Part shown: in pieces, positions 1 to 64,000 of the stretch
Layout of the letters: each line of letters begins with the position of its first letter
Numbering within the stretch: position 1 is the first letter of the stretch
Source of the DNA: Crambe crambe
Lineage: Eukaryota > Porifera > Demospongiae > Poecilosclerida > Crambeidae
Direction: 5' to 3'
Length of the DNA stretch: 64,000 nucleotides
NCBI GenBank assembly: GCA_963924555.1
Contig: OZ004587.1
Coordinates: 2,852,001 to 2,916,000 of the forward strand
Program-made: the position numbers and the translations under genes
Notes under the pieces: model-generated
Seen by the model: the letters and a program-made list of their open reading frames with translations, nothing else
Databases searched by the model: none
What the model was told of the DNA's origin: nothing

Positions 1-87
1 CCGCTTGTTCATCCTTCAGATGCCAGATATGTGACAAAATCAGTTATAAACCTACGGGAATCGTTAATGGAAGAACCTTGCACATGA
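1..87 (+). CDS. 3' end of a Pmp-like beta-helix membrane protein gene (copy 1, partial)
   Basis: The window opens inside the last codons of a gene whose end matches the C-terminus of the complete gene at 5294-8845 nearly base for base. The shared tail runs HPSDARYVTKSV, then RESLMEEPCT, then a TGA stop at 85-87. Only the cytoplasmic tail is in view. It is therefore the first visible member of a tandem array whose next members start at 5294 and 13461. The rest of the gene lies to the left of the window. Confidence 0.85.
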   Translation, partial: PLVHPSDARYVTKSVINLRESLMEEPCT

Positions 88-1158
88 CTTTTAACCAACC
101 ATGTAAATATGTAGCTGTTAACTCTGTGTGGTTTCAGGTTCCCTAAAATTTAATATTCTATTTGTGTGATTTTTATTTTAAGAAGGGGCATTTAAATTAT
201 AGAACAAACCATCCAATTAAGGTGAATGCCATTTTTTTAACCAATGAATCAGCAAAATTTCCTCAAACACCAGCATACCAATGCTCAGGTGTTCACCATG
301 CAAGAATGTACATGTGATCCACATGCACAGCCTTGTACTGAGGAAGTAAAGATCTTAGTCTAAAAAGTGCCCATGGTATTACTTGAATAGCTATTAACTT
401 GGATGCAAAATTGTGAAATGTGACAAATTTGTGGGGGGTGGAGTTATCTGAGGCAAGTTTACAATTTTCAGCTTGCTTGAAGACATTCGGCTCAATCATG
501 CTGACATAGCTAGCTAAGATAAGATGCGGTCTTTTGGATGAAGTACCTTATAGATCTATCCTCTAAGCAAAAATGAAGAGGCAGCTCTACTTGGCACCAA
601 GCTGAAAGTTGATGCATGGCATTCATTAGGCAACCTGTAGTAGGGAAGCAAATAGATCTTCCAACCTTAAGGTTAGAGAATGATGAGGTACATGCAGGAG
701 TGTATCCTTAGATTGAATTATAGAGAAGAAAAACATGACAACATGTTTATTCATCTAGTTACAGGGAGCTAGCTACACCCACTCTAACAAGTAACAGAGC
801 AGGCAAGGTCTTCATTAATTTGATGCAGACATTTCATGTAACATGCCATTTTAAATGGCTGCAGCTATAGCTAGTCTGATTTTGTTATCTCTAGCTTTGA
901 GCTCACATCATATTGCTGCATAGTGAACTAGCTAGATATCCTGAAAATGACTATATGAGCTTAGTATCATCGCTAATTATTGCTTGAAAGATTGTATACA
1001 GCTATGTAAGATAGCATTCCATGCAAGTTTTGGTACAGCTAATTGTAGTTATGGCTTCAACTCTTCTCCCCAATTGCAAACAGCTTGGAGTTTCAGAAAT
1101 CATAATTATTGATGATGTGTAATAATGTTTTAATATTCAAGAAGTTCTGACTAGAATA

Positions 1159-1720
1159 GGGTAGGTGTGGGTATTATGAGTCAGTCCCTATTATGGGTTC
1201 ACCACTTGATAAGAATCTACAAGAGTTGATACTTTAGATATGAAAACTTAATCATTTTTTTGGTCTTTTGATCAAATAAAATCATCCAGAAAATGCCTTA
1301 TTCATGCATAAACATAATCTTAAATGAGAAGTTTAAAAATGGGTACAATCGTAACCAATCTGAATAAAAAAAGCACAGGGAAGCAATGATGCCACAAGAT
1401 GGAGTAAAAAATGAATTTTAAAGTAATCTAAGGTTATTATTTTTATTTTGTAGAAATCTTAGCTACATTATCAATTTTTAGAGACAAAAATCAAGCCAGC
1501 GACTCATAATTCATACCTATGACTCATAATACCTTCCTGAGTATGTTATGTAAGATCATAACTCCTATCTACAAGATGCAATATTTTTATTACTTTCTCC
1601 ACACATTAGTTCTACATAACCTATTTTATATCTGGAGCAATTTTCAGGATTCTAAGATAGTCCATTTTTCCAAGAAAAGAGCAACAATACTTAGCTGACT
1701 CATAATACCCACACCTACCC
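1159..1720. mobile_element. Tc1/mariner-type MITE with TA target duplication
   Basis: The 562-bp element has terminal inverted repeats of about 25 bp that begin GGGTAGGTGTGGGTATTATG. It is flanked by TA at 1157-1158 and 1721-1722. Spacer 2 has the uninterrupted site near 9862 (agaa-ta-tgtag), an empty site that fixes both ends and the TA duplication. It has no coding capacity. Assignment to Tc1/mariner rests on the TA duplication and short inverted repeats. Confidence 0.85.
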
Positions 1721-2393
1721 TATGTAGCTATAGCTAAGGGTTTTGCAAATCATTCAAGATCAAGAGTATTTATACAATCGGAGACATCTCATAATAGGAT
1801 GCAAAATCACCAGAGGGGGTCTTACCCTGAAACAGATCAGTTCACATAATTACTTTGTTAGCTAAGAAAGGCAAGAAGAATAAAAAACATAGCTAGAGGG
1901 GTTTATTAAAGCATTTGGTCAGGGTGAGGGTTGGAATCCAACCCCCTAGCTGGTCATTGGTATCAGTATCTGCATGAGATATCTGGCATATATACTGGAA
2001 GGAATTAGAAAAGTCCACAATCTCTACAGAAATGGATCTTACTTTAGCTATTACACCCCAGACAACTACTTAGCCCCTCGTTGCATTTAATGTGGAGGAT
2101 AGAGATGGCTGTACATTATAGTATAGCAATCTATACACCTTGTTAATTGCATTAATACCTACTCTTGGGTTAGACTACAATATCCAGTCATTAACCTATG
2201 GGAATCATTGATGAAAGAACTTTGCATGTGATTTTTAACTTTAACTGTGTAGCTGTTATTGTGTGTGGTCTCAGGTTCCTAGATATGGTATTTATTTTGA
2301 AAGGTAGTAAAATTTTCTAAAACAGACATATTATAATTATAGTGACCCCAACCAATTGCCATGACCATGACTAACCACCTCACATCTCTTGTC

Positions 2394-2699
<306 letters not shown>

Positions 2700-4254
2700 G
2701 CAGCTATGTTCATGAGAGAGAGAGTCTTGTATTCAACAAATCAGCTAAGTCATCTTCACATCTCATAATCTGGTCATATTCAGAACACAAGCAATTTATC
2801 CTTGCCCAGAAGAATGGCATGGGTGTGGTCAATGTTCTACACTAATAATTCCACTTCCATGGCTATTGCTTGCTTCACATTTTTGGCCTATAATGATTGT
2901 GCTCTGTACAAGAGGGGAAACGTCAGCCTCATAACCAAGCTTAAATTTTTTGCTGGTATTAGAGGAAATTTTGGAACCACTTTGTAGCTAAAGAAAAAAT
3001 GCACCTGAAATCAGAATTGGATAGTTATTTTTATAATTCAAGCACAAAATATGCGCTTATTCAACACTTATTGCTAGCATATTTCATACTTAAATGTTTT
3101 CTTGAAGCCATAATGCTGAATGCATAAAGAACACTCTCTTGGTGGCTTGAATGCATATTTTCTTGCTTGGCTATCAGCCTGTCAGATTACACATGTGTTT
3201 TAATGATCGATTGATCCTTACCAAATTGGGTCCCAGGCTAGTGCCACAGGCATGGTTAGCTTAATGTCAGCTGACTGCATGATAGTCTTTCAGTCTAGCT
3301 ACCTTTTACCTCTTTCATTGTCAAAGGTAAGGGTCAGGCTATGCTATAGTTCTGTGATTGAAGTCCTTTATAGCTACAGTACACAGTATCAACTCTTACT
3401 ATAATTTTAGTCGATTTTCTATTGGAGACTGGGTGGTCTAACATAGCTAGACCTTAATACTCTCATTCTTGAGTGGAATGTGATATGTGATCAATAAGGT
3501 GTGTACACAGCCCGGCATTAAATGCAACAAGGGGCTATGTGATGTCCAGGGTTTCTTTTTCTGGTGAGTTTTAGCTATTCATCTACGTAGCTACCTGAAA
3601 GGACTGTGATGTACATAGCTTTGCAATTTCCTATTAGCTACATATTAAAGCAACATGGTGAGAACTTGTGATCATAAAATTATTGTGTATTCTAATTGTG
3701 TGCATGAATGAGACAAAGATGAAGTCTAGTGTAGCTGCACCCACTCTGACAGCCAAGAAACCATCATTTAAATGATAAGTTTGTTATCATTATAGCCTCG
3801 TATCCAGGCCTTGGTACGAGGCTCTAGTTATCATTGCTGATAATTGCCTGAAAGATTGTATAAGATAACATTTCATATAATTTAAAATGAAAGTTTATAG
3901 ATAGAGTTACGTAACTGTAGTTGTGATTTCAATATTGCAACTCTTCTCCCTGATAATCGCAAACAATTTGGAGTTTCTGAATATAATGTTATTTCAAAAA
4001 AGTTCTAAATAGCTATATATATAGCTAGCAAAGGGTTTTGCAAATCATACAAGAGAATTAACAATAAGTATGCATCTCTGAATGATGCAAAATCACAAAG
4101 ACTATACAGCAGGAAGATATATACATGTCAAACTAGCTAGTTACAACTGCTTCTATGATTTGTTTTTCCCCATAGCTATAGATGCTTACTCATGCACTTT
4201 AAATAGTCCAAACTACAAGTTCAGTGTACTTATCCTGTTAGCTATAGGGTCACA

Positions 4255-4594
4255 CATAGGCGGAGGAAAAGGGGGGGCCGGGGGGGCCATGACCCCCCAC
4301 TTTTTTACTCTAATATAATCCCCCCCCCCCCCCCCCCCCCCCCCCACTGGCCATGTGAGGTAAACCAGCCAGTCAGCATTACATACATTACTCTATTACT
4401 AAAGAATTTATCTAAGTTAACGATAGGAGGAAGAATTTTTTTGGTGACTTTTAGCTGTAATAGCTGTATATGCACTTTGTTTTTGTTTTTTGTTTTTTTC
4501 TTTCCATAATGATAATTGTGTTAAAGTACAACACATAGCTAGACTATATTGGCCCCCCCCCCCCCTCACTTTTATTTTGCTTCCTCCGCCTATG
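4255..4594. mobile_element. MITE with 5-bp target duplication (hAT-like), C-tract inside
   Basis: The 340-bp element has terminal inverted repeats CATAGGCGGAGGAA, flanked by the direct duplication tcaca (4250-4254 and 4595-4599). Just inside the ends are a G-run and C-runs, the longest being C26 at 4320-4345. The same element sits at the same site in spacer 2 (12411-12762), so it inserted before the array duplicated. The 5-bp duplication matches the autonomous hAT-type element at 37002-39669. Confidence 0.85.
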
Positions 4595-5065
4595 TCACAA
4601 TAAACAATAATTATACAAGACCACTTTGGATATGGTTCTACACAAAGTGTATGGAATTAAGTTTTAGCCTTTCAATACCAGGATTATAATTAGGGGGTTG
4701 ATCCAGAGATTTAAGAGGAGAGGTGGAGGGCAAAAAATCACTAAGACCATAACAACCATGCAGAGCCATGTCCATTAGCGTCATGTTCACTTAGATGTAT
4801 GCTATTTATTGAACTGTAAACATAGACCATAACATGATAAAAGCTGGTGGATAAAGGAACCTTGAAATTTTGGGGACCCTTGAGCTAGCTGCACACCAAA
4901 AGCAATAGAGGCTGAAGAGTAACCGATAGCTGCTTGAAGTACATGTGAGTGCATGATTATATGTGTACAGGATATTGCATGGAAAACAGTGCCATGCAGT
5001 GTCCTAGAAAGAGATACAGTAAGCTGGCATGCAGTGCTTTTGAGGATGAATTGCAGAATTAAGAG

Positions 5066-5073
5066 TATATATA
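5066..5073 (+). promoter_or_regulatory. Possible TATA box of Pmp-like gene copy 2
   Basis: TATATATA lies about 220 bp before the ATG at 5294 and is conserved before copy 3 (13233-13240). The long distance implies a 5' UTR of about 190 bp. The assignment rests only on motif and conservation. Confidence 0.35.
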
Positions 5074-5293
5074 CAGAGCAAGAAGAAAGCTACCAGCCCC
5101 ACAGCTACAATGCCCCACCACAGTTCCCAAAATCAAATTCCCAAATGAAATCAGGTTATATTACCATTACTCTAAGGAATTAACTGAAAAGGTGTAATTT
5201 TCAAAACTTGACTTTTGAGAAAAAAATTAATATCTATGAAATCTGTTGCTCCTTGGTAAGAGCTAGGTTGGAGTCATCAAGAAATAAGCTATT

Positions 5294-8200
5294 ATGTTCG
5301 CTTTAAAATGTACGACATTCCTGGCACTACTGCTGAATGCTTCTTTTGGAGATATTTATTATGTGAAGCCAGACAACTTATCTGCAAGCTGTAACAGTCT
5401 ACCATGTCTGACTCTAAACCAGTATGCTGCAGAGCAAAGCCAATACTTCACTACTGGATCTACTTTTCTATTCTTAGATGGAGTGCATAGTACTCACACT
5501 ACTATCCTCCTTAGAAATGTGTCTAGTATTATTCTCAGAGGAAGAAGCACTGATTCTACACTGTGCAAGATTAATATGGCCATTCAGTGTGAAGATGTTT
5601 CAAATTTAACACTTCAAGGTATGACATTAGCATTTACTGGTGGAACACAGAAAAACTCATCAGCTCTGAGTGTCATTAAAGGCAATAAAATTTTGTTTCT
5701 TGATGTGAAGTTTCAAAATGATCAAGCTAAATGCTCAATGAGAGCAGTATATTTGAATCACTCCAATGTCACTGTTGAAAAGTGCAACTTTATTGGAAAC
5801 ACTGCATACGATGGTGGAGCTATGCTTATAACAGATAATAGTAACATCACTTTAAATGGAAATCTCTTCATTGGAAATAGTGCAAAGGACAGAGGAGGTG
5901 CCATTTATGCATCTCGATCGGAATTGTTCAGTAAAAATAACAAATTTAGTGATAATTTTGCAGTAATAGCTGGTGGGATTTACTTTGAACAGTGCAAATG
6001 TACTGCATTGTCAGCAAACTTCATCAACAACTTGGCTTCACATACTGGTGGAGCTGTAGTTACTAAATTGACTAGAGTAACATACCATGACATCACTGTT
6101 ACAGGCAATTCAGGAACTGCCATATTCATTTATAGAAGCAACGTTAGCTTTATTGGAAATACGACAATGAGTAAAAATAATGGATCTGTTGGTGGAGCAA
6201 TAACAGCAGAAGCATCATCAATCTCCTTTAATGGTCACACACTCTTTGAAGGAAACTATGCTGAAGTAGAAGGTGGAGCTGTTGCTGGATTAGTAAGAGT
6301 AGCTTTCATATTCTCTGGAGTCACCATCTTTGTTAATAACAATGCCACGACAGAAGGTGGTGGAGCTATTCTAGGAACAGTGGATACAGAATTACTGTTG
6401 AATGGATCTGTCTTCTTTAAGAATAACAACTGCACTTCTTGTTATGGTGGAGCAATTTCTTTAACAGGAAGAAGCCGCATCACCATTTGTGAAATCACCA
6501 CCTTCAAGTCCAACTGGGGAGAAATGGGAGGAGCCATGTATTTGAGAGATTCAAATGTAATCTTGAAGCAAAATTCATCAATTATTACGTTACATAACAG
6601 TGCTAAATATTATGGAGGTGCTATATTCCATATGGACAACATTAATTACTTTCAGTGCAACTTTGCAATAAATATGGAATACCAAAAGAGTGATGTTCTC
6701 ATTCTGCTTCCTGACTGTTTCCTTGAATTAGAGAATTTTAAATTCAGTCAGAGCATTAAAACCACTCTTTATGAAATATATTCATACAATGATTCAGCTG
6801 GCATTGATGGACAGTTCATCTATGGAGGTCTGATGGACAAGTGTCATGTTATTGATACTAATGAAAGTGTTGTTGAGTATGACTTACTTTACAATATAGT
6901 TATGAACTATCGCATCCTCCATATTGAACCAAATGGGACCAATGGAACTAATACAATATCATCTGAAGCTTATACATTATGTTTTTGTGATAATGATCTT
7001 CAATATGACTGTTTAGAAAATAAAAGTGTTACAGTATCCACCATCAGAGGCAGCAGATTTAATGTGTCTGTTCTGGCATTATCACAAGGAAACACTATCA
7101 CTGCACCAGTGTTAATAGCTGAAGTGGGAAAAACAGCAAGACTAGGACTGAACCAGAAGACAAAAAATCTCATACCAAACTGTACCACTTTATCCTATAA
7201 CATGTATTCTACGGAAGAAAAGGAGGTGATGAAACTTTATCCAGATAAATCTTGTCGAGATACAGGACTGGCTGTAGCCAATATTGAAGTAATCTTTCTA
7301 CCTTGTCCAGATGGCTTCAATAAATCACTTGATCAATGTGTTTGTGAAGAACGACTACGAAAGTATAATGCAAAATGTACTGTATATGATGAACAAAATT
7401 ACATCACAAGGAATAGTGGCTCCAATTTCTGGGTGGGTGCGATATACTTCAGTAATGGCAGTTACCAAGGCTTGATTTTATGTGGGTCGATATGTCCTAT
7501 CGACTACTGCAAGACTGCTGATATTAACATCACCTTGAGACAACCAGATGTTCAGTGTGACTTCAATCACAGTGGAAAGCTTTGTGGAGCTTGTGCTACC
7601 AATCACAGCCTTATGCTTGGTAATCGTAATTCTAGGTGTCAAAAGTGTTCTAACAACTACATACTTCTTCTGATTGCTTTTGCTGCTGCTGGAATTATTC
7701 TAGTTGCCTTCCTCTCCATCCTCAGACTGACAGTGGCCCCTGGAATGATAAACAGCATTATACTCTATGCTAACATTGTGCAGGCCAATAAAACCATCTT
7801 TTTTCCCAACTTAAGTGTCAATATCTTAACAGTGTTCATAGCATGGATGAATCTAGACCTTGGCATACCAACCTGTTTCTATCATGGAATGGACGCATAT
7901 GCACATACTTGGCTCCAATTTGTCTTTCCCATCTACATCTGGATCTTGCTAAGCTTGATAATAATCACAAGTAGGCATTCCACCTTTATAACTAAATTAA
8001 TAGGGTCCAACCCTATAGCTGTCCTGGCTACTCTCTTACTCATGTCCTATACTAAAATATTGAAAACTCTCATTGAAATTTACTCTTCAGTACAATTGGA
8101 ATACCCGGACAATAAGAAAGTCAGTGCATGGCTTAAGGATGCCAATATGCATTACTTGAAGTCACAGCACCTGATACTAGCAGTAGTTGGCTCCATATTC

Positions 8201-8845
8201 ATTGCTTTCTTCTTTCTTCCTTACACCATCTTTCTTCTTTTGGGTTACAAGCTCTATTATTTCTCTGAGAATAGATGCCTCCACTGGTTCATGATTAGGA
8301 TGAAGCCGCTACTAGACTCCTACTATGCTCCCTATGAGAAACACACACGTTACTGGACTGGTCTCCTTCTGTTGGTTCGCTGTGCTCTCTACATCATTTT
8401 CTCATTTGATTCAATTGGAGGAACTGACAATAGCCTTCTAGCCATCATCACAACATTTACTGCTATTTTAACCATCGCTTGGTTCTCTGTCAAAATCTAT
8501 AAGACTTTTTATGTGAATGCTATAGAAGCTTTGGTCTACTTGAACCTGATTATTCTCTCAGCTGCAACATCCATCAAAGTCAACTCTTTAGGACTGGTTT
8601 ATTCACTTATTGGAATGGTGTTTGCCATCATGGTAGGGATCATCTATTATCATTTTCACCTCCTGTACATCACCAAGTCAACGTTGTGGCTTAAATTCAC
8701 TTCAAAATTAACCAATATCAGAAAGAGATTGAGAAATGTGACTGATGCTGAAAGAGCTCCACTTGTTCATCCTTCAGATGCCAGATATGTGACAAAATCA
8801 GTTATAACCCTACGGGAATCGTTAATGGAAGAACCTTGCACATGA
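5294..8845 (+). CDS. Pmp-like beta-helix ectodomain, multi-pass membrane protein (copy 2)
   Basis: A single open frame of 1,183 residues without introns. Residues 1-19 are a signal peptide. Residues about 20-480 form a right-handed beta-helix region with about ten GGA/GGI turns (GGAMLI, GGAIYA, GGAVVT, GGAITA, GGAILG, GGAISL, GGAMYL, GGAIFH), the pattern of chlamydial Pmp repeats, and many N-glycosylation sites. A Cys-rich juxtamembrane part follows (about 560-785, with LCGACATNHS). About nine hydrophobic segments span 787-1126, reminiscent of the TRP-like membrane region of fungal and animal multi-pass proteins. The tail is short and basic, ending EEPCT. It is probably a cell-surface receptor or transporter-like protein; ligand and function are unknown. 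The start is supported by the signal peptide and by copy 3. Confidence 0.9.
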   Translation: MFALKCTTFLALLLNASFGDIYYVKPDNLSASCNSLPCLTLNQYAAEQSQYFTTGSTFLFLDGVHSTHTTILLRNVSSIILRGRSTDSTLCKINMAIQCEDVSNLTLQGMTLAFTGGTQKNSSALSVIKGNKILFLDVKFQNDQAKCSMRAVYLNHSNVTVEKCNFIGNTAYDGGAMLITDNSNITLNGNLFIGNSAKDRGGAIYASRSELFSKNNKFSDNFAVIAGGIYFEQCKCTALSANFINNLASHTGGAVVTKLTRVTYHDITVTGNSGTAIFIYRSNVSFIGNTTMSKNNGSVGGAITAEASSISFNGHTLFEGNYAEVEGGAVAGLVRVAFIFSGVTIFVNNNATTEGGGAILGTVDTELLLNGSVFFKNNNCTSCYGGAISLTGRSRITICEITTFKSNWGEMGGAMYLRDSNVILKQNSSIITLHNSAKYYGGAIFHMDNINYFQCNFAINMEYQKSDVLILLPDCFLELENFKFSQSIKTTLYEIYSYNDSAGIDGQFIYGGLMDKCHVIDTNESVVEYDLLYNIVMNYRILHIEPNGTNGTNTISSEAYTLCFCDNDLQYDCLENKSVTVSTIRGSRFNVSVLALSQGNTITAPVLIAEVGKTARLGLNQKTKNLIPNCTTLSYNMYSTEEKEVMKLYPDKSCRDTGLAVANIEVIFLPCPDGFNKSLDQCVCEERLRKYNAKCTVYDEQNYITRNSGSNFWVGAIYFSNGSYQGLILCGSICPIDYCKTADINITLRQPDVQCDFNHSGKLCGACATNHSLMLGNRNSRCQKCSNNYILLLIAFAAAGIILVAFLSILRLTVAPGMINSIILYANIVQANKTIFFPNLSVNILTVFIAWMNLDLGIPTCFYHGMDAYAHTWLQFVFPIYIWILLSLIIITSRHSTFITKLIGSNPIAVLATLLLMSYTKILKTLIEIYSSVQLEYPDNKKVSAWLKDANMHYLKSQHLILAVVGSIFIAFFFLPYTIFLLLGYKLYYFSENRCLHWFMIRMKPLLDSYYAPYEKHTRYWTGLLLLVRCALYIIFSFDSIGGTDNSLLAIITTFTAILTIAWFSVKIYKTFYVNAIEALVYLNLIILSAATSIKVNSLGLVYSLIGMVFAIMVGIIYYHFHLLYITKSTLWLKFTSKLTNIRKRLRNVTDAERAPLVHPSDARYVTKSVITLRESLMEEPCT

Positions 8846-10625
8846 CTTTTAACCAACCATGTAGCTATGTAGCTGTTAACTCCACGTTGTTTCAGGTTCC
8901 CTAAAATTCTATTTGTGTGATTCTTATTTTAAGATTATTTTTAAATTATAGAACAACCAAGAAATCTAAGTAATGGTTCCAAAATTTCCTCTAACACCAG
9001 CAAACCAATGCTCCAGGTGTTAACCATGCAAGAAATGTACAGATTGATCATGTGATTCACATGCACAAATGTAGAGGAGCCTTGTACTGTAGAAGTAAAG
9101 AAAGAAGTGCCCATTGTTGTAATTGAATAGCTATTAACTTGGATGTAATTATGAAAATGTGAAGACAGTTTGCAGGGGTAGAGTTGTCTGAGGCAAGTTT
9201 ACAGTTTTAAGCTTGCTTGAAGACATTTGGCTCAATCCTGCTGACATAGTTGATAAGATGCCATGGATCATGGATGACCTCTAAGCAAAAATGAAGAGGC
9301 AGCTCTACACTTGGCACCAAGCTGAAAGTTGATGCATTAGGCAACCTGTAGTAGGGAAGCAAATAGATCTTCCAACCTTAAGGTTAGAGAATGATGAGGT
9401 ACATGCAGGAGTGTATCTTTAAATTGAATTATAGAGAAGAAAAAAATGACAACATATTTATTCATCTAGTTATACAGGGAGCTAGCTACACCCCGGTCCC
9501 ACTCTAACAAGTAACAGAGCAGGCAACGTCTTCATTAATATTTGATGCAGACATTTCATGTAACATGCCATTTTAAATGGCAGCTATAGCTAGTCTGATT
9601 TTTTTATCTCTAGCTTTGAGCTCACATCATATTGCTGCATAGTGAACTAGCTAGATATCCTGAAAATGACTATTATGAGCTTAGTATCATCGCTAATTAT
9701 TGCTTGAAAGATTATATACAGCTAAGATAGCATTTCATGCAAGTTTTGGTACAGCTAATTGTAGTTATTGCTTCAACTCTTCTCCCCAATTGCAAACAGT
9801 TTGGAGTTTCAGAGATATAATTATGGATGATGTGCAATAACGTTTTAATATTCAAGAAGTTCTGACTAGAATATGTAGCTATAGCTAAGGGTTTTGCAAA
9901 TCATTCAAGATCAAGAGTATTTACAATCGGAGACATCTCATACAGGATGCAAAATCACCAGAGGGGACTCAGCAGGGAGGCTGGTCTTAATTGAGAGGAC
10001 CCTGAAACTGATCAGTTCATATATTTTGTTAGCTAAGAAAGCAAGAAGAATAAAATAAAAAACATAGCTAGAGTGGTTTATTACTGCATTTGGTCAGGGT
10101 GAGGGTTGGAATCCAACCCCCTAGCTGGTCATTGGTATCAGTATCTGCATGAGGTATCTGGCGTACTGGAAGGAATTAGAAAAGTCCACAAACTCTCCAG
10201 AAATGGATCTTGCTAGCTATAGCTATTACAACCTAGACAACTACTTAGCCCCTCGTTGCATTTAATGTGGAGGATAGAGATGGCTGTACATTATAGTATA
10301 GCAATCTATACACCTTGTTAATTGCATTAATACCTACTCTTGGGTTAGACTACAATATCTCTCAACCAGTAATGTTGTCTGATCTAAATTCTGACAACTC
10401 GTTCCTCCAGATATCAGTCATTAACCTATGGGAGTCATTGATGAAAGAACTTTGCATGTGATTTTAACTTTAACTGTGTAGCTGTTACTCTGTGTGGTCT
10501 CAGGTTCCTAGATATGGTTTTATTTTGAAAGGTAGTAGGTATTATAAAATTTTCTACCACAGACATATTATAATTATAGTGAGCCCAACCAATTCCCATG
10601 ACCAACCACCTCACATCTCTTGTCG

Positions 10626-10838
<213 letters not shown>

Positions 10839-12410
10839 ACATAGCTGCTGTAAAGAGTCTTGTATTCAACAAATGAGCTAAGTCATCTTCACATCTCATA
10901 ATCTGGTCATATTCAGAACACAAGCAATTTATCCTTGCCCAGAAGAATGGTATGGGTGTGGTCAATGTTCTACACTAGTAATTCCTATTGCTTGCTTCAT
11001 ATTTTTGGCCTATAATGATTGTGCTCTGTACAAGAGGGGAAGCATCAGCCTCATAACCATGTAGTCATTAGCTGAAATTTTTTGCTGGTATATTAGAGGA
11101 AATTTTGGAACCACTTTGTTTGTAGCTAAAGAAAAAAATGCACCTGAAATCAGAATTGGATAGTTATTTTTATAATTCAAGTGCAAAATATGTGCTTATT
11201 CGACATTTATTGCTAGCATATTTCATACTTAAATGTTTTCTTGAAGCCATAATGCTGAATGCATAAAGAACACTCTCTTGGTAGCTTGAATGCATATTTT
11301 CTTGCTGGGCTATCAGCCTGTCAGATATTAGATTACACATGTGTTTTAATGATCGATTGATCCTTACCAAATTGGGTGCCAGGCTAGTGCCACAGGCTTT
11401 ATTACAGCAGGGCAGTGAACTCTATGAGCTCTAGTTACTGCATAGTTAGCTTAATGTTGGCTGACTGCATGATAGTCTTTCAGTCTAGCTACCTTTTACC
11501 TCTTTCATTGTCAAAGGTAAGGGTCGGGCTATGCTATAGTTCTGTGATTGAAGTCCTTTATATCTACAGTACACAGTATCAACTCTTACTATAATTTTGG
11601 TCAATTTTCTATTGGAGACTGGGTGGTCTAACATAGCTAGACCTTAATACTCTCATTCTTGAGTGGAATGTGATATGTGATCAATAAGGTGTGTACACAG
11701 CCCGGCATTAAATGCAACAAGGGGCTATGTGATGTCCAGGGTTTCTTTTTCTGGTGAGTTTTACCTATTCATCTACGTAGCTACCTGAAAGGACTGTAAT
11801 GTACATAGCTTTGCAATTTCCTATTAGCTACATATTAAAGCAACATGGTGAGAATTTGTGATCATAAAATTATTGTGTATTCTAATTGTGTGCATGAATG
11901 AGACAAAGATGAAGTCTAGTGTAGCTACACCCACTCTGACAGCCAAGAAACCATCATTTGAATGATAAGTTTGTTATCATTGTAGCCTCATATCCAGGCC
12001 TTGGTACGAGGCTCTAGTTATCATTGCTGATAATTGCCTGAAAGATTGTATAAGATAACATTTCATATAATTTAAAATTAGATAGAGCTAACTGTAGTTG
12101 TGATTTCAACATTACAACTCTTCTCCCTGATAATCACAAACAGTTTGGAGTTTCTGAATATAATGTTATTTCAAAGAAGTTCTAAATAGCTATATATATA
12201 GCTAGCAAAGGGTTTTGCAAATCATACAAGAGAATTAACAATAAGTAAGCATCTTGAATGATGCAAAATCACAAAGACTATACAGCAGGAAGATATATAC
12301 ATGTCAAACTAGTTACAACTGCTTCTATGATTTGTTTTTCCCCACTCATGCACTTTAAATAGTCCAAACTACAAGTTCAGTGTACTTATCCTATTAGCTA
12401 TAGGGTCACA

Positions 12411-12762
12411 CATAGGCGGAGGAAAAGGGGGGCCGGGGGGGCCATGGCCCCCCACTTTTTTACTCTAATATATAATGCCCCCCCCCCCCCCCCCCCCCAC
12501 TTTTTTGCTGGCCATGTGAGGTAAACCAGCCAGTCAGCATTACATACATTACTCTATTACTAAAGAATTTATCTAAGTTAACGATAGGAGGAAGAATTTT
12601 TTTGGTGACTTTTAGCTGTAATAGCTGTAATGTATATGCACTTTGTTGTTGTTTTTGGTTTTTTTCTTTCCATAATGATAATTGTGTTAAAGTACAACAC
12701 ATGCTAGACTATATTGGCCCCCCCCCCCCCCCCCCACTTTTATTTTGCTTCCTCCGCCTATG
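12411..12762. mobile_element. MITE with 5-bp target duplication, paralogue of 4255-4594
   Basis: The same CATAGGCGGAGGAA inverted repeats and the same tcaca duplication (12406-12410 and 12763-12767) as in spacer 1. The internal C-runs differ in length between the copies (12478-12498 is C21, against C26), so the homopolymers have drifted since duplication. Confidence 0.85.
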
Positions 12763-13232
12763 TCACAATAAACAATAATTATACAAGACCACTTTGGATA
12801 TGGTTCTACACAAAGTGTATGCAATTAAGTTTTAGCCTTTCAATACCAGCATTATAATTAGGGGGTTGATCCAGAGATTTAAGAGGAGAGGTGGAGGGCA
12901 AAAAATCACTAAGACCATAACAACCATGCAGAGCCATGTCCATTAGCGTCATGTTCACTTAGATGTATGCTATTTATTGAACTGTAAACATAGACCATAA
13001 CATGATAAAACTGGTGGATAAAGGAACCTTGAAATTTTGGGGACCCTTGAGCTAGCTGCACACCAAAAGCAATAGAGGCTGAAGAGTAACCGATAGCTGC
13101 TTGAAGTACATGTGAGTGCACGATTATATGTGTACAGGATATTGCATGGAAAACAGTGCCATGCAGTGTCCTAGAAAGAGATACAGTAGGCTGGCATGCA
13201 GTGCTTTTGAGGATGAATTGCAGAATTAAGAG

Positions 13233-13240
13233 TATATATA
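13233..13240 (+). promoter_or_regulatory. Possible TATA box of Pmp-like gene copy 3
   Basis: TATATATA at the same distance before the ATG at 13461 as in copy 2, within a nearly unchanged upstream block. Confidence 0.35.
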
Positions 13241-13460
13241 CAGAGCAAGAAGAAAGCTACCAGCCCCACAGCTACAATGCCCCACCACAGTTCCCAAAAT
13301 CAAATTCCCAAATGAAATCAGGTTATATTGCCATTACTCTAAGGAATTAACTGAAAAGGTGTAATTTTCAAAACTTGACTTTTGAGAAAAAAATTAATAT
13401 CTATGAAATCTGTTGCTCCTTGGTAAGAGCTAGGTTGGAGTCATCAAGAAATAAGCTATT

Positions 13461-16400
13461 ATGTTTGCTTTAAAATGTACGACATTCCTGGCACTACTGC
13501 TGAATGCTTCTTTTGGAGATATTTATTATGTGAAGCCAGACAACTTATCTGCAAGCTGTAACAGTCTACCATGTCTGACTCTAAACCAGTATGCTGCAGA
13601 GCAAAACCAATACTTCACTACTGGATCTACTTTTCTATTCTTAGATGGAGTGCATAGTACTCACACTACTATCCTCCTTAGAAATGTGTCTAGTATTATT
13701 CTCAGAGGAAGAAGCACTGATTCTACACTGTGCAAGATTAATATGGCCATTCAGTGTGAAGATGTTTCAAATTTAACACTTCAAGGTATGACATTAGCAT
13801 TTACTGGTGGAACACAGAAAAACTCATCAGTTCTGAGTATCATTAATGGCAATAAATTTTTGTTTCTTGATGTGAAATTTCAAAATGATCAAGCTAAATG
13901 CTCAATGAGAGCAGTGTATTTGAATCACTCCAATGTCACTATTGAAAACTGCAACTTTATTGGAAACACTGCATACGATGGTGGAGCTATGCTTATAACA
14001 GATAATAGTAACATCACTTTAAATGGAAATCTCTTCATTGGAAATAGTGCAAAGGACAGAGGAGGTGCCATTTATGCATCTCAATCAGAACTGTTCAGTA
14101 AAAATAACAAATTTAGTAACAATTTTGCAGTAGAAGCTGGTAGCATTTACTTTGAACAGTGCAAATGTACTGCATTGTCAGCAAACTTCATCAACAACTC
14201 GGCTTCACATACTGGTGGAGCTGTAGTTACTAAATTGACTAGAGTAACATACCATGACATCACTGTTACAGGCAATTCAGGAACTGCCATATTCATTTAT
14301 AGAAGCAACGTTAGCTTTATCGGAAATACAACAATGAGTAAAAATAATGGATCTGTTGGTGGAGCAATAACAGCAGAAGCATCATCGATCTCCTTCAATG
14401 GTCACACACTCTTTGAAGGAAACTATGCTGAAGTAGAAGGTGGAGCTGTTGCTGGATTAGTAAGAGTAGCTTTCATATTCTCTGGAGTCACCATCTTTGT
14501 TAATAACAATGCCACGACAGAAGGTGGTGGAGCTATTCTAGGAACAGTGCATACAGAATTACTGTTGAATGGATCTGTCCTCTTTAAGAATAATAACTGC
14601 ACTTCTTGTTATGGTGGAGCAATTTCTTTAACACAAAGAAGCCGCATCACCATTTGTAACATCACCACCTTTGAGTCTAACTGGGGAGAAATGGGAGGAG
14701 CCATGTATTTGAGAGATTCAAATGTAATTTTGCAACAACATTCATCAATTGTCACATTACACAACAGAGCTAAATGTTATGGAGGTGCTATATTCCATAT
14801 GGATAATATTATTTACTTTCAGTGCAACTTTGCAATAAATACAGAATACCAAAAGAGGGATGTTCTCATTCTGCTTCCTGACTGTTTCCTTGAATTAGAG
14901 AATTTTAAGTTCAGTCAAAGCATTACATCCACTCTTTATGAAATATATTCATGCAATGATTCAGCTGGCATTGATGGACAGTTCATCTATGGAGGTTTGA
15001 TGGACAAGTGTCGTGTTATTGATACTCATGAAAATATAATCCGGTATGACTTACTTTACAATATAGTTATGAACTATCACATCCTCCATATTGAACCAAA
15101 TGGGACCAATGGAACTAATACAATATCATCTGAAGCTTATACATTATGTTTTTGTGATAATGATCTGGAATATGACTGTTTAGAAAATAGAAATATATCC
15201 ACAATCAGAGGCAGCAGATTTAATGTGTCTGTTCTGGCATTATCACAAGGAAACACTATCACTGCACCAGTATTAATAGCTGAAGTGGGAAAAACAGCAA
15301 GACTAGGACTGAACCAGAATACAAGAAATCTCTCAGCAAACTGCACTGATTTATCCTATAACATGTATTCTACTGAAGAAAAGGAGGTGATGAAGCTTTA
15401 TCCAGATAAATCTTGTCGAGATACAGGACTGGCTGTAGCCAATATTGAAGTAATCTTTCTAGATTGTCCATATGGATTCGCTAAATCACTTGATCGATGT
15501 GTATGTGAAGAACGACTGCAAAAGTATAACGCAGAATGCACTGTATATGATGAAGAAAACTATATAAGAAGAAATAATGGCCCTAAATTCTGGGTGGGTG
15601 CACACTTCAGTAATGGCAGTTATCAAGGCTTGATTTTGTATCGGTCATGTCCAACTGACTACTGCAAGACTGGTGATGTTAACATCACCTTGAGACAACC
15701 AGATGTTCAGTGCAACTTCAATCACAGTGGAACGCTTTGTGGAGCTTGTGCCACCAATCACAGCCTCTTGCTTGGTAATTCTAGGTGTCAAAAGTGTTCT
15801 AACAACTACATACTTCTTCTGATTGCTTTTGCTGCTGCTGGAATTATTCTAGTTATCTTCCTCTCCATTCTCAGACTGACAGTGGCCACTGGAATGATAA
15901 ACAGCATCATACTCTATGCTAACATTGTGCAGGCAAACAAAACTATCTTTTTTCCCGAGTCAGGCATAAATATCTTAACTGTGTTCATAGCCTGGATGAA
16001 TCTAGACCTTGGCATACCAACCTGTTTCTATCATGGAATGGACGCATATGCACATACTTGGCTCCAATTTGTCTTTCCTATCTACATCTGGATCTTGCTA
16101 AGCTTGATAATCATTACAAGTAGGTACTCCACCTTTATTACTAAATTAATAGGGTCCAACCCTATAGCTGTCCTGGCTACTCTATTAATAATGTCCTATA
16201 CTAAAATATTGAAAACTCTCATTGAAATTTACTCTTCAGTACAATTAGAGTATCCAAGCAATAAGAAAGTAACTGTGTGGTTCAAAGATGCCAGTATATC
16301 TTACTTGAAGTCCAAGCATCTGATACTAGCAGTAGCTGGTTCCATATTCATTGCTTTCTTCTTTCTTCCTTACACCATCTTTCTTCTTTTGGGTTACAAG

Positions 16401-16994
16401 CTCTATTATTTCTCTGAGAATAGATGCATCCATTGGTTCATGATTAGGATGAAGCCACTACTAGACTCCTACTATGCTCCCTATAAGAAACACACACGTT
16501 ACTGGACTGGTCTCCTTCTGTTGGTTCGCTGTGCTCTCTACATCATTTTCTTATTTGATTCAATTGGAGGAACTGACAATAGCCTTCTAGCCATCATCAC
16601 TACATTTACTGCTATTCTAGCCATTGCTTGGTTCTCTGTCAAAATCTATCAGACTTTTTATGTAAATGCAATAGAAGCGTTGGTCTACTTGAATCTGATT
16701 ATTCTCTCAGCTGCAACATCCAACAAAATAAACTCTTTGGTGCTGGTCTATTCACTTGTTGGAATGGTATTTGCCATCATGTTGGGGATTATCTACTATC
16801 ATTTCCATATCCTCTATATCACCGAATCAACAGTGTGGCTTAAATTCACTTTGAAATTAGCCTATTTTAGGAGGAGATTAAGAAATAAGACTGATGCTGA
16901 AAGAGCTCCACTTATTCCTCCTTCAGATTCCAGACATGTGACGAAATCAGTTCTTAACCTACGGGAATCATTGATGGAAGAACCTTGCACATGA
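13461..16994 (+). CDS. Pmp-like beta-helix ectodomain, multi-pass membrane protein (copy 3)
   Basis: An intronless frame of 1,177 residues, collinear with copy 2 and very similar. It has the same signal peptide, GGA-turn beta-helix, Cys-rich neck and about nine membrane segments. Differences include one degenerate turn (GSIYF in place of GGIYF), small in-frame indels near residues 575, 725 and 770, and clusters of substitutions in the neck and the extramembrane loop near 8100/16260. The membrane region is nearly unchanged. All indels keep the frame, so the protein is probably still under selection. Homology with the array stops soon after the TGA at 16992-16994, which marks the right edge of the duplicated unit. 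Function unknown; surface receptor-like. Confidence 0.9.
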   Translation: MFALKCTTFLALLLNASFGDIYYVKPDNLSASCNSLPCLTLNQYAAEQNQYFTTGSTFLFLDGVHSTHTTILLRNVSSIILRGRSTDSTLCKINMAIQCEDVSNLTLQGMTLAFTGGTQKNSSVLSIINGNKFLFLDVKFQNDQAKCSMRAVYLNHSNVTIENCNFIGNTAYDGGAMLITDNSNITLNGNLFIGNSAKDRGGAIYASQSELFSKNNKFSNNFAVEAGSIYFEQCKCTALSANFINNSASHTGGAVVTKLTRVTYHDITVTGNSGTAIFIYRSNVSFIGNTTMSKNNGSVGGAITAEASSISFNGHTLFEGNYAEVEGGAVAGLVRVAFIFSGVTIFVNNNATTEGGGAILGTVHTELLLNGSVLFKNNNCTSCYGGAISLTQRSRITICNITTFESNWGEMGGAMYLRDSNVILQQHSSIVTLHNRAKCYGGAIFHMDNIIYFQCNFAINTEYQKRDVLILLPDCFLELENFKFSQSITSTLYEIYSCNDSAGIDGQFIYGGLMDKCRVIDTHENIIRYDLLYNIVMNYHILHIEPNGTNGTNTISSEAYTLCFCDNDLEYDCLENRNISTIRGSRFNVSVLALSQGNTITAPVLIAEVGKTARLGLNQNTRNLSANCTDLSYNMYSTEEKEVMKLYPDKSCRDTGLAVANIEVIFLDCPYGFAKSLDRCVCEERLQKYNAECTVYDEENYIRRNNGPKFWVGAHFSNGSYQGLILYRSCPTDYCKTGDVNITLRQPDVQCNFNHSGTLCGACATNHSLLLGNSRCQKCSNNYILLLIAFAAAGIILVIFLSILRLTVATGMINSIILYANIVQANKTIFFPESGINILTVFIAWMNLDLGIPTCFYHGMDAYAHTWLQFVFPIYIWILLSLIIITSRYSTFITKLIGSNPIAVLATLLIMSYTKILKTLIEIYSSVQLEYPSNKKVTVWFKDASISYLKSKHLILAVAGSIFIAFFFLPYTIFLLLGYKLYYFSENRCIHWFMIRMKPLLDSYYAPYKKHTRYWTGLLLLVRCALYIIFLFDSIGGTDNSLLAIITTFTAILAIAWFSVKIYQTFYVNAIEALVYLNLIILSAATSNKINSLVLVYSLVGMVFAIMLGIIYYHFHILYITESTVWLKFTLKLAYFRRRLRNKTDAERAPLIPPSDSRHVTKSVLNLRESLMEEPCT

Positions 16995-18778
16995 TTTAGC
17001 TGTTGGTCCCATTATTAGCTAGCTATGTTCCTATAGCTGTCATTACTGTTATAAAAAATTGTTGATGTTTTTTTTTGTTTTTGTTTTTTAAGGGAAATTG
17101 AAATAGCTGATACTAATATTGTACATAATTAATGTATAGCTAAATGAGGAAATACATGTGGAAACTTTGGGGTAAAGATGCAACATGAGCATGCTGCATA
17201 ATTATGATCAACCATTTTTGCTGCATGGCCCATAATATTATTAGAAGAATTTTGGAATCATTCAGAGTGTTACCTGGCTTTGTAATAATTGCTAGCTACT
17301 GCATGAAATGAAAATGCAATTCACTTATATAAATTGAGAATACTTTCTGAACTTTACACTAGGAGGAATTTCCACAGAGATAAGATCTAGCTACATATAG
17401 CTATTACAACCTAGACAATTGCTTATAGCCACTCATTGCATTTGATGTGGATAATAGAGATGGCTGTATATATACAGCAATCTCAATCTGTATACCTTAT
17501 TAATTGCATTCCCATCTATGTAGAATGAGAATAGGAAGCACTCTCATGCATATTGTTCTTACTCGATGATGAGAGGAGGTGAGGTCCTAGACACATTAAT
17601 CCAAACTGGTAGGCATTGATGGGAATGCTGACATTCGAGATCAACTTGTTTTTGTGGTATGTTGGCCACTGTAAAGGCAAATAGCTTTGAATTTGAATCT
17701 GGAATGGTGATCGCAAAAGGCAAACAACAATTTTTATTGGAATCAACAGTCATAGAGTTTATAATTATAGCAAACTAATGTACATTATATGTAGCTAGCA
17801 TTGCATAACTGATGTTCACACTTAGACCTTTCAGTTACACCTTCATAGCTGTTTGCCTTAGTTTCTGAAAAACATAAATTCCAATATAATTAATTTAGCA
17901 AGAAATTCTATTAGATTCACTTTGAAACTGCTAGCATTCAACTATTGGTATAATTATGAGTAATGATAAATGTAATTATAAAGTTGAGCATAAAAAGGAA
18001 AGAAGTATAAGATATGACAAGTCTACAGTTCAGAATGACATAGGAGTTGTTTAGCTATTTCTTAAAAATTAGTGCAACTTTCTTGAGAATGTGTCACATA
18101 CAGTGAAACCTGTCTATAGCAAGTAACCCCTTACCCATTGTCAATATTACGAAACTACGAGCTAACTATTTGAGCCTGAGATACCAATATGGCATTATTC
18201 AGCTCTATAAAGATCACTTGATTACGTCCCAATAGAGCTGGTACCATTGATTTTGGCCTCTGTAAAGAGACTACCTCCATTATGAGACCACCTTTTTGTG
18301 GCCCAGTAGTGGTTGATTGAAGTTCACTAGTTCATTGGAGATTTCATCTATTGTATGAGCTGAAATGAATCTGATCTGGAAGACCTAATGCTGAAGGAGC
18401 TCGTACGTATCTATAATATTGCTACTGACCTAATTTCTAGCTAAAGGTAAAGGCAAGGTAAGGCCAATACTAGCCAGAAACTTAACTTGCACCTCTCTAA
18501 TACGACACAAAAAGAGGATGTCCTATAATGAATAGACACAGCCACCCACCTCCCCTGCGAAAGAAAACGAACAGCTGGCCCATAAGAGTACATGACCAGA
18601 CCCTGCAGGTGTACAATCAGTCATTCACCAGCCATGCACATAAGTATGATTGAATTGTGGTACTTCATGTAAACATCATGGGTGGGTATAGCTAGCACCT
18701 AAATAAGTGAGCATGTGTATCTGTGTAACCATAACTCTTTCCTTACTTGGATTTGGGACACACCTTAGTTTTTATAAG
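16995..18778. other. Intergenic, with an old spacer relic and MITE scraps
   Basis: No gene is supported. A segment at about 17385-17515 resembles 10210-10345 of spacer 2 (the tract beginning gctattacaacctagacaa) but is well diverged, so it is probably from an older round of duplication. At about 18100-18540 there are fragments beginning CAGTGAAACCTGTC and CACCTCTCTAATACGACAC, typical of pogo/Tigger-type MITE ends, but I could not define both ends. Overlapping minus-strand frames at 17516-17753 show no recognisable domain. Confidence 0.5.
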
Positions 18779-18790
18779 GTTTATAAATAT
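18779..18790 (+). promoter_or_regulatory. TATA-like element
   Basis: The AT-rich stretch ggtttataaatata lies about 35-45 bp before the ATG at 18824. The spacing would give a very short 5' UTR. Motif evidence only. Confidence 0.35.
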
Positions 18791-18823
18791 ATTTTTATCA
18801 GCCTAACAATACCAAGTGTCAAG

Positions 18824-19321
18824 ATGAAGCTTGTTGTGGTATGTGCTGTGCTGACCACAACTCTACTTGTCGTGCATGCTGACTTCTACATCCACCTCTA
18901 TGATAATGCCACAGAAAAGTACCTAAGCAACATCGAGTATGGTCCTGGTGATCACTATATGGTGGCATCAAAGAAGACACCCGATCAGTTCTGCAGGTTC
19001 AAATTGGTGTCTTTGGGGAAAAATGATGCAAAAGTTGCCATCCAAGATAATGCAGGAAATGATTACTTTTGCCACATCCAAAAGGGAAACAACTCTGTTG
19101 ATTCGAACAACTTCATCAAGCCAGACAATAAGCCATCCATTGATGACACTTGCAAGTTTGAATACAAACTCAAATTGGACCCCGACAATATTTGTGGGAC
19201 CCGCATTGCACTAAAGGCAGACAATGATCGTTACTGGATGGTGAGTTCAGAAAACAATTTCATCAAACCACTGGCCACGACACCAGTCTATTTCAGTATG
19301 ATCAAACCAACTGAAAAATGA
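18824..19321 (+). CDS. Small secreted protein, possible beta-trefoil fold
   Basis: 165 residues in one exon. The ATG at 18824 is preferred over the upstream in-frame ATG at 18707 because it starts a good signal peptide (MKLVVVCAVLTTTLLVVHA). The mature chain is about 146 residues with four cysteines. Its N-terminal part (FYIHLYDNATEKYLSN) and C-terminal part (IALKADNDRYWMVSSEN) resemble each other in the way of fascin-like beta-trefoil repeats, in which an aliphatic run is followed by a bulky residue and a Tyr-Leu/Trp pair. I do not recognise a named family. It is likely extracellular and may be lectin-like (inference). Confidence 0.75.
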   Translation: MKLVVVCAVLTTTLLVVHADFYIHLYDNATEKYLSNIEYGPGDHYMVASKKTPDQFCRFKLVSLGKNDAKVAIQDNAGNDYFCHIQKGNNSVDSNNFIKPDNKPSIDDTCKFEYKLKLDPDNICGTRIALKADNDRYWMVSSENNFIKPLATTPVYFSMIKPTEK

Positions 19322-19483
19322 ATCTGGACACTTTAACACTTTAACTCTTCAGCTAACTTTCTAGTTAGATCAAGTGTAGAACTTTGTGTGGCTTTTTGCT
19401 ATGGAAGACATTGAATGTAGCTGGTTTAAATGGTGGTCCCCAAATCACTAACAATTTTAAGAATGGTAACTAGGCTTATGGGG

Positions 19484-19737
19484 ACTCCAGGATCAGAAGG
19501 CTATTGTCAATTCCTCTAATTGAATCAAATGAGAAATTGATGTAGAGACCACAGCGAACCAACAGAAGGAGACCAGTCCAGTAATGTGTGTGTTTCTCAT
19601 AGGGAGCATAGTAAGAATCTAGTAGCGGCTTCATCCTAATCATGAACCAATGGATGCATCTATTCTCTGAGAAATAATAGACCTTGTAAAAAGAAAAATG
19701 GTGTAAGGAAGAAAGAAGAAAACAATGAACATGGAGC
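19484..19737 (-). pseudogene. Inverted fragment of the Pmp-like membrane region
   Basis: The minus strand encodes a piece matching residues about 965-1055 of the Pmp-like proteins: FFFLPYTIF, then after a small deletion VYYFSENRCIHWFMIRMKPL, then YWTGLLLLVRCG. The junction between FFFLPYTIF and VYYFSE is frameshifted, and both ends are lost. It is a duplicated scrap in opposite orientation to the array. Confidence 0.85.
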
Positions 19738-19757
19738 CAACCCTGATTCCGATCCAC

Positions 19758-21069
19758 CTACTGATGTGGGTTGGGCTACCCGGATTGGGAATCCCAGGTT
19801 GTTGCCGTTCACACAGGAAGCGAATCCGGGTCGAATCCGGGTTAGAACCTGTGTAACTAATGAAACCGTAGCTAGATAGGAAACGCCCATTGAGTTAATT
19901 GTCACAATACGCACTGCATGCTTCAGTGCCGCTTCCTTACCTATGCTTCTTAAGTTCTAGCAGCTTCTTCTAGGAACTCAGCAGAGAGAGGCCCTTGATC
20001 TTGAATGATTTGCAAAACCCTTAGCTAGCTAGACTAGAAGTAGTCAGAACTTGGTGAATGTCACCACCAATGTTAGTGATGGTCACCAAGTCTTCACTAC
20101 TTGTTAGTGATGTCCCTAATTGGTGAGCATCACTACAAGTCTGTTGATGGTCACCAGTACAAACCATCACTACTTACTTAGTAGTGACATTAGATGGCAG
20201 TGATGTTCACTGATTATATTTTTTCAGTGAGCTGAAATCACAATATCTTGTTAGTGATACATTAGATATCAGTGATGCTCACTATGCATTCATGCATGCA
20301 TGCGCAATATTGATATTTTAGTGACACAAAATAATTAGGACCTTTATGTCCAACTGGCTTTGTAAATACCACAGGGTGATTGTCAAATATATGTTTATCA
20401 TTGAATATTCCAATTTCACCTGTGACAATAACTTCATAGGCATGAAAATGATTATTATAACATTGAGTGCATGATGAGTGGATTAAAAATAAAACAACAG
20501 ATTTGATGTGGAGTGACAATGAATTCTGTAATCTTTCCAAACATTGGAACATCATCTTCGATGGCACAAACAACAACAGAATCACGAACATACTTATAGC
20601 CATTGATTGTACAAGCATGGACCCTACACTAAGTCAAAGTAAAGTAAGGGTTATGATCAAGGTCTTGGACTAAGCATCTTCCCAAAGAGAAATGAGTGAT
20701 TTGATTGGTCAGGCTGAAATTGAAATGTAGCTAATCCCCAAGACCATTGAAGCTCTAAATTCACTAAAACTCTTTCATTTGTTTTTGATTGATAGCCACT
20801 GAATATAATATTTTCCTGAAGTTTTGGTCAGATGTGTGTGGTAGAACATTTGAAATTGAAATAGTAAAATTAATCATAACAATTTACCATGATAGTAAAC
20901 CTTATACAGTGATAGTAGCTACGTAAAGTCATGGCACTCATACTTTTACATACATAGCTAGCTATTCCAGGGCTAATTGTGGGGCCATTTCAATATTGTA
21001 TGAATAACCACATTTTACACACCTTCAGTTGGAGTCACAGGTCAGGTAGCTATGAGGGTTTTTCAATCA
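19758..21069. other. Intergenic, no gene seen
   Basis: It holds a GC-richer patch at 19738-19900 with repeated GAATCCGGGT words that I cannot assign, and the degenerate repeat at 20058-20285. Opposite-strand small frames at 20262-20673 lack any domain. Confidence 0.4.
20058..20285. repeat. Degenerate minisatellite of TTAGTGATG / CATCACTA words
   Basis: Irregular repeats of about 35 bp contain TTAGTGATG and its near complement CATCACTA, with GGTCACCA between them. This gives both direct and inverted pairing potential. Unit boundaries are blurred by mutation. Confidence 0.6.
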
Positions 21070-21250
21070 TTAACTTTGACCATCAGTTGCACTTTACAGC
21101 TGGATAGCTATATAGCCTACATAGATGAAAGATCATGTCTCTCACAATAACTGTTACATTACTGTGATTTTTCACTCACACATTATCTGTTTCTACAGAT
21201 CACTGGAATATTCATCTATAGACTGTGCCTGTGTATGGGTTTGGGCATGC
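21070..21250 (-). pseudogene. Decayed copy of exon 2 of the small Cys-containing secreted gene
   Basis: The segment from the Gln-Leu end (tttacagctggata) through gatgaaagatcatgtctctcacaa to ctgtttctacagatcactgg aligns with 23029-23130 of the gene at 22694-23343. The following intron-like stretch (atgggtttgggcatgcattta) aligns too. Indels break the frame. It is a relic of a local duplication of that gene. Confidence 0.65.
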
Positions 21251-21672
21251 ATTTACAAAAGAGGTGCTCATGTAGTGATAATACTACACTAAATTCACAT
21301 ATGTAGCATGGGGCCAATTCAAAATTGTATGAGTTAAGCTTACTACCTGAGATTTTTCACTCCTACAGTCAGAACTTTGGAGAAGTCTTAGGCTAACCAA
21401 TGAAAGTCCAGGGCTAGCTAGGTCCCAGGGTGAAGTTGAGGGTTTGCAGCTCCCCCCTCCAAATATCTGAGCCACTCAGTGGTGTATGCATTGACACATC
21501 TATTATGTACTTAGGTTTCATATTTTCAAGATCACTCACTAGATAACTCAGTGCATAGCTAGCTACTGTTATTTCTTCTAATGATCACATGCATGTCTCT
21601 CAGGAAATAGATCCACATATACATTATACCTAATAACTGATTTCAAACTCTGCTTATTTTCTCAGCTAATAA

Positions 21673-22124
21673 TTCAATAGAATTAGCTAGTTCTCATAAA
21701 ATTAGTTTATGAAGCAAACCACAAACGTTTCGACCAGAATACTCTAGCCTTAATCAGGGTGACACAAAAAATGCACACAGAAATGTCCTTACGCTTGTTA
21801 TCTAGACACGCACATGCATACGCCTATGGATATTGTTATAGCATGCCATTACCCGAAGTCATAAATACTATTTCCTTAAGGCTTTAAGCTTAGAAACCCA
21901 GCAACCTTGAAGTTCTAGACCTACATCCTTATTAAAACGCTGTTCTTCTGGAGTTTAACTAATGTGAATCGCTTTTTTTAGAAGCAGCTAGGAAAAGCGT
22001 AACTATATAAGGACGCTTCTGTGTGCATTTATGTATCACCTGATGAAGGCTAGAGTATTCTGGTCGAAACGTTGGTGGCTTGGTTCATAAGCTAATTTTA
22101 TGAGAGAATTATAATTCTATTGAA
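21673..22124. mobile_element. Inverted-repeat element with a Penelope-type terminal motif
   Basis: Long, imperfect inverted repeats (at least 80 bp) bound a 452-bp unit starting TTCAATAGAATTA. Each arm carries the motif CTGATGA/CTGATTA, then GGCTAGA, GTAT, TCTGGTC and GAAACG. In the right arm this matches the conserved core of a hammerhead ribozyme (CUGAUGA at 22040-22046, stem II 22048-22054 with 22059-22065, GAAA at 22066-22069). Hammerheads are known from Penelope-like element termini. The cleavage site and stem III are not obvious, so catalytic function is unproven. Confidence 0.6.
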
Positions 22125-22311
22125 CTGTGATTTCATTTAACAATCACACTTGTGACCTTGCACATATCACTATCTTTTGGAGAGTGAGTGTGTATAATGC
22201 AGCACACACCTCACTTAAGTACCCTGTAGTAGCTACTAAACATCGGCCATCAACCCCACATATCTAAAAATCCTGAATCTATCAGCCCTGCCAGAGTGAC
22301 AACTGACCAAG

Positions 22312-22442
22312 CAGTGGCAGAGATACTGGGGGGGGGGGGGGGGGGGGGGGGGGCAGGGGGGGCTCTAGCCCCCCCACTTTTTGACAGTTGATAATTGAAT
22401 ATTATACATGTATTATTAGTACATTGTGGTATGTGCCACCAG

Positions 22443-22474
<32 letters not shown>

Positions 22475-22501
22475 ACTTTTGTTGTGGTGTTTCTGCCCCT
22501 G
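22312..22501. mobile_element. 190-bp MITE, 5-bp target duplication, poly-G and poly-C subterminal tracts
   Basis: Ends CAGTGGCAGAGATAC and (reverse) CAGGGGCAGAAACAC are imperfect inverted repeats. The flanks ccaag/ccaaa are a 5-bp duplication with one mismatch. G26 (22328-22353) and C32 (22443-22474) follow the ends inward. It belongs with the other CAGGGGC-ended, 5-bp-duplication elements of this window. Confidence 0.75.
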
Positions 22502-22693
22502 CCAAAGTACAAAGCAGGAATAATGTAATCAACCAGTTAATGACTACATGTGTAATGAACAGGGCAATTAATCAAATAATGTTCTAATTACTACCTACTT
22601 GCTAACTAGCTATTATTTTTATAAGTTCAAATAGAGCACACAAATTATAGGCAAGGTTTTTGTTCGTTTGCTACTGGGACAGTAAGTTTCAAG

Positions 22694-23343
22694 TTACTTC
22701 TGGCTGAGCAGGATATGGCGCAGGATATGGCGCAGGATATGGGAGTCCCTGTTGTAGGACATTTTGTATCGGATAGGGTGTGGGATTATATCATCTGTGT
22801 TTCTGGCATTGGAAATCTTTGGATTGAAGCTGCTGCATACTGTAAAAAAATAATTGATAAATATGTAGCTGGCTAGCTACTATGTAAGTGATGCTGAGGC
22901 AGCTGAGCTGTTCAGTGAAAATTGAAAATTTAAGTATACAGAGAGAGAGTATATAGTCAACCTTGTGAATTTTCAGATATAGCTTAGGTATTGTATATTA
23001 TATAGCTGCCCCCAATTGCTAGCAACTTACAGTTGGATACTGCAGATGAAAGATCACTTCTCCCACAAGTTTTATAAGCTTGTATGATTTCAGTCATACA
23101 TAGCCTGTTTCTACAAATCGCTGAAATCTGCATAATAATTATAGAAATAAGGTGTCTAACATTAATGTATTGGTTTGGGGCTGCACTTACATCAGTGGGA
23201 GGTACATTGGTACAGCTGTTGAGGTTACCCCGAATTGCAACTCGCTGAATGCATTGGATATCAGCAGCAGATGGTGGTGGTATTTGGGAGGTAGCCACTG
23301 CTAGCACACAGAATAGAACTATTCCTGCCAGAAAGATCTTCAT
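22694..23343 (-). CDS. Small secreted Cys-containing protein, probably three exons
   Basis: The start MKIFLAGIVLFCVLAVATS is a clear signal peptide. Exon 1 ends at a GTAAGTG donor after PPTD. The next intron is 63 bp with a TATGCAG acceptor; it is a multiple of three and has no stop, so it can also be read through. Exon 2 carries ICRNRLCMTEIIQAYKTCG and ends at an AACT-GTAAGT donor. A third exon is proposed from the tttttttacag acceptor near 22845 to a stop at 22694, but its frame is uncertain. Cysteine spacing suggests a small disulfide-stabilised secreted protein. I do not recognise a named family. Confidence 0.55.
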
Positions 23344-23457
23344 TTCTTCACGGTAGCTATAGAGAAGTGATCAGGGAGCAACTCTCAGTCTCAGAATTGT
23401 CAGTAGCTAGTTCATTAATTCAACATGCAGCAACTGCTGAAATGCTCAAGCACAAAC

Positions 23458-23465
23458 CTTTTATA
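23458..23465 (-). promoter_or_regulatory. TATA box TATAAAAG
   Basis: On the minus strand TATAAAAG lies about 115 bp before the ATG at 23343. The same motif precedes both astacin genes. Confidence 0.5.
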
Positions 23466-24084
23466 ACTGAATGGAGTTCGAAAGTTAGCGCGGGAAAATT
23501 TTTGCATGACCACGCCCACTTTACATAACCACACTCATTTTGATTGCCTGGCCCACTTCAACAATTTTGCTGTAAAAACTGTACAAGTAGCTAGATTGTG
23601 AAGAAGATTGTGAAGAAGTGGCCATCTACTCATAATCTTTATCAACAATTGCACAACAAGACTTAAATCTCAGCCACTAGAGGCACTACTGCTTTAAGGC
23701 ACTACACTTTACAGTCAGAGTTATAGCTAGCATAAGGCTAAAACTGACTTTTTCTGGACGATAGGCTTTGACCTACTTCTTGATTGAGCCATAGACATAT
23801 GAGCCGTACCAATGTTTTCAACAGCCAAGGAGGGGTCCGGTGGCCACAATAGAAGCTTGGCTATGCTCAAGTAAACTAGTTAGTGCATCATGCACTTTGC
23901 GATAAAATCGTGAAACTTTGCACATTAATTCTACACATAATGGACCATACTTTTTGACGAAGAACCATCTTGGATTTGACATTTAGGTAAATTTATGTGT
24001 TAATTTGCGTACAAAAATAGCAAATTTCTCTATTAAATCTTGACATATCACTGTAATCTACCCATTTTGGATATCATTTGAATG
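23466..24084. other. Intergenic with a hAT subterminal fragment
   Basis: At about 23490-23560 the tract gcgggaaaatttttgcatga plus cacgcccacttt matches the subterminal sequence of the MITE at 24085 and of the hAT element at 37002-39669, so it is a truncated relative. Nothing else is recognised. Confidence 0.5.
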
Positions 24085-24842
24085 CAGGGGCGTAAGAAGA
24101 TGTTTTCTGGTGGGGGGGGGCTGTGCTGATCCGCATGCTTGCGCATGGGAAAATTTTTTTAGCTGACCACGCCCACTTTCCTTAGCCACACCCATTTTTG
24201 GATACCAGTGTACCATCAACTGGCTCAACAGTTGTGTTGGAAGCAAGATTCGATTGGTAAAGCCCAAAATTGAAACATAATTCCCCAGAACACCGAAGTT
24301 CTACAGTTTGCTATACTTGAGCATCATATGTATTTAATTAAGTTATTGATTGATAGCCACATAATAATTAATCCCAAAATATGATTGATAGCCACTTAAT
24401 AATTAATCTTATTTTTCCCAAAATATTGGTCAGGCCTGGGCCTGACTGGCCTTACCTGTTCCACCACCTATGCAGTGGTGTCAGTGCTTGTGATTGAGGT
24501 CTCTGAAGATGGACCAGCTGCATCATCACTTGCAAATACAATAATTTTTATTTATAATATACATATGCAATCTTACATTGATAGTCAATTTGAGAACTGA
24601 ATTGGAGTGATGAATTCTCCTCTGTGCCATAGTAGAGCCAAGCTAACTGCTGAGTTAGGTGTTACTAATACTTAATTAACCAATATGCAATGTCATCTCA
24701 TTCTGTGATGTTAATACTTATAATAGCTTAATACTTAGTTGACATGCAGCATCTGTTTTGCATATACTAATGCCTATGTGCAGGTACTATTCAGCCCCCC
24801 CCCCCCCCCCCCCCCCCAGCCCCCCTGCTTCTTACGCCCATG
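24085..24842. mobile_element. Non-autonomous relative of the hAT element at 37002-39669
   Basis: The ends are CAGGGGCGTAAGAAG and (reverse) CATGGGCGTAAGAAG, flanked by a perfect 5-bp duplication gaatg (24080-24084 and 24843-24847). The 5' subterminal region (TTGCGCATGGGAAAATTTT, then CCACGCCCACTTT, then AGCCACACCCA) matches the reversed 3' end of the autonomous element. A C23 tract (24795-24817) lies near the right end. No coding frame is supported. Confidence 0.85.
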
Positions 24843-24989
24843 GAATGGTCATGTTCTAAGGAACATTTTGAAACTTGAATCAAGTTCATAATTAATTTGG
24901 TTTTAAAGTTATGACCATTTTTATACCTTGAAATGTGTCGAAATCTAGTTTATTAGCGTATTTCTGTATAGTGGTTTATACTTGCAGGC

Positions 24990-26640
24990 TGGCAAATAGA
25001 ATTCAGTTGGCACACATGGTAAGAGGATCTAGATTATTGAAAGGCTCTGTTGCTATGGCAAAGCGGCATTCATTGGTGGATGCTTCTACACCTATGCCTC
25101 TCAAGAAACCTTGCACCACAGACTGGAGGTTTTGTGTCCTTTATCAAAAGAACACAAAACAGATTTGGAATATCCAGCTAGGTCGTCCAAAGCACCTATT
25201 GGTAGTGGCTACAAATCATTAGCAGAGCACCTCATTCAGTTTCAGATGCATGATTGCATGCCACTAGATAAAAGGCTAGATGATGGAGATGGTATTGAAG
25301 CTATGATGATGAGGCAGCATGCTTGTTGGCATAAAGCATGTCGCGTAATATTTAACCAGAGTGGCTGGAAAAAAGACTTACAGATGTGAAGAATGAGAGG
25401 ATAGGGCTAAGTCACTGCCTATGCAGACTTGTTCTAACAATGAGAGTGTGAGGACAGATGCTTCTTCTGAGATGAATCAGCTGTCTACACAATGCTTTTA
25501 CCTACGATTTCTCTCTTAGCCAAATTGGCACCAAGGTGACATGATTGCCCTTGTCTTATAGCATTGTATAGCAGAGCTAGAAATGCCAGAACTGGGAGTT
25601 GTATTTGAAGGTCATGTTCATACATCAAGATTAAAACTGAGGTTGCTTTCTGGGGAGAAATGTCATTTGATATTGGTGATTCTCTTAAGAAAGCTTGTTA
25701 TCATGACGGTGATAATGATACTACGTATGCATTTGGCACAAACAGCACAAAAGTAGCAAGATAAGAAATGTTCAGCCAAGCCTTTTCGGTACATTCAGTG
25801 AAGAATCCTTGCAAAATGCTGTACCACAGTCATTATTCGCTCTTGTCAGAAGGTACGTCCCAACATAAAGCACCAAACTCAGCTTGTCACTACAGCCAAT
25901 ACAAAAGCATCCTATTACATTTCTCAGCTCCTGATGTTTAACAGTGTCAAACACACACGAGCTCTGCATTCCACTTCTACTGTTTGTCACAGCTCTGAGC
26001 ATTGTTCCAGTTATGTAGCACTGAAACTTCATGCTGTCACACGTACGTATAGTTAGAACCCCAGGAATTTTTCATGCATTTACAGAATGTGATACTATCT
26101 CATCTTTTAGTGGAAGAGGAAAGAGCTTGGAAATTTTGGCAAGTTTTCCTGACATTACTGAAACATTAGAACACCTCCTTTTGATGGAAGCTACATGTAT
26201 TAGTGATTCTGTAATGTCTGTGTTGGAACGATTTGTATAGTGATCAAGTGAGTATCAACAATGCTAGGAAGCAACTGTTCACACAGAAGTTACACAGCTT
26301 AGAGAACTTACCATCAACACAGGCTGCACTTGTACAACATATCAAACAAGCAAGCTATCAAGCAAATTGCTGGAACAGAGCCCTGTGTCCTGCGTCTGGA
26401 TCCTAGTCTTCCATGCCAATAGACTGGGGATGGCAAAAAGACAGTGTGGGATGGAAACCTTTGTGGACTACTGAGTATTCTGAGATTCTGAGTCTTGTCA
26501 TGAGCTCATTCACTGCAGTTGCAAGAAAAGGTGTAGAGGGAAGTATAAATATTTGAAGGCTGCACTGAAGTGTACTCCTCTTTGTTCTTGTTCAGGAACA
26601 TGTTAAAGCTAGCTGTACCATGTTTAAACACAACTTGCAA
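24990..26640 (+). pseudogene. Decayed member of an invertebrate transposon-associated family (WHK-C / CDT-FxGRGK type)
   Basis: Separate frames in order match a family I recognise from cnidarian and sponge genomes as long hypothetical proteins. They are DWRFCVLYQKNTK (about 25125), SLAEHLIQFQ and ACWHKACRVIFNQ (25215-25365), FHAFTECDTISSFSGRGKS (26070-26130), ARKQLFTQK and LPSTQAALVQHIKQASYQA (26260-26370), DWGWQKD (26420), and a terminal Cys cluster (HCSCKKRC, LKCTPLCSCSGTC, 26510-26630). Several frameshifts and stops, and a lost middle, make it non-functional. The biochemical role of the family is unknown to me; its dispersal suggests a mobile element. Confidence 0.7.
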
Positions 26641-26989
26641 CCTACAATATTTCACTAATTCATTTGAACAGAATGAAATATGGATATAATACAAGTACCA
26701 AATTATTTGTTACTTTAATTTGATACCCATATTATGTACATTTGGAAATTTTTTGGTAAAAACAATTTAACCATTAATTTACTCCTAGTAGAGGTCACTA
26801 AAGGTCAAGTTCTGAGGTGGTTCTACATCTAAAAAATAACTTTATTATGTATAGAAACTACATACAAAGTTTCACACTTTTATCGTTAAATGCACATAAC
26901 CTTTAATTTTTTAAGCTAAACAGCTATTACTAACAAGAATGTTCCAATCCTATCTCTCTTTCCCATTCCTCCCGGCATAAAAAATCTAC

Positions 26990-28575
26990 TAAACCACCTA
27001 TGGATAATTTCGCAGCTCGGGTTTCATCAAAATTGGAGGAAGGTGATTTAGGGGTGCTGTATGTATAGCTAGTTCAAATGACTCTCTAGCAGATTTCAGT
27101 GAAGAAACATTGGCGGCTAAACATCCTCCCTCTTATGTTAGTTATAGTCTTCCTGATATACCAGTTGATGTTGTAGACTCCTTCATTCCAGTTTCAAGTC
27201 ACGAGGTGGTAAGGGTTATCCCTATGGGTCATCTGGTGATCCTGATGGTCTGCATCCTCAACATTTGAAGGATATGATTGGATCGGGTTCTGGTGAGGGG
27301 GTGTGGCATTAATTAAAGCTCTTGCTTCTTTTGTCAGCTTAATAATACTGGGAAAAACTCCTGATCATATATGCCCTTTTTTCTTTGGTGCTTCATTGAT
27401 TGCATTGTCCAAAAAAAATGGTGGAATCCACCCTATTGCAGTTGGCTGCACCCTTAGAAGATTAGCAGCAAAGTATGCAGTTTTTAGGATAAAAGACTCC
27501 TTAATAAGTTCAGTGCTGGCTTTTTTTCAGTTTTTGATTGGGTGCTGAATCTGCTGCACATGCATGCAGCACATTTTGCCAGCTGAGCACCTCCTTCTGA
27601 AATTGGATTTTTAAAATGCCCTTAGTAGGAATAAAGATGTTCTGGGCTGTTCATGATATAGCACCACAATTAGTTCTTTCAGCATACAGCTCCCCTTCTT
27701 CACTTTTCTTCGGTGATTTTGTGATAGATTCATGTGAAGGTGTGCAGCAAGGTGATCCATTAGGCCCTTTACTATTCTGCCTTACTATTAATTCTATAGT
27801 GCCAGAATTAAACTCAGATTTTTGTCCTCTCTATCTTGATGATGTTACTCTAGGTGGTTCCTTTGCTGATATTGTACATGATTTTAGGAGAATCTCAGAA
27901 TTAGCAGCCAATCTTGGTTCATATCTCAATCGTAGCAAATCAGAAGTGATATGTAAAGACCATTCCACTTTGGGGGCTCCTTTGGTGGAAATTCCTGGTC
28001 TCTCTGTTGTGCATCCAGATTTTGCAACTTTACTTGGTTCTCCAATTGGTAGTCATGAAGGGGTTGATAAAGAAATCAAGATTCAGTTAGAGGCTTTGAA
28101 GACAATGGGAGAACGGCTCTGTCACCTTAGAGCTCATGACATTTTTAGTCTTCTCCATCATGCCTTTTCTATCCCTAAACTCCTGTATATCCTTTGTTCC
28201 TCTCCTTGCTTTTCTTCTTTTTTGTCTAACTTTGATGAGTTGCAGAGAGATTTAGTATCTGAGATCTTGAACGTTACTCTTAGTGACAATGCATGGACTC
28301 AGGCATCACTTCCTGTGAGGTCTGGGGGACTTGGTATTAGAAGAGCAGAGCAGTTAACACCTTCTGCCTTTTTGGCATCGGCTATACTGCTTGTTATGAT
28401 CTTATCAAGCAAATTCTCCCAGCTGGTTTTTGTGACCTGAACTATGATTTGCTTCCATCTGTCCTTAGAGTATGGAGTCAGGGTAGTGGTAATCCTCCAC
28501 CAACTGTCCCAGACTCTTTTCTGCAGAAGTCCTGGGATAAACATTTGGTTCAAGCCACACTAAACCAAGATTAAG
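26990..28575 (+). pseudogene. Decayed non-LTR-type reverse transcriptase
   Basis: The pieces in order are DPDGLHPQHLKDMIG (27240), ALSKKNGGIHPIAVGCTLRR (27393-27460), GVQQGDPLGPLLF (27740), the active-site box PLYLDDVTLGG (27827-27858), LNRSKSEVIC (27928) and IPKLLYILCSSPCF (28170). At the end are QASLPVRSGGLGIRRAEQ and a reading shift near 28385, followed by about 60 more codons. The longest open piece is 27616-28440. Stops and frameshifts before 27600 and the shift at 28385 show it is dead. The catalytic box is YLDD, as in the LINE-like family seen in corals and sponges. No endonuclease part is visible. Confidence 0.8.
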
Positions 28576-29202
28576 TTTTAGTGCTCTATTCTCTGGAATG
28601 ACAAGCAGTGACTTTGTACTTATGGATTCATGCATGGTTGCAGGTCCATGATGCTGGATCTTTAGTGCTTTTTGTTGGAGATAAGAAGTCAGACTGTTAG
28701 CTACTTAGGAGTGACCATTTAGCTAAACTGTTCAGAAAATATTCCATTCACTGCATGTGCTAACTAGAAATCCTTAGATATGCTAGCTATAGACGAATCG
28801 AAACTCTCTCTAGAGTAACTTGCACTGCTGTAGAACATAGCTAGCTAGAATCCTAACATATACATAATAATGCCACTTTTTGTCTTAAATCTTAAAGAGC
28901 TGCCTTATGTTAGTCTCTTCCACTTCACTCTTCTAATGTATATAATACATACAGTTTGCCCATGAATGTGCCGGTGCCATTCATCCCAACATAAAAGACA
29001 GCTAGCTAGTGAGAAATACACCTTTTGTTACCTGACTATCCTTTTTTCACAAAAGAAGTATATGCATGTTTCAAAATTAACTCACTGGCACCCCCATTGT
29101 TTTAGCATCAGGAAACTACCCTGTAGAGTCAATTGGCTTCATCATCTGGAAGTTCACTTCTCCATGTTGGATGCTCAATAATTAGATCAATTTATTATAT
29201 AC
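28576..29202. other. Intergenic, nothing recognised
   Basis: AT-rich DNA with many AGCTA words. Small frames (28966-29318) have no domain. Confidence 0.4.
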
Positions 29203-29325
29203 AAGAATTTGATTCGATTTCTTTCCTGCTGGGTGAGAAGGACTTGACCTTAACCATGACAGTAATGTTGACGATAATGGTCTCCATAAAATTTTGTTCA
29301 GGGAATGGACCGGGATAGTGATCTG
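29203..29325 (-). pseudogene. Orphan fragment of a Calx-beta exon
   Basis: The block gatttctttcctgctgggtg, aaggacttgacc, taatgttgacgataatggtctcca and ttcagggaatgg matches 42160-42265, the second-half exon of the ninth Calx-beta domain in the gene at 41262-51862, in the same orientation. Indels break the frame. It shows that Calx-beta sequence was copied to a site about 13 kb away. Confidence 0.75.
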
Positions 29326-29491
29326 GAAGAAATTTAGGTCATTACTTTTTCATTCTCAATAGAATTCCAGTTTGGGGCAGTTCTTAGAACATCATAATGA
29401 TAGCTTAATATACTGGTAAAGCTGCATGGTAGTCTGCAGATAGTGCTGTTAGCTAGTAATCTGGCTGGTAATCCTGCTAAAGCTGCACTTA

Positions 29492-29566
29492 TACTGCACA
29501 CCATTTTGTCCCAATACGCACACTGTTTTGCTTTTGGTGTGTGTATTGGGACAGTTTAATGTGCAG
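29492..29566. repeat. Compact hairpin-forming inverted repeat
   Basis: Arms ACTGCACA..GTCCCAATACGCACAC and GTGTGTATTGGGAC..TGTGCAGT face each other across about 13 bp. It may be a tiny MITE or a structured site. The corresponding region before astacin copy 2 does not show it. Confidence 0.65.
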
Positions 29567-30781
29567 TACACGCTTTCATTTTTGCAGTGATGATAATAGG
29601 TAGCTAATGGCCCTGTGCTACGTATATAGTATACTCAAATGGAACCTCATGATACTAATAACATAACCACAAACCATTCACTGCAACATACATATAGCTG
29701 GGATCATTGAGTATAGCAAGGATGTAATTGTACCCTTCTGCACTGAGACTGCTTGTCTCAACACTCACCAGGAAAACTTGATAGTGATGAATAGCTGTGC
29801 TGTGTACCATATGGTGTTTCTTGATCATGCTCTCATCACCACAAACTACTTAATTATCACCACAAACCAAGACAAAAAGAAAAATCTGCTAATTAAGTTT
29901 GATTTTCTGATTTGAGCCTCTGTCCTCCAGCCTGGGGTGCAATAGATGATTTCCTTTATCCCAAATTATAAACGATAACCAAATTTTAAGACCTCACTTT
30001 TAAACCAAAAAACATTGATCGGTAGACTGATTGCTACTTGACAATCTGGTGTTATTTGACTCTCCTAAGTATAGTTTTGTGTGTAACACATTTTTGCCAG
30101 CTTTGTAGCTAGCTACATGGTGAACAGCTCTGTCCTCCTCTGACCACTGCAGCAGCTTTGTGGGAGAGTTTTCTGAAATTGGGATGTTGAGATGCCTATA
30201 AAAATATGTATGCCATATTAGCACTGTGATTGAGTGGTCAAAATGTGTGTCTACTGTTTGACTCTCAGTTTGTGGCATATCCAAAATGGTTCACTAAAAA
30301 AATTAATATAAGGACTCTGCGCAGACTGCATGTCTCAGGAAAACATGATAGTGTTTCTTGATTGTGCAGTTATAGGTCACCACAAACCTCTGTTTGAGTC
30401 CTCCTCGACAACCACGCCAGCCCTTAATTGAAAATTAATGGGTCAATTACCACAGATCAATAAAACATATTTGAGGGACTTTTATGATCTCATTAATTTT
30501 TAATTAATGGTTGCACCAGGCTGGTGTGGCTGTTGAGGACTCAAACAGAGGTTTGTGGTGACCTAACTGCACGATCAAGAAACATCATACCACACTATCG
30601 TGTTTTCCTGAGACATGCAGTCTCAGTGCAGAAGGATATTATGTCCTTGTATTAATTTTTCAGTGAACCATTTCAGATATGCAAAAATTTGACACACACG
30701 AAACTATACTACTGAGTATAAGTGATGCATGTTTTTTGGTTTCAAAAGTTATGACTGATTATTAGGTATTTTCCAAATCAG
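29567..30781. other. 5' flank of astacin copy 1, duplicated at 35590-36395
   Basis: Blocks such as ctgcactgagactgcatgtc and gaatagctgtg recur in the flank of copy 2 and also twice within this flank in opposite orientation (29740-29830 against 30540-30640). The flank is itself built of inverted repeats. No gene is seen; the small minus-strand frame at 30000-30284 has no domain. Confidence 0.55.
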
Positions 30782-30789
30782 TATAAAAG
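30782..30789 (+). promoter_or_regulatory. TATA box of astacin copy 1
   Basis: TATAAAAG lies 47-54 bp before the ATG at 30836 and is conserved before copy 2 (36396-36403) in the context cagtataaaagcaactc. Confidence 0.65.
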
Positions 30790-30835
30790 CAACTCCTTTG
30801 ACTTGCAACACTAGCCACCGAAGCAACTAGCTAAA

Positions 30836-32294
30836 ATGCAACATCTAAGAATTATAGCATTCATCACTCTCTTAGCAACAGTAACCAAAGCATCATTGGA
30901 GCTTCCTTCTAAGGATCAAATAGACAACCTTGAAAAGAAAAATGGAAGTCTTAACACATCCCAAATTTTGGAGCCTGCTGAAAGCCATTTAGATGATCCT
31001 AATTATTTTGAAGGAGATTTGATTGTTTCACCAGAGACTATTGAAGCCTACTATGGAAAGCCAAATCAAACTGCTGTAAGTAACTACAGTGAAATTAATG
31101 GCAATCCTATAGTTTCAACTTTGATGATGTGTAGCTATAACCTTCATGTCAATCGCTTGCCCCACTAATGCATGATGACTTTCCCTCATTTACAATGTTA
31201 TGTAGCTATCTGCCCAACATTTTAACACAGGCACTAAAAACTCTAGTAATTAGCTAGCTATGCACAATTTTAATTATGGTAACACTCTATCATATATGTA
31301 GAATGAACGGGGCAAGAGAGCTGTCACAAGTAATAGGAACCTGCTGTGGCCAAGAGGGATAGTTTACTATACGTATGACTCCACCATTGACACTGCCACA
31401 CAGAGAATCATCCTGGGAGCCATTCGTGAGATAGAACGTGCAACATGCTTGCAGTTTCGACGTAGTTCTACAAGTGGTAACCTTATCGTATTCACTGGTT
31501 CTGGCACTGGTTGTACATCACGTTTAGGAAGAAGTGGAGGAAGGCAGCTGATAACATTACCAGGTACATGTGGAACTCACAGAATAGTCCTCCATGAGAT
31601 ATGCCATGCACTTGGAATGTGGCATGAACAGAGTCGACCTGATAGGGATCTTTATGTGCAAGTCTTGAATGAAAATATTAAAATGAATAAACGGGATCAG
31701 TTTAGCAAAAGACTTCCATCTGAGATTGATCACTATCGACAAGGATACGATTATGCTTCTGTCATGCATTACGAAATAAATGCATTTTCTGTGAATGGCA
31801 AAGATACTTTGAGAAGGCGTACTACTAACTTAGCTAATTCAGCTTATATAAGACAGGGTCAACCAAATATAGGCAGGGTAAACCGCTTAAGTGCCAGTGA
31901 CATCATTCAACTGAATCGAATGTATGGATGTACGAGAGGAAGACTGCGTTTCTATGCTCGCCATGGTATCAATCTACAAGATAGAGATGGATGGTTTGCT
32001 GGTAGAAGTGATCCTTATGTCCGAGTGATTGCTTACAGCAACTTTGGTTATTCAAAACGTCTACAAACACGGCATGATCAAGGTGATCAGAGTCCAGAAT
32101 GGAACCAATGGCTGGACTTTGGCATAGACAGCTGGACAAGGTTCACTGTCCAGGTTTTTGATCGTGATGTCGGGAGAGATGACTCACTCTCAAGCACAAC
32201 CACCTACTACCTCAATACACACATCTCACAGAGAAATGTATGCAAGAACTGTAATCGTGGCCACATCTATTTCGACTATTTCTTTCAACCTTGA
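30836..32294 (+). CDS. Secreted astacin metalloprotease with C-terminal C2 domain (copy 1)
   Basis: Two exons (30836-31075 and 31302-32294, phase 0) give 410 residues. Residues 1-19 are a signal peptide. The propeptide has the FEGD motif (58-61), whose Asp blocks zinc in astacin zymogens. GKR-AV (84-88) is a likely proprotein cleavage site. The catalytic domain carries HEICHALGMWHEQSRPDRD (zinc His178, His182 and His188, general base Glu179) and the Met-turn SVMHY (Met235, Tyr237). Residues about 290-410 form a C2-type domain (DRDGWFAGRSDPYV, then FTVQVFDRDVG), probably binding calcium or phospholipid. It should act outside the cell on matrix or secreted substrates. C2 is an unusual partner in place of the common EGF/CUB domains. 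Confidence 0.92.
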
Positions 32295-32327
32295 TGGCAG
32301 TTTTTCTCCCTAACATTATAGCTAAGT

Positions 32328-32333
32328 AATAAA
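32328..32333 (+). terminator. Polyadenylation signal AATAAA
   Basis: AATAAA lies 34 bp after the stop codon of astacin copy 1. Copy 2 has lost the exact hexamer in the matching place. Confidence 0.6.
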
Positions 32334-32745
32334 GTGATTATTATTGATTTTATAAAATTTCGTTGCTTTCGTTGTCAAGTGCAACAATAAAAATTCAGCA
32401 TGCAAACTCTAATATGTACATGTCTTATTAGTAACACCTCAAACTTTTTATAATTACAAGTATAATTACGACGATAGGGTTGTCACGAAGGATCACACCA
32501 GCTAGCATCCAGTTGCCTATGAGAAAAGAAACTATTTGCATGCACCATAATAATTTTCAAAGATGTAGCTACAATCATCATTGTATAGCTGATTTTCTGA
32601 GTGGACTTCTCACTGCAATAATTACAAATAGTTCTATGAACAAATTAACACCAGTTGAAAAAGTCTTTTAGTGAATCTCTGTCAAATAGCTCAGAAAGTT
32701 AATTGAAGCATGTTTTTCTAGCTATGGTTCATATATCAGAAATAT

Positions 32746-35298
32746 ACGGTGGCCCATAAGGGCCATGTCAAAGTAAGATTTTTCAATTTCCAAACTGAAT
32801 ATTTCTATTTTCTGAAATGAGTATTTCTAAAATGCACATTTCCAAAATGCGTATTTCCAAAATGCAAAATGTCTAGCTACAATTCCACTACACGGTGGAA
32901 CCATACTTTGCCACTTACCTAGGCTAGCTATACATGAATAATTTTAGCCAGATAAATGGCTACTAAGCTAAAGCTACAAGTGCATATTAGTTGGAGGGTG
33001 TGGTCTCATTCAGTGTAGTTTTTTTAGAGTGATCCTGAAGAGTATGAAGGCTAGGCTTGCTGGAAAAGTGTTACACGATTCTATGTAGCTATATAGGTGG
33101 AATTTGAAAAAGCTTGTATGCATGCTGCCTAGCTAGCTGCATGTAAGTTCATGTTTGGATCACTCTGTTTCTAATTATGTTGCTCACTCCTCTGCATTAA
33201 ATATAATTTTATAAGGATACAGTTTAAGTGTGCCATCTACCCACTCCTCTGCATAGACAGCAAGCTATATAGCTAGCTATAGTCTTTGCTATTTCCAATC
33301 TTGCCATTTCCAATCTTACCATGAAGAGCAAAATAGCAAGATTGAAAATGAAATGGTAGCTAGCTAGCTAAGATTGAAAATAACAAGATTGGAAATGGTA
33401 AGATTGGAAATGGCAAGATTAGAGATAGCAAGAATGGAAAAGTTCACTTTGCAAACTAGCATAATAGCTAATATTATGTGGAGGAGTAAGCAACATTTAG
33501 AAAGAGAGTGATTGAACTACGGTGGCCCATAAGGGCCATGTCAAAGTAAGAATTTTCAATTTCCAAACTGAACATTTCTATTTTCTGAAATGAGTATTTC
33601 TAAAATGTACATTTCCAAAATCGATAAGACATGCATGCACATAGCTAGATAGTAATTGATAGGTAGTCTTGTTGGGTATACCAATTTATAGAGACTATAG
33701 GCAATGCAGCCTCCCCTGGATACTAGGTTTATGCATATAACTACTAATTAACATGACTAAAAATGTTTATCTATAATGCATCAACTGAAAGATTTCAGAT
33801 AGGTAAAGTGTTATCAACCTAAGCTTTGTTTCTGTTGTTCCTTTGAGATCATAAATAGCTATATAGATAGCTAAATCTACCTAGGCTACATGGCTATACA
33901 TCAATGGCAATCTACCCAACTCAGGCTCAAATTAATAGGCTAGTTGGAGGGTGTGGTCACATTCAGTTGATGATTTTATGTAGGTTGGAGTGTTTTGAAA
34001 AGCTTGTGTGCCTAAGTTCAATCACTCTCTTTCTAAATGTTGCTTACTCCTCCACATAATATTAGCTATTATGCTAGTTTGCAAAGTGAACTTTTCCATT
34101 CTTGCTATCTCTAATCTTGCTATTTCCAATCTTACCATTTCCAATCTTGTTATTTTCAATCTTAGCTAGCTAGCTACCATTTCATTTTCAATCTTGCTAT
34201 TTTGCTCTTCATGGTAAGATTGGAAATGGCAAGGTTGGAAATACGTAGCAAAGACTATAGCTAGCTATATAGCTTGCTGTCTATGCAGAGGAGTGGGTAG
34301 ATGGCACACTTAAACTGTATCCTTATAAAATACAGAGGAGTGAGCAACATGATTAGAAACAGAGTGATCCAAACATGAACTTACATGCAGCTAGCTAGGC
34401 AGCATGCATACAAGCTTTTTTCAAATTCCAACCTATATAGCTACATAGAATTGTGTAACACTTTTCCAGCAAGCCTAGCCTTCATACTCTTCAGGATCAC
34501 TCTAAAAAAACTACACTGAATGAGACCACACCCTCCAACTAATATGCACTGGTAGCTTTAGCTTAGTAGCCATTTATCTGGCTAAAACTATTCATGTATA
34601 GCTAGCCTAGGTAAGTGGCAAAGTATGGTTCCACCGTGTAGTGGAATTGTAGCTAGACATTTTGCATTTTGGAAATGCACATTTTGGAAATGTGCATTTT
34701 AGAAATACTCATTTCAGAAATAGAAATATTCAGTTTGGAAATTGAAAAATCTTACTTTGACATGGCCCTTATGGGCCACCGTATTGAACTTAGGCACACA
34801 AGCTTTTCAAAACACTCCAACCTACATAAAATCATCAACTGAATGTGACCACACCCTCCAACTAGCCTATTAATTTGAGCCTGAGTTGGGTAGATTGCCA
34901 TTGATGTATAGCCATGTAGCCTAGGTAGATTTAGCTATCTATAGCTATAGCTATTTATGATCTCAAAGGAACAACAGAAACAAAGCTTAGGTTGATAACA
35001 CTTTACCTATCTGAAATCTTTCAGTTGATGCATTATAGATAAACATTTTTAGTCATGTTAATCAGTAGTTATATATGCATAAACCTAGTATCCAGGGGAG
35101 GCTGCATTGCCTATAGTCTCTATAAATTGGTATACCCAACAAGACTACCTATCAACTACTATCTATGTGCATGCATGTTTTCAGAATCTTATCGATTTTG
35201 GAAATGTACATTTTAGAAATACTCATTTCAGAAAAATAGAAATGTTCAGTTTGGAAATTGAAAATTCTTACTTTGACATGGCCCTTATGGGCCACCGT
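32746..35298. mobile_element. Outer MITE of a nested pair (8-bp target duplication)
   Basis: The ends are inverted repeats of about 32 bp beginning ACGGTGGCCCATAAGGGCCA. The flanking 8-bp duplication agaaatat (32738-32745 and 35299-35306) is perfect. Without the inner insertion the element is about 1.28 kb and non-coding. Subterminal repeats of the type TTTCcAAAATGCRYATTTC line the ends, as is common for hAT-like elements. The 8-bp duplication fits hAT, P or Zisupton-type elements; superfamily not settled. Confidence 0.9.
33519..34782. mobile_element. Inner MITE, same family, inserted in opposite orientation
   Basis: A 1,264-bp element with the same ACGGTGGCCCAT ends and its own perfect 8-bp duplication attgaact (33511-33518 and 34783-34790). 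Its sequence is the reverse complement of the outer element, so the two together form a palindrome of about 2.5 kb. The order of arms is A, B, A-reversed, B-reversed. Confidence 0.9.
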
Positions 35299-35306
35299 AG
35301 AAATAT

Positions 35307-36395
35307 CTAATCTTCGCTATTACTATCTTAACTTTCCAACATTATTCTCAGCTATGTGTGGTGCAGTGAATGGTTTGTGGTTATGTTGTTGAATAACCTT
35401 ATATGTTTCATTTTGAGTATACTATAGCACAGGGCGGTTAGCAATTACCAGCAATGCATTATCTGCAGACTACCATGCAGCTTTTACTATTTTAGCTATC
35501 ATGATGTGTAGTTCTAGGTGAAGAACTGCCCCAAACTGGAATTCTATTTGAAAATGAAATAGCAGCGACAGTGACACATGTATACATGCAGTCCTTTCAG
35601 TTAATGTGCAAGGATGTAATTATGTCCTTCTGCACTTCCTTCTGCACTGAGACTGCATGTCTCAACACCCACTGATGGTGATGAATAGCTGTGGTATAGA
35701 GTTTCTTGATCATGCTCTTATCACCAGTCCACAAACCATTTATCACCACAAACCAAGACAAAGAACATCTGCTAGTTACATTTGGCTTTCTGTTTGAGTC
35801 AGCCTGGTGTAACCGATAATTTCCTTTATACCAAATTGAAAACCAATGGGTCAGGAGGAACTTTTATGATCTCACTTTAGCATACAAACCAAAACTTACA
35901 TAGCTTCCTTTTAAGTAGCCCAACTCTAAAGCCACAATAAGTCCTTTGAAAAGAGGCTATGTAAATTTTGGTTTGGTGTCTGAATTTCATGTTGCAAGAT
36001 CACTGCGATTCACTGTAACTTCTGAACCAACAAATATGCATCACTTATACTCATTACACGACATTCTGGTGTTATTTGACTAAGTTAGCTAGTATAGTTT
36101 TGTGTGGTAACGCATTTTTTGCATAGTTTCCACTGAGAATTAATACAAGGACATTGCACTGAGATTGCATGTCTCAGCACCCACCAGGAAAACCTGATAG
36201 TGATGAATAGCTGTGGTATGATGTTTCTTGATAGGTCACCACAAACCTCTGTTTGAGTCCCCTATCAACAACCACGCCAGCCTGGTGCAACCTTTATGCC
36301 ATATTGAAATTTAATGGGTCACCACAGACCAATAAAACAAATTTGAGGGACTTTTATGATCTCGACTTAGTCTAATTAGCTATTAGGTATTTCAG
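35307..36395. other. 5' flank of astacin copy 2, with an inverted segment
   Basis: 35590-36395 matches the flank of copy 1 in direct orientation. About 35366-35580 (from gtgaatggtttgtggttatg to gccccaaactggaattctat) matches 29340-29690 in reverse. A piece of the flank was therefore inverted after or during duplication. No gene is seen. Confidence 0.65.
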
Positions 36396-36403
36396 TATAA
36401 AAG
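36396..36403 (+). promoter_or_regulatory. TATA box of astacin copy 2
   Basis: TATAAAAG lies 56-63 bp before the ATG at 36459, in the same context as copy 1. Confidence 0.6.
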
Positions 36404-37001
36404 CAACTCACTACAGCCACCAAAAATAAAGCGACTAGACATAAAGCAACTAGCTAAAATGCAACATCTAAGGATTATAGCATTCATCACTCTCTTAGCA
36501 GCAGTAACCAAAGCATCATTGGAGCTTCCTTCTACTGCAAAGCCTAAGGATCAGATAGACAACCTTGAAAAGAAAAATGGAAGTCTTAACACATCCCAAA
36601 TTTTGGAGCCTGTTGAAAGCCATTTAGATGATCCTAATTATTTTGAAGGAGATTTGATTGTTTCACCAGAGACTATTGAAGCCTACTATGGAAAGCCAAA
36701 TCAAACTGCTGTAAGTAACTACAGTGAAATTAATGGCAATCCTATAGTTTCAACTTGGATGATGTGTACCTATAACCTTCATGTCAATAACTTGCCAGAC
36801 TAGTGCATGACTTTCATTCATTTGAAATGTTATGTAGCTATCTGCTCAACTTCTTAACACAGGCACTAAAAACTGTAGTAACTAGCTATGCACAATTTTA
36901 ATTATGGTAACACTCTATCATATATGTAGAATGAACGGGGCAAGAGAGCTGTCACAAGTAATAGGAACCTGCTGTGGCCAAGAGGGATAGTTTACTATAC
37001 G

Positions 37002-39669
37002 CAGTGGCGTATATAGCTTGTTTCCTAGTTGCCTGGAAACCCCCCAAAGGTCAGAGGAGGAGCTGAAACCACATGTCTATAGGTGTTAATATGTAGCTAT
37101 CAAAACACTTAGCTAGTGTGGTACGTAGCTACGTCTATAGCTTGAGTCAAGATGAAGCGGTTGACAGCCTTTTTTCCTGTGGCAGAAAAGAGACCTAGGT
37201 CCAACCAACCCCCATCACAACATGTTGATCTTCTACAACCAGTCCCAGAGACAAGTCAGGTAACTGCACTGGAAGATTCTAATCCTTTGCATGGTCCTTC
37301 ACTGGCTAGAAATGATATTGGTAGTTATACTTCTGCTGACTTAAGGAAACTCTCTAATGATGAGAAACTTTGGCTTCTTCGGAATGCCTTTAGGCCACCA
37401 AGTGAGTATAAATTCCCTACTAAAGAAGAGTATGGCAAGAGGCGCTCATTTCAACATGCTTGGATTAAGCAATTCCCTTGGCTGTGTTATTCTGTGTCAT
37501 GTAATGGTGGATATTGTATTAATTGTGTTCTTTTTGCAAAACGCTACTTGAATCTTGGCCAGCTTGTGACATCTGGTATGACTAATTTTACTCGTGCCAA
37601 AGTTACTCTAATTGAGCATAGCAATCAGACTTCTCATAAAATGGCTAGTGAGGATGCTATTGATTTTATCAGCCATGCTGAGCAGGGTAGACCCTCTGTG
37701 AGCCAGCTTTTACAAGATGGAGCTTCAAGTGCTATTTTACAAAACCGTCTTAAACTAAAGTCTATTCTAAAGACAATAGTGTTTTGTGGTAAACAAATGA
37801 TATCTCTAAGAGGACATCGTGAGCAAGCTAATCAAGGCTCAAACCAAGGTAACTTCCGTGCTCTTTTAGACTTCCGCATTGATGCAGGTGATGTAGTACT
37901 AGCTGAGCATTTCAAAAATGCACCACGAAATGCTCAGTATAATTCTCCACTAATTCAAAATGACCTTATTGTTTGTATTGGAGAATGGATAAGAGAGAAA
38001 ATCCTCCATGAAGTCCGTGAAGCCAAATTTTTTTCTGTCATTGCAGATGAAGCAGCTGATTGTTCTAACAAGGAACAACTTCCATTAGTACTTCGGTTTG
38101 TTGATAGCAGTGGAGTAATACGTGAAGAATTTATCGAATTTATCTTTTGTGATACTGGTACAACAGGAAGTGCACTTTCAAATAAAATATTGGAAGCTTT
38201 AAAAGGATATAGCCTTGACTTAAATTATCTTCGTGGTCAGGCATATGACGGAGCAGGTAATATGGCTGGAAAATATCAAGGTGCTGCTGCATGCATTCAG
38301 TCATCTTACCCCAAAGCTGTGTATGTGCACTGTGCTGCTCATACTCTTAACCTTTGTGTAGTAGCTGCCTGTAAAATCCAATTTGTGCAAAACATGATGA
38401 GCACAATGGTGAAAATTTGCCTTTTCTTCTCTAATTCACCTAAGCGTGAATTAGAATTGGAGACAAATATTCGAGCTATGAATTCTAGTAAGGCAACAAA
38501 GCTAGTTAGTTTGTGTAAAACTCGTTGGGTGGCACGTATTGATGCACTTGAAGTATTTTTTGATCTCTATCCAACTGTAGTTCATACATTGGAGGTAATT
38601 AGCTCAGGTAGTGCAGGTGGTTGGAATAGTGATTCATGTAGCTCGGCTAATAGTCTTCTTACCTGCATTACACAGTTTCAATTTGTCATTTCTTTCATAG
38701 TGACAAGCAAATGCCTGGGATACATCAAGGGGCTCACAATATCACTTCAGAAGAAGGCCAAAGATATCTGTCATGCATACAAGGAAGTCAGTACCGTAGA
38801 AAGAGCACTTAATGAAGTACGTAAAAATATTGATACACAACATAAGAAATGGTTTGATGATGCAGTTGCTCTTGGGAGTAAAATTAATGCTTCTGAGCCT
38901 CAGTTACCTAGATGCTGCAGTCGTCAGACAGCAAGGAGCAACACTCCAGGTGACAAACCAGAGATATATTATAAGCGTTCCATTTCCATCCCTTTCATTG
39001 ATGAATTGCTTGGACATTTAAAGTCTCATTTTTCTGATATTCAGCAAAAAGCAACAAAAGGTATGACTATGGTACCATCAGTTCTGATGGATAAAACTTC
39101 ACCTCATTCTAGTATAGATGAGCTAAGAGATTACTATAGTGAAGATTTACCATCCCCTTCCTCACTAGAATCAGAGCTTCATTTATGGAAATGTAAGTGG
39201 ACTTCATTTATACAGCCTTTACCAGATACTCCTGCTAAAGCTTTGTCATTTGCCAATGAAAGTATGTTCCCTAACATACACCGACTTTTGCATATAATTT
39301 GCACTATCCCAGTAACCAGCTGTGAGTGTGAACGGAGTGTTAGTGTCCTTCGTCGGCTAAAGACATATCTTCGGTCTACCATGTGTCAAGACAGACTAAG
39401 TGGACTTGCTTTAATGCACATCCAGTACAGTATGCACTTAGATTTAGATGAAATTATTAACATTTTTGCTAGAAAGCATCCTCGCAGGATGTTACTGGCA
39501 GACATCTTAAATGACTAACATATTCTTCTATTATTAATACATAGTTAATAACGTCACCCTCTACTTATTAAATGGGTGTGGTTAAGTCAAAAGTGGGTGT
39601 GGCCAAGCAAAAAATTTCCGGTGCGCAAGTAGCAGAAACCCCTCCATTCCATTTCTAGTTACGCCCTTG
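37002..39669 (+). mobile_element. Autonomous hAT-type transposon, 5-bp target duplication
   Basis: A 2,668-bp element with short ends CAGTGGCGTA and (reverse) CAAGGGCGTA, flanked by a perfect atacg duplication (36997-37001 and 39670-39674). Astacin copy 1 gives the empty site (actatacgtatgac near 31366-31379). Most hAT elements make 8-bp duplications; a 5-bp one fits a subgroup catalogued as hAT5 (from memory). The subterminal GTGGGTGTGGCCAAG resembles that of the MITE at 24085. Confidence 0.92.
37152..39518 (+). CDS. hAT transposase with TTF-type zinc finger and DUF4371-like core
   Basis: 788 residues in one open exon. The N-terminus (KRLTAFFPVAEKRPR) is basic. A TTF-type zinc-finger region lies at about 95-140 (FPWLCYS, then NGGYCINCVLFAK). 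The RNase H-like core follows, with VIADEAADC (first Asp, about residue 299) and GQAYDGAGNM (second Asp, about 364), then VHCAAHTLNLCV. The C-terminal dimerisation region has CECERSVSVLRRLKTYLRST (about 723-742) carrying the catalytic Glu. Length and motif order match ZMYM/TTF-type hAT proteins of animals. No frameshift or stop is seen, so it could be active. Confidence 0.92.
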   Translation: MKRLTAFFPVAEKRPRSNQPPSQHVDLLQPVPETSQVTALEDSNPLHGPSLARNDIGSYTSADLRKLSNDEKLWLLRNAFRPPSEYKFPTKEEYGKRRSFQHAWIKQFPWLCYSVSCNGGYCINCVLFAKRYLNLGQLVTSGMTNFTRAKVTLIEHSNQTSHKMASEDAIDFISHAEQGRPSVSQLLQDGASSAILQNRLKLKSILKTIVFCGKQMISLRGHREQANQGSNQGNFRALLDFRIDAGDVVLAEHFKNAPRNAQYNSPLIQNDLIVCIGEWIREKILHEVREAKFFSVIADEAADCSNKEQLPLVLRFVDSSGVIREEFIEFIFCDTGTTGSALSNKILEALKGYSLDLNYLRGQAYDGAGNMAGKYQGAAACIQSSYPKAVYVHCAAHTLNLCVVAACKIQFVQNMMSTMVKICLFFSNSPKRELELETNIRAMNSSKATKLVSLCKTRWVARIDALEVFFDLYPTVVHTLEVISSGSAGGWNSDSCSSANSLLTCITQFQFVISFIVTSKCLGYIKGLTISLQKKAKDICHAYKEVSTVERALNEVRKNIDTQHKKWFDDAVALGSKINASEPQLPRCCSRQTARSNTPGDKPEIYYKRSISIPFIDELLGHLKSHFSDIQQKATKGMTMVPSVLMDKTSPHSSIDELRDYYSEDLPSPSSLESELHLWKCKWTSFIQPLPDTPAKALSFANESMFPNIHRLLHIICTIPVTSCECERSVSVLRRLKTYLRSTMCQDRLSGLALMHIQYSMHLDLDEIINIFARKHPRRMLLADILND

Positions 39670-40601
39670 ATACGTATGATTCCACCATTGACACTGCCAC
39701 ACAGAGCATCATCCTGGGAGCCATTCGTGAGATAGAACGTGAAACGTGCTTGCAGTTTCAACATAGGTGTACAAGTAGTAACCTTATCGTATTCACTGGT
39801 TCGGGTACTGGTTGTACATCATATATAGGAAGAAGAGGAGGAAGGCAGCTGATAACATTACCAGGTACATGTGGAACTCACAGAATAGTCCTCCATGAGA
39901 TATGCCATGCACTTGGAATGTGGCATGAACAGAGTCGACCTGATAGGGATCTTTATGTGCAAGTCTTGAATGAAAATATTGAAATGAATAAACGGGATCA
40001 GTTTAACAAAAGACTTCCATCTGAGATTGATCACTATCGACAAGGATATGATTATGCTTCTGTCATGCATTACAGATTAAACGCATTTTCTACGAATGGC
40101 AGAGATACTTTGAGAAGGCATACTACTAACTTAGCTAATTCAGCTTATACAAGACAGGGTCGACCAAATATAGGCAGGGAAAACCGCTTAAGCGCCAGTG
40201 ACATCATTCAACTGAATCGAATGTACGGTTGTAACTCGAGAGGAAGACTGCGTTTCTATGCTCGCCATGGTATCAATCTACAAGATAGAGATGGATGGTT
40301 TGCTGGTAGAAGTGATCCTTATGTCCGAGTGATTGCTTACAGCCACTTTGGTTATTCAAAACGTCTACAAACACGGCATGATCAAGGCGATCAGAGTCCA
40401 GAATGGAACCAATGGCTGGACTTTGGCATAGACAGCTGGACAAGGTTCACTGTCCAGGTTTTTGATCGTGATGTCGGGAGTGATGACTCACTCTCAAGCA
40501 CAACCACCTATTACCTTAATAATACACGCATCTCACGGAGAAATGTACGCAAGAACTGTAATCGTGGCCACATCTATTTCGACTATTTCTTTCAACCTTG
40601 A

Positions 40602-41261
40602 TGGCAGTTTTTCTCCCTAATATTATAGCTAAGTTGGTATTATAATAAGCTATTGTTTTGATTATTATTGACTCTGTAAAATTTCATTGCTTTCGTTGTC
40701 ATGTGCAACAACAAAAATTCAGCATGCGAGCAGAGGATGACTCCAATATGTACATATACGTACATTTCTTAATTATTAGTAACACCTGTTCATGGACAAA
40801 CTTTTTCAAGTATAATTATGAGGATAGGGATGTCATGAAGGATCACACCAGCTAGCATCCAGTTGCCTATAAGAAAATGAATTATTTGCATGTGATTTTC
40901 AGTGATGTAGCTACAATCATCATTATATAGCTGATTTTCTGAGCGGACTCCTCATTGCAAATAGTTCTATAAACAAAATTAACACCATCTGACTTCTTGT
41001 CTCCTATAGCATCTGGACTTGTAACCACAAATTAATGCAAATCCAACCAGAACTAATAGTAAATGTGGTTATAATGTCTACTTAAAGAGTCATTTTAATC
41101 CATGTACAGGGTATTGGTCACTTAGACCATTAGTCATCAAGGCACAATTTCATGTAGCTAAGCTCTAACTATTTCTTAAGACGAAGTCTATAATTAATAT
41201 TTAGGCACACATAATAATTATTAGCTAGATAATTGTCACTCTTTGATTCTGGTCCCACAAA
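40602..41261. other. 3' flank of astacin copy 2, duplicated with 32295-32665
   Basis: The block gatcacaccagctagcatcc and the following 150 bp match the flank of copy 1 (32490-32660), which places the right end of the duplicated unit near 41000. Beyond that, nothing is recognised before the stop of the Calx-beta gene. Confidence 0.6.
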
Positions 41262-44200
41262 TCATCCACAAATCAGTTTAGGTTCACTCCAAGTTCCATT
41301 AATAACACGAACCTGTATATACAATTCAAGTTAAACACATGCATGGCTGACTTCTGTACAAATCTTTGTGATTATTTAGATCTTGCTACCTGGAAAATTA
41401 GAACTGACCCAATTCAGTTTTTCATACATCTAGCTAAGCTTTATAGCTGTCACTTTTCCTTCAATGTCTATTAATATTGTATGGATCTACATTAAGAAAA
41501 TACCTGAACTTTGATATTCTGTTTTGATCCAATTGCAAGAACTTGGCCTCCTATCCAATAGAGGAAATCACTTGCATTTCTTCTGTCTGAGAACTTCTCT
41601 CCGGTGATTATATTGACAAAGAGAATGTCATAGCCACTTATTGGTCCACAGGCTCTATTTGGTACTTGCCAGCCCACAGCGACACACAGAGACATCACAA
41701 CAGGAGCACCATGTCCTGGAGAAGTATACATTACAATAATTTTATTCAGGACTAGAACAACAACAACAAAAGTAGGTCATCTGGAGCTTTTTCTGAGCTT
41801 TAGAATTGTTTCCAGTATAGTGGCTTACACTCGGCAACATTGCATACTTATGCAGAATTCCAAGCCAATGGATATCTCTCAAAATGCTGAGTGCCTTCAA
41901 CCTTCTGTGTTTAATGAAATCATGCAGCATTATTTTAATAGATGATCAGAGAGTACTCTTAATTGTGAAGCAGACATGAAGTTTTATATTATACAATTTA
42001 AATGTATAGCTACGTACGGCGCTAATGGCCAGTGAATGATACTTTGTTCCCTTTTTTCACATCTATTTTTAATAACAGTCCAAGTTTGTGGCAATGGAAA
42101 ATTATATTAACTTACTACAAGTGTCATAAATCGATACTCTTGCATGATCTCTGGGGAATTTAATTCGATTTCTTTCCTGCTGGGTGAGAAGGACTTGACC
42201 CCCATTAAATGTAATAACCACATCGGTAATGTTGATGATAATGGTCTCCACTTGTTCAGGGATAGTATCAGAGACTAAAGTAAGGCCGAATGTCTGGAAT
42301 CGCATGTTTCCCGTGAAGGTTAGAATTGTTGGAGGTAGCATAATATAATCATGTATAACTGAAAAACAACCGAAAAAAAGCATGTTTATATTAATGGAAC
42401 CAACAGCACTATTAAAGTTAACCATGCCTGCATATATAATCCAGAGCTATCATTAATTTCTCCATCCAAGAATATGGATATTCATTATAGCTAATGTAAT
42501 AGCTAACTATGATAAAACCAGTAATAGCTAACCATTTTTACCTCTTGCAGTTGTTAGTGTATTGCTATCATCAATGCGAACAGATAAAAATGCAGTAAAC
42601 CTTCCAAGATGTCCATTCAGAGATACGTTGAGATCAACGCTTCCTGCACTTTCACTAACTTGATAAATGGATGGATGAAAGTTGAACGACAACACTATAT
42701 ACAGTAAAGATTGATAACAAGATATCACTCTACAACAGAGTATTCTTCTGTTAAAAAGATTACTATAATTAACACCTATTTTTACTCTGTAGCTAGTGGG
42801 AGCTTTTTTGTACATAGTATTTTATCTCATGCTGTTGTAACTATTATTTTACTGTCGTCATCCAATATAGTGACTGTTGTTGTAGTAGATGCAAGTGACA
42901 CAAGTGGTGAAGGTGGCTGTCCAAATAACCTCAGTTTTGCCTCAAATACCTCAGTAAGTTCGAATATATCATCTTTTATAAGTGAAACACAAGCCAAATA
43001 GCTGCGGTGCGTAGCATTGAAAGTATATATTGGAGAACCAGTATAATTTTGATAATCTCTGTCAGCTAATGGAGAGGAAAAAATAAGTATGAGAACATCA
43101 ACTTCATAGCCAAAGGTCCAACACATTATTTTCAGGTACAAAAAATTTATATTAAAGGGTAACTGACATGAAAAAATTATTTCTCAGTTTATTACATTTT
43201 TGGGTTGTTTTGTATGCCTACATTACTGGGAAGAAATATGACAAGCATTGGTTGAAGTTTCACTGAGAAAATAGCAGTAGAAGTTGGCCATTTCATTTAC
43301 ATCCTGTTTGGGGCGGGGCTTACTTGTGATGTCATAGAGGGAACTCATTGTACAATCTCTATTGAAAATAATACAAATGCTGGAGTCTGTATTTCACACA
43401 TGGTTCAGTGTATTCCCTCCAAGCTTTGCACAAGTTAATCTTAGAGTATGCTAAAAGTTATACCAAAATTTGAAGTTCATGACTATTACCAAATCCAAAG
43501 AATAACTTCAAAATGTAGAAACAAGCTCTCAGAGCTGATGACCAGCTTATCATGCTGTAGGTAGGGGGCTAGAATTCTCAGATAGACTTACTGGAGCATG
43601 TGTGAGCTATACAGCACAAGGCATTATACCTACTGGTTGTCAAACTAAGCATACAAGCTGACTAGCCAGCTAGCCTAGCCATTAGGCATCATCTTTGTGC
43701 TGTATGGCTCACACATATCTAAGACAGCTCACACATACTCCAGTAAGTCTATCTAAGACTTTTAGGCCCCTACCTACAGCATACTTAGATTGGCCTCAGC
43801 TCAGAAAGCCTATTTTTACATCTTGTATGTAGTGAAGGATAGCTCACCTTTGATCAGAGGCATGGACTTTAAATTTTGTTACAGCCTTTAACATACCCTA
43901 GCATTTGTTAGTGCAAACTTTGGAATGGAAGTATCAAACCTTATGTGAAACACAGACTCCAACATTTGTATTATTTTCAATAGAGATTGTACAATGAGTT
44001 CCCTCTATGACATCACAAGTAAGCCCCGCCCCAAACAGGATATAAATGAAATGGCCAACTTCTACTGCTATTTTCTCAGTGAGACTTCCACCAATGCTTC
44101 TCATATTTCTTCCCAGTAATGTAGGCATACAAAATAACCCAAAAATGTAATAAACTGAGAAATAATTTTTTCATGTCAGTTACCCTTTAATTTAGCAGCT

Positions 44201-47200
44201 AGAAAGAAAGTTTTAATTACAATACACTATCCATGCCTTTAACCATTCAAGGTACTCAAGTAAGAACAATATCAGTTTAAACTTTGAACTAGCTAAAATA
44301 ATTAATTAATAGTAACCTTAAGGTAGAGTATGTATGGCTACTTGGCAATAGCTACTAATTCATATGATCTACTTACAAAGAGCTGATTTACTGAAGAAAG
44401 AAAGGTGCACAGCTACATTTCTCACTAGAATTCCTGATATCACTCCAACCTCCACACAAGCTGCTCCATCATCTTCACTGATATTGTATGGCTGATTGAT
44501 AAAACCAATCACAACCTCTGCATTGTTAAAACTCAAGTAATGATTGTTACAATAATTTATAGCTAGCTAATTATAGAAAACTTATGTATTCATGCTACCT
44601 CTAAACCTATAGCCATCAACTAACTAAAACTATGTAAAGATTAACATGTGTTGCTATAGCTGCAGATTCCAGGTAGTTATGTAGCTATACCGTCATCATC
44701 TATGATGTTAACTGTAGCACGTAGAGGGATAAACAGGACATTTGATAAAGAACCAAGAGTAGAATTTATATATCCAAAGAAAACCTCGGGGCCTTCCAGT
44801 TTTTCATCATCATTGAGGGTGATAGGAATGTCAACAGATCCAGTGCCTGTTAGAGTAGTGACTCTGCCATTATTCCCATCATAATCGACACCACCTGCAC
44901 AAAGCATAGGATGTCCAACTATTATGGTTGCTATGTAGTTATTATTATTATGTCATTGGACACACCCCTTCATTTATATGCCCACCACCACATTATTGTT
45001 GATTGCTTTTGCCAGCTCTGCCTCACCTTTATTGTTATTTTATGCACATAGGAATCTGAGAGATAGCTAATGATTAAGGAACTAGCTAGGACTAGAGCTG
45101 GATGAATGGGAGGAGTTTGATGATTCAAGACATTTATAGGAAGCTTAGCTATAAACTAAGGAACACGCTACTGTTATGCAAGTGTCCAGTGGACCAGGTC
45201 CCAAAGTCCAGTGACAGGTCCAAAGGCAGTGGTGGAGTGACTGGTGAGGTTAGTCAGGCTGATCACTTTTTTCACTCTGAATGCTTAATCTTGCTAAGGA
45301 GAATGCATCAGCTTTAATCTACTAAAAAGCTCTAAAAGCCAAAACTGGCATGCCCTCAGACCCACCTGGCCCGCTATGTATGTAGTCACATACCTAACCA
45401 CTTCATTTTTTGTCACTCCGCCCCTGAAAGGTACAGTGACATACTAGCTATAGCCATCATAATGTTCTTACTAGTAGCTGAGCCTTCAGAAGTGTAAAAG
45501 TTGACAGCCACACTGTATCCAAGTTCACCTTGCAAGACTCGGTATGTGAAATTAACTTTACCAACTCCTTCACTCACATTGTATACAACAGGATCAAAAC
45601 CAATTGTAGCTCCTGGGTTGGATGAGAAAAAAAATCTATAGCTAACTAGCTTTTGTTAGCTTTTCAAGTAAGATTTGCTAACTACCAGTACTGCAGCATT
45701 ACCTATGTATAGCTATACTCAACTGTAGGGGCTTCCTGAAGTCTAATATGGCAGTGAAAGCCATGCCTATACTGCAACAAGTAACTTACTGTCATCATCG
45801 CTTATTCTAACTGAGCCACTGATAACTCCAATACGAGATCTTTCATGATTTGAGAGAATCTGTACTTTATCCCTTCTTACAAGGGTGCTGGGTATACTGA
45901 CAGAAAGGAGGAAATCTTCTCTAAGTTCAGCAATATTGTCTACCAGAATGGGGACATCAAATGACTGAAACTTAGCATTTCTGCTAAAATTCAGTGTAGT
46001 TGACACTGCAGTGAAATCCAATTCAGCTGGATAAAGAAGAAAAAACAATACCACAAAACACATACTGATTTCTGGTGCTGTTGACATATTAATAGTGCAT
46101 TCAATCTGGTAGTGTGGCTTAGTGGCTAGGAGTATGGCTTAGGATGCTCAAGCATCTCTGACAACTGAAATAACTCTACAGTTACAGGCCCTACCCTTAG
46201 CCCTTCAGTACCCCATCTTTTTAAATCTTTGCTGTTCAAAAAATCACCTGTGGCAGTGGCTGCTAGATTGCTATCATCAGTGCCAGCAGTCACAGAGAAG
46301 CTGAGCTCTTGATCAAATTCACCGGTAAGAGCAACACTAACAGTTTGAAGGCCACCATCTTCTCTGACCAAATATTCCGTTGGGTAAAATTCAAATCCAA
46401 TGGCTATGATAAAATTAGTGATGAGTTTAAAATCCACAGAGCCAGCCAAATAAAAGATCATTATAGGTAGTAACTTACCATCATCGTCTAATATTGTAAT
46501 GATTGCAGTGGCAGGATTAATGATCACACGCTCAGGTGGTGGACCAGAAAAACTTAAACTGGATAAGAATGTTTCAGAGAGTTCAAATATGCTATCATTA
46601 ATGAGTGGGACTCTGAGAGTGAAGGTACTATTTGCAGCATCAAAGGTAAATGTCTGACGTCCTGAATAACTGAAGTCACTGCCAACTGCAAGTCGAAAAT
46701 TAAGGAATTACCATAGTAAAATTTTGTGGGGGTTTTGAAAATATTAAACAAGGGAATTTCATGCTTTAAAACCATGAAATAGCTATCTAAAAGGTATGTA
46801 TTCTTGTGTTAACAGCAACTAAGAGATGCATACGAATAGCTGATCCATTATTGAGAAGAGAAAATTCTACAGACACTTCTCTCTGAAGACTTCCAGATAC
46901 TACTCCAATCTCAATATAGGCATTTCCATCATTCTCATTAGCATAATATGGCAGATTGAGAAATCCAATGACAATATCTACAAGGACAAATTAAAGTTTG
47001 ATGCTGCATACTCTCTATTATCAAGGACACTGCCTCATTGTACTACTACTATAAATTCACCATCTGTGTCAAAAATTGTAACTTCTGTAGTGTTAGGCTG
47101 GATCAATAAACTGGAATTTGATGTATCTTTCCCTAAAACAAGAATAAATTCTTCATTCAACTCGTAGCTGTTGTCTCTAGATATGGTCACACGAAAACAA

Positions 47201-50200
47201 TCTCTGCGTGGAGCAGATGAACCAGTGCTAACCATGAATCGATTAAAACCGACAAGAGGAGTGAAATCATGTTCATCTATTAAAGGGCACAATGATTCAT
47301 GGCAGTAAAGAGAATTTGTTTCTGTTCTTCTAACATTACCTGCAGTTCCTGTCCTTGACTGATATTCTGTGATAATATCAAATGCCAAATCTTCGCTTGA
47401 TGGTGGGTTGATCACAATGACACAAACTTCCACAAAGCCATCTGTCTCATTCACTGAATATTTGGACATCTCAAATCCAACAGTGATGACTACAAAACAC
47501 ACACACACACACCCATTAATATGATTTAAGAGAGCCTTGCATATATATACAAAGTTTCATCTAGGGGGATTTTCAGCTTCTACTCTGGAGTGATAATACT
47601 ACATATGCTTGCTCACTAGATTGTATTACTCCATAAACTCACTGTCATTATCTCTGATGCTGATTAAAGTTTCAGCAAAAAGGGAAGATGGATTTCTATA
47701 AGTGGGAAATCCATCGCTGGGTATAGCTCTTGCTTGAAAAGTTTCTGTGCCTTCTGGAAGTTCATCATGATTCAGAAAGAAAGGGAAAGTCACACTTTGT
47801 TCATCTGGATCAATACGTAAAATGGCAGTAGGTTGCCCTGGATGTCCAAGACTATAATCATAATTGCCACTTTGATTAGACTCGAGAGTAGCAGCAGTTA
47901 AGCCACCAAGACTGGTAGTAGAAATGGCAACTGAATATGTTTGTTCAGTAGTAACATTATTTTCCTTCACTAGCGTCACATTCATGTACAATATTCTATG
48001 GTTGGGCTCTTCAAACTCATATGCACTTTGCAAGAACCCAATCTGAAGAGCTGCAAAAGTAATAATAATTTAGCCTGGGCATGGGTGCATGAAAATTAAT
48101 GCTTTACTCCCCAGCCAATACATAAATGAGCACCTAATTACAAACCCGTCATGTTTAATTCATAAATTTGAGGTAATTAACTTACGATCATCATCAATAA
48201 TGTGGCAGATGCTCATATTCTGTACTATCCTTATATGGGAGGTATCAATTCCAGAAACCACTTCTAAGAAAACAATAAACTGCTGTTCATCTGCTTCATT
48301 TATTTCATCATCTACAATAGTCACGTCTGCCTGCACTTCAGTGATAGGTCTCAGCATATTTTCATTAGCAGGAAAAGTAATGTTCACTTCAGTTCCATCA
48401 AAATCTGCCTCTTCTGTTAATGAAATATTCAATAGATAGATAGCTACAGAGGGTGATCAAATCTTACACCATATGTACCTTGCAACATTGCCCTTAAAAG
48501 AAGTAATACTTAGTTCACTCTTATCTAACTCTTAAGTGTTTTAATGCACCTGCACAAGAATGATGCGGGGGAATGTGCATGCATTACATCACCAAGAGCA
48601 TTATAGCACCAGCGCATCATGCATTTAAAACACATGAAGCTAGATCAGAGTGATCTAAACAATTTTAGTGCTGATCACATGACCTGGATCCAATCAAATT
48701 CTAGTTGATCCTTACAGAACCCTAGCCCTAGCCTAGTACCTATATAAAAGAAGACATTGAGCTCCTCACTTACTGTAAGCACTAGGGACTGAGGCTGGAA
48801 GATCATAGTCCTAGTGGATCTTCCACTAGGCTCCTGTGTACCTTCAGCACATTTCCTCAAGTATGCAAACATTAATTTAAGAGATTTAAAGCACACTTTT
48901 CTGAGGATCTGATTGGTCGCAAGTAATGTGACCAGCACTAATTTGTAGTTAAAATATAGCTAGTTCTAGCTACTACAATAGATTAATTTAGCTATATAGC
49001 CATATCAAAAAAATCAGTATCATAATTATAATTATTGGATCATCAGGTTTCGAATGTAGCCCTGACATTAAAAATGGAACAGATTGACACACATGCTGCT
49101 ACATTTGCATTAGCTACGTAAGTACAATAGCAGAATTTTTGGTGCAACCATATATAATTCACGAAAATGGATCCTGTAACTGATTATCTACTTCTCATAA
49201 TCATGTCATTAGCTTATTAGCTATAGCTACTTTATTGAGCATAATGGTATAAAAATTCCCAGCTAGCTATAAATATTAGCTAATCCACAGTATAGCTAGC
49301 TATTTCCATAGATACGTAGCTAGTCATTACGTGCTCTATTTGGAGATATCTTATCATCAGGAAAGTCATCAATGATCCCCATATCTTGTGCTGCACCCAC
49401 TGTCAGTGGTATCACTTTGAGAATCACAGGATTGGCAAGCAACACTCTTCGACTTGTACGCACTTGTATTGGTATTGTTGCATTAGGCCTCTCTCTCTCC
49501 CAATAGCCACATTTCGGTATTTCAAAACTAATCACTGCATGAAAATCGTTATAATATTATAGTTACAGCAATCATTATACAGAATGCTGCTCTTGTAATA
49601 AATATATAGAACCAGAATGAATTGAAATATAAAGCTCTGAATTAGCAATAGCTATAATCATCCGAAATGGGAAGGAGTTCATCAGATATACTGTCCATGG
49701 ACTATTGACTAGGCTTAGCCACCTCTGACAACATCAATAAATTGGTTTGTTTGTGAGCTTCAAGGTTTGATATAAATGAACTGTCAGAGACCTCCTCCCA
49801 TGGACCTGGAGGTCCCTATCTACACTCAATCATCACCTCCATTATTAGCACAAGATTTTTTGTATGAGAGAAAATGGAATTCATAATTTCTTTTATTCTT
49901 TGAAACCCAATAAAAAATTTGTGGTGTAGCTAAGTTCTCCTAGGGAGTTAGCCATAATTATGCTTTTCAGAGTGAGATAAGATTAAGATTGCCATGAAAC
50001 ATACAGTCGGTGTCCACTATTGTTCCTTGTACTTTGTCCACTAGTGTTGCTCCAGGTAAAAGAGTGGCTGTATGTAGAGTCAGAGTGAGGTTGAAAGTCT
50101 CGTCCATTTCTTGAGCTACTCCATCTTGCATCAGTACGAATGTCACAAGTTGTGGGTCTAAACTATTGGGGGGGATCCTTAGAGTCCTGCCACTTAAATG

Positions 50201-51862
50201 AATATCACCAACACCTGCAGGAAATCACAGGAATTTTGTCAAGCTAAGATTATACGTATAAATTGTAGTCTGTAGATATATGCTTGCTAAGCAGCTTCTA
50301 CTTTATCCCTCAATCTAATTCTATTCTACTTTATCCTTTAGTGGCTGTGTGCCATAGCTATACCACTTTAGTTAGAAAGATCTCAGTCAGTACATCTAGT
50401 CTGACACTCTGTAATTTAATATTTTGAGGTCATGCATCCCCTCGTAGAGAGAGCTACACTCTTTCTGATCCTTAATAACCTGCAGTTCCAAAAGTGACTT
50501 GAATAGTACCAATAATCACTCCATTATTATGAGGTGATCCTGATATGTAGCCCACCTCAACAGCATGACTTGCTCCTCGTTCCTCTCCTCTGAACACTGT
50601 TGTGTTGAATCCTAATACTGCAAGTATTAATAGTTAAGATTATTATCTCAGTTATTTCCTATTTAGCTAAGGACACATCGACACAATTATTCCAAATATG
50701 GACACACTTGGGACCCAACCTTCTAGAGAGTTTGTCCTCTTTTGGAGATACAATTTGATTACCCTTCGTTAAGAGGTTTGTCCTCTTTCAGAGTGTCCTT
50801 TATTAGAGGTTCCACTGTAAGTTATTCAGACCAGATGCAAGTACTTTTTGCAATTACACATTTGTGTGAACTTATTACGCTATCTTGCTGGCTGAATTTT
50901 AATCTTCTTACCTACAGGACAAGCTTTGCATTCTTCATTTCTACCATTTCGAAATGAAAATCCAATTGGTCCAATACCATGAGTACAACAGTCCTCTTGA
51001 GTGACAACAGCACCAGAACCTCCACAATTTGAAGCAGTATAACATATAGCTTTGGAATGGAAATAAAAGTTTTACGTATTTCAACTGCATAATGTAATGT
51101 AACAATATTTCCATAGCTAGATGTAATGTCATGTACCTCCATCAAACTAGAGATATAATTATTAGCTATATATTATTTGTTGTAATGGCTAATTACAATA
51201 ATCGTAGCTTCACGACTTTGAAAGCCAAACAAGCCAAGATACATCATATAGCTAATACTTATCAGTAGCTACATATTGGATGACACAACCACTAAATCTT
51301 AATAAGGTCATACAGAGTACTGTAACCAAAAAAGAAAGAGTATTACCATTGAGTAGTGTTATAGTGGCAGTGTGATTCAATGTACTGTTCACTTGATCAG
51401 GGACCACACAGGTGTAGGTTCCAAGTGGTTCTATGGCATTATTCTGGCGAGTCAAACGGATTTGCAGAAAGGAGCCAACCCTAGTGAAGTTTCCATTTCG
51501 ACTATCCTTTAAGCGAGGGACGACAGTACCATTAGGGAAATACCAATCCCCCAAGGAACTTCCATTAGGATTATCACTACCTCTACAGCAGTGAGTATTA
51601 ATACTGTCAGTTTTGCACACAAGAGAGGAGGCAAAGCCTACTCCAATATCACTGATGAGTACTATGTCACCAGGTTGGTGTGTAACTCCATTCAATAGGA
51701 AATAGAGTCCTGTGTTGGCAACACCTATAGCATACATAAACAGTCAGATGTTGGCTTATGAGTGATTATCCAGGGATAGAGGCTATAGCTATAAATTTTG
51801 TTACCTCTGCATATAAAGAAGGTCAAAAGAATGATTATTCCTGAAGTATTTAGCTTGTCCAT
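41262..51862 (-). CDS. Secreted Ig / Calx-beta x9 / FN3 extracellular protein, 21 exons
   Basis: All exons join with GT-AG sites and keep frame, giving 1,430 residues. Exon starts are 51862 (signal peptide MDKLNTSGIIILLTFFICRG), 51724 (Ig-like, GTYTCVV), 51049 (Cys module, SNCGGSG and DCCTHG), 50617, 50214, 49534, 48413, 48050, 47489, 46977, 46685, 46403, 46026, 45612, 44894, 44517, 43065, 42694, 42358, 41715 (FN3) and 41312 to the TGA at 41262. Nine Calx-beta domains end in DDD/DND/DTD boxes. Seven are split over two exons and two (48050, 47489) sit in single exons. Every intron is phase 1 except the last, which is phase 0. There is no membrane segment. Calx-beta arrays occur in sponge aggregation factors, so a matrix or adhesion role is likely, but the wreath domain is absent. 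Confidence 0.88.
43156..44186. mobile_element. piggyBac-type MITE with long inverted repeats in a Calx-beta intron
   Basis: The ends AGGGTAACTGACATG are flanked by TTAA (43152-43155 and 44187-44190), the target signature of piggyBac elements. The inverted repeats continue for about 250 bp and a second inverted pair lies in the middle. It occupies most of the intron between exons starting at 44517 and 43065 and has no coding frame of note. Confidence 0.88.
50650..50815. repeat. Fragment of a pogo/Tigger-type MITE
   Basis: Within an intron, repeated GAGGTTTGTCCTCTTT-like words end in TTAGAGGTTCCACTG-TA, the reversed form of the CAGTGGAACCTCTAA end common to such elements. The left end is unclear. 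Confidence 0.45.
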
Positions 51863-51946
51863 AGGATGGTGATATCTGAAGGATACAACAACAAACTAAG
51901 TCATCAAACAGATTTCTCTGAATCTATAATATAAGTACGTATATCT

Positions 51947-52557
51947 CAGGGGCAGATCCAGAGGGGGGGATTGCAACCCCCTCTTTTGGTTCTAGCTATA
52001 TGGTTATCTTCTGCATACTTGAGGTTGAATCTTTTTTTGTTGACATTTCAATCTGATTAGCTACTGTAGCTCATCATGGCCTCAAAGATAAAAGTTTTTT
52101 AACACTTGACTAAATTCTTAATGCATGAGATGTTAGAGCCAGCTGCATTCTAGTTTGACAAGGGATAGAAATGTCAAGGAAGAAGGATTCAAGTGGCTGT
52201 ATCAAGTTGACAGCTGTTTTGTAAAAGGTAACCAGTTGAACTCTCTTCTACTGTGCCACCAAGAAAATCATGCCCAGGTATTACTACTACCACTCCTGAA
52301 ATAAGTTTAAGTGGGAGTGATGCAGTGATCCAGACACTCCAATTGTCCCAGATAAATTTTCCAAGCTTACGCTTTTTTTCTAATGAATAAAGCTATTCTG
52401 GGGGACTTATCAGATGTACAATTTTTAGCTTCTGTGCCTCCCCCTGCCTGCTAACGCAGCCACATCAGCTTACCATGCAATTAATTGAACCCCCCTTTTT
52501 TAAAATGCTGGTGTGGCCACACAACCCCCACTTTAAAAATTGCTGAATCTACCCCTG
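51947..52557. mobile_element. hAT-like MITE immediately upstream of the Calx-beta gene
   Basis: The 611-bp element has ends CAGGGGCAGATCCAG and (reverse) CAGGGGTAGATTCAG and a perfect 5-bp duplication tatct (51942-51946 and 52558-52562). It lies about 85 bp upstream of the ATG at 51862, so it is in the 5' UTR or core promoter of that gene. Confidence 0.88.
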
Positions 52558-53275
52558 TATCTATCAATTTGCTGCATAGCTATATAATTCTTAAGGAAGC
52601 TATCCTTATATGGAACATTATTAACATAGCCATAGCCTTAATTGCATGGCTGTGTACGTTTACCTCCAAGGTGACTGGATTATAATTTTGCCATAGATTT
52701 ATATCATAGTTAGAAGATGTCTTTAATTAGATTTAGTGCCAGGGTCCTATTTATTTGAATTCATAGAAGTGTAGTACCCTAGCCCTAGCCTAGTTATAAG
52801 TTATTATAGCAGGATGTGCAGAATTTAGACCACTGGAGTAGCTAGCTATACAGATTGGGTAGCTATGATTAAGTGATCACTCTGTGATACTATATAGTCT
52901 GAATTAAGTACGTAGTAGAAATGGCTCCATGATGTACAGTAGCTATTGTCAGGGAACATAGTTATCGCACCCTTAATTGAGCTTAATGATTTACCTAGCT
53001 AGATGCAAGCATATTACAGTAGCTTTTGACATTATGATTATGTAGGTTAGCTACTTACCATAAAGATTTTTAGACCAGTCAGCTCCCTTTTAGTAGCGAA
53101 GTGCATGGAGTCTGCCCAAAAATAACGTGATCCAATAACCTTATATGAACTAACTAATAGCCTAATAATAACATGGGTAGTGAAAAGTATGAGTAGATAG
53201 TGAATTCCTAATAGCTACATCAAAGGAGCAACCAATATGGCCCTTATGGATAGTAGCACTATATATGCAAGTTTA
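52558..53275. other. Intergenic, nothing recognised
   Basis: AT-rich sequence upstream of the Calx-beta gene. A possible upstream non-coding exon cannot be excluded. Confidence 0.35.
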
Positions 53276-53643
53276 GGCCACATCAAATTAATTACTTGTT
53301 TATCATCCTAATTTCTTCAAAAATTAGGAGAGGGGGGAGGCTTTTATTTTTATTTTTTATTGGTTTCCATGGCACCTGTTTAAAAAGCTATCATTATGAA
53401 AACATACAAAAAGCTGAAGTTCCACTGAAAACAAGTTAAAAGTAGTAGCTGCACACTTTATTTGAAGAATAACAAACACCATAATTTAATAGCCACCAAA
53501 ACTGAAATTATACTGAAAATCACGCCTAAATTTCAAATAAAGTACACCATGCACATGCTCAGTAGAAATAAAATTAAAAATCCAGAAGAGCAAAAATTAG
53601 GAGAGGGAGGGGATGATAAACAAGTAATTAAGTTGATGTGGCC
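53276..53643. mobile_element. PIF/Harbinger-like MITE
   Basis: Inverted repeats of about 33 bp (GGCCACATCAAATTAATTAC at the left) bound a 368-bp unit flanked by TTA (53273-53275 and 53644-53646). A 3-bp TTA/TAA duplication with GG-starting ends is typical of PIF/Harbinger elements. Confidence 0.75.
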
Positions 53644-53722
53644 TTATATATAGCTAAATTCTTGCTTGCTAGCTGCTACCTGGTGGAAATATAGCAAGAC
53701 ACTGAAGATCTGCTGAGACACT

Positions 53723-53754
<32 letters not shown>
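53723..53754. repeat. Poly-G tract (G32)
   Basis: An uninterrupted run of 32 G follows gctgagacact, which resembles the left end of the MITE at 22312. It may mark a truncated relative; no right end was found. The rest of 53755-54336 shows only a short hairpin GGGTAGGCA/TGCCTACCC at 54120-54139. Confidence 0.7.
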
Positions 53755-53755
<1 letters not shown>

Positions 53756-54336
53756 GAGAAGCTGGAAGTTTTGGGAGGGAAGCTTCCCCCCATTTACATA
53801 ATGTCTCCATTGACTTTGTTTTTATGTAGAGAACAATTTATCATGATGGATATCTTGAATCAGATGAAAAGTCACTAAGTTCTGACTCACTCATCACATC
53901 ATGCATTGTACTAGTGAAACTTTTCGCATGAAAACTCGTTGCCATTGTTATTGTTTTTGTTTCCTTTTGTTGTTGTTTATAATAATCATAACACTGGACA
54001 CATAACCACATAATGAGATTCATCTGAATCTGCACTGAGCATGCGTCAATTAGCATCCTTGCTTAGTTGGTGCTAGTGCTCGCACACACGCTATTATTAT
54101 AACTAGTGACTAAGAAAAGTGGGTAGGCAAATGCCTACCCAGTCAGATCGCTTCCTACAGCCCTGCCCACTGTTTATACAGATCTGACTTGGATTCCATT
54201 AACAAGCCTTAGCTTGCTTTTATTCTCAGATCGATTATGATCTTGTCCACTTTGCTCTGCTTAGTGAGTTAGTTGTTGCTCTGTTTAGTGAGTTAGTTGC
54301 AGCCTCGATCAACGTTTCATTAAGCACGTGCACAGG

Positions 54337-54434
54337 GTCACCCGGTTCACGAACTATTCCCAGCACGGGTACTGGAAAGAAATTGGAACTTACGCAGCAG
54401 ATCCAGTGGGTAAAAGTTCCTGAAAAATTAACCC
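54337..54434 (+). repeat. Left terminal inverted repeat of the KDZ transposon
   Basis: Pairs with 61419-61515. It contains GGGTACTGGAAAGAAATTGG and CGCAGCAGATCCAGTGGG. The near-identity of the two ends suggests recent mobility or ongoing homogenisation. Confidence 0.92.
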
Positions 54435-54513
54435 TTGCTATCCAGTAGCCTAGCGCCTGCGCAGTTCTGCACCACGTGTGCAAATTCAGTTGGAGTTTTT
54501 TTTTGTTTTTTTG

Positions 54514-57476
54514 ATGGATACTGATAGTAGTGCTTCTTGTAGTGAGGATGAAATTGCCAGCTCTTTAACCAAGAAGAAAGTGACCCGGTTCAGTGTGGCA
54601 CAGCGAGCATGCTTAAATTCCTACTGGTTCAATGGCTTGACTGGATGTGGAAAAAGGCATGCAGCTCTCATTTCCCAAGCAGCCAGTGATGCTCAACTAA
54701 GTATTCAGCAAGTAAAGGTAGTAAACTAACAGAACAGTAGTAAAAACTCACTACTAATTATTGATATGTAGAGATGGATAAAGAAAAAAAGTTACCGAAA
54801 GAGGCATTCTAAACCACAAGAAAGCCGGTTGCCTAGGCCTGTGAAGAAGCAACTGAAATTTACTCCATGGCAATGCTATTTGAAGGAGTATGGTGAATCA
54901 AGTGGTTAGTTAAACTAGAGTACATTCCATGCTGGCCATCAGCCCCACTCACCCCCTACCAGCAAATGGTACCTACACTGTGATAGTAATAATTATGATA
55001 TTGAACATTCCTTGTTCCGTGAAAAAGTATTCAATTGGAGTAGCTAGGTGGCAAAATCATTTAATAACTAGCCTAACTCACAGATAATCTGTGGCAATTT
55101 TCATGGTGTTTGTGTTCCTTGCTCTCTTCATCAGCCTAAGCTTCTGGTTTAGCTTGCTTGTTTGAGTGACATCATGCATAGAAATTTAGCTACGTGATAG
55201 ATGCATTAGAACTTTTCTACAATCACATAGGCTGATATTATTGTTAGTGTGCTTTATTTAGACTATCATTATAGCCGGCAGTTAGTTGGCCCCAAGCAAC
55301 ATTAATTAATTAATTGTTATGGCCTAAGTTACAACTAAATGCATTTTTAGCTGGGAAAGATGCAATGAAGAGTGGTGTGGGAGTATTCAATAAGAAGGCT
55401 AGCGAGATGTATTCGGCACTTCCTCAAAGTGAAAAGGATCGGCTTGTAAAGCTATCTGGTGATAATAATTCAACAGAAGTTATGTCACCCAAAGATGTTA
55501 TAAAAGCAGGCACTAAAGCCTTTAAAATTATTCATAAACAGGTATTAAGTTTTGTCTTTCAAACATTCAGAATGAATTCTCTACTTATGTATAGTTTAAG
55601 GAGTTAGAAAATATCGGTTATAGTGGCTTTGCTCTGGGTTTCTATGAGATGGATGTCCAAATGGTGAACACTAAGGACTGTGCAGCATGTATCACTGGAA
55701 AAGTTGTTGATTACCTACGATCTCTGATTGTTGCCGGTAAGCTTGTTGCTCTGTAACACTAGCTATCTATACTGTATAGTAATTTATTTAGGTCAGCCAC
55801 CACCAGAAGTGAAGAGTTTTTCTCGGTCACAGGCAACTTCACATGATTTCTCCACATCACATATTATATCCAAACCTGTTTCACATGTTCCTAATTCCTC
55901 TAAACAATCCATTCCATGCTCATTATCACAGACAAAACTCAATGAATCACCCTCTGATTCCTCTAAATCAAACTTGTATGCCTCTTCCTCTGGTTCCTCT
56001 AAACCTCTTCCTAAAACACGTCTGTCTCTCTCTCATTCTTCTAAATCTCATTCTTCTCCATCTAGTTTATCTGTTCCTTCCTCTAATTCATCATCCCTTT
56101 TTTATGCATCTTCCAAATCACACTCCCTCACATCACAAAAGTCCAAATTGAATCCATCAAAATCACACGTACTTCCACTTCAATCAGACTTCTTGACTTC
56201 ACATTCTTCACAATTACCTAATTCATTCACATCAACCTCTAAATCATTCATTCAATCATGTAAGTCAGTCACAGCTACCTGTTCTGGAATTTCTAATTCA
56301 TCTTCCTCAAGTTCTTGTCATTTATATCCACCCCTCTCTCAGAAGTCCATGTCATTCTCTGATCTACCTACTCCACATTCTGAACAAAGCAGCAATGTCG
56401 TCAAGCCTGCTCCCATTTTAAGTTCCTTATTAAATCAACACAACCCTCTGCCACTCAGTCTATCTCCTGACAAGCATTCACCACCACCTCCAGATCTTAA
56501 TCTACCTTCTGACAAGTATTCATTGCCACCTCCAAATCATACTTTCAACCTACCACATCTTTCAAATCATTCACTACAAGATCAATATTCACTACCACCT
56601 GAAGGATCACTATCTCCTGTTATTCCACTACAAAATATTAAGCATACTTTCACTTCTGAGCATGGTTCGCCATCCACCCCATTTATTATTTCAGCAAGTC
56701 CTTATAAATCTCAAGAGAAACTATGGATACCTCAGCATAATTTGACCTTTGCAGATAAAGAAATGATAGAGAGCAGGAATTCATGGCTAAATGATGGCAT
56801 TATTTTCTGCGCACAGAAAATGCTGAGTAAAAAAATTTGTCTCCTCAGTGTGGTGACAGGAGAAGGTTGTTTGATACTTTGGCCCAAAATGTCCCTTTTG
56901 TGCAAGTAATGCACACAATGAATAGTCACTGGATTGCTGTTTCTAACATCAAAGACTCCCAGGGTAGTGTGCATACCGATTCTATATCTATATGACAGCC
57001 TCCACGGCCCAGCTTTGGAACAAAAAGTGAAATTGGGAATATGTTCATTCATGCGACCAGCAGTAGGTACCTTGCGTTTTGATATTATGAATGTTGATGG
57101 CCAGCTCAACTCCAGTGACTGTGGGGTGTATGCCCTTGCATATGCTACTGAGATAGCCTTTGGCAGTGATCCCCTTCGTTGTCTATGGGATCATGAGAAA
57201 ATGCGTCCTCATCTGAAAACCTGCCTGGAACATGGTGAAATGCTTAAGTTTCCTCGTAAGGGAGAAAGACACCTTCGTTTGGGAAGAAGAATCATCAAGT
57301 CAATTTCAGAACAGATTTTATGCATGCCCAATGAAAGACACAAACCAATGATAGAGTGTGGGTGTTGCCTTAAGTGGTTTCACCTTGAGTGTGTGAATCT
57401 TAAAGAGGAATCGTATAAGGAAATTAAGTGGCTGTGTCCTGAATGCAAATCCTTTATAAGACAGATACAGAAGTAA
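54514..57476 (+). CDS. Homeodomain-like / Ulp1 protease / PHD finger protein of the KDZ transposon
   Basis: The predicted exons are 54514-54717, 54772-54904, 55351-55541, 55600-55736 and 55792 onward. Residues 1-85 look like a homeodomain-type helix-turn-helix (QRACLNSYWFNG, then QQVKRWIKKKSYRKR across the splice). A Ser/Pro-rich linker of about 290 residues follows. The Ulp1/C48 protease has WLNDGIIFCAQKML, the catalytic His in HTMNSHWIAVS, the Asp in YLYDSLHG and the Cys in NSSDCGVYALAYA. A PHD finger ends the protein (CGCCLKWFHLECV, then WLCPECKSF). As read, the frame changes at an A7 run (56829-56835) and again near 56985. It is either a damaged gene, sequence errors, or unrecognised introns. 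A role in SUMO processing or transposase maturation is inference. Confidence 0.78.
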
Positions 57477-57688
57477 ATGTTTTATTAATAGATAGCTATT
57501 GGTTACTAGTAATTTATTATACTCATACAGTAGCTGTTTATATAATATTATATATGAAAATTTTGCAAAAAGCACAAGCTAATCAAATACCAGCCTTATT
57601 GTTGGGGGAGGGAGAGAAAAACCCAAGTGCTAAGATGAAACCACATCTTCTGATAGCTTTTTATTATGATTTGGGTTCTCAGCAACTG

Positions 57689-57781
57689 TACTGGATTTGG
57701 GTTCCATTCTGCCAGTAAGTGTACTGGACGTGGGTTCCATTCTGCCAGCAAGTTTACTGGATTTAGGTTCCACTCTGGGTT
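57689..57781. repeat. 33-bp tandem repeat, about 2.8 units
   Basis: Units of 33 bp start tactggattt/tactggacgt and contain gggttccattctgccag. They lie between the 3' ends of the two convergent transposon genes. Confidence 0.7.
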
Positions 57782-57907
57782 CCACTCTTGTCATGGGATT
57801 GGCATGTCAGTTAGTGTCTCTACTCTGCCAGCAACTGTTTAGACATGCTTAGATATGGGTCACACTCAAAGAATGCTTGAAAATAAATATCCAGCAAACC
57901 TGTTCAG

Positions 57908-60900
57908 TCAACATCGCTATCACTACAATCACTATTGTCATCAGAAAAGTCACTGTCACTGTAAGCTTCATTACTGGTGTTGCCTTGGTTCATAGCACCA
58001 ATGACTGCTTTAGGTAAAAATCATTGTCACTAAGGAGCTGTTTCAACATTGCTACAGCTCCTTGGCTAAACAAGTTGTTTTGACTAGAAAAGTTGCTTAG
58101 TTGTACAAGCACGTATTTCTTTCTCTGTTCATAGTACTGAACCAGCAACAAGACTTCTTTTTTCAGCATTACCAGCTCTTCTTGTGATTGACAAAGCATT
58201 GAATATGCATCAATAATGCGACGCTTATTCCCAGTAGCAATGGAAGTGTACTTTCTGCTCAGTCCACTAAGATGTCCTTCAATTGTTCTTGGATCCAATG
58301 CTTCAGCCATAGTGAGAGAATCGTCTAATTTCAATGGAGAGTTGCAGACAGCATTGTACTCTCTTAGCAGTATCTTCACTGAAGCCGTCTCCTTTGAAAT
58401 CTGCTTGCTGAGTTTTATAGCTATCTTCTGTCCATCTGCATAATTGTAGTCATGAAGATGGAATTGCATTTATTGTAACAGCTAGCACACCTGCATACTT
58501 CTTCAAATTCAGCAAAAAGGATCTTTTTTGTCCACTCTTCCACATAGAAATCAGCAAGTGCTCCCTTTTGGTAAGTGAAAGAGTGCATAAGCATTCAGTA
58601 TATTCCTTGTCAGACTGAGACCACCGATATTGAATCCTGTACTTCTTTTCTATTTCTTCTAGTCGCCTATTCAATCTATGAACAACTTGTAAATGCAGTG
58701 ATTCTTCAATGCAAATAATAATACATACTGTGTAGATTGTCCACCACTAACACTGCCAGTACTCCCCGACAAGAGTTGATCCCTGTAAGAAATACACTTG
58801 CTGGCATACAGGTAAGTATAAAATTAATTGTGCAACCTTAAAGCATAATAAATTTGAAGTGTCTGAACATACTCAGATTTCCACTGAACCAATCCTATAT
58901 ACATGTATCACAGAATAAGCGATATTTCATGGCATGCTTGATGTTAATAATATAAAGGACCTACTTGCTCCTGGCTTATACTGACAACTACGGACAACCA
59001 TCTGATTATCTCACCCTGGATCTTTTCATCTACATAATGAGAGAGGTTTCTACATTACATAGCTGACACAATAATAAAAACACATACCATGGAAAAAATT
59101 AGGGATAAGTTCATTCAATATCTCTTCAGCAAGTGCTTTGCATTTATAAGCTCTATCCCACCGCATAAGAAGCAGAGAAGCTATACAATAATATGCTAAC
59201 ATGCTATACACTCTACATATATAAAGATGATCTTAAAATTTTCACCTAGCTTGTTTTTAGTCTTGATTCCATAGTATGCTAGGGCACTTGAGAGGATGTC
59301 AATACGATGTGATGGTCTCATTTCCTTTGTCATCCGATTAAACCTACGTAGATATGACCATAATCGTTCCATGGTCTCCCCATCACTAAGACCAATTCCT
59401 TGACATCTCCGGGGGCCATAGAGAACCCATAATACATTCATGCGGTAACTCCACTACATGACTGCAGGGACTGATACTTACCTGGCAAGAAACTACATGT
59501 CCATATGAATGGAAAGTTGGCAAACACAAAGAAACACTCTGAAGAATGTCAAACCTTTTAAGATTCTGCAGGAGTAATTTTTGGATGTAAGCAAACTACC
59601 GTCACCTATAGACTACATACCTTCAAGTGCTTGGAGAGAGAACAAGCAATGTCATACACGACAAAAAGTTTTGATCCTGACCCAGCATGAGTAGAGATAA
59701 TGTTCTCTAACATCCAAACAGGGTATGCCAATCTAATGGTATAACAATAATGCATGGAAACAGCCACATGATAATTATCATACTCACTTCAAATTTACGA
59801 ACTTTCCTGGGAACTCATGCCGGCAACAATACCCGAACACACCCGTCTCATCCAATGCATTATATCGCCTAGCACTGCGAAGCATGTTTCCCGCAAGAAA
59901 ATCATTACATTCCTATGATAGCATGTGTGATTACTATTACATCACTGAACGAATGTATCAGGCTTACATTCACAATAATTGTAGACTTTCTTGTACTGTC
60001 CTCTGCAATGAACTGGTCAACAGCAGACTGGTCCTCAAAAAATAACTCCTTATGGAGGAGAGCTCTAAAACTTGTGCCTGCAGATTTTTTTCGTGGCAAA
60101 CCGAAGATGGCATCCATAGCAAATACCAAATTATTGGATGGCACATCATCTAAATTTTTATAATTATAGTTCAGGATGTAAGTTACATTAAACTATTTAG
60201 CTACCTTCACATTGGACATTTTGAGGACATGCTGGATACCTGTTTCCCAGATCAAGGCTTTCACACAAATAATTCATGTGTCGAAGATTATGCCTTAAAA
60301 ATCTATAGCGTAAAATAAAAAAATAATTAATAAATAAATTCCCTGCTGTAATTATTTGGCTACCTGTACTCTTCAAAACAGTCAATGAGAGCAGAATATA
60401 CTTCTCTTCTTTGAGGAACCAAGAAAGGGCAATAAAATTTTAGTACACTGCAAAAGTTTTTCAGTGACACTTGGCACTCTAATAGTAGAGCTTTAACCAA
60501 ATTTAGTAGCTCAAATGTAAATGCTAAGCAAGGATTCTTGGGGGTAGCTGGCCATAACTTTGCACGGGATAAAGTTACTGCAGCTGGTTCACAGTTACAG
60601 CACACGAAACTCACTTCATGCTCTATCCCTGCAAACGTGATGCAGTATATAATTGCTACTAATAATTATAAAATAGTTTCATACCATATTCATCAATAAC
60701 CCGAATCTTTATATCTCTTTTACTCTCACATTCAAAATAGTGCCTCTTTCTGACATCCACATGTCGACAAATTCCAAAAATTGGTACAAAATGATCATCC
60801 TATAATGAAATGCATTACATTTTACAACCGAATTCTATGTATGCCGGCAACATTCATGTGTGCATTATGTAATAGCAGTGATAGAAATAGGTACAGCTAT

Positions 60901-61341
60901 AGTAGCCAAGTTCTGAGTTTCATCTATGTCGGCCTTAATAAAATGTGACACATCACTTATTATTATTCTCACCTCCCATTTCTCTGGAATATGAAATATA
61001 TTGACTTTGCTGTGAAATTTTGGGAAGCACTGTGAGCAGAAGAAACCTTGAGGTCCACAACGCTGGCATTGTAAACAAGCCACTTCTGCACACATAATGC
61101 ACAATTGCCCCTGTGGCATAGCAGCATTTTCAGTCACTGCTGTCCTCAGTGCATTTCTTATCTCATTCCAGCCAGCAGCTGATGACTGACGAGACAACTC
61201 ATGTTCTGTGGGCTCAATGAAATCAGGTACCATGTCCACTAGTGGAGGTAGAGATTCCTGTAGCTCGCTGGAAGGATCACTTGGCCTGGGGTCTAGACAC
61301 TCAGCAGAAGCAGAAGAGTTACTCATGCTTCTGTGTACCAA
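57908..61341 (-). CDS. KDZ transposase with CxC zinc cluster, about 14 exons
   Basis: Exon 1 (61341-60973) carries the CxC cluster (CIMCAEVACLQCQRCG, FFCSQCFPKFH). The next exons start at 60799, 60628, 60302, 60149, 59912, 59732, 59565, 59453, 59180 and 59029, all with GT-AG borders and matching phase. Motifs typical of KDZ transposases appear in order: FAMDAIFGLPRKKSAG (first Asp), VVYDIACSLSKHLK (second Asp), FHSYGHVVSCQ, and GLSDGETMERLWSYLRR (catalytic Glu). A C-terminal helical part follows (RNase H-like core extension, NLKKYA-DGQKIAIKLSKQI across the splice at 58435). Joining near 58780 is uncertain. The frame stops at 57990, but a one-base shift in a T5 run near 58015 opens an acidic Asp/Ser tail to a stop at 57908. 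Confidence 0.83.
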
Positions 61342-61418
61342 AGTTGTAGATTTTGGTCTGTTGGTAGGCCTTTGAGCAGGTACTAGGTACGTACTAGGTT
61401 AATGTGCGTGCTTTAACG

Positions 61419-61515
61419 GGGTTAAATTTCAGGAACTTTTACCCACTGGATCTGCTGCGTAAGTTCCAATTTCTTTCCAGTACCCGTACTGGGAATAGTT
61501 CGTGAACCGGGTGAC
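61419..61515 (-). repeat. Right terminal inverted repeat of the KDZ transposon
   Basis: Reverse complement of 54337-54434 with very few differences. The transposase start codon lies about 80 bp inside it. Confidence 0.92.
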
Positions 61516-61742
61516 AGGGTATTACCAGATTCATGCACTTTGTACTTTTGACCTCAGTAAACATTGTCAGCTAGTGTACGTGTGCGATTAATCTATTTTC
61601 TTGGTTTACGAAGCTCACCCAATCCACTTTACTTCCAATTCACATCTTCACTTTGAAATCATCAGATTGACTTGTAAGTTGACATTAGATAATATGACAA
61701 ATGAATCATCACATATTCGTACAGTTCTGACTGGTGAGATTG
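61516..61742. other. Short 5' region between transposon end and CARD gene
   Basis: Only 234 bp separate the right end of the KDZ element from the ATG of the next gene, so its promoter must lie here or inside the transposon. Confidence 0.5.
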
Positions 61743-61749
61743 TATAAAA
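61743..61749 (+). promoter_or_regulatory. TATAAAA abutting the start codon
   Basis: TATAAAA ends one base before the ATG at 61750. If used as a TATA box, transcription would begin inside the coding region, so it is either not functional or the real start is downstream (no in-frame ATG until about codon 58). Confidence 0.3.
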
Positions 61750-64000
61750 ATGGCAGAGTCCAAAGAGTATTCCACAATTATCAAGTGCAGGAGGAAGTTG
61801 GAGGTTGCTCTGGAGTCTGACAGAGATATAGCACAGTTTCTCCTCCAGCAAGGATTCATCACACAGGAACGTTATGATGAAGTTATCAACCCTAAATCAA
61901 ATTTGACAGATGCTGATAAAGTTAGCATGCTAGTGACTGCTATAAGGAATCGAGTTGAGCTCAACCCTCGCAATTACCACAAAGTGGTTGATCATTTGCG
62001 TCAGAACATCATAAGATATGGAGACATCATTGAAATTCTCAATCAACAGTATCATCAGACCACAGCTGTAGGCAACCCTCTTCAACCAGGTATGAGGGAA
62101 GACTGGATATAGCATGTTACCATCCTTCCTAGCTTTCTGATTAAGCTTGAAGCATTTTTATTGTTATAATTTTATATAAATTACTGTTTTCCCATTGTCA
62201 CTACCCTATCAGTGATGGCCACACCCTCTCCTCCTGTACCCAATACCTCTCCCTCGACAATTCCCTATGAGGGAATGACCTCCATGATGGCCACACCAAC
62301 CCTTCCTCCTGTACCCAATGCTGCTCTTTTGCAAATGAGATCTCCTGATGAGTCTTCCGAGGGAGCCACCTGTATGTTCTCCCCTCCTCCTGCCATACCC
62401 AATGCCTCTCCTTCACCAAGATCTCCCTCCAAAGGAACAACCTCTAGAATGGACAACCAACCTCCCAGCAATGGCTTGTTTTCAGCTTTCACAACACAGT
62501 CCTCCACTGATGGTGCCAATGACAACTCAGGTGAGCTGTATATTGAGAACCCTTTACCATATCTTATAACAAGTGGGTGGTGATAGGATAATCACTATGA
62601 TAATTACTCCATAGTTGCTATCCGATCTGTACTGGTCCCTCCTCCAGTACCTGCTGTGCTGATGAGATCTCCAAATGAATCCACTGAAAAAGCAGTTACA
62701 ATCATACCCACCAACCCTCCTCCCAGAAGCTCTTCCCCAGTTCCCTCAACACAATCTTCCACTGATCTCTCTGAAAGAATATGCACAGATGCCAGAGATA
62801 ACACAGGTGAGCATTTCAAGACCATGCACCAACAATCTTGAGGACCCTTTACCAATGTTATCTTGAGACAATAATTTTTTTGGCATGATTGCAGGTTCTT
62901 GCAATATGATCATTGAACAAAAAATCCGAAACTTAGAAGAAAAATTTATTGAAATAGCAGACACAACTTTCGATCAAATTAAAATGAAAAATCCAGATGT
63001 GGATAGATTTGTAGCAAGGCTTGTTTCTCTGCGCATAAAGTATCGTGAACAGCACAAAGAATTTTTCATGCAGTTAATGGACTTTGTAGAAAAAGATATA
63101 ACCATAAGAAAGATATGGATGAAACTGAGTGAATACTGGGATTTCCTAAATTACACACTCTTGGAGAATTTGGTTCACAAATTTGGTGACCACACCCTCA
63201 AAGTCGACATGGAGGACTATGTGAAAGACCTTAAAAGATTTAGAACTAAAACTCGCTTGTGTGAATTTACCCAATACTGCAATAAAATCGATAAAGAGTT
63301 ACCAGAACATGATTTACGAGAATTTGTCATTAAGTTGAAGCAACGTTGGGATGAATGTACCCTAGAAGACTTGGAAGAATTGAAGGAGAACATTACTCAA
63401 CAATTCTTTCTCCCTTCATTTGTGGTAAGAATACGAAGTATCAAACCAGGATCCATCGTAGTCACATGGACAATCCCGACACTTATTGCATCAGCTCTCA
63501 GGGAGAACATTAAAAATATGGACATAAGTGAATTCTGTAAAGAAAATGATATTGAGTGTTTCCTTATCAATGGCAAAGAATTCTCTCATGAAGGAACCAA
63601 GTCTATACTGACCACACCCACCACCCCACCTCCAAATGGCTCCTCCCCTGTCCCCTCGAAACAATCTTCTACTGATCCATCTGGAAGAATTCAACCTTGT
63701 GATAAAGATGCCAGTGACAAATCAGGTGAGGAATAAATAGTAAAGTATGATAGAGTGAATATGAATAGTAGATAGCTGGCTAGTAAGGGGTATGTGTGTA
63801 CACATGCAAGTAGAAGAATGTAAATCACGATGAAGTGCACTTCAATATGAAATAGCACCCTTTATGTATGATTTAAACACAACATATTTTACTTTTGTAT
63901 TGCAGATACTCCTGCTGAAAGTTTCCAACAATGTGACCTGAACTTTAAAGATGAGTTCAAAGACATCACAATACAGATACTCGATAAGATCAAAGAATCT
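61750..64000 (+). CDS. CARD protein with Pro-rich linkers and an unnamed helical domain (5' part)
   Basis: Exons are 61750-62089, 62213-62530, 62615-62806, 62895-63725 and 63906 to the window edge, all joined in phase 1. Exon 1 encodes a CARD-like death fold (KCRRKLEVALESDRDIAQFL, then GFITQERYDEV). Exons 2 and 3 are Pro/Ser/Thr-rich linkers with repeated motifs (PSPPVPN, STQSSTD). Exon 4 holds a helical domain of about 230 residues (YWDFLNYTLLENLVHKFGD, DMEDYVKDLKRFR, QQFFLPSFVV, SIVVTWTIP, ECFLINGKEF) and a further linker. Exon 5 begins what looks like a new linker or second domain (FKDITIQILDKIKES). I recall similar YWDFLNY domains in sponge multidomain and NLR-type proteins but know no formal name. 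It is likely a cytosolic immune or death-signalling adaptor (inference). Confidence 0.82.

Follow-up and report, generated by a model that had tools for sequence, protein, structure and literature searches.

A defective copy of a two-gene KDZ transposon with a convergent homeodomain-like/Ulp1/PHD gene in the sponge Crambe crambe

Does a KDZ transposon in the sponge Crambe crambe carry, beside its transposase, a second gene that belongs to the element, and what might the protein of that gene do? The question arises from a window (the whole stretch of 64,000 nucleotides that was analysed; C10:2852001-2916000), in which two convergent genes had been predicted between inverted ends. SUMO is a main signal in transposon silencing and, to our knowledge, the Ulp1 domains of DNA transposons have no proven role. 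A Ulp1-type protease placed on its own protein together with DNA-binding-like and histone-reader-like domains, within an element whose conserved arrays offer candidate binding sites, makes the question of transposon SUMO proteases directly testable. Ulp1 domains recur in unrelated DNA transposons (PMC2836005). The genome searched here comprises 143 Mb in 119 contigs.

The element in the window is a DNA transposon of 7,175 bp with inverted ends of ~96 bp. The inverted arms at 54337-54434 and 61418-61515 measure 98 nt and are 95% complementary, in agreement with the near-identical ends of ~97 bp in the original prediction. Aligning the tips with other copies removed two chance bases per end, which places the element at 54339-61513, the left terminal inverted repeat (TIR) at 54339-54434 on the plus strand, the right TIR at 61418-61513 on the minus strand, and the true tip at CACCCGGTTCA. 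A perfect 7-bp target site duplication, ACAGGGT, flanks the element on both sides (54332-54338 and 61514-61520), as delimited by copy comparison. The companion gene occupies the plus strand. Its exon 1 (54514-54717) encodes the homeodomain-like part as far as an intron within the recognition helix, recognized by profile match, and exon 2 (54772-54904), identified from its counterpart in the intact copy described below, supplies the remaining recognition helix and a linker. Alignment delimits exon 3 (55351-55541), a conserved region with no fold assigned, and exon 4 (55601-55736), also conserved. Exon 5 (55792-57476), assigned by Pfam and alignment and broken in the window, holds a Ser/Pro-rich linker, the Ulp1 protease and the PHD finger. 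By eye, exon 3 had looked like a possible HMG box, but testing did not support this and the idea was dropped. A tandem array of three copies with a 33-bp period (57680-57778) lies between the 3' ends of both genes, and the KDZ transposase gene follows on the minus strand at 57906-61376.

Searching the genome with one element end recovered a full-length sister copy on C1 (8794548-8801970; locus L007), which is 96.6% identical to the window copy over a 7,230-column alignment and has its own target duplication, CAAAATG. Both genes of this copy are intact. The KDZ/CxC2 transposase gene, on the strand matching the minus-strand gene of the window, has 14 exons encoding an uninterrupted 867 aa, with counterparts in the window gene, and the companion, tail-to-tail with it on the opposite strand, has five exons encoding an uninterrupted 799 aa; these exons are predictions with splice sites set by GT/AG and reading frame. 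Relative to L007, 13 stretches of 2 to 80 bp are absent from the window copy and 2 are extra; the copy is defective, with both genes broken. Its transposase is not full as had been claimed, since exon 1 has lost its start, exon 6 its end, and exons 11 and 14 are frameshifted. The predicted SUMO-type protease is there as a Ulp1-type domain, but the catalytic residues are not all in place, as the segment from ~56838 to 56988 with the catalytic His inside sits in a different reading frame from the Asp and Cys. The predicted PHD finger is likewise present, but short of three residues at 57323, one Cys among them. The intact L007 set beside the broken window copy thus indicates that the earlier description was correct as regards the family but partly mistaken about the window copy.

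The KDZ identity of the minus-strand gene, including the predicted CxC cluster and the D, D, E motifs, is borne out by Pfam matches and by the motifs read. The L007 protein matches the KDZ transposase domain PF18758 with 135.3 bits (cutoff 26.6; E 3.2e-39), CxC2 with 43.2 bits (cutoff 27) and CxC1 with 31.7 bits (cutoff 26.9), and CxC3 stays below its cutoff of 26.6 at 15.2 bits. It reads FAMDAIF, YDIAC and DGExxER, as do most relatives having those columns in an alignment where some columns of C1, the window, C5b, C16, C18 and C3a are misplaced by matching segments that run into introns. We take these three motifs to hold the D, D and E catalytic positions of KDZ. The target duplication is 7 bp in all three elements with both tips complete (ACAGGGT, CAAAATG and CATGTTT), and none of the three has the 8-bp duplication that marks Zisupton and Dileera or the 5-bp duplication of the RAGL type. 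All three combine 7-bp duplications with CA..TG ends in the manner of Kyakuja, and unlike the two L. bicolor Kyakuja families, which have no TIRs, they and C5a have TIRs that measure ~96 bp in the window and C1 copies, 51 bp in C5b and 32 bp in C5a.

The convergent plus-strand gene carries the DNA-binding-like N-terminus that had been predicted, and profile matching makes it homeodomain-like. A profile of three companion N-termini searched against the PDB matched 2da4, which we take to be a homeobox structure, over 56 residues with E 2e-5, and MATalpha2/Exd/PBX with E of about 0.02-0.12, which amounts to whole-domain similarity to solved homeodomains. A match to annexin repeats with E 0.002 in the same search is probably due to chance. 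Pfam homeodomain models matched none of the whole companion, its N-terminal fragment or four aligned N-termini. The homeodomain-like part itself can be read in the window, C1, C9, C5a and C5b. Pfam returned matches for Peptidase C48 and PHD as well as for KDZ and CxC, the four families proposed for checking. The companion Ulp1 domain has the catalytic His-Asp-Gln-Cys, and the PHD retains its zinc ligands. In an alignment of eight companions, His, Asp and Cys are each in frame in six rows; the window lacks His, C9 lacks all three as aligned, the C11a row stops before Cys, and C3b has a gap at an Asp that is visible in a separate alignment. Sequence-profile matches to the Ulp1 part include a Ulp1-like protease and SENP1 (among the best 60 of 126). 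Foldseek, run on an alignment-based prediction of the Ulp1-PHD structure, ranks SENP1, 3, 5 and 2 at the top, and NEDD8 proteases fit the fold about equally; neither approach settles the substrate of the putative protease. The companion PHD resembles those of PHF8, PHF2 and BPTF, and only Met and Trp are kept by eye at the PHF8-type aromatic cage positions of the alignment.

The gene pair recurs across the genome. Protein searches and local comparison place a KDZ gene and a companion tail-to-tail at 10 of the 17 KDZ loci compared; the genome has about a dozen further KDZ places. The pair loci are the window, C1, C5a (8370252-8377532), C5b (5555708-5562971), C18a and C18b (PHD end only), C11a, C11b, C9 and C3b. 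Apart from C1 and the window, segments of these loci share ~30-70% protein identity with the intact copy, or 0.31-0.46 over joined segments in five lineages. The N-terminal region, the protease and the PHD are each recognizable across several companion lineages in alignments. The genome search for further copies with both genes between the same ends yielded the C1 copy, together with C5a and C5b, which have related ends of their own; with the window copy these make four pair loci bounded by inverted repeats. C5b shows CACCCGGTTCA as the tip on either side, flanked by the duplication CATGTTT, and C5a has one damaged tip and no visible duplication. One CACCCGGTTCA tip each is still present at C18a and C18b; C18a, C18b and C3a yielded no right-hand TIR, and C11a and C9 no TIR at all. 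At the other seven of the 17 loci, C3a and six loci of a second KDZ group, no companion was seen in the DNA compared, which in the second group extends to 3.3 kb downstream at one locus only. The second group shows the tip CACCCGGTTCG at four of its six loci and joins beside the C5/C11a lineage in the unrooted KDZ tree with support 100. The position of this group next to the companion-bearing C5/C11a suggests that companion loss is possible there.

Ulp1-PHD sequences are not confined to these elements. A Ulp1-PHD query gave 156 matches in the genome, and among 30 loci compared, seven lie inside KDZ elements and 23 have no KDZ match in flanks of ~1.5 kb. An unrooted tree of 31 Ulp1-PHD sequences separates the eight companions with enough sequence from the 23 other loci with an ultrafast bootstrap of 99. 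At four Ulp1-PHD loci outside the companion group (L049-L052), an integrase-like open frame was seen by eye to adjoin; the one frame scanned gave a sub-threshold Pfam match only. The companion N-terminus is far more restricted, with 15 matches at six loci, five of which adjoin KDZ. At the sixth, on C20, no KDZ protein matches within 3.1 kb, but the flanks are ~88-96% identical to the C18 array and KDZ-side DNA, which makes the locus a relic of a C18-type KDZ element. The plus-strand gene, which might have turned out to be a host gene standing alone, was not found in a free-standing host version in this genome. The pairwise identities of KDZ and companion show no correlation (rho -0.007; 15 pairs from six lineages), which counts against a tight co-evolution of both genes as far as these identities can tell. 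Between close copies, pN/pS is clearly <1 for the C18 KDZ only, in sparse data with some codons counted twice through overlapping matching segments.

The internal arrays provide a possible link between the companion and the DNA of the element. The 33-bp repeat between both 3' ends is present in three copies in the window and 4.5 in C1. C18a and C18b have a 33-bp repeat at the same position, and the C20 relic also has one. C5a and C5b contain 34-bp repeats inside a companion intron, and C11a and C9 have no arrays of this kind. Units of the window and C18 arrays agree at 25 of 33 positions, a value not reached in 2000 shuffles. Among 21 TIR-array combinations scored in all, arrays resemble the TIR of their own element in two of three lineages. 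The window unit resembles CCAGCAnnnGTACTGGA of its own TIR (shuffles as good in 0/300 for the left end and 4/300 for the right) and the C5 unit its own TIR (0/300 at both ends), and the C18 unit shows no resemblance to the one C18 TIR available (78/300). The shared motif comes close to a palindrome, which is what a site bound by a dimer would look like. These arrays are, in our reading, candidate sites for binding by some element protein.

Several known systems share parts of this organization. In fungi, some KDZ elements carry a second gene related to chromatin, TET/JBP (PMC12730594). Their transposase is likewise of the KDZ type and has a CxC cluster, whereas the accessory gene here is homeodomain-like/Ulp1/PHD. 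Two Kyakuja families of L. bicolor are reported with 7-bp duplications, 5'-CA..TG-3' ends and no TIRs, and Zisupton and a Dileera family with 8-bp duplications (PMC12730594). Compared by description, the present elements are like these Kyakuja families in duplications and CA..TG ends and unlike them in having clear TIRs. In Cryptococcus, the TIRs of KDZ elements span 139-241 bp and the duplications 4-8 bp (PMC12810828). Ginger1 elements such as Ginger1-9_HM also place Ulp1 with a PHD within a DNA transposon, where a table assigns both to the C-terminal part of a Gypsy-integrase-like transposase (PMC2836005); here a KDZ transposase is accompanied by a separate gene, convergent with it, that encodes both behind a homeodomain-like N-terminus. 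RAGL transposons have two convergent genes between TIRs, a partner usually bearing a PHD finger, and a 5-bp duplication (PMC7204232). They are likened to the present element by this layout and PHD-bearing partner, and differ in that the transposase here is KDZ by Pfam, Ulp1 and homeodomain-like domains replace kelch, and the duplication is 7 bp. VANC of Arabidopsis VANDAL is a sequence-specific accessory protein that counters silencing and whose binding motifs are arrayed in tandem in noncoding parts of its element (PMC5735166). By the same logic, the arrays here could play the part of binding motifs as candidate sites, although the companion, unlike VANC, has a Ulp1-type protease. In Sola1-1_Ec32 of Ectocarpus, the transposase and an accessory gene occupy opposite strands, and the accessory product is predicted to bind DNA and to modify it (PMC12477816); the strand arrangement is shared, but that protein is ParB-like/DNA methyltransferase and its element a Sola. 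Accessory genes in KDZ elements, and fusions of Ulp1 with PHD (Ginger1), are thus each already known on their own. Among the literature matches listed, no paper was found on a KDZ element with a separate homeodomain-like/Ulp1/PHD gene, which is not proof of absence.

The comparisons above establish where the element ends, its target duplications, its two convergent genes with their domains, the return of the pair in diverged lineages, and arrays that echo the ends in two of three lineages. We infer that the companion serves the element as an accessory protein. The reading we prefer, about evenly balanced in our view between right and wrong, is a cut-and-paste KDZ transposon with two genes, present in the window as a damaged copy with an intact sister elsewhere, whose companion would desumoylate the transposase or repressors. 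The homeodomain-like part would bind the roughly palindromic motif in the TIR and the internal array, the PHD would dock on H3 tails in active chromatin, and the Ulp1 domain would strip SUMO, or a modifier akin to it, off the transposase or element-bound repressors. This would leave the element accessible and assist transposition, with anti-silencing at its own DNA as the preferred role of the companion. That the protein binds element DNA, reads histone tails and cuts SUMO, as originally proposed, we still infer from its domains. Only tentatively do we go further and suggest an independent counterpart of RAG2 and VANC, in which one protein of a KDZ element finds its own ends and arrays, reads H3 and reverses SUMO-dependent silencing there. 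Such an organization would parallel the two-gene RAG transposon from a different transposase and suggests a transposon equipped to act on host chromatin. The companion might instead be chiefly a target selector like RAG2, its PHD guiding the transposase to H3K4-methylated open chromatin with the protease secondary. The RAGL layout of a convergent transposase and a PHD-bearing partner (PMC7204232) and the similarity to PHF8/PHF2/BPTF PHDs point that way. We find this doubtful, since Ulp1 catalytic residues that targeting alone would not need are kept in most companions (six of eight rows each), and only Met and Trp of the PHF8-type aromatic positions are kept by eye.

A protease directed at NEDD8 or ubiquitin, through whose pathway the companion would then act, seems improbable given the profile matches to a Ulp1-like protease and SENP1 among the best 60 of 126 and the SENPs heading the Foldseek ranking, even if the substrate is settled by neither. 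It is quite improbable that the companion is a captured passenger with no role in transposition, carried by its position between the ends. Its absence from seven of 17 KDZ loci in the DNA compared, the uncorrelated gene distances and the possible degradation of the protease in the C9 and C11a companions would fit a passenger. The pair nevertheless keeps its tail-to-tail arrangement at 10 loci, whose lineages are ~30-70% identical in protein, a divergence over which a passenger would be expected to decay, so that an N-terminal region, protease and PHD still recognizable in several lineages count against this reading. Ulp1-PHD sequences are common enough, with 156 matches, for a KDZ element to have landed by chance beside a host Ulp1-PHD gene between fortuitous inverted repeats, yet a second full-length copy and diverged copies hold both genes between related ends, three with target duplications; this account is hardly credible, the C1 and C5 copies having already contradicted it. 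Counting against the preferred reading of an accessory protein that counters silencing are the absent Pfam homeodomain match, the companion rows in which catalytic residues are not seen, the C18 array unlike its TIR, the strict palindrome with few of its places at KDZ ends, the uncorrelated identities, the seven KDZ loci at which no companion was seen, and a pN/pS clearly <1 for the C18 KDZ only.

The strict palindrome CCASTACNNGTASTGG, tried as an element mark and rejected, occurs at 11 places in the genome (two in a reversed control), and two of the 11 are KDZ ends. The TIR tip alone is not enriched genome-wide, with 21 matches against 31 in the reversed control. Eleven of the 21 tip matches are ends of the KDZ loci studied here or a solitary TIR on C13, where similarity to the element is confined to the length of the TIR.

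Alignment of the window's KDZ transposon (54339-61513) with L007, its intact sister copy on contig C1, showed that the copies, about 1% diverged, are separated by about 45 substitutions and 15 indels, ten of which are 9-80 bp long. The majority of these indels look like losses in the window's copy. A pair of related two-gene KDZ copies on contig C18 share a 215-column inverted repeat directly upstream of each copy (C18:1280038-1280582 and C18:1298196-1298741), and their left tips are preceded by identical bases. Given these common upstream features, the two copies look as though they arose by segmental duplication and not by separate insertions.

Ulp1-PHD modules, of the type present in the companion gene, are common across the genome, with 156 matches in a genome-wide search. 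Among the search loci L047-L070, the module is adjoined by integrase-like open frames at some loci and by other open frames elsewhere. Ulp1-PHD seems likely to be a cassette common to several transposon types. A second KDZ group comprises six copies (C10:203k, 532k and 621k; C9:8.53M; C8:5.05M; C16:5.24M), for which no companion gene was found in the locus DNA examined. Five of the six are closely alike, and the tip CACCCGGTTCG is present in four.

Elsewhere in the window, two open frames, one of 1185 aa (5288-8845) and one of 1179 aa (13455-16994), share a Chlamydia-PMP repeat match at equal position and are possibly paralogues. A hAT-type frame encoding DUF4371 and hAT dimerisation domains (37146-39518) is flanked by a pair of frames that each combine an astacin metalloprotease with a C2 domain (31302-32294 and 39633-40601). 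About 1 kb outside the KDZ element lies a 34-nt inverted repeat pair (53275-53308 and 53611-53644; 97% complementary, spacing 302 nt), which is perhaps a small MITE-like unit.
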